Source of the DNA: a virus
Virus record (IMG/VR): IMGVR_UViG_3300049915_000235
Span: 1-25,736 of that record
Direction: 5' to 3' (one strand)
DNA: 25,736 bases
In this document: one piece after another, positions 1-25,736 of the stretch
How positions within the stretch are numbered: position 1 is the stretch's first letter
Layout: each line of letters opens with the position of its first letter
Position numbers and translations under genes: made by a program
Notes under the pieces: generated by a model
Databases searched by the model: none
What the model saw: only the letters and a program-made list of their open reading frames with translations
Told to the model about the DNA's origin: nothing

Positions 1-118
1 GATGGTAAGAATGGCTGAAATGCAAAAAAAGTTAGTGAAAGAGGAAGCAGATCGCATGGAATCTATGGACTCCTGGAAAGCAAGAATATTAGGATTATCT
101 AAAGACGATGCAGTATAA
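1..118 (+). CDS. C-terminal end of an unidentified protein (5'-truncated)
   Basis: An open frame enters from the left edge and stops at TAA 116-118. About 38 codons are visible, with in-frame ATGs at 2 and 11, so it may begin here or be the tail of a longer gene. The visible peptide is highly charged and probably helical, with many Lys and Glu residues, and ends in SKDDAV. Its stop lies inside the first codons of the following oxygenase gene, which starts at 108, so the two probably form one transcription unit. The family cannot be recognised from this fragment. A small terminase subunit or another packaging protein is possible by position only. Confidence 0.5.
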   Translation, partial: MVRMAEMQKKLVKEEADRMESMDSWKARILGLSKDDAV

Positions 119-683
119 GTATATCCAACCCCAAAGGCTCCTGAATATCTATGATGAGATATTTACAGCTGAGTCAGTCCTCACAAAAGAAGCATGTAAT
201 TTATTAATTAATTCATTTTCTGAGCAATGTAAATCTGCAACTGTCGCTGGAGTTAACGATGGTCAAAGAAATAATCTAAATACTGTCGCAATATCATCGC
301 ACCCTGTAGTTTCAGAAATTAAAAAATATTGTAGTCAAATTACAAAAACTAACATTTTATTTCAAGAAGAAGCGCAATTCATTAAATATGAGCCATCAAT
401 GTACTATGAAGAACATTATGATTTTTTTGAAAACCCATATGCTATGTTACCAAGTCAGTTTGGAAAGCAAAGATGGTATAGTATACTATTTTACCTCAAC
501 AGTGGAAAAAAAGGTGGAGAAACTAGATTTCCTAAATTCAAGATGTCTTTTAAGCCTGAGGCGGGCAAAATGTTGATGTGGAAAAATTTAAAAAATAATC
601 AGCCCAATTATGACATGCTACATGAGTCTAAACCTACAGATAGCTGGACAAAATATGCGTTAATATTATGGATCAGAATGTAG
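108..683 (+). CDS. 2OG-Fe(II) oxygenase, prolyl 4-hydroxylase-like
   Basis: This 191-residue protein is a probable 2-oxoglutarate- and Fe(II)-dependent dioxygenase of the prolyl 4-hydroxylase type. All family signature residues are visible. The iron-binding HxD is H103-Y-D105, the distal histidine is H172 in the LHES motif, and the 2-oxoglutarate-binding basic residue is K182, followed by a hydrophobic strand ending WIR. The segment YLN...GGETRFP (129-142) and the P-E-AGK-ML turn (150-156) are also typical. The length is right for a single-domain phage enzyme. The substrate is unknown: such enzymes can hydroxylate proline in proteins or oxidise nucleobases. The gene overlaps the previous frame by 11 bp and the next gene by 16 bp. 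No Shine-Dalgarno site is evident before the ATG, so translation is probably coupled. The family call is firm and the role is open. Confidence 0.88.
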   Translation: MQYKYIQPQRLLNIYDEIFTAESVLTKEACNLLINSFSEQCKSATVAGVNDGQRNNLNTVAISSHPVVSEIKKYCSQITKTNILFQEEAQFIKYEPSMYYEEHYDFFENPYAMLPSQFGKQRWYSILFYLNSGKKGGETRFPKFKMSFKPEAGKMLMWKNLKNNQPNYDMLHESKPTDSWTKYALILWIRM

Positions 684-1597
684 AACATATATGCAAGGTT
701 TGTAAAAAATCCTTTAAGTCTGAAAGAGCACTTCATATACATATTAAGTCTCACAACATTTTATTGAGCGAATACTATACGACTTATTATCCAATGAAGA
801 ATTGGTATAATGGTGAGCCGTTACCTTTTAAAAACAAAAAAGATTATTTTCGCAAAAGATTTTCAACCAGATGGCAAATGGTGCAATGGCTTATAAAAAA
901 CAAAGATAATAAACTCGCTAAACATTATGCAGTTAGCGAGCTCAAAAATAGAATAGATGAGAAAAACCTCTTAAAGGCCCCTAGCCATATAGAGTTGCAG
1001 ATATATGACTTACCACCTATAGATAGCTATAAAATGCTTTTTGGGTCATATACAGAGGCTTCTAGGCTTACAGGAGTTGAGCCAATATTTACCAAAAGAA
1101 TATGTAAAGAGTTTTACGCTGATAAATACAAAGATACGCCAATATTTATAGATACTCGAGAACAACAGCCATTATCATTTCCCAACTCTAAAACAATGAA
1201 ATTAGATTTTGGAGATTATACTTCATCTGGCGATTATTACTCATATACTTATGTTGACCGAAAAGGAGAGCAAGATTTTAAATCAACAATGTCTACAGGC
1301 TTTGAACGATTTAAAAAAGAATTAGATAGGTGCAGAAACATGGGGTGCTATTTATATGTGGTTACTGAAAGCGATATAGAAAAAATAAAAAAGAGAAACA
1401 ATTTCTCCAAACATCGATCTAACTTAAATTACATATGGCACAATATGAGAGTTTTATCTCATGAATACGCGGGATGCTGCCAATTTATCTTCACGGGAAA
1501 TCGAGAAAAATCTGTAGAAATTATTCCAAAATTATTAGTTCTTGGGGATGCTTTATGGAGCACGGACATTCAATATTATTTAGACAAACAAAAATGA
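668..1597 (+). CDS. ERCC4-type nuclease with N-terminal C2H2 zinc finger
   Basis: This 309-residue protein begins with a textbook C2H2 zinc finger: C9-x2-C12-x12-H25-x3-H29. Residues 121-138 (FGSYTEAS...G) resemble the short repeat associated with homing endonucleases, which is a weak similarity. Residues 158-235 look like an XPF/Mus81-family ERCC4 nuclease domain. They show D162-T-R164-E165, then GD at 182-183, then V-D197-R198-K199 in place of the usual ERK, D203, and an RF...EL helix from R214. The fold cuts branched or structured DNA in its known members. Here it could process replication or packaging intermediates or host DNA, which is inference. It overlaps the oxygenase by 16 bp, and its TGA overlaps the ATG of the terminase at 1594 (ATGA). 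That tight coupling suggests expression with packaging genes. Confidence 0.82.
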   Translation: MDQNVEHICKVCKKSFKSERALHIHIKSHNILLSEYYTTYYPMKNWYNGEPLPFKNKKDYFRKRFSTRWQMVQWLIKNKDNKLAKHYAVSELKNRIDEKNLLKAPSHIELQIYDLPPIDSYKMLFGSYTEASRLTGVEPIFTKRICKEFYADKYKDTPIFIDTREQQPLSFPNSKTMKLDFGDYTSSGDYYSYTYVDRKGEQDFKSTMSTGFERFKKELDRCRNMGCYLYVVTESDIEKIKKRNNFSKHRSNLNYIWHNMRVLSHEYAGCCQFIFTGNREKSVEIIPKLLVLGDALWSTDIQYYLDKQK

Positions 1598-3462
1598 GCT
1601 GGGAACCAGGAAATCAACCAAACAATCCTTTTAAGGAGGATATAAATAAATTACTTTTAGATAAAGGTTTTTTAGAAGAAGAAGAAGCTAAAATATTGTT
1701 ATATCAATTTTTAAGAGAAAATATAACTTTCACAACTAGTTTATTGTCAGGAGTAGATTTATTTCCATTTCAACACATGGCGATTAAGGGCATGTTTGAA
1801 ACTGACTACTTCCTAGGTATTTGGAGTCGGGGTATGTCAAAATCTTTTACTACAGGAATTTACGCCTTCCTGGACGCTATACTTAATCAGGGCGTAGAGA
1901 TAGGGATATTAGCTGCTTCATTCAGGCAGTCAAAGCAAATATTTAAAAAAATTGAAGATATTGCAAATAAGCCTCAGGCAAAAATGCTTGCAGGCTGCAT
2001 TACTAAAAAAAGCAAGAGTAATGATGAATGGTTGATGGAAATAGGTAGAAGTAGAATCAGAGCTCTGCCATTAGGCGATGGTTCCAAGCTTCGTGGTTTT
2101 AGATTTCATAGAATCATTATTGATGAGATGTTGTTAATGCCTGAAAGAGTATACAATGAAGTTATCGTGCCATTCTTGTCTGTTGTTGAAAATCCTACCC
2201 AAAGAGAGGAGTTATTTAACCTTGAAACAAACTTGATAAAAAAAGGCGAAATGACTGAAGATCAAAGATATAGATGGCCTAACAATAAATTAATAATGTT
2301 ATCATCCGCTAGTTATAAATTTGAATATTTGTATAAATTATATTCTAATTTCGAAGATTTGATATTAAATCATGTTGACCATAAAGATGGCTCTAATGCT
2401 AGGAGATCTATTATGCACTTTAGTTATGATTGCGCTCCTAAGCAATTGTATGATGTTAATTTGATTAATCAATCTAAAGCTACAATGAGTCAATCTCAGT
2501 TTGATAGAGAGTTTAATGCTATATTTACAGATGATAGCAGTGGATATTTTAAGACTTCTAGAATGGCGGAATGCACAATAAAGGATGGAGAAGGGCAGTG
2601 TGTGGAAATAGCGGGCGAACCTGATGCAAAATATATTTTAGCTATTGACCCTAGCTGGGCAGAAAGTGAAAGCTCTGATGATTTTGCTATGCATATATTA
2701 AAATTAAATGATGAAAAGCGAAATGCGACCGTAGTCCATAGTTATGCAATGTCTGGAACTCGTTTACAAGATCATATGTTCTATTTTAAATATCTTATAG
2801 AGAAATTTAATATTGTTAGTATTGTAGCTGACTATATGGGAGGCGTTCAATTTATTAATGCTGTTAATGAAAGCTCTATGTTTAAAAAAGATAATATTAA
2901 CTTTAAACAAATAGATGTTAATTTTGATGACTTAAATGATTATCAGAATGTCCTTAAAGGAGTTAGGCAACAATATAACCAACAGGACAAAAGAATTTGT
3001 TTCCTAAGAAAACCTAGTTCTGACTGGATAAGAAGAGCGAACGAATCTCTTCAGGCGAATTTCGATCATAAAAGATTATGGTTTGCGTCAAGAGCTATTG
3101 ACGAAGATTATGCTATGCAACGCAGAAAGAAAATACCAATCACGAAATTAAAATTTTTAAAAAATGAAGAAAAGAATCAGTCTCCCCAATCTAAAATGAT
3201 TGACCTCATTGAGCATCAATACGATCTAATGAACCTAACCAAGTCTGAGTGTGCTCTGATTCAAATAAAAACTTCTCCCCAAGGAACTCAGACATTTGAC
3301 TTGCCTGACAATTTAAAAAGACAAACGGGCCCCGAAAAAACTAGAAAAGACTCTTACTCTGCATTAGTTCTAGGCAACTGGATGACTTCATTGTACTATG
3401 AATTTATGAATGTCGATTTGACTCCAAAGTACGTAGACTTTACGCCAATGTTTATAAAATAA
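1594..3462 (+). CDS. terL: Terminase large subunit (packaging ATPase and nuclease)
   Basis: This 622-residue protein is the motor that pumps DNA into the prohead and cuts it. The ATPase part has a P-loop-like motif SRGMSKS (78-84), where the usual glycine before the lysine is serine. The Walker B is IIIDE (174-178), and the LSSAS coupling motif is at 236-240. The RNase H-like nuclease part shows AIDPSWA with D352, VADYMGG with D413 and KDSYSAL with D586, the expected three acidic positions. The frame is open from 1474, but the first 40 codons lie within the nuclease gene and carry no domain. The ATG at 1594 forms an ATGA overlap with the upstream stop, so I place the start there. The portal gene follows, as is usual. 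No small terminase is recognisable in the window. Confidence 0.95.
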   Translation: MSWEPGNQPNNPFKEDINKLLLDKGFLEEEEAKILLYQFLRENITFTTSLLSGVDLFPFQHMAIKGMFETDYFLGIWSRGMSKSFTTGIYAFLDAILNQGVEIGILAASFRQSKQIFKKIEDIANKPQAKMLAGCITKKSKSNDEWLMEIGRSRIRALPLGDGSKLRGFRFHRIIIDEMLLMPERVYNEVIVPFLSVVENPTQREELFNLETNLIKKGEMTEDQRYRWPNNKLIMLSSASYKFEYLYKLYSNFEDLILNHVDHKDGSNARRSIMHFSYDCAPKQLYDVNLINQSKATMSQSQFDREFNAIFTDDSSGYFKTSRMAECTIKDGEGQCVEIAGEPDAKYILAIDPSWAESESSDDFAMHILKLNDEKRNATVVHSYAMSGTRLQDHMFYFKYLIEKFNIVSIVADYMGGVQFINAVNESSMFKKDNINFKQIDVNFDDLNDYQNVLKGVRQQYNQQDKRICFLRKPSSDWIRRANESLQANFDHKRLWFASRAIDEDYAMQRRKKIPITKLKFLKNEEKNQSPQSKMIDLIEHQYDLMNLTKSECALIQIKTSPQGTQTFDLPDNLKRQTGPEKTRKDSYSALVLGNWMTSLYYEFMNVDLTPKYVDFTPMFIK

Positions 3463-3495
3463 AAGTTAAAAGTAACTTTAAAAGTAACTTTTTTT
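3461..3495 (+). terminator. Possible weak intrinsic terminator after terL
   Basis: An 8-bp A/T-rich stem can form between AAAAGTTA (3461-3468) and TAACTTTT (3485-3492), followed by more T residues. A shorter alternative pairs AAAGTTA (3462-3468) with TAACTTT (3473-3479) across a 4-nt loop. The lack of G/C in the stem makes efficient termination doubtful. Confidence 0.4.
3468..3491 (+). repeat. Perfect tandem 12-bp repeat in the terL-portal gap
   Basis: AAAAGTAACTTT occurs twice back to back (3468-3479 and 3480-3491), with a related AAAAGTTA directly before it. It could be the product of slippage, a protein-binding site, or part of the terminator hairpin. Nothing in the sequence decides which. 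Confidence 0.7.
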
Positions 3496-3501
3496 ACTTA
3501 T

Positions 3502-3507
3502 TATAAT
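3502..3507 (+). promoter_or_regulatory. Possible -10 element TATAAT before the portal gene
   Basis: A perfect TATAAT stands 22 nt before the portal ATG in the 67-nt gap after terL. No good -35 hexamer is seen 16-18 nt upstream (only A/T-rich sequence). With this element transcription would start near 3514, at the GTGTAAT box, leaving a leader of about 16 nt. Confidence 0.35.
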
Positions 3508-3513
3508 ATATAG

Positions 3514-3520
3514 GTGTAAT
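3514..3520 (+). promoter_or_regulatory. GTGTAAT box before the portal gene
   Basis: An exact GTGTAAT lies 9 nt before the ATG at 3530. There is no purine-rich Shine-Dalgarno sequence between them. It is one of six copies of this box placed just before gene starts in the window. Confidence 0.55.
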
Positions 3521-3529
3521 TCTCGACAA

Positions 3530-5494
3530 ATGGCTAAAAGAAAATATACTAAGAAATCTGAATACTGGAAAAAGTTTGACCAAAGTCAACCTTTGGACAA
3601 TATAATGATATCAAATTCTGCTCAATGGTCTCCAGAGTTATCTGGAGAAGGATTTTACCAATCGATAGCGAGTGAATACAGTAGAGGTGGTAAAGTCGAT
3701 ACCCAAACAAGAAAGAATCGAGCGGCTTTAGGCACAAAGGCTTCTAAATACGAAAACATTCATAAGGGGCTGCTTCCATACCATTTCAGCGCAGAAGGGA
3801 TACATATCAGAGAAGCTATTGAATTGTGCCAAAAAGCTTACTGTAATATTTCTATATTTAGAAACGCAATTGATATTATGTCTGAATTTGCTAATGCAGA
3901 AATTATGCTAGAGGGCGGTAGTGAAGTTGCTAGAAATTTTATACAAAAATGGTTTGACAAAATTAACTTATGGTTTTTAAAAGATCAATTTTTTAGAGAG
4001 TATTATCGATCAGGAAATGTTTTCCTATATACCTTAGAAGGTAAAATTGATTTAAATGATTTGAGAAGATCTTACAGAACAGAGATTCTTGGACTCAAAG
4101 GTAAAATTCCATTAAGGTATATCATCCTAAATCCATATGACATCGTAAGAAGGCATAGCTCTTCATTTTCTGACTCTTTGTATGAAAAGATATTAAGCGA
4201 GTATGAGATAGAAAGGCTAAAAAGCCCAAAGAACGATTTAGATAAGCAAATATTTGAATCCTTGTCTCCTGAGGCTAAGAAGAAAGTTAAGGACAATGCT
4301 TACTTGAGGGATGGTGTGAAAGTCCCTCTTGATCCTAAATATCTTAGATACTGCTTTTATAAAAAACAAGATTATGAGCCATTTGCTATTCCATTTGGAT
4401 TTTCTGTTTTAGACGACATTAACTTTAAGCTAGAGCTTAAAAAAATTGATCAAGCTATTACTAGAACAATCGAAAATGTGATACTCTTAATCACAATGGG
4501 GGCTGAGCCAGACAAAGGAGGAGTCAATCCAACTAACATGGTGGCTATGCAAAAGCTTTTTCAAAATGAAAGTGTTGGCAGGGTTTTAGTCAGTGACTAT
4601 ACAACTAAAGCACAATTTGTTATACCAGAAATTAATAAGGTTTTAGGTGCTGAAAAATATGAGATTGTCAATCAAGATATCAAGGAAGGCTTGCAGAATA
4701 TAATTGTTGGCCAAGAAAAATTCTCAAATACTGCAGTTAAGGCTGAAATATTCCTAGAAAGGTTAAAAGAGTCGAGGAATGCATTTTTAAAGCAATTTCT
4801 TCAGCCAGAAATTAATCAGATTTGCAAAAACTTAGGAATGAAATCTATACCCCAAGCAAAATTTGAAGAAGTGAATGTTAAGGATGAAACACAACTTCAA
4901 AGAGTAACTACAAGATTAATGGAGATAGGAATACTGACTCCGCAGCAAGGTGTAGACGTTATGAAAACTGGAGTATTCCCAGAATCAAAAGAGATTTCGC
5001 CTGCTCAAGAAAAATTTGTAGAAGAGAGAGAAATGGGGTACTACAATCCTTTAGTAGGTGGAGTACCTATGATTGAAGGAGAAACTTCAACTCAGACACC
5101 TAAGTCTGCTGGTAGACCAACTGGCACGTCAGGAATTCCGAAAGAAGCTGCCGCTAAAGAAACGTATGGCAGAACAGATATACAAAATGTAGTATATGCA
5201 ACTGAGCAATTCACAGAAGAAGCTAAGAAAATATTAAAAACTCATAAAAAAATAAAAAGATTAAATAAAGGGCATCAAAAACTTATAAGTGAATTATGTT
5301 CTAAAATAGTAGTATCTTCTGAGCAAGAAAATTGGAATAAAAACTTTGAAAGCGTTGTCAAAGATTCTGAAAAGATTATGGATTTAAATACTTTAGAAGG
5401 CGTAGATAAAATATGCTTAGAGCATCAAATAGAAGAATACCCAGCTGCACTACTATATCATAGTAAAAAAAATAAAAGCAAAAAATCTGTGTAA
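3530..5494 (+). CDS. Portal protein
   Basis: This 654-residue protein is the probable portal, the dodecameric ring at the head vertex through which DNA passes and to which the terminase and neck bind. It directly follows terL, the usual place, and the length fits. Visible support includes a helical region followed by the YYRSGNVFLY strand (159-167), typical of portal wing domains. A long helical stretch follows, and then a C-terminal region with a proline- and glycine-rich GYYNPLVGGVP segment, also often seen in portals. The last 100 residues are lysine-rich and may reach into the capsid. The start has no Shine-Dalgarno sequence but follows a GTGTAAT box. The stop overlaps the next frame in the form TAATG. 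No other family fits as well. Confidence 0.85.
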   Translation: MAKRKYTKKSEYWKKFDQSQPLDNIMISNSAQWSPELSGEGFYQSIASEYSRGGKVDTQTRKNRAALGTKASKYENIHKGLLPYHFSAEGIHIREAIELCQKAYCNISIFRNAIDIMSEFANAEIMLEGGSEVARNFIQKWFDKINLWFLKDQFFREYYRSGNVFLYTLEGKIDLNDLRRSYRTEILGLKGKIPLRYIILNPYDIVRRHSSSFSDSLYEKILSEYEIERLKSPKNDLDKQIFESLSPEAKKKVKDNAYLRDGVKVPLDPKYLRYCFYKKQDYEPFAIPFGFSVLDDINFKLELKKIDQAITRTIENVILLITMGAEPDKGGVNPTNMVAMQKLFQNESVGRVLVSDYTTKAQFVIPEINKVLGAEKYEIVNQDIKEGLQNIIVGQEKFSNTAVKAEIFLERLKESRNAFLKQFLQPEINQICKNLGMKSIPQAKFEEVNVKDETQLQRVTTRLMEIGILTPQQGVDVMKTGVFPESKEISPAQEKFVEEREMGYYNPLVGGVPMIEGETSTQTPKSAGRPTGTSGIPKEAAAKETYGRTDIQNVVYATEQFTEEAKKILKTHKKIKRLNKGHQKLISELCSKIVVSSEQENWNKNFESVVKDSEKIMDLNTLEGVDKICLEHQIEEYPAALLYHSKKNKSKKSV

Positions 5495-5495
5495 T
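5489..5495 (+). promoter_or_regulatory. GTGTAAT box before the prohead protease gene
   Basis: An exact GTGTAAT covers the end of the portal gene, including its TAA stop. It lies exactly 7 nt before the ATG at 5503. The same 7-nt spacing occurs at three other starts, which favours 5503 over the ATG at 5494 that overlaps the box. Confidence 0.5.
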
Positions 5496-5502
5496 GCTTT
5501 GT

Positions 5503-7110
5503 ATGAAAGCTCCTTTTAAATATAAAACAACTTTTTCGCAGAGCTCGCTAGCTTCGCTTGAAATTGAGTCTGAAGAAGGTATCTCAACTGCTTCGCTAAA
5601 ACCTCTTTTACCCCTCATCCCTGAAAATGTAAATCTTGAAAGAAATCTAGACTTGCTGGGTGTTGCTTTTAATGCTGCGGTTGCAAACAAATTTAATAAT
5701 AATGGTGATGGAATTGAAACAGCGACAGCTGTAGCCATTAAAGATTATTTTATACACAAACCTGCGAACCTCGAGCACAATAGAGAGAATATAGTAGGCC
5801 ATATTGTAAATGCTGGATTATCTGAATACAATTCTCAGTCTGGTAACTTGCTTGATGAGAAGGAAGTCGCTGGAACAAACGAGGCATTTAATATAGCTTT
5901 AGCGGCAGTAGTGTATAAAATAGCTAATCCTTCATTCGCTCAGTTGGTAGAAGATAGCGGAGACGAAGACTCGGATAACTATCAAGTAGTTTCTGCTAGC
6001 TGGGAGCTTGGTTTTAATAAGTATTATATTGCATTAGGCAGTGATGACCTTAAGGAAGCTGAACTTATTACGGATGAAAACCAAATTAAAGAATTTTCAC
6101 AATACTTGATTACTCAAGGAGGAGTAGGTAAAACTGAAGACGGAGTAAAAGTAAGCAGGTTGGTAATCGGAGATGTTTATCCTTTAGGAATTGGTTTTAC
6201 CGCTAAACCAGCCGCCGATGTTAAAGGCGTCATTCATTATAACGATGATGACAAGGAAGAACAAAATAGCTTGGCATCGTATCCAAAAACGGAAAAAATA
6301 GAAATTAATAAGACCTTTTTAAACCCTTTTTTACAAAAAGAATATAAAAAAATTTCCCAGAATAATAAAAAAGGGGTAATCTTACAAGATAACACAAAAT
6401 TTAACATTATGGAATCACAAGAATTAATTCAAGAATTCAAATCTGCATTAGCCGAGCACAAGTTCGACAAGGAAGCAGTCGCTTCTATGACAGAAACATT
6501 CACTCAAGCTATCAAGCAAAAAGATGAAGAGTATTTGTCAAACGTCGAAGCAGCAAAAAATGCGGAGGCAGAATTATTGAAGCAGCAAGAAGAGCTCAAG
6601 GCTTCTGTAGAAAAACTTCAAACCGAGCTTAAAGAAGCTCAGTCTGCAGTTGAATCTTTAGAAGCTGAGAAGACTCAAGAGCTTATCAAAGCTACCTTCA
6701 ATGAAAGAATGGGTGCCCTTGATTCTGAGTACGATCTAGAAGACGAAGACAAAAAGATTGTTGCTTCAGAGTTGAACGAACTTGACGTATCTGCTGAATC
6801 ATTTGCTGATTATAAGGCTAAGTTCGAAAAAGTGTGGCAGCACAAAAATAAAGCTTTCATTGAAGAGCAAGCGAAAGCTTTTCAAGAAAAATTAAACGAA
6901 GCTGTTGAAGCTAAATTAAAAGAAGTTCAAACTAGTGAAGCGTCAGAAGTTGAATCAACTGAAGAAGTAACACCTGAAGAAGTTCTTGATAACGCCGAAG
7001 CTTCTAATGTAGAAATTTCAAATTCAAGCGAAACATTGTCTGAAGAGCCAGAAACTCTTACTGAGAGATTCCAAAAAGCTTTCAAAGACAACGTTGTTGT
7101 AAAATACTAA
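5503..7110 (+). CDS. Prohead maturation protease fused to a scaffold-like domain
   Basis: From the ATG at 5503 the protein has 535 residues. The frame also has an ATG at 5494, but that one overlaps the upstream stop and the GTGTAAT box, so the later start is preferred. The N-terminal 250 residues look like a phage prohead serine protease: LEHNR...IVGHIV carries a candidate catalytic H92, and YQVVSASWELG carries candidate S164 or S166. Residues after about 300 are a long, acidic, Glu/Lys/Ala-rich coiled coil like an assembly scaffold. An in-frame ATG at 6409 (codon 303), just where the scaffold-like part begins, could start a free scaffold as in lambda C/Nu3, but it has no clear ribosome site. 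Position between portal and capsid genes supports the call. The protease residues are inferred by eye. Confidence 0.75.
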   Translation: MKAPFKYKTTFSQSSLASLEIESEEGISTASLKPLLPLIPENVNLERNLDLLGVAFNAAVANKFNNNGDGIETATAVAIKDYFIHKPANLEHNRENIVGHIVNAGLSEYNSQSGNLLDEKEVAGTNEAFNIALAAVVYKIANPSFAQLVEDSGDEDSDNYQVVSASWELGFNKYYIALGSDDLKEAELITDENQIKEFSQYLITQGGVGKTEDGVKVSRLVIGDVYPLGIGFTAKPAADVKGVIHYNDDDKEEQNSLASYPKTEKIEINKTFLNPFLQKEYKKISQNNKKGVILQDNTKFNIMESQELIQEFKSALAEHKFDKEAVASMTETFTQAIKQKDEEYLSNVEAAKNAEAELLKQQEELKASVEKLQTELKEAQSAVESLEAEKTQELIKATFNERMGALDSEYDLEDEDKKIVASELNELDVSAESFADYKAKFEKVWQHKNKAFIEEQAKAFQEKLNEAVEAKLKEVQTSEASEVESTEEVTPEEVLDNAEASNVEISNSSETLSEEPETLTERFQKAFKDNVVVKY

Positions 7111-7135
7111 AATTTATTAATTAAAGGAAATCAAA

Positions 7136-7762
7136 ATGGGACTAAGAATATTACCATTCAGACAGTACGACGAAAACGATGTTATTAATCTTTTTGCTGC
7201 CAAAAGCGGTCAAGAAGTTGATAATCTCGATGATGCCCTAGGCACTGCAAAAGTGCATGGCGGAGTTTTCGTTCAAGTTGAAGTCGGAGACCTTAATAAC
7301 GATCCAATTGAATATGGAGCTGATTCCTACTTGGGCAAGACTGATTACCCCCATATAGGTGCCAACCAATATCCAACTGTTCCGCATAAGGTCGAACTCG
7401 CAGACGGATCCTCTAAAGCATTAGGGATCACTCTTAACCAAGTCGCTAAAGCTGACGAGAATGGAGAGAAGCTTCTCTATTATCCTCAAAAAGCTTTAGA
7501 AAATCACGCAGTGCTTCCTGGTCAAGCAGTACCTGTAGCTCGTAAGGGTATCTTTACTCTTCACGAATCTGCATTTGATGTTGCTGACTGGGGTACAGAT
7601 GCCGCTATCGGAAATACGCTTGTCGTTACTAGTGACGGACAAGTTTCTGGACAGGCTGCTGCAGACGTTAGTGGTGTAGGAACCGTTCTCGCTACTGGAT
7701 CTCGCTCAGAACCTCTTGGTTCTCTTAGCGGAAATTACGCAATTTGTGCAATTGATTGCTAA
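7136..7762 (+). CDS. Putative capsid decoration or head structural protein
   Basis: This 208-residue protein has no motif I can assign with certainty. It is acidic in the middle and rich in Gly, Ala and Val. The last third (TLVVTSDGQVSG to YAICAID) reads as short beta strands with a GxVLATGSR turn, as in many small head decoration or stabilisation proteins. Its position directly before the major capsid gene is the usual one for such a protein. It has a good Shine-Dalgarno sequence (AAAGGA), 7-8 nt before the ATG, and lies 25 nt after the protease-scaffold gene. It is likely made in quantity with the capsid protein. It could also be a head fibre protein. Confidence 0.5.
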   Translation: MGLRILPFRQYDENDVINLFAAKSGQEVDNLDDALGTAKVHGGVFVQVEVGDLNNDPIEYGADSYLGKTDYPHIGANQYPTVPHKVELADGSSKALGITLNQVAKADENGEKLLYYPQKALENHAVLPGQAVPVARKGIFTLHESAFDVADWGTDAAIGNTLVVTSDGQVSGQAAADVSGVGTVLATGSRSEPLGSLSGNYAICAIDC

Positions 7763-7783
7763 ACTAAAGGAGAAATTACGAAA

Positions 7784-8896
7784 ATGAATATTACATTAAA
7801 AAGAACAGAAGAGCAAGTTGAACTCGTAAAAGCAATGGCTTCGAAAAATCGCGAAACCGCATATGAGGCTCAAGCAGCTCTAGCAGCTTTCTTGGCTCCA
7901 GTGTTGGCAGAAGTAATTAACAATGCTCCTACTTTGAGTAACTTGTTTCAAACTTTATCTTTCGATGCAGATGATAATCCAAGTATTCCATTGGATCTTT
8001 ACTATGACGTAGAGGATGAAGATTACATCCAGGTTTACAGCCAGTCTGTACCAGGTGGTCTTCCAACCAGTCAAGTACAACCTAGCTTCAGCGAAATGAA
8101 GGTAACTACTTACAATCTTGATAGCGCAGTATCTTTCGACAAGAAATATGCAGCAAAATCTCGTCTTGATGTAGTTGGTAAAACCTTTACTCGCGTTGCT
8201 CAAGAGCTTTTGCTTAAGCAAGAGCGTACTTCGGCTAACTTGATCATGGGAGCTTTGAAAAAAGCCGAAACCAATGGTCAAAAACACGTTATTGACTGCT
8301 CTGTAGACAAAAGAGTTATGCTTGACGATTTTAATCGCCTTATGACTCTTGCTAAAAGAATCAACACTTCTTACAGTGGCGGAACCCCAACTGATCGCAG
8401 AAGTGGAGTTACAGACCTTATTTGTTCACCAGAAGTAGTACAAGAGCTTCGCTCCTTGGCCTACAACCCAGTGAACACAAAAAATGCAGCTGGAACTGAT
8501 GCTGTTGCAGGTAATCCTCCGATTGCTGCTACTGACGATATGCGTGAAAGCATTTATAACAATGCTGGAATTCCTGAGTTCTATGGCGTTTCCATTATGG
8601 AAATCAATGAGCTTGGTGATGGTCAAAAGTACAACAAGATCTATAGCACAATTTCTGGTTCAGCTTTAAGCAGTGGCGAAGAAATTATTCTTGGTCTTGA
8701 TCGTAGCCGTGACTCTCTCATGAGAGTTCTTTCTCGCGACTCTGAGAGTGGCGCTGAAATGAGCCTTGTCGCAGATGATCAGTACAGTGTTCGTCAGCAA
8801 AAAATCGGATACTATGGATCCCTTGAAGAAGGACGCGTCATCCTTGATGATCGTGCTCTTTACGGATTGGTCGCTTCAGGCCTTACTGGAATTTAA
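7784..8896 (+). CDS. Major capsid protein (probable HK97 fold)
   Basis: This 370-residue protein is the likely shell subunit. It follows portal, protease-scaffold and decoration genes in standard order and is the right length. It has a strong Shine-Dalgarno sequence (AAAGGAG) and is followed by the strongest terminator in the window, as expected for an abundant product. It begins with a charged helix (residues 1-40). Then comes an extended segment rich in Asp, Pro and Tyr (65-100, possibly the E-loop region), a long helical spine around 130-165, and a C-terminal part with beta-rich blocks and the segment QQKIGYYGSLEEGRVI, similar in style to other HK97-fold capsids. The fold is inferred from context and pattern, not from a unique motif. 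Confidence 0.85.
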   Translation: MNITLKRTEEQVELVKAMASKNRETAYEAQAALAAFLAPVLAEVINNAPTLSNLFQTLSFDADDNPSIPLDLYYDVEDEDYIQVYSQSVPGGLPTSQVQPSFSEMKVTTYNLDSAVSFDKKYAAKSRLDVVGKTFTRVAQELLLKQERTSANLIMGALKKAETNGQKHVIDCSVDKRVMLDDFNRLMTLAKRINTSYSGGTPTDRRSGVTDLICSPEVVQELRSLAYNPVNTKNAAGTDAVAGNPPIAATDDMRESIYNNAGIPEFYGVSIMEINELGDGQKYNKIYSTISGSALSSGEEIILGLDRSRDSLMRVLSRDSESGAEMSLVADDQYSVRQQKIGYYGSLEEGRVILDDRALYGLVASGLTGI

Positions 8897-8924
8897 TTCC
8901 CCAAAACTTAACCCTTAACCAAAG

Positions 8925-8948
8925 AAGCTCGCTACGGCGAGCTTTTTT
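8925..8948 (+). terminator. Intrinsic terminator after the major capsid gene
   Basis: A perfect 8-bp stem AAGCTCGC/GCGAGCTT (8925-8932 with 8937-8944) encloses the loop TACG and is followed by a T run to 8948. As RNA the loop is C(UACG)G, a very stable UNCG tetraloop. It ends the packaging-head transcription unit. Confidence 0.92.
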
Positions 8949-8962
8949 GTTTTCTATTAAAC

Positions 8963-8991
8963 TTGAAAAAAGTGTATATTCATTGTATAAT
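8963..8991 (+). promoter_or_regulatory. Consensus sigma70-type promoter before the neck genes
   Basis: TTGAAA (8963-8968) is followed after exactly 17 nt by TATAAT (8986-8991), 20 nt before the ATG at 9012. It lies directly after the capsid terminator, so the two downstream genes can be transcribed independently of the head genes. Confidence 0.78.
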
Positions 8992-9011
8992 AAAAAGGAA
9001 AGGTAAAAGGT

Positions 9012-9443
9012 ATGAAAAAAACAAACACAAAGAAGAGTTCGCCAAAAGCTCAGTCAAAAGCTTCTAAGAAGCCTAAGAAAAATTTGATCGAAGAATTACA
9101 ATCTATGGAACAAACTACAGGTAAAGAATACATTCAGAAAACTAAAGAGCTTGAAGACATTCTTGGAGTAAAAGAAGTTAATCCATTCAAAACAGCAAAT
9201 GCAAGCGTATTCCAAGAAAACTTGTCAGAAATGACTCTTGTAGATATGCAGTCATTAGCAGTAAGAGTCGGCGTAATGCCTTCAGCTAATCGCACTAATT
9301 TAAAAAAGAGATTAATGAAGGAGTTTGAGCACAGAAATAAATCTAGAACAATTATCGGAGGAGCTGATTCTAGGCAGGTTGGGCTTAACACAAACAGCCC
9401 TGACTTTAAGGAAGTATCTAAAATATTAAGAGAGGGAATGTAA
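9012..9443 (+). CDS. Small basic protein with a SAP/HeH-like C-terminal motif
   Basis: This 143-residue protein starts with a very lysine- and serine-rich stretch (residues 1-23), followed by an acidic-basic helix. Residues 71-108 (LSEMTLVDMQSLAVRVG followed by NRTNLKKRLMKEFEHR) resemble the two-helix SAP or HeH DNA-binding motif, found in several phage head-completion and DNA-associated proteins. It has a good ribosome site (AGGAAAGG) and its own promoter at 8963. The TTG start of the next gene follows its stop directly. A role in head completion or as a DNA-binding virion protein is suggested by position and the basic tail. It could also be regulatory. Motif assignment is by eye. Confidence 0.5.
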   Translation: MKKTNTKKSSPKAQSKASKKPKKNLIEELQSMEQTTGKEYIQKTKELEDILGVKEVNPFKTANASVFQENLSEMTLVDMQSLAVRVGVMPSANRTNLKKRLMKEFEHRNKSRTIIGGADSRQVGLNTNSPDFKEVSKILREGM

Positions 9444-9444
9444 A

Positions 9445-9909
9445 TTGAGTAATATAGGAGATTTAGCTCAGGAAATATTTGATCATGAATTTGATTCAGA
9501 CACAGAAGTTGCTACAGTATCTTCTATTTCTGGATGGTTAGACTCTCATATAGGCAATCTTAATACTATGATACATACATCCTTTGATGTTGTCAATGGT
9601 GTTATTGAGCCTGAAGCTGACTTCAAAAATGAAGAAAAAGCTATATATCGAGCGATGTACCTAAAAAACTTCAACTCATCAATGTCTCGAAAAACTCTGC
9701 AGGGAGCCACTAAATCAAGCGACTTTATACAAATACGTGACTCCGATGGCTCGATGATCGTAAGACCCAATAAGAACACTGCAGCGGGCGCATACAGATC
9801 TTTAGCTAGCGGTTATGATCAAGAACTAAAAGAATTGGTTTCTGCATACCTTTCTTTTGAAAGCAAGCCAATACAAGTTGCAGGAAACGACGCTCCATCA
9901 AGCCAATAA
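9445..9909 (+). CDS. Putative neck or head-tail connector protein
   Basis: This 154-residue protein most likely starts with TTG at 9445, because GAGGG stands 8 nt upstream and no better in-frame start precedes it. It is mainly helical. The first half is acidic (SGWLDSHIGNLNTMIH, a probable amphipathic helix), the middle has a KAIYRAMYLKNF helix and a short IQIRDSDGSM strand, and the end is a helix (YDQELKELVSAYL) with a loose polar tail. The arrangement resembles helical head-tail adaptors of the HK97 gp6 type, and the location between capsid and tail genes agrees. No diagnostic residues are known to me, so the call rests on context. The next gene begins 14 nt after its stop. Confidence 0.5.
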   Translation: MSNIGDLAQEIFDHEFDSDTEVATVSSISGWLDSHIGNLNTMIHTSFDVVNGVIEPEADFKNEEKAIYRAMYLKNFNSSMSRKTLQGATKSSDFIQIRDSDGSMIVRPNKNTAAGAYRSLASGYDQELKELVSAYLSFESKPIQVAGNDAPSSQ

Positions 9910-9916
9910 GTGTAAT
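9910..9916 (+). promoter_or_regulatory. GTGTAAT box before the gpM-like tail gene
   Basis: An exact GTGTAAT starts just after the preceding TAA stop and stands 7 nt before the GTG start at 9924. No Shine-Dalgarno sequence is present. Confidence 0.55.
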
Positions 9917-9923
9917 TTAGAAT

Positions 9924-11390
9924 GTGGACAGAACATACAACACTAGCTTACAAGGCCTTACAACTACTTGGCCACAAAGAAACGGTCAATACTTAGCTCC
10001 TGATTACGGTTATTCTGCTTCGTATGAAGGAGCTATCCGAATGTTTAGTTACGGAGATGGTTTTTATGCAATTTCGCCTAAAGGTGTAAATAATATAACG
10101 TTTTCTCTATCTTTAAATTATAGTAATTTGCACGATAGTGAAGCTAGGCAAATTATAGATTTTTTAGAGACTTCTAAGGGCCTTGATTTTCCCTTTGTTC
10201 CTCCAGACCCATTTTGCAAAAGAAATATATTTAGATGCGTAGGATTCTCTCATACTTTTAATAAAGAGAATTTAAATAATATATCTATTAATTTAAAAAC
10301 AAACAAGCAAAGTTCTTTAAATATAGAGTCCGCCATTCCTGGATCTTCAGAAACGCTATTGAATGCACCTCGAGCTACAGAATCGCATACCATGTATTTA
10401 TCAATTAATTCTGATGACGAGTCGAACTTTTTACCATCAAATGGCGCACAACATTATAAGAATTATTCTGACTATTGTAAAATAGGTTATAAGGAATACT
10501 TGAGAAGTATATTCACTAGAGAAGAGATGTTAAAGGTTTTGAATAATGATTTTACTGATGGTATTTTAAGTCTTCCCTGGTATACAATGGGGCTTATAGA
10601 AAGAGCTGCTTTAGACACTTATGGGATGCCTGATAGTACCAACGATGTCAGATCAATACATCCTGGTTATTATGATCCTCCTAGCTCAACTGATAATAAC
10701 TCTAAGCCTTTTGAAATCAGAGTTGTTCCTTGGACGCAACCTTTTGGGTATCATACGCCTGATGACACTCTTTACGCTACCTCGATATACGTAATCAATG
10801 GGCTAAACTATCTTTCGCAGTGGGCCTACCCTAAGGATATAGTAGTATTTAAGCCTGATTATGAAGCGCAGACTTTTGATAAATATTATTATTGCAAGAA
10901 AAGTCATTTTGCAAGGCCGCTACAGAGCGCTTTCAATTCTTGGCTAGACGGATCAAGTTTAGATACTGGCAGTGGTACATGGGTAGATGATCACAGAATT
11001 CCAGGTAGTACCGATGAAAGACATTGGACTAAAAACTTTTTTTGGGAACCTAGTTACGCCTCTACAATTTCTCAACAATCAAGAATACTAAGTAAGGTTT
11101 ATGATGGAGAAAAAGTCGAGGTTCTATCTGACGGAAGAAATACAAACCCGCTAGTATTCGATGTTCAGTTTAATAACAGAGACGATAGAGAAGCTTATGC
11201 AATTTTACATTTTCTCGAAAATAGAAAAGGTTATGTCCGCTTTAAATGGGATTCTGTACCAGAAATTTATGATGTCGCAGATAGATACTTTCTATGCAAT
11301 GCTTGGAGTTTTTCTAAAAGATATATAGACAATAACTCTATCAAGGCTACTTTTATTGAAGACGCGCTTGGGGCTGATTTAGGTTATTAA
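9924..11390 (+). CDS. Tail protein with two lambda gpM-like domains
   Basis: This 488-residue protein contains two copies of one domain resembling the minor tail protein family of lambda gpM. Copy one spans about 15-126 and copy two about 374-482. Both have a P-x-Y start, a (G/Y)DG turn (44-46 and 393-395) and an asparagine before the central strands. Both then have an (I/L)-x-FLE helix end (80-82 and 430-432), a K/R-G-x-x-x-F strand and a Cys-containing strand near the end (C105 and C458). Copies are separated by about 245 residues rich in Tyr, Asp and Pro. In lambda, gpM joins tape measure and tip proteins, so a tail-tip role is likely. The start is GTG: the overlapping ATG at 9922 is in a frame that soon stops. 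Its stop overlaps that of the convergent gene. Confidence 0.75.
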   Translation: MDRTYNTSLQGLTTTWPQRNGQYLAPDYGYSASYEGAIRMFSYGDGFYAISPKGVNNITFSLSLNYSNLHDSEARQIIDFLETSKGLDFPFVPPDPFCKRNIFRCVGFSHTFNKENLNNISINLKTNKQSSLNIESAIPGSSETLLNAPRATESHTMYLSINSDDESNFLPSNGAQHYKNYSDYCKIGYKEYLRSIFTREEMLKVLNNDFTDGILSLPWYTMGLIERAALDTYGMPDSTNDVRSIHPGYYDPPSSTDNNSKPFEIRVVPWTQPFGYHTPDDTLYATSIYVINGLNYLSQWAYPKDIVVFKPDYEAQTFDKYYYCKKSHFARPLQSAFNSWLDGSSLDTGSGTWVDDHRIPGSTDERHWTKNFFWEPSYASTISQQSRILSKVYDGEKVEVLSDGRNTNPLVFDVQFNNRDDREAYAILHFLENRKGYVRFKWDSVPEIYDVADRYFLCNAWSFSKRYIDNNSIKATFIEDALGADLGY

Positions 11391-12358
11391 CGAACAGATT
11401 CTTTGATTGTCACAGTACCTTCCATAAAGCCATTCTGGCTAATGGATATTTCTTGGGTATCTATTTGACCAGCAATTGTTAATACTCGATTAATTTCTTG
11501 CCCAGGTTGATTCTCTGCACCAATTGCTTTTAATAAAATGCTAATTGTGGCATTTCTTTTATCATGACCCTTAAAGTCAATAACCTTTCCAATATCTTCG
11601 CCTTGAACAGTAACCTCTCTATTTATGTTACCGAGATTAACTTCTACGGGATGTTTTTTGCCTACTACATAAATAGGTATTCTCTCATACGATTCTGTCC
11701 AGCTAATAGACACTGGGTGCTCAATTCCAATGGTTGCTCGATTATAACCATTTAATTCAGTCGTAACGTGATTCTGAGTGTTTAGTGGAGTTATGCTTAT
11801 ATCTGGTTCAGCAGGAGGAACTGCAGGGGTAAATGTACCCCCCTCTAACTCATCTGGATTAGTTGTGCCTATATTTCTGTAATCATCATTCACGCTAGCT
11901 GTTGAGCTGCCATCTCTGTCTGATGTCATTTTATAAATAGAGAAATCAGCGCTTATACTTGCTGGTTTATAAGGCTCTAATGTTAAATTAAAAGAATTAA
12001 GATATGTTTGCCCAAAATTAAAACCCGCCAACCTTCCGTACAACTCATCCGCTTCCCCAGTTTTACTTATAATTTGATCGCTATTACCGTTTAAATAAAA
12101 ATCTGTATTTAAGCTCGCAGTGAGTGGAGCGTCAGGGAAATATCTATGCAGTTGAGATTGTCCTAAAGTCCTCATTGGAGGAACTGAGGCTGATACTTGT
12201 AGGCCAGCGCTTGTTGAATAAATATAATCGTTTGCGCTTGCATTAACTGGATAGTCTGGATAGTCTGCAGCGTTAGCTCTAGAGTGATAGCTCGTGCCAA
12301 CCGCTCCTATATAAAGCGGTGTTTCTGTATATCTATAGAAACTTCTTTGGTTACTCAT
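11387..12358 (-). CDS. Tail-tube-like protein, paralogue of the FN3 protein N-terminus
   Basis: This 323-residue protein is beta-rich, with no signal peptide or membrane segment. It shares a core with the N-terminal part of the 2004-residue protein at 16867-22881. The best match is PIYVVGKKHPVEV (228-240) against PIYVVGKDRPVEV (236-248). A second matching block covers 111-143 against 86-118, with a common L...S/Y.....P..SAD motif, and both end in a similar S-x-x-x-G strand. The pattern (a G-x-x-x-P strand, a duplex of strands, then a variable loop) resembles phage tail tube proteins, but the similarity is not diagnostic. It may be a tail tube or a tube-capping protein. It is the last gene of the minus-strand block and is preceded by a GTGTAAT box rather than a Shine-Dalgarno sequence. 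Confidence 0.55.
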   Translation of the reverse strand: MSNQRSFYRYTETPLYIGAVGTSYHSRANAADYPDYPVNASANDYIYSTSAGLQVSASVPPMRTLGQSQLHRYFPDAPLTASLNTDFYLNGNSDQIISKTGEADELYGRLAGFNFGQTYLNSFNLTLEPYKPASISADFSIYKMTSDRDGSSTASVNDDYRNIGTTNPDELEGGTFTPAVPPAEPDISITPLNTQNHVTTELNGYNRATIGIEHPVSISWTESYERIPIYVVGKKHPVEVNLGNINREVTVQGEDIGKVIDFKGHDKRNATISILLKAIGAENQPGQEINRVLTIAGQIDTQEISISQNGFMEGTVTIKESVR

Positions 12359-12365
12359 ATTCTAT

Positions 12366-12372
12366 ATTACAC
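12366..12372 (-). promoter_or_regulatory. GTGTAAT box before the 323-residue tail protein
   Basis: An exact GTGTAAT (minus strand) begins in the last base of the upstream TAG stop. It stands 7 nt before the ATG at 12358, with no Shine-Dalgarno sequence. Confidence 0.55.
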
Positions 12373-12878
12373 TAAATTACCTTGGCTACCACCTTTATTT
12401 GTTGAGTATTCCAATTTTTCCAACCCCAATTCCCGTTAGCCTCAAGTTTTATAACACCATACGAAGGAAGTTGAACCGTAACTGTATTCGCTTCTATGCC
12501 TTGTATTTGTGCGCCCCAAAATTGCGCCCCCAAGGAAGTGGGGGGATTAGTCGGTTGTAAATCTACTCTTACAGAGTTTCCACCGCCATCTGTATCTCTG
12601 GCGAACAACGAAAATATAAGATCGTCAGTGCCTAAGTTATGGGTAAAAGATAGGGTGGCGTTATTAGCTACAAAAGTAAGACCAGCATAGTTAACCCATC
12701 CGCTGCTCCAGCCTGCTGAGTTTGATGAGTTTGATGAGTTCGATGATACATATGTGAGCAAGTCTGAAATTTTTACATTCTGAGTAGTCCCGTCTGCCTT
12801 AGCTACTAACAACAAATCATTTTCACCTATTGAAGATGTTGTATTTAAATCCCTTACTTTTATACTTTCGATTGACAT
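12372..12878 (-). CDS. Short tail fibre or tip protein
   Basis: This 168-residue protein has an N-terminal module of about 45 residues (IKVRDL...SIGENDLLLVAK...KISDLLTYV). The same module opens two neighbouring fibre proteins. A Ser/Asn linker made of NSS repeats (about 46-53) follows. The rest is a beta-rich domain with the segment LSFTHNLGTDD, frequent in fibre tip domains, and several Trp residues near the end (WGWKNW). It overlaps the upstream S74 fibre gene by 19 bp, so translation is probably coupled. Likely role: a trimeric fibre or tip part attached to the baseplate through the shared module. The exact family is not recognised. Confidence 0.6.
   Translation of the reverse strand: MSIESIKVRDLNTTSSIGENDLLLVAKADGTTQNVKISDLLTYVSSNSSNSSNSAGWSSGWVNYAGLTFVANNATLSFTHNLGTDDLIFSLFARDTDGGGNSVRVDLQPTNPPTSLGAQFWGAQIQGIEANTVTVQLPSYGVIKLEANGNWGWKNWNTQQIKVVAKVI
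12718..12744 (-). repeat. Three 9-bp tandem repeats coding Asn-Ser-Ser
   Basis: On the plus strand the unit is GAGTTTGAT, repeated three times with one change (GAGTTCGAT in the third copy). In the minus-strand gene it codes NSS units in the linker between anchor module and tip domain. Copy-number change would keep the frame and alter linker length. Confidence 0.85.
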
Positions 12879-14245
12879 ATCTTTTCTAATTCTTTAATTC
12901 TTTTTTCTTGATCTTTTACACACTCTATCAGTAATGGTATTATACTATTATATTTTACACTTTTAAAGCCATTTTCTTTATCTTTTACGGCTTCTGGCAA
13001 AACAAGCTCTACTTCTTGAGCAAGCACACCGTAATCTTTACCAGAATATTTTGGCTGCATTTCTTCTTTCCAGTCAAAAGATATTCCATTTATTTGTTTT
13101 ATTTTATTTATCGGACTATCTATTGTTTGGATGTTTTCCTTAAGTCTTTGGTCAGAGGCGCTATAGTATGCAACAACATCATTATAACAGAGCAGGTCTC
13201 CACTGGCGTCAATTTCTACACTCTTACTTCCTGATGTATAAAAACATATACTATCTAAATCTGAACTTTCTTCTGTTGTTATATAAGTATCATTGTCTGC
13301 ATCGGATATTCCTGTTAATAAGTCTGTGGTTGCGAAATCTCCCGTTTGACCCGTAGTGACAAACACACCAGTTTCTCCAGTAGTTACAAAATCTCCCGTT
13401 TGACCTGTAGTGACGAAAACGCCAGTTTCTCCAGTACTTACAAAATCTCCTATTTCTATTCCAGTTAATACGGGAACACCGCTAATCGTGAGTTCTTGGC
13501 TGAAGCCTCCTATTTGTCCTGTTGTGGTGCCAAAAATTCCACTAGTTCCTTTAAGATTATACCCACTAATATCGCCTGTGGTGGAGATATCAGTCACAGA
13601 TTCTACAAACATTTCTCCTGTAACATAAAGATTTCCTCCAATAGCTAAATCTCCAGTAACTCTAAAATCATGAAAAAATCCACTGGCACCACTCAATTGT
13701 TCTTCTGAATATATTAAATTAGAGCTTCCTGTGAATGATGAGCCGCTTTTGTATTGAATTGAGAAGTCGGGCCCACTAACGGTTGTCGTGGAGTTAGAAA
13801 ATGGAGACCATGCGTTATTGACGTAACCTTCAAATTGACCAAGTTCTGTATTGTATCTCATTAAGCCATTTGTTGGAGTTGGTCTTTGGGCGGATGATCC
13901 TGCGGGGAATTTAATCCCATCAGATGTAAAGATTCCTAATCCGTAATTTATCGGAGCAGAAAGATTTAATGGATTTATATTAATCCCTGATTTATTTACA
14001 ATTGCAGGAGTAAGTCCGTCGCAAGTTATCGAAGCAGTATTATCTCCAGTGTGAACGCTAAATTTGGTGTCGCCATCTAGATCTTCTATCTCTATATATT
14101 TTTTTAATTTATTTATAGATATTTTTGAAGTCCGTGCGGCGTTAGAGGTTTCAGCGCCTGATTCAGTTATGACTAAAAAATCAGTTGATTCATTTGTGAA
14201 ATCATCTGAAAATGTAGGTAAACCTCTTATTTTAACATTAGCCAT
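12860..14245 (-). CDS. Tail fibre protein with C-terminal S74 chaperone domain
   Basis: This 461-residue fibre protein opens with the anchor module (KIRGLP...STDFLVITE...KISINKLKKYI, 1-51) also seen in two neighbours. Residues 118-150 hold a fibre-type segment, GLMRYNTELGQFEGY followed by NNAW. Residues 266-307 are tandem nonapeptides (TG-E/Q-TG-V/D-FVT). The C-terminus is a Peptidase_S74 intramolecular chaperone: SDQRLKENI with the Ser364-Lys369 dyad, GVLAQEVELVLPE, and a final coiled coil (KDQEKRIKELEK). In known members this domain folds the trimer and cuts itself off at the serine. It is probably a host-contact fibre. It lies 12 nt after a small ORF, has a GTGTAAT box and overlaps the next gene by 19 bp. 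Confidence 0.88.
   Translation of the reverse strand: MANVKIRGLPTFSDDFTNESTDFLVITESGAETSNAARTSKISINKLKKYIEIEDLDGDTKFSVHTGDNTASITCDGLTPAIVNKSGININPLNLSAPINYGLGIFTSDGIKFPAGSSAQRPTPTNGLMRYNTELGQFEGYVNNAWSPFSNSTTTVSGPDFSIQYKSGSSFTGSSNLIYSEEQLSGASGFFHDFRVTGDLAIGGNLYVTGEMFVESVTDISTTGDISGYNLKGTSGIFGTTTGQIGGFSQELTISGVPVLTGIEIGDFVSTGETGVFVTTGQTGDFVTTGETGVFVTTGQTGDFATTDLLTGISDADNDTYITTEESSDLDSICFYTSGSKSVEIDASGDLLCYNDVVAYYSASDQRLKENIQTIDSPINKIKQINGISFDWKEEMQPKYSGKDYGVLAQEVELVLPEAVKDKENGFKSVKYNSIIPLLIECVKDQEKRIKELEKICQSKV
13325..13450 (-). repeat. 54-bp tandem repeat coding nonapeptides in the fibre shaft
   Basis: The plus-strand sequence AAATCTCC recurs at 13335, 13389 and 13443, a period of 54 bp (18 codons, two nonapeptides). 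The units differ at only a few bases between the first two copies. The peptide unit is TGETGVFVT/TGQTGDFVT. Confidence 0.85.
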
Positions 14246-14256
14246 ATATAGTATAT

Positions 14257-14263
14257 ATTACAC
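14257..14263 (-). promoter_or_regulatory. GTGTAAT box before the S74 fibre gene
   Basis: An exact GTGTAAT (minus strand) includes the TAA stop of the small upstream ORF. It stands 11 nt before the ATG at 14245. The intervening bases are A/T-rich with no Shine-Dalgarno sequence. Confidence 0.5.
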
Positions 14264-14491
14264 TTTTACAATTGATCCATTTTTATAATAAAGTTTTTCT
14301 TTATCATCGCTTTTATTTCGTATAATATTTTCTACATTAATATATTCAGAATCATCTACCACTACAACTTTTATTTCGTCTTTATTATGCGTTTTATCTA
14401 TATATTGCATAGCATCTAATCTTGGCTTTTTTGATTCAGCTGGAAATGCAAAAATAATTTGATCGTTTTTGTTTATGAATAAATGTATCAT
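14258..14491 (-). CDS. Small protein of unknown function in the fibre cassette
   Basis: This 77-residue protein begins with a hydrophobic strand-like segment (MIHLFINKNDQIIFAF) and continues as a charged, Lys/Asp-rich chain with a VVVVDD strand near the middle. It has no recognised domain. It is coupled to the adhesin gene upstream: its ATG overlaps that gene's TGA (ATGA at 14488-14491). Small proteins next to fibre genes are often fibre chaperones or assembly factors, which is only inference here. The reading is supported by tight coupling on both sides. Confidence 0.5.
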   Translation of the reverse strand: MIHLFINKNDQIIFAFPAESKKPRLDAMQYIDKTHNKDEIKVVVVDDSEYINVENIIRNKSDDKEKLYYKNGSIVKV

Positions 14492-15495
14492 CCTATTGTG
14501 CCTTTTAAGGTAGTGGAAGTAAAGTTTCCATTATTCAAAGTATTTGAGTTTATTGAAAAGCCATTCTTGCGTAATAAGTGTCCCGCAGCCCCTCCACTTC
14601 CTGCATTCCCAAACCCTGCTTTAGCTAAATCTCCACCAGGCATAGGGGCAAATGTATCATCAGAAAAAAGCGTTCCAGGAGCCCCGCCATTTATAGCGGT
14701 CCCATCATTTCCATTAGCGTTCCCAAGGCCGCCTTTTCCTGCAAATATGCCAGCGCCTCCACCACCCCCGCTATAAAGAGAGCCAGACCCACCTCCTCCA
14801 CCACCAAAAATACTTCCGCCATTATTTTCAATTTCAACATTATATTGCAAGCTAATTGCATCTCCACCATCTTTGCCATTTATGTCTGTGTTATAATTTA
14901 ATGCATTTCCACCATCTCCTCCCGCTCCATAAATCAAGCCTTCATTAATAATTTTAATGTAAGAGTTATTTTCCCACCCAGAGCCTGTTTGTAAGGCGGG
15001 CAAAGAACTATCTTTGGAATATACTACTCCTCTATTTATAAATATAATGGCTTCAGCTTCTGTAGTGTATCCTCTAGTTTGGAATAAAATTGACCTTAGA
15101 TTAACGTTAATTAATGTAGTCGCATTAATAATATGTATTGCTACAACAGACGTATTTCCATTTTCATTATCGCTAACTAAATTATCACCGTCATCTGTCT
15201 CTAACCAGCCATCATCAGAGCGCTCAAGTAATGTAGGGTAATCATCTTCTCCGTCTGCAATCAGATAATATCCAGGATTAGCATCCATAAATTCAAATTC
15301 AGAAAACTTAAAATCAGCGCCTAGCGAAAACCCGCTTAATGTTTGCCCATCATCACCTATCCTTGGAAACGATGAATTAAATGCAAAATTAGATATATCT
15401 CTGGTAGATAGAGAAGATGTGAGGTTTAATCCTCCAGCCTCACCCCTTATTCTCCCTAAGGAAATTGGTGAAGATTTGGAATTTATTTTGGTCAT
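14488..15495 (-). CDS. Adhesin with polyglycine domain, T-even gp38-like
   Basis: This 335-residue protein has an N-terminal module with ISLGRIRGEAG...LS and a KFSEF motif, shared with the gene before it. A negatively charged beta region follows (70-180), then a glycine-rich domain (190-305) of GGGGG-type runs broken by Asn, Tyr and Phe, such as IINEGLIYGAGGDGG and GGSIFGGGGGG. The layout is that of the polyglycine receptor-binding adhesins of T-even phages (gp38), in which loops between glycine runs contact the host surface. It is therefore a strong candidate for host recognition. It overlaps the upstream gene and the next ORF by 4 bp each. The high plus-strand proline coding here is the complement of glycine codons and not a gene. 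Confidence 0.72.
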   Translation of the reverse strand: MTKINSKSSPISLGRIRGEAGGLNLTSSLSTRDISNFAFNSSFPRIGDDGQTLSGFSLGADFKFSEFEFMDANPGYYLIADGEDDYPTLLERSDDGWLETDDGDNLVSDNENGNTSVVAIHIINATTLINVNLRSILFQTRGYTTEAEAIIFINRGVVYSKDSSLPALQTGSGWENNSYIKIINEGLIYGAGGDGGNALNYNTDINGKDGGDAISLQYNVEIENNGGSIFGGGGGGSGSLYSGGGGGAGIFAGKGGLGNANGNDGTAINGGAPGTLFSDDTFAPMPGGDLAKAGFGNAGSGGAAGHLLRKNGFSINSNTLNNGNFTSTTLKGTIG

Positions 15496-16067
15496 AATAG
15501 TTGAGTATAGGGCCCATAATTCGAAGGGTTTGCTACCGTTCCGTTATTAATTAAAATAATTTCTGAGTTTGCGGGCCAACTTGATTCCTGCAAATATAAA
15601 TTTTCAATGTCACCATTATTTGTGAACTCGTAAAAAACCCTTGCATACGGGAATCCAAAATTTCTACAAAATTCAGCAAATAAATACACTTCACCGTCGC
15701 TAGAACTTTCTGATTTATGTTTTATGATAGTTTCATTTCCTACTTTATCATCAGTTCTTAAAATTCTACCATTGTCATCTGTAATCAAAAAAGCTCCCGT
15801 ATCTTTTATCCTGCTGGAGTGGGGCTGCGAGCCGTCTTCAAACTCAGAGATTAAGAAGTTATTGTCATCATATCCGTCAAAGTTATAGAATTCGGAAAAT
15901 TTAATCTTTTCATCTGCAAAATTAGGAGCATTGACATCTCCCGTTCTATATTCATCTGCCAATTTTTCTTGTATAAATTTGTCTTGCTCAGATAGCCGCC
16001 CAAAACCATAAGAACTTTCACCTATAATTTCGCTGAAAGAAATCGGCCCTGAAGACGGAAGTGTCAT
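15492..16067 (-). CDS. Fibre or receptor-binding accessory protein
   Basis: This 191-residue protein starts with LPSSGPISFSEIIGES, the short tail fibre module found at the start of many phage fibre proteins, and KIKFSEFYNFDG (54-65). The same scheme opens the polyglycine adhesin downstream. The middle is acidic and polar, and the C-terminus (SEIILINNGTVANPSNYG) resembles the beginning of a polyglycine-type loop region but stops there. It may be a truncated relative of the adhesin, an anchor subunit, or a complete small tip protein. The ATG overlaps the TGA of the S74 gene before it, and its own stop overlaps the next ATG, so the three genes are coupled. Confidence 0.6.
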   Translation of the reverse strand: MTLPSSGPISFSEIIGESSYGFGRLSEQDKFIQEKLADEYRTGDVNAPNFADEKIKFSEFYNFDGYDDNNFLISEFEDGSQPHSSRIKDTGAFLITDDNGRILRTDDKVGNETIIKHKSESSSDGEVYLFAEFCRNFGFPYARVFYEFTNNGDIENLYLQESSWPANSEIILINNGTVANPSNYGPYTQLL

Positions 16068-16849
16068 TTTATTTGCTTGCTTAAATTTTCAATTTGTTTT
16101 TGTTGATCTTTTACAGCCTCAATTAATAGTCCGATAATATTTTGGTATGCTACCGCTTTTTTACCTTCAGGCAAGTCTTTCACGACCTCTGGAATCACTT
16201 GTTCTACTTCTTGAGCAATTAACCCCATATGGATTTTTTCTTGATCTTCAGAGTCTGTTCTTGTATATAGGCGACCATTAAGCCTTTTAACTTTCTGAAT
16301 AGCATGAGGGATTGGCCTGATGTTATCCTTAACGGAAATGTCAGAAAATGCGACAATGTCATTAGATGCATAAATAGATGTAGTCCCTACTACATTATGA
16401 ACCTCAAGAGCTGCTAGACTGTTGTTTCCGATAGATGCAGATTCCAGATCTGCGCCTCCGTTTTGACCTATAGAAATATGGTTATTAAAACCAACATTTT
16501 CATCAAAAACTTTTACCGCAGCAATATCTTGAGCATCGTTTATAGTGACAAAACTATTACCTAAATTAGTAAGAGCGTTTGTGTTGGATTCTATACTTGA
16601 GTTTAATGTTGAGAAAATATCGCCTGTTCCGTTAGCGCTTATGTCATTAGTGATAGTTAAGTCAACTGCAGATACGTCATTAAAGCTTGGGTTTCTATCT
16701 CCGCCTTGGTATAAGCCAACCTCTAGTTCAGCTATTTTCATACTCTTGGTTTGATCTGCGCTTATATCAACTATAGGGAAAACATCATTAGTCGCATCTA
16801 ATTCATTAGCACTTAAAAGAGTTAAGTCTGATATTTTAGTTTCTGCCAT
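16064..16849 (-). CDS. Short tail fibre protein with S74 chaperone domain
   Basis: This 261-residue protein has three parts. Residues 1-50 are the anchor module (KISDLTLL...NDVFPIVD...KIAELEVGLY) shared with two neighbours. Residues 50-165 form a polar shaft with probable beta and coiled segments. From S169 comes a Peptidase_S74 chaperone domain: SDISVKDNI with the Ser169-Lys174 dyad, MGLIAQEVEQVIPE, and a coiled-coil end (VKDQQKQIENLSKQIK). Known S74 domains trimerise the fibre and are released by self-cleavage at the serine. The S74 part is similar to that of the 461-residue fibre, suggesting duplication. A GTGTAAT box stands 7 nt before its ATG, and it overlaps the next gene by 4 bp. Confidence 0.88.
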   Translation of the reverse strand: MAETKISDLTLLSANELDATNDVFPIVDISADQTKSMKIAELEVGLYQGGDRNPSFNDVSAVDLTITNDISANGTGDIFSTLNSSIESNTNALTNLGNSFVTINDAQDIAAVKVFDENVGFNNHISIGQNGGADLESASIGNNSLAALEVHNVVGTTSIYASNDIVAFSDISVKDNIRPIPHAIQKVKRLNGRLYTRTDSEDQEKIHMGLIAQEVEQVIPEVVKDLPEGKKAVAYQNIIGLLIEAVKDQQKQIENLSKQIK

Positions 16850-16856
16850 ATAAGAT

Positions 16857-16863
16857 ATTACAC
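16857..16863 (-). promoter_or_regulatory. GTGTAAT box before the short S74 fibre gene
   Basis: An exact GTGTAAT (minus strand) follows the TAA of the FN3 gene and stands 7 nt before the ATG at 16849. The gap is A/T-rich with no Shine-Dalgarno sequence. Confidence 0.55.
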
Positions 16864-16866
16864 TTT

Positions 16867-19800
16867 TTAATTATTGATTTCAAGTAAAATAACGCTACCA
16901 TCTTGTTGTAAAATTGGAAACTCATCTTGCTTTAATAGGGCTTTTGTTGTAGAGAACTCAAAGACTGCTGACTCACAAGAATCCCCTGATTCGTTTGAAG
17001 CTATACCTACTGCATAATAAACTCCTCCTGCTGCTAAATTATTTAAAGAAACTTGGTTTGAAGTAAACTGGTCAGTCAGAAATAAATCAGTAAGAGCTTG
17101 ATCGTTATAGATATTCAATGAATACTCTTGAGCGGTTGTGCTGGAATTAGATGTGTTTTGAGAAAACGTAGGAATGAAATTTAGGGTTAAGCCTGAGCCT
17201 GAAGCTCCATTGCTAGTTGTAAAAGCTGGTCGGAAAGGTTTTGTGAGGGCCGTTATTATGTTAGAGTCTAATGATTCGCCTTCGTCATTGAAAGATCTCA
17301 CTCTGTAGTAATAGAGGGTCCCAGAGGAAAGGTTTTGAATCGACAAAGAGTTTGATCCCGCCCCTAGAACTTCATAAGACTCTAGGTATATTTCAACTCC
17401 CGAAGAGTTTTCTGCGGTTACAAAAGATGTGAAATCGGAAGTTTCACTTACATCTACATAATAACCTGTAGCTGATCCTTGAGCGTTCCAGTTGATGGTA
17501 AAAGAAGCTGCTGTACTAGAAAACGTATGGCCTGTTTCAGTACAATCAATATTATTATTGGTTGCAGCCGTAGCCGTCGGAGCGCTGACTACGAGCGTAG
17601 TAGTACGAACATCAGATTCACCGCATGTTTGATCAAGCGAATTGTAAGCTTTTACTTTAAAGTAGTAAACGTTTTCCGTTAATCCATCAACCGTAATGCT
17701 ATTAGTAAAAGTTTCGATACCGTCATAAGTTGGTAGGATAGTTGAAAAATCAGAAGTCTCCGACAAGAAGAATTCAAAATAGCTAACTCCTGCAGGGTAA
17801 GACCAACTAGCTGTAAAAGAATTTGCCTTAATTTGTGAAGATAATCTTGTGGCAGGAACTTCTGGGGGAGTTTCTATTAGTAGTTCGGACGCCTCACTGT
17901 CTCCGCAGTCATTATAAGCTATGAGTTTCGCGTAATATTGTGTACCTAAATTTAGATTACATATTTCATGGGCAACGTCAGTACCGCTTAAATTCTTAAA
18001 ACCATATTCTGCTATTGTTTGGGAATAATTACTATCTAGCGCAACGTAAAGTTTATATCCTGTTGCTCCACTGGAGCTATCCCACTCAATATCAGCGCAT
18101 CCGTCACAGCCAGCGCTTGTAAATATTAAATTTTGTACAGCAGCTGGTATAGTAATTATATTATCTACTGAAGAGTAGGGGGATTCAGCATCTTTATTTT
18201 TTGCTTTAATTCTGAAATAATATTGAGTGCCAGCAGATAAATTTGTAAATACTATTGAAGTTGAGGTGGTAGAGTGTGAAGTATCGTAGCTCTCTACGAA
18301 AGAAGCGAAACTTGAGCTCGTCGATAAATTTACTTCGTATGAAGTTGCATTAGGGCTTGCGCTCCAGGACAAATTAAAGCCGTATGACCCGTTTGAATGT
18401 GTACAATTTGAAGTGTTGATTCCTGAAATCAAGCCTGGAGCAGAAGAGTTTGTTGTGATCGATATAGGTGCAGAAAAGGGTCCAGTTCCGCAGGAGTTAT
18501 TTGATGCTTGTACTCGAATGTAGTATGTCGAATTTTGATCAATTCCAGTGGAAAAAGTTTTGGATGTTAAGGATGTCGTTTCAGATGAAATAATGGGGTT
18601 GAAATTTGCATTTCCTGCGACTTCTACAATATATTCATTGGCTGAACTAGACGCATCCCACGATGCTGAAACAGAAGAATCTGAAGAAGACGTCGAAAGA
18701 TTAGACGGAGATGCGGGCTTGGTGACTATCGATAAAGCATTAGACTCTGGAGAAAGCCCAAATTCATTAGCTCCTTGAATCGTAACTTGATATTCGACTC
18801 CGCTCGATAAATTATTGAATTTTGTAGAATTTTGATATACATTTACAAATCTTTGCAACTCTCCGTCTTCATATAAATTAACCTTATAATAACTCGCATC
18901 TAGAGAGGCTGACCAATTAACCTCGAACCCTCCCTGAAAGCAATCAACTTTTGTGAGGCCTGAAACTGAACTCGCTGAAGATTGGGTTGTAAAACTTTGT
19001 TCTGATGAAGCTTGGCTTGCTCCACATCCATCGTTCTCTGATTTCATGTGAATCAAGTATTTTTGATTAGAATCTAAGTTGTTTATTGAGTATGATAGAT
19101 CGTTAGTGGAAACCTCGGTATAGTTGCTAGCCCCTTCTTTTTTATAATATATAATATAATTATTAGCTGATAATACTCTAGCCCATGATAAATCAACAGA
19201 ATCAACTCCCACGGATCTTATATTTAAATTTGGAGCACTAGGAAAAGTCAAAAAGTCTCCAGAAGAAGAAAAGGAAGAATACCCGAAGTTGTTTTTTGCT
19301 CTTATTTTATAAAAATATTTTTTACCTGGATCTAAATTTTCAATTACTTCAGATATCGAAGCAGTTAAAAAATCTTCATTATAGCCTTGTTCAAATAAGG
19401 AAAAATTAGGCTCCTGTGATAGTAATAAATTATATTCATCGGCGTTTAGAGAAGCTGCCCAGGATAAGGTTATGCCATAGTATGTACAGTTTGATGTCGA
19501 AGGCTTGCTTGGCGTTGATGGCATTGACTCTGTTAATACATTTATAGTGGAAGAGTTTTGGCTTAGCCCGCATCCTAAATTTTTAGCTCTGGCTCTAATA
19601 TAATATCTCGTATCGGGAGATAGTCCAATAACAGAAATAGAGGTGTCGCTTGTCTCTTTAGACCTAAAGTCTGAAATAAAGCTTGAAAAGTTTGAATTAG
19701 TTGATATATCTATTTCATATGATATTACCGAAGCTGGTTCGGATAGGGTGATATCAAAACTATTAGCCGTGACATTAGAGGAAGTTAAGGTTGGGGAGCT

Positions 19801-22800
19801 AGGAAAAGTTAAGGCTAATTCTGGATCAGAATATTCTGTTGATCCATATTGATTAAAAGCTTTTATCCTATAATAGTATTTTGTTCCTGGATCTAAGTTG
19901 GTAATATTAATTGACAAAGAAGAAGTACGGAAGCTAGTATTGTAAGAACCGACAAAAGAAGAGAAATTAATATCTTCAGATAAATTAAATTCATATTGTG
20001 TAGAATTTGGATCTTTCACCCAAGATGCAGTAAACCCATAATAAGAGCAATTTGATGGAGGATTTAATCCTTTAAGTGAAGACTTTGACGGAGTAATTTG
20101 AGAAGCAACATTACTATATGGACTTTTTCCACAATCACCATCAGATGATCTAACTCTAAAATAATATTCTGTTTTTTCTTGTAAATTGTTTAATGAAATA
20201 TTATTTGCTGACAACTCAACTCCCGCATAGTTACTTATTAGGGGGCTCATTGTTTCTGATTTTGATAGATCGAATATATATTTAACTCCACCGCCCACAG
20301 ACCCCCAAGATGCGTTGAATGAATTAGGGGTTGCTGAGGAAGCTGATAAATTAGTTGGTGTTGCAGGTGCCGTGCAATCAGCTCCAGTTTCTGAATTTTG
20401 AGATGCGCCGCAATCGTTAACAGCTCTAATTCTATAGATATAGTTTTGCCCAGCCGTTAATCCTGTCACCTTTAGAGAATTCTCTTCAACCGATTTTGAA
20501 TTATAGCCTGTCAAATTGGGGTTAAAATTATTTGATTGGAGCGATACATCAACTTCATAACTTTCTGCTCCATCAGTATTATTCCATTTTAAAAGTATTG
20601 AGTCCTGTTCTGTAGAGGGCGATTCGATAATTAGTGGAGCAGGAGGTATGGTTACTTTAAATTTATCAAAAGAATAGTCTCCTTGTCCTGTAGGATTAAT
20701 TGCCCTAACTCTGTACCAATATTTTTTTCCAGCTAGCAAATTTGTTACGTCATAACTATTAATTGAAGAGGTTTTCGTTAAACTGTATACTGGGAAACCA
20801 TTTGCATCAACCGCGCTAGTATATTGTATCTCATATTCAGAAGCTCCAGTTATATTAGGCCAGGATAAAGTAAATCCATAGAAATCGCATTGAGTCGCTG
20901 ATATATTGGTTACTTGTTTTGGTATGAGGGTTACTGATTCTGGGGAAGTTCCTGAAGTTTCTCCGCAATCATTATCTACATGTAAAACTACGGAGTATGT
21001 CTCGCCTTGTTCTAAACCAGTAATTTCCATTGAGGTATAATGAGTTTTCTTCCTATCATATCTGATGAGTGGGGCAGAAGACCCATGTTTGAAAACTGAA
21101 ACCATATAACCATTATTCAGCCTTGACGGATCCCATTTTAACATGAATTCAGTTTCTAAAATATTTGAGAATCTAATATTTGTGGGCTGGGGTGATCTAG
21201 TTTGGTTTTTAAATATTTCAGAATTGAAACTTGTTCCAGAATTATTAACAGACCTTACTCTAGAATAGAAAACTTTACCAGCATCTAACTCTTGAATTAA
21301 ATAGTTATTTGTAGTAACAAGATACGAATCTAAAACTAGACTGGCAAAATTAGGATCGTTAGATAAATCTAATAAATAATGATTAGCTCCTTTTGAAGCT
21401 GTCCAATTCAACTGAAACCCAAAACTAGGAGAATCTTGACAGTTGGAAAAGCTAGTAATTTCTGGATTGGCAGGAATAGTTATAGTCTCAACAACGTTAG
21501 ACCATTGCGAATATTCTCCATATTCATTTTTAGATCTTATTCTATAATAATAAACAGTACCTGGCTCAAGAGCGCATAACTCATATGAATATGTAATTTG
21601 CAGATTACCGTCTCCCTGGAAGCGCATTTTATCTAAAACTTTATTATTATTATTGAAATAAGGATCTTCTTTAGAAACATCAAGTTCGTATTCATGGTCT
21701 ATAACAAAACCTTTCCAATTTAAGGTAAAGCAGGACTGAGTTTGGCTCGTAGCTAATTTAGCTTGAGGTCTATACACTTGGATGGTCGGCTCTCGACATT
21801 CTCTGTCGGGCTCGGGACCAATTTCTACGTCGTCTAACTCTGCTGAGAGGCTTCCAGAAATTATTGATTCATCGAGAAAATTATAATAACCTTGATATGA
21901 TAAAGAAATCTCTAATTGTTCATTTACTGATGCGGTTATGTTTTCACCTATGAGTCGTGCATTAGGTACATTGTAAGAACCAATAACTGATGTGTTGTCA
22001 GAGTTTTTAACTAAAATAGAAAGATCTTTTTTATGTGGGCTAGTGTTTTGTATTAAGTAATCAAAAACATTTTTAGCTTCATAATCATCAATATGTAATA
22101 CTATTTCAGCGTTAACCTCGTAAGGAGGTATAGCTTGCACTTCAACAGGCCTATCTTTTCCTACTACATAAATAGGCTCTCTTGGAGTAGAAAGAGTATA
22201 AGAAAAACTTTGTACGCGATTAGTTTCTGTACCGAACCCAGAAATATGTATAGATCCTTGATCTGGTATTTGAATAATTTCTCCATCTTCCTCGGGGTGC
22301 AAAATTGGAGTGGCCGACCTAGGATGGTCTCCAGATAAACCAACCCATCCGTAATCTAACCATTCTATGGCGTCTAGCTTTACTGAATCTTGGTCCCTGA
22401 CTACTCCAGTAGTTAATATCCCAGTTTCGACATATTGCTTAACTAACCCAGTTTCGGTATGATGTAAAGTTGTGTTATAATTTTTAACTTTATTTTTTGC
22501 TAATGTGCGAGATCTTCCTCCTATATTTCCGTAAACAGCAATGTCGGCAGAAACTGAAGGTATGGCTCCTACAGAACAAGAAACAGAGTAATCTTGTAAA
22601 TAGCCACTAACAAAATCAAAGCTAGTTCCATTATAATAAATTCCACCGTTGAACCCTAATTCACCAGTATAATTTAATAACGGATCTCTTGTAATCAAAC
22701 TTCTCTCTATGGAAAAATTACCTTGAAGAGGTTGAGTAACTAAGCTATCAAAATATCCGTGGCCTAAAACATTAAGGGGCTCTTCATTTATTTGATAGCC

Positions 22801-22881
22801 GCCATCTATTGCTGTAACGCCAGAGACTTCATAGTTTTCTATAAAAAACTTTTGTTCGTAATTAAAATTTGCTCCGTTCAT
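16867..22881 (-). CDS. Giant tail protein: tube-like N-terminus plus about 17 FN3 domains
   Basis: This 2004-residue protein begins with a beta-rich region (1-340) akin to the 323-residue tail protein encoded at 11387-12358. After a short acidic linker with ECREP (361-365), about 17 fibronectin type III domains of roughly 90-105 residues follow (about 370-1980). Each shows a Pro-rich start, a conserved Trp in the B strand (LSW/LNW), the F-strand Tyr of YYYRIRAxN, and a final T. A 23-residue tail, FPILQQDGSVILLEINN, ends the protein. It directly follows the tape measure gene, the place of distal tail genes. FN3 domains in phage virions are thought to give weak surface adhesion. It may form extended tail decorations, or a long central tip structure. 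No signal peptide is seen. Its size is unusual for a virion protein. Confidence 0.85.
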   Translation of the reverse strand: MNGANFNYEQKFFIENYEVSGVTAIDGGYQINEEPLNVLGHGYFDSLVTQPLQGNFSIERSLITRDPLLNYTGELGFNGGIYYNGTSFDFVSGYLQDYSVSCSVGAIPSVSADIAVYGNIGGRSRTLAKNKVKNYNTTLHHTETGLVKQYVETGILTTGVVRDQDSVKLDAIEWLDYGWVGLSGDHPRSATPILHPEEDGEIIQIPDQGSIHISGFGTETNRVQSFSYTLSTPREPIYVVGKDRPVEVQAIPPYEVNAEIVLHIDDYEAKNVFDYLIQNTSPHKKDLSILVKNSDNTSVIGSYNVPNARLIGENITASVNEQLEISLSYQGYYNFLDESIISGSLSAELDDVEIGPEPDRECREPTIQVYRPQAKLATSQTQSCFTLNWKGFVIDHEYELDVSKEDPYFNNNNKVLDKMRFQGDGNLQITYSYELCALEPGTVYYYRIRSKNEYGEYSQWSNVVETITIPANPEITSFSNCQDSPSFGFQLNWTASKGANHYLLDLSNDPNFASLVLDSYLVTTNNYLIQELDAGKVFYSRVRSVNNSGTSFNSEIFKNQTRSPQPTNIRFSNILETEFMLKWDPSRLNNGYMVSVFKHGSSAPLIRYDRKKTHYTSMEITGLEQGETYSVVLHVDNDCGETSGTSPESVTLIPKQVTNISATQCDFYGFTLSWPNITGASEYEIQYTSAVDANGFPVYSLTKTSSINSYDVTNLLAGKKYWYRVRAINPTGQGDYSFDKFKVTIPPAPLIIESPSTEQDSILLKWNNTDGAESYEVDVSLQSNNFNPNLTGYNSKSVEENSLKVTGLTAGQNYIYRIRAVNDCGASQNSETGADCTAPATPTNLSASSATPNSFNASWGSVGGGVKYIFDLSKSETMSPLISNYAGVELSANNISLNNLQEKTEYYFRVRSSDGDCGKSPYSNVASQITPSKSSLKGLNPPSNCSYYGFTASWVKDPNSTQYEFNLSEDINFSSFVGSYNTSFRTSSLSINITNLDPGTKYYYRIKAFNQYGSTEYSDPELALTFPSSPTLTSSNVTANSFDITLSEPASVISYEIDISTNSNFSSFISDFRSKETSDTSISVIGLSPDTRYYIRARAKNLGCGLSQNSSTINVLTESMPSTPSKPSTSNCTYYGITLSWAASLNADEYNLLLSQEPNFSLFEQGYNEDFLTASISEVIENLDPGKKYFYKIRAKNNFGYSSFSSSGDFLTFPSAPNLNIRSVGVDSVDLSWARVLSANNYIIYYKKEGASNYTEVSTNDLSYSINNLDSNQKYLIHMKSENDGCGASQASSEQSFTTQSSASSVSGLTKVDCFQGGFEVNWSASLDASYYKVNLYEDGELQRFVNVYQNSTKFNNLSSGVEYQVTIQGANEFGLSPESNALSIVTKPASPSNLSTSSSDSSVSASWDASSSANEYIVEVAGNANFNPIISSETTSLTSKTFSTGIDQNSTYYIRVQASNNSCGTGPFSAPISITTNSSAPGLISGINTSNCTHSNGSYGFNLSWSASPNATSYEVNLSTSSSFASFVESYDTSHSTTSTSIVFTNLSAGTQYYFRIKAKNKDAESPYSSVDNIITIPAAVQNLIFTSAGCDGCADIEWDSSSGATGYKLYVALDSNYSQTIAEYGFKNLSGTDVAHEICNLNLGTQYYAKLIAYNDCGDSEASELLIETPPEVPATRLSSQIKANSFTASWSYPAGVSYFEFFLSETSDFSTILPTYDGIETFTNSITVDGLTENVYYFKVKAYNSLDQTCGESDVRTTTLVVSAPTATAATNNNIDCTETGHTFSSTAASFTINWNAQGSATGYYVDVSETSDFTSFVTAENSSGVEIYLESYEVLGAGSNSLSIQNLSSGTLYYYRVRSFNDEGESLDSNIITALTKPFRPAFTTSNGASGSGLTLNFIPTFSQNTSNSSTTAQEYSLNIYNDQALTDLFLTDQFTSNQVSLNNLAAGGVYYAVGIASNESGDSCESAVFEFSTTKALLKQDEFPILQQDGSVILLEINN
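16944..21774 (-). repeat. Array of about 17 FN3 domain repeats
   Basis: About 17 units of roughly 270-350 bp code FN3 domains (residues about 370-1980). DNA identity between units is low, but the protein pattern is clear. Many units alternate between a type with Cys in an N-D-C-G loop near the end and a type with Cys near the beginning (for example SNC-xYGF-LSW). Confidence 0.88.
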
Positions 22882-22885
22882 TACT

Positions 22886-22899
22886 TATTATATATAATA
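22886..22899 (-). promoter_or_regulatory. Palindromic A/T box before the FN3 gene
   Basis: The 21-nt gap between tape measure and FN3 genes holds the perfect palindrome TATTATATATAATA. On the minus strand it ends with TATATAAT, 5 nt before the GTAATG start. It takes the place of the GTGTAAT box seen at other genes and could be a promoter-like or other protein-binding element. Confidence 0.35.
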
Positions 22900-22902
22900 T
22901 AT

Positions 22903-25736
22903 TTATTTTTTACTTGGATTTGGTAATACGCCACCTAATCTCTGTTGATCTGTTAATATTTTAATAACTGACTCTTCAATTTGTTTTGCGATGTCATTGG
23001 CTTTTTGATTAACGCTAGAATTAACGCCGTTAGCACTTCCCATATCGCTTGATCCTCCGCCTTCATAAGAAGATTGCGAGCCGCCTTTTGAGTCTACAGT
23101 TACATTGATGCTTATATCTCCTACGCCTCCGCCTGATCCTCCGCTAGAGGTTGAAAAGCCTCCGCCTCCTCCAGAAGGTTGAGATTGTAAAGCTAATAAT
23201 ATTTGAGAAAGTAAATCATTTTGTATACTGGTTTGATCTACAAAATTAGAATTATTTGAAACATTGGATACATTAGATGAACTACGTACAGAATTAGAAT
23301 TAGAGCTTGAAGAATTATTTATTTCAGTAGATTGAGATGTTTGACTTTTATCTATTACATTTTGTACGCTATTTGATATCTCTTGAGAAATAGTGGTATT
23401 TTGATTTTTAATTTCTTCTAAAATAGATTGTAATATAGTGGATTGATCTGTGCCTGTTTCGCCTGCTTCTCCAGTTGTTATATTGTTTGTTGTTTTTGAT
23501 TCTATCGTTTCTTTTAACGTTTGAGTTTCGCTGCGTGTTGATTCTGCGGTTTCTCCTTGTATTATTAATGTATCTAAGATTTGCTGTAAAAGTTCAGACT
23601 GAGAATCCATGTTACTGCCTGCGGGCATTGATACATTTTTGCCCACAACTCCACCTCTATTTAAACGTTGAGCATTGATACTATTAAAGAAAGACAAGCC
23701 GTGTTTTTTGACAGCATCTTTATTTATTACAAATTCTCCGCCTGTTAGTAAAGCAGGAACTCTTTCTCCAGACTCTCCGCTTTGTTTTGTTATTTTACCG
23801 CCGACTGCCCTTCTCAACGCTCTTTGTTGTTGGTAGTTTACGGTTCCAGTTGATCCCGCTGTTGTTGCAGTTGACATTGGGGCGTTAGGAGCAACCGCAT
23901 TACCTAACATGGCTGTGCCTCCAGCGTTAGTCCAGCTTGTATTTTGCATCCCTAGCATACTACCTACTGTATTACTTCCTCCAATGGATTGGCCAATATT
24001 AGAGGGTTGAGCTCCTCCAAAGAAACCAGTTCTTTGACCAACTGCCCCATATGAATTAACTGAAAAACCTGAGCCCGCAAATGCTGCATTAGCTGCATTA
24101 CCACTTCTTGAGAAAAAGTTTTTTGTGAAACTGGTAGAACCTCTAGTGTTACCTGCTCCAGAACCTCCAGTCATTGCAATGTACGCACCAGGATTACTGA
24201 CACCATTCATCGCAAACCTAGAATTAGCCTTAGCCATATCGAAAGATCCGCTTTTCATATAATAATCACCTTTTGAAAATCCTAGATTTGAGGCGGCTTG
24301 GGAAGAATAACTTTGCACTACGTCTGGAGGAATTCCAGAAATATCTGCGCCAGCACCTTGAGCTTGGGCTGCTAAATTAGTTGCTTCGGTTTTTATTGCT
24401 GCAGTATTTGACGCTTTCGATAATTGCGTACTTTGAACTGCACTCTGTAATTGTTGCATTCCAAAACTAATTGCTGCTCCTATTAAAGCCTGTTTGATGG
24501 CATTTTTAATTGCTTTCTTGCGTTGCTCTCTATATTTTCTTAACGCTTCAACATTTCTATCATAGGCGCCTACAGCATCTAAAGCTTGCTGTTTTGCAGT
24601 CATTACTTCATCCGCAACAGGTCCGCTAATTAAGCCTAACCCCGATAGCTTAGCGCTCTCGTCTTCTAACTGAATATTAACGCCCCCTCCTGAGCTGGAA
24701 GGCATTGCTTGGCCATAATCATCTACTGCTCCTGTTGATTGAATTACATCTCTTTCTCCAGAAGTTCCAGCTTGAGTTGCGAAACTCATAAGATTGTCTC
24801 TACCTGTAATTGCTCCCGCTTCCATCGTACCCGCCTGACCAAATGAAGAAATTAAAAACCCACCTTCTCCTGTTTGCTCTTCTAATTCTCGATTTGGATC
24901 TGCGGGCCCAACCATGCCTCCTTGATTTCTTTGCTTAACTGTGCCTGAGTTAATGGATGTCAAAAAATCTTTTCCATATTTATTCACTGCAGATTTGCGA
25001 ATTACATATTCCCCGCTGTTTAACATCGCAGGAACGTCATCTTTTGTTCCACTGCCTCCGTAAACTTCTCCTCCATCACTTCTTCTAACTACTCCACCTT
25101 TTGAGAAAGGGGTGAATCCTCCTGTCATTGATCCGATTCCCGTATTAAGCAAGCCTAAGATTTGGTTTGAAAGTTTTTGTTGAATAGCTTGATTCAGCGT
25201 ATCAAGAAAACCCAGAGCAACATCTTGGAGGGCGTCATCCCATGATTTAATTCCTGCGCCAGCTTCGGTTAAAGCTTTAGCCATGTTGCCCGAGAATGTT
25301 CTAGGCAAGTCTTCGCCTAGGGTTCTGTAAAATTCTAACTCGCTATTCCGAACGGTATTTGAGTTGCTGGCTACACCTGCAAGAAAGACATCTCTATTAC
25401 TCATTGGACCCATTCCTTGTTGAGCCATTCCTTCCCTCATTGCCATTTGTTGAGCGGGGCTTGAAACATTATATTTACGCTGTAAGTCTAAAGAGGCTCG
25501 TGCCGCACCCGATATATCGCCAGATTCTTTGAGTTTCCTAATTGAATAAGAAGCTTTCTCTGTTTCGTCTGCCATTTTTCTAAGAGGGTCAAACTGAGCC
25601 TTAATTTGTTCTGAATGAGCAGCAAGGTCCTTGGCGTCTTCATCAAAACCAGCAGAAGTTTTTCTTACATTATTATCTAATTGAGCAAAACTATTTAATA
25701 TAGTATTTGAGGCTTCGCTAATTTTAGAGAAAGAAC
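22903..25736 (-). CDS. Tail tape measure protein, C-terminal part (open at right edge)
   Basis: The frame is open to the right edge, so the gene continues beyond the window and the ATG at 25575 is not the true start. About 943 residues are visible. Typical tape measure features are present. The first is a helical segment with SWDDALQDVALGFLDTLNQA, as in lambda-type C-termini. Next are two copies of a small motif, VPAMLNSGEYVIRKSAVNKYG (near 25035) and VPALLTGGEFVINKDAVKKHG (near 23750), each before a SIN-type segment. There follow Gly/Ser/Asn/Gln-rich spacers, a coiled-coil stretch with several QNTTIS-like repeats, and a final QQRLGGVLPNP. The protein spans the tail tube, sets its length, and can help DNA enter the cell. 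Transcription is leftward into the FN3 gene after 21 nt. Confidence 0.9.
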   Translation of the reverse strand, partial: SFSKISEASNTILNSFAQLDNNVRKTSAGFDEDAKDLAAHSEQIKAQFDPLRKMADETEKASYSIRKLKESGDISGAARASLDLQRKYNVSSPAQQMAMREGMAQQGMGPMSNRDVFLAGVASNSNTVRNSELEFYRTLGEDLPRTFSGNMAKALTEAGAGIKSWDDALQDVALGFLDTLNQAIQQKLSNQILGLLNTGIGSMTGGFTPFSKGGVVRRSDGGEVYGGSGTKDDVPAMLNSGEYVIRKSAVNKYGKDFLTSINSGTVKQRNQGGMVGPADPNRELEEQTGEGGFLISSFGQAGTMEAGAITGRDNLMSFATQAGTSGERDVIQSTGAVDDYGQAMPSSSGGGVNIQLEDESAKLSGLGLISGPVADEVMTAKQQALDAVGAYDRNVEALRKYREQRKKAIKNAIKQALIGAAISFGMQQLQSAVQSTQLSKASNTAAIKTEATNLAAQAQGAGADISGIPPDVVQSYSSQAASNLGFSKGDYYMKSGSFDMAKANSRFAMNGVSNPGAYIAMTGGSGAGNTRGSTSFTKNFFSRSGNAANAAFAGSGFSVNSYGAVGQRTGFFGGAQPSNIGQSIGGSNTVGSMLGMQNTSWTNAGGTAMLGNAVAPNAPMSTATTAGSTGTVNYQQQRALRRAVGGKITKQSGESGERVPALLTGGEFVINKDAVKKHGLSFFNSINAQRLNRGGVVGKNVSMPAGSNMDSQSELLQQILDTLIIQGETAESTRSETQTLKETIESKTTNNITTGEAGETGTDQSTILQSILEEIKNQNTTISQEISNSVQNVIDKSQTSQSTEINNSSSSNSNSVRSSSNVSNVSNNSNFVDQTSIQNDLLSQILLALQSQPSGGGGGFSTSSGGSGGGVGDISINVTVDSKGGSQSSYEGGGSSDMGSANGVNSSVNQKANDIAKQIEESVIKILTDQQRLGGVLPNPSKK

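Follow-up and report, generated by a model that had tools for sequence, protein, structure and literature searches.

A GTGTAW box as the probable core of a one-element, largely leaderless promoter class in an uncultivated marine phage lineage

Why should one exact heptamer stand a few nucleotides before six gene starts, on both strands of a phage genome? The question is raised by a 25,736-nt stretch of viral DNA (the window; IMG/VR record IMGVR_UViG_3300049915_000235), in which an earlier note had listed GTGTAAT at 3514, 5489, and 9910 (plus strand) and at 12366, 14257, and 16857 (minus strand), with no further exact copy. Our scan of both strands found the same six matches, each 7 to 11 nt before a gene start, and the spacings given there (9, 7, 7, 7, 11, and 7 nt to starts 3530, 5503, 9924, 12358, 14245, and 16849) proved right on recomputation. 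The note weighed a -10-like late promoter that lacks a -35 element and places +1 on or beside the start codon against a nonstandard translation signal. We consider it very probable, judging from the sequence features described below, that GTGTA[A/T] (GTGTAW) serves as the -10-type core in a one-element, sigma-read, largely leaderless promoter class of the lineage.

The box at 3514 to 3520 (plus) is the predicted promoter of a 654-aa gene (3530 to 5494, plus; no PHROG or Pfam match), a putative portal gene from its position after the terminase gene only; its predicted +1 at 3528 would leave a 2-nt leader. The second box (5489 to 5495, plus) overlaps the stop codon of the preceding gene, and its predicted +1 at 5503 is the A of the ATG of a 535-aa gene (5503 to 7110, plus; 538 aa from the ATG at 5494; no PHROG or Pfam match). 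ATG 5503, the start chosen in the note, is preferred because ATG 5494 overlaps the box and because the box-to-5503 spacing is preserved in the related records G001 and G002. The third box (9910 to 9916, plus) has its predicted +1 at 9924, the G of the GTG start of a minor tail protein gene (9924 to 11390, plus; phrog_14, PF05939). On the minus strand, the box at 12366 to 12372 has its predicted +1 at 12358, the A of the ATG of a 323-aa gene (11387 to 12358, minus; no PHROG match); that at 14257 to 14263 has its predicted +1 at 14249, with a 4-nt leader before a tail fibre-like Peptidase_S74 gene (12860 to 14245, minus); and that at 16857 to 16863 has its predicted +1 at 16849, the A of the ATG of another tail fibre-like Peptidase_S74 gene (16064 to 16849, minus). 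A pyrimidine-purine (YR) step occupies box+8/+9 at all six. An Rfam search of the window gave no match. The contrast gene is that of a 370-aa putative major capsid protein (7784 to 8896, plus; named by position only), which lacks the box, has a Shine-Dalgarno sequence, and is read as a putative downstream member of the same transcript. The starts at 7136, 7784, 9012, and 9445 had been described as carrying a Shine-Dalgarno sequence and no box; this needs a minor correction for 9012, where a GTGTAT variant lies 34 nt upstream besides a Shine-Dalgarno-like leader, and the corresponding stretch is also present in G002.

Copy number by itself is weak evidence: shuffled windows hold 2.7 copies of GTGTAAT on average, and 3 of 100 shuffles have at least six. 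Together with AT-rich composition and the overlap of some boxes with a preceding stop codon (GTG TAA) at gene ends, this is what an origin by chance would appeal to. The placement is another matter, with a chance of about 0.002 per copy (arithmetically, 19 genes × 5 positions over 2 × 25,736 positions).

The window belongs to a marine phage lineage of about 200 kb, known from uncultivated members, and the note had suggested scanning relatives with a motif finder. That scan recovered the spacing-constrained box: GTGTAA is the top 6-mer within 30 nt before starts in seven of the eight records (G001, G002, G003, G005, G006, G007, and G008) and ranks fourth in G004. Matches to GTGTAATN{5,12}ATG outnumber those to the reversed pattern in G001 (20 versus 2), G002 (17 versus 2), G003 (7 versus 0), G004 (5 versus 1), G006 (8 versus 0), G007 (6 versus 0), and G008 (9 versus 0), and G005 has no excess (4 versus 5); this forward excess in relatives meets the objection that the motif was picked post hoc. 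The signal is faint in G004 and G005. Instead of being as common inside genes as before them, the outcome that the note had set against its own proposal, GTGTAW is 38- to 121-fold denser 7 to 13 nt before starts than within genes in all eight records. Genes were called with a home-made caller, and a caller-free count and tblastn-anchored counts served as checks, with repeated upstream stretches counted once and genes too close to contig ends skipped. Anchored in this way, 56 of the 77 distinct relatives carry GTGTAW in the 45 nt before the putative portal gene and 21 lack it; in 17 of the 56 the box is at 18 nt, and many of those listed with that spacing show TATAAT closer to the start. The gene at 5503 has the box in 36 of 78 distinct relatives, and the putative major capsid gene has it in 0 of 76, with Shine-Dalgarno words in 55 of 76.

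Spacings between GTGTAW and the start codon have a one-sided distribution. In the eight records, 63 boxes lie at 8 nt and two at 6 nt, with none at 7 nt or below 6 nt; in a second set (1,008 independent starts from 158 loci, cleared of starts shared with the eight records), 72 lie at 8 nt and none closer. The caller-free count gave 54 GTGTAW at 8 nt versus 0 for a control word, and its closer cases were one at 2, one at 4, and three at 6 nt. This exact-distance peak, recurring in independent loci where control words are flat and having no counterpart for the box in the examined stretches of T4, HTVC008M, phiEco32, and P-SSM2, refutes the explanation by chance, composition, and stop-codon overlap, to which we give practically no credence.

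The bases at the predicted start point the same way as the promoter reading. At 8-nt boxes, the base before the start codon is a pyrimidine in 63 of 63 cases, versus 554 of 1,039 boxless genes; these sites are not all independent, because G001 and G002 share orthologues, and the second set replicates the result (71 of 72 versus 369 of 804). Where the start codon lies 11 to 17 nt from the box, the YR step is still found at box+8/+9 (16 of 26, and 21 of 33 in the second set), the highest YR frequency of the offsets tested. Boxes 9 nt from the start show no YR excess there (9 of 25) and those at 18 to 26 nt no clear one (8 of 21); some of these boxes may be chance matches or may use another +1. 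No conserved -35 element was found in 176 nonredundant sites (similar sites merged from 256), the information being at most 0.07 bit at -50 to -5 and 0.05 to 0.13 bit at -4 to -1. Small positional excesses of TTTT at -6 (27 sites) and AGAC at -19 (6 sites) were seen in this search. TTACAC was rejected as a -35 candidate, its enrichment there being the box on the opposite strand.

The tight spacing to the start codon and the scarcity of Shine-Dalgarno words could also be expected of a translation initiation signal acting in the mRNA, the other reading in the note. Shine-Dalgarno words follow 4 of 119 boxes versus 176 of 1,039 boxless genes in the eight records, and 4 of 137 versus 248 of 804 in the second set; base composition accounts for part of this, as shuffled windows behind boxes have 7.5% versus the 3% observed. 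Long leaders carry such words in 14 of 39 cases versus 16% in shuffles (eight records); the second set gives 11 of 46, under the 31% of boxless genes. What contradicts a translation signal is the box before noncoding genes: it lies upstream of all five phage tmRNA genes found (at 8, 7, 10, 26, and 26 nt). The one-sided distances, a YR step tied to the box rather than to the codon, divergent box pairs on opposite strands (e.g., TTACACTAGTGTAA), and boxes immediately after terminators also argue against it. Against the promoter reading, an intrinsic terminator precedes the box, with the start following it, in no more than 6 of 119 cases, and the box was met within 45 nt upstream of 0 of 21 predicted tRNA genes. 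We regard a signal in the mRNA as highly improbable.

If GTGTAW is a promoter core, a factor reading it should be sought, and the note had proposed a search for a phage-encoded sigma. A conserved gene for an ECF-like sigma factor was found in the relatives, in seven of the eight records; in the eighth, G005, the first called gene lies just downstream of that place. In G001 the gene (238 aa) spans G001:157606-158322 (L169:17606-18322), stop included. It ends about 0.94 kb before the point matching window position 1 (G001:159263, anchored on a shared 191-aa gene) and is thus outside the window record, which by G001 coordinates opens with the 3' end of the gene following it (1 to 118, plus). At E ≤ 1, Pfam Sigma70_r2 matches 38 of 38 members and Sigma70_r4_2 matches 21 of 38, and no region-3 family appears among the 25 Pfam families listed out of 31; the G001 protein scores 22.3 bits, below the Pfam cutoff of 24. 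All 50 matches listed in a fold search are sigma factors, many of them ECF, none passing E 0.001. Region 2 aligns with 5uxx_A (Z 8.6, 2.1 Å, 75 residues) and region 4 with 3hug_E (Z 7.8, 3.0 Å, 72 residues), Z values that can be common among helical folds, and a Cys-rich insert separates the two regions. A sequence search of solved structures reached ECF sigma region 2 at E 0.15 to 0.26 only, behind an unrelated repeat protein (0.0097). Used as a single-sequence query against 50,697 phage records, the protein drew no tblastn hit at E ≤ 1; the search of the phage collection for named relatives likewise gave no match to the putative portal protein. The factor has a region 4 although its presumed promoters show no -35. 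No host is claimed from sigma-bearing MAG contigs, because their four labels (Halobacteriovorax, Flavobacteriales, Flavobacteriaceae, and an unnamed bacterium) disagree and may reflect binning.

Co-occurrence and the general behavior of the family suggest that this ECF-like sigma probably reads the GTGTAW box. The link being associative only, a host sigma or a phage-modified host holoenzyme might read the box instead, the phage sigma reading something else; boxless genes of the same phages often have TTGACA-17-TATAAT-like (sigma70-like) promoters 6 to 7 nt before their starts, so the host holoenzyme probably serves part of the genome, and leaderless mRNAs seem general in the lineage. Yet among non-sigma70 signals the box comes first, the sigma gene accompanies it in seven of eight records, and a characterized phage sigma, that of phiEco32, has a TGTA-containing one-box consensus (PMC4331800). 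Reading by a host sigma is thus, in our judgment, unlikely. A late promoter of a phage multisubunit or single-subunit RNA polymerase, in the manner of phiKZ/AR9 or N4, would find a parallel in AR9, whose late promoters also combine a short core, 6 nt, and an initiator (PMC5312081). However, the beta' N-terminal domain PF04997 was found in none of the eight records, which may be fragments (controls, 14 of 14 positive), and a Pfam scan of ten long proteins gave ribonucleotide reductase, Clp-like AAA, bactofilin, and others but no polymerase family, three proteins being without any match; we hold such a polymerase to be very improbable.

The -10-like promoter of the note, which would place the transcription start on or beside the start codon, is thus supported by what can be read directly from the DNA, namely, the motif, its spacing, the initiator bases, the lack of a -35, the tmRNA boxes, and the conserved sigma gene. 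Most likely, host core RNA polymerase carrying the phage ECF-like sigma would recognize GTGTAW with no conserved -35, and RNA would start on a purine 9 nt downstream of it, after a pyrimidine. In the commonest case the start codon itself would begin with this purine, and the mRNA would therefore be leaderless and, we infer, translated as such; in others the leader would have a few or about 20 nt, at times including a Shine-Dalgarno sequence. Virion genes, further non-early genes, and the phage tmRNA would be the main targets of the class. The word "late" in the note is favored by gene position and type only: boxes are depleted in a small-gene region, whose limits were drawn after the gene table had been seen (7 of 123 genes versus 27 of 117 elsewhere in G001; 6 of 125 versus 26 of 104 in G002), and from this we infer late expression. 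A broader proposal, to which we give slightly better than an even chance, is a lineage-wide fusion of promoter and start codon in two classes, with most promoter-proximal genes leaderless and Shine-Dalgarno sequences only downstream: early genes would use sigma70 promoters ending 6 to 7 nt before the start, and later genes the phage-sigma box, whose end lies 8 nt before the start. One short element would then set temporal control, transcription start, and translation start, and late infection may favor ribosomes accepting leaderless messages.

Late promoters of T4, read by gp55, a small phage sigma acting on host core RNA polymerase, are -10-only with the consensus TATAAATA. The GTGTAW class would share this manner, as described for T4-type promoters (PMC5780444), with a differing consensus; a T4-type late promoter proper was rejected, the core being GTGTAW and not TATAAATA. 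Unlike gp55, the sigma of the GTGTAW lineage has both region 2 and region 4, and in 35 kb of T4, 11 of 12 NATAAATA boxes lie 12 to 28 nt before the next start and the remaining one 35 nt. In phiEco32 and 7-11, a phage sigma directs middle and late genes from a short box with the consensus tAATGTAtA (PMC4331800), similar to what is proposed for the GTGTAW class and sharing TGTA with its box; hhalign gave the present sigma a probability of 0.1 against phiEco32 gp36, a single-sequence template. Extragenic box matches in 45 kb of phiEco32 lie mostly 34 to 61 nt upstream of called starts, with one at 13 nt, which suggests leaders of the ordinary kind. ECF sigmas (sigmaE, SigH, SigL, and SigW) share the architecture of region 2 and region 4 without region 3; the Cys-rich insert sets the phage factor apart and so, if GTGTAW is indeed its promoter, does the absence of the -35 half of a bipartite promoter. 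AR9 and phiKZ late promoters (AACA-6N-TA/G) likewise join a short core, a fixed spacer, and an initiator purine, but are read by phage multisubunit polymerases, and AR9 leaders measure 26 to 491 nt (PMC5312081).

Leaderless mRNAs with the start codon at the 5' end, as predicted here, are known (PMC9031893, PMC5312081), lambda cI being one example; according to an aside in the AR9 paper, phage transcripts "are often leaderless" (PMC5312081), and in Prochlorococcus 6 to 8% of starts lie within 10 nt (PMC5607370). Among the matches listed in literature searches on leaderless phage programs and phage sigmas, none describes the lineage or motif, and among those listed for the exact word GTGTAAT the titles look unrelated. 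In the cultured Pelagibacter phage HTVC008M, 17 of 45 NATAAATA boxes have a long-frame start within 40 nt, and 9 of these 17 end exactly 5 nt before it; this phage thus shows, by its sequence, a similar promoter-start fusion with T4-type boxes, and the idea is therefore testable in an existing cultured system. Neither phage sigmas nor leaderless mRNAs are new in themselves; what differs here is a lineage apparently built on leaderless messages from two promoter classes, as a lineage-wide rule, in which the box allows the transcription start of many genes to be predicted with single-base precision. Such a lineage would be a natural test of bacterial leaderless translation and of phage program switching.

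The window encodes a terminase large subunit (phrog_2 match), a minor tail protein (PF05939), Peptidase_S74 fibres, a protein resembling a tape measure, and a repeat protein of 2,004 aa that matches tail families, which together mark it as a tailed-phage structural region. For the portal-like protein, neither PHROG nor Pfam nor the named phages gave a match. Immediately before the terminase gene, 668-1597 encodes an ERCC4-type nuclease whose N terminus carries a C2H2-like zinc finger, and repeated AACTTT/AAAGTT units (3463-3513) stand between the terminase and portal-like genes, in the same place in relatives. IMG/VR relatives are numerous (113 and 153 stretches for two queries), include records of 203, 194, and 205 kb, and encode a DnaE-type DNA polymerase, DnaB helicase, a primase-like protein, and both ribonucleotide reductase subunits. 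The related record G001 also has phage genes carrying DUF1549/DUF1553 and DUF1501 domains (104263-108243, stretch L167), families known from Planctomycetes, and a protein of 1,024 aa that matches bactofilin (20588-23662, stretch L163).

As the earlier note recorded, the window holds exactly six copies of GTGTAAT (3514, 5489, and 9910 on the plus strand; 12366, 14257, and 16857 on the minus strand), 9, 7, 7, 7, 11, and 7 nt from the start codon. Their number is only mildly unusual (at least six in 3 of 100 shuffles), but every copy immediately precedes a gene start. With RNA beginning 9 nt after the core GTGTAW, predicted RNA starts are 3528, 5503, 9924, 12358, 14249, and 16849, with leaders of 2, 0, 0, 0, 4, and 0 nt, and a pyrimidine-purine (YR) step is present at every box. 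In relatives, the box of the portal-like gene (3530) is missing in 21 of 77 and stands at 18 nt in 17 of 56 carriers. The capsid-like gene at 7784, noted for a Shine-Dalgarno sequence without a box, keeps this character in relatives (box 0/76, Shine-Dalgarno words 55/76) and may be read as a downstream member of the same transcript.

Genes were called in eight related records (G001 to G008), and words within 30 nt of starts were ranked. GTGTAA is the top 6-mer in seven records and fourth in G004, the GTGTAW signal being weak in G004 and G005. Far from being equally common inside genes, GTGTAW is 38 to 121 times denser 7 to 13 nt before starts. It lies at 8 nt 63 times, at 9 nt 25 times, at 10 nt 15 times, never at 7 nt, and twice at 6 nt. 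A second set, which omits starts present in the eight records (1,008 starts, 158 loci), has 72 at 8 nt, 25 at 9 nt, and none below 8 nt, and five control words have none at 8 nt; a caller-free count gave 54 at 8 nt and five below that distance, whereas a control word scored 0 at 8 nt. The 8-nt peak is absent from the examined stretches of T4, HTVC008M, phiEco32, and P-SSM2. In G001 (155877-155915), two divergent genes are separated by overlapping divergent boxes that form the palindrome TTACACTAGTGTAA.

Two explanations had been proposed for the box, a -10-like promoter without a -35, giving an RNA start at or near the start codon, and a non-standard translation signal. The box-to-start distances have a sharp lower edge plus a tail. 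This is the pattern that an RNA start 9 nt after GTGTAW would produce, because a start codon cannot precede the RNA start. At 8 nt, the base before the start codon is a pyrimidine in 63/63 cases (eight records) and 71/72 (second set), compared with 554/1,039 and 369/804 boxless genes and 404/626 boxless genes with a gap. When the start codon is 11 to 17 nt away, the YR step at positions +8/+9 persists (16/26 and 21/33, top among the offsets tested), which ties the step to the box; no excess is seen in the 9-nt class (9/25), and no clear one in the 18- to 26-nt class (8/21). Box genes are indeed poor in Shine-Dalgarno words (4/119 and 4/137), which is partly compositional, shuffles giving 7.5%; longer leaders carry them in 14/39 cases in the eight records and in 11/46 in the second set, no more than boxless genes (248/804). 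A purely translational role is disfavored because tmRNA, which is non-coding, has the box: all five phage tmRNA genes found carry it upstream, at 26 nt in G001 (66699-67062; L165:6699-7062), 26 nt in G002, 8 nt in G003, 7 nt in G010, and 10 nt in G009, a gene seen by Rfam only (distances by predicted 5' ends). Tag peptides predicted for these tmRNAs differ, where ARAGORN gave one. None of 21 predicted tRNA genes has a box within 45 nt. Among genes with gaps of at least 30 nt, an intrinsic terminator lies upstream in 6/60 box genes, with the box following it and preceding the start codon, versus 8/391 boxless genes, and no conserved -35 was found across 176 non-redundant sites. Spacing, YR step, tmRNA boxes, and the lack of a -35 thus make the promoter reading well supported at the sequence level.

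Among boxless genes, 202/1,026 have a sigma70-like promoter (at least 10 of the 12 consensus positions matched, within 90 nt), versus 41 in shuffles; 55 of these promoters end 6 nt and 37 end 7 nt before the start. Such 6- to 7-nt placements occur in G001 at 90-152 kb and in the other seven records. Because sigma70 places the RNA start about 7 nt past the -10, leaderless transcripts would be expected from these boxless genes too. Between a small-gene region, whose limits were set after viewing the gene table, and the rest of the record, sigma70-like promoters at 4 to 10 nt number 25/123 versus 8/117 in G001 and 24/125 versus 9/104 in G002, and boxes 7/123 versus 27/117 and 6/125 versus 26/104. 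The suggestion of a late promoter stands insofar as boxes concentrate outside this region; it is not strictly so, and "non-early" would be the better label, because boxes also precede some non-virion genes, e.g., ribonucleotide reductase.

The search for a phage-encoded sigma factor yielded a candidate 238-aa gene in relatives; the end of the G001 copy lies about 0.94 kb upstream of the position corresponding to the window's first base. Its product, for which a match to phrog_1740 (sigma factor; E 5.6e-4) was the first hint, has sigma regions 2 and 4 flanking a Cys-rich insert. By tblastn it occurs in seven of the eight records, with no match in G005, whose first called gene lies just downstream of the sigma-gene place, and 96 stretches of the virus collection have relatives; 38 diverse members match Sigma70_r2 (38/38) and Sigma70_r4_2 (21/38) at E ≤ 1, although some of these matches are weak. 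For the AlphaFold model (mean pLDDT 78, pTM 0.41), Foldseek gave no match under E 0.001 (best, 0.012); all of the best 50 matches listed are sigma factors, many of them ECF, and region 2 aligned at 2.1 Å (75 residues) and region 4 at 3.0 Å (72 residues). PHROG, Pfam, and fold scores are each modest, and the predicted sigma identity draws its strength from their agreement. At E ≤ 1, the phage collection yielded no match to the sigma, and no beta' domain was found in the eight records. That this sigma reads GTGTAW is probable, helped by the phiEco32 sigma, which reads tAATGTAtA (PMC4331800), a consensus that shares TGTA with the box; no sequence similarity was seen here between the two sigmas. 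A region 4 domain is odd where no -35 is conserved.

Phage sigmas with one-box promoters and leaderless mRNAs are already known. T4 has a phage sigma with its own one-box promoters. The same is described for phiEco32 and 7-11 (PMC4331800), the AR9 paper remarks incidentally that phage transcripts frequently lack leaders (PMC5312081), and a review of 224 jumbo phages reports sigmas in its group 2 but lists none for group 3. In the open-access library searched, we found no earlier description of the GTGTAW motif, of this family of sigmas, or of a leaderless phage program spanning a lineage. In the Pelagibacter phage HTVC008M (stretches L307, L311, and L327), 17 T4-type NATAAATA boxes have a start within 40 nt, and 9 of them end exactly 5 nt ahead of it; by contrast, the distances are 12 to 35 nt in the T4 stretch (12 cases) and 16 to 27 nt in that of P-SSM2 (6 cases). 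This cultured phage apparently has leaderless late genes.
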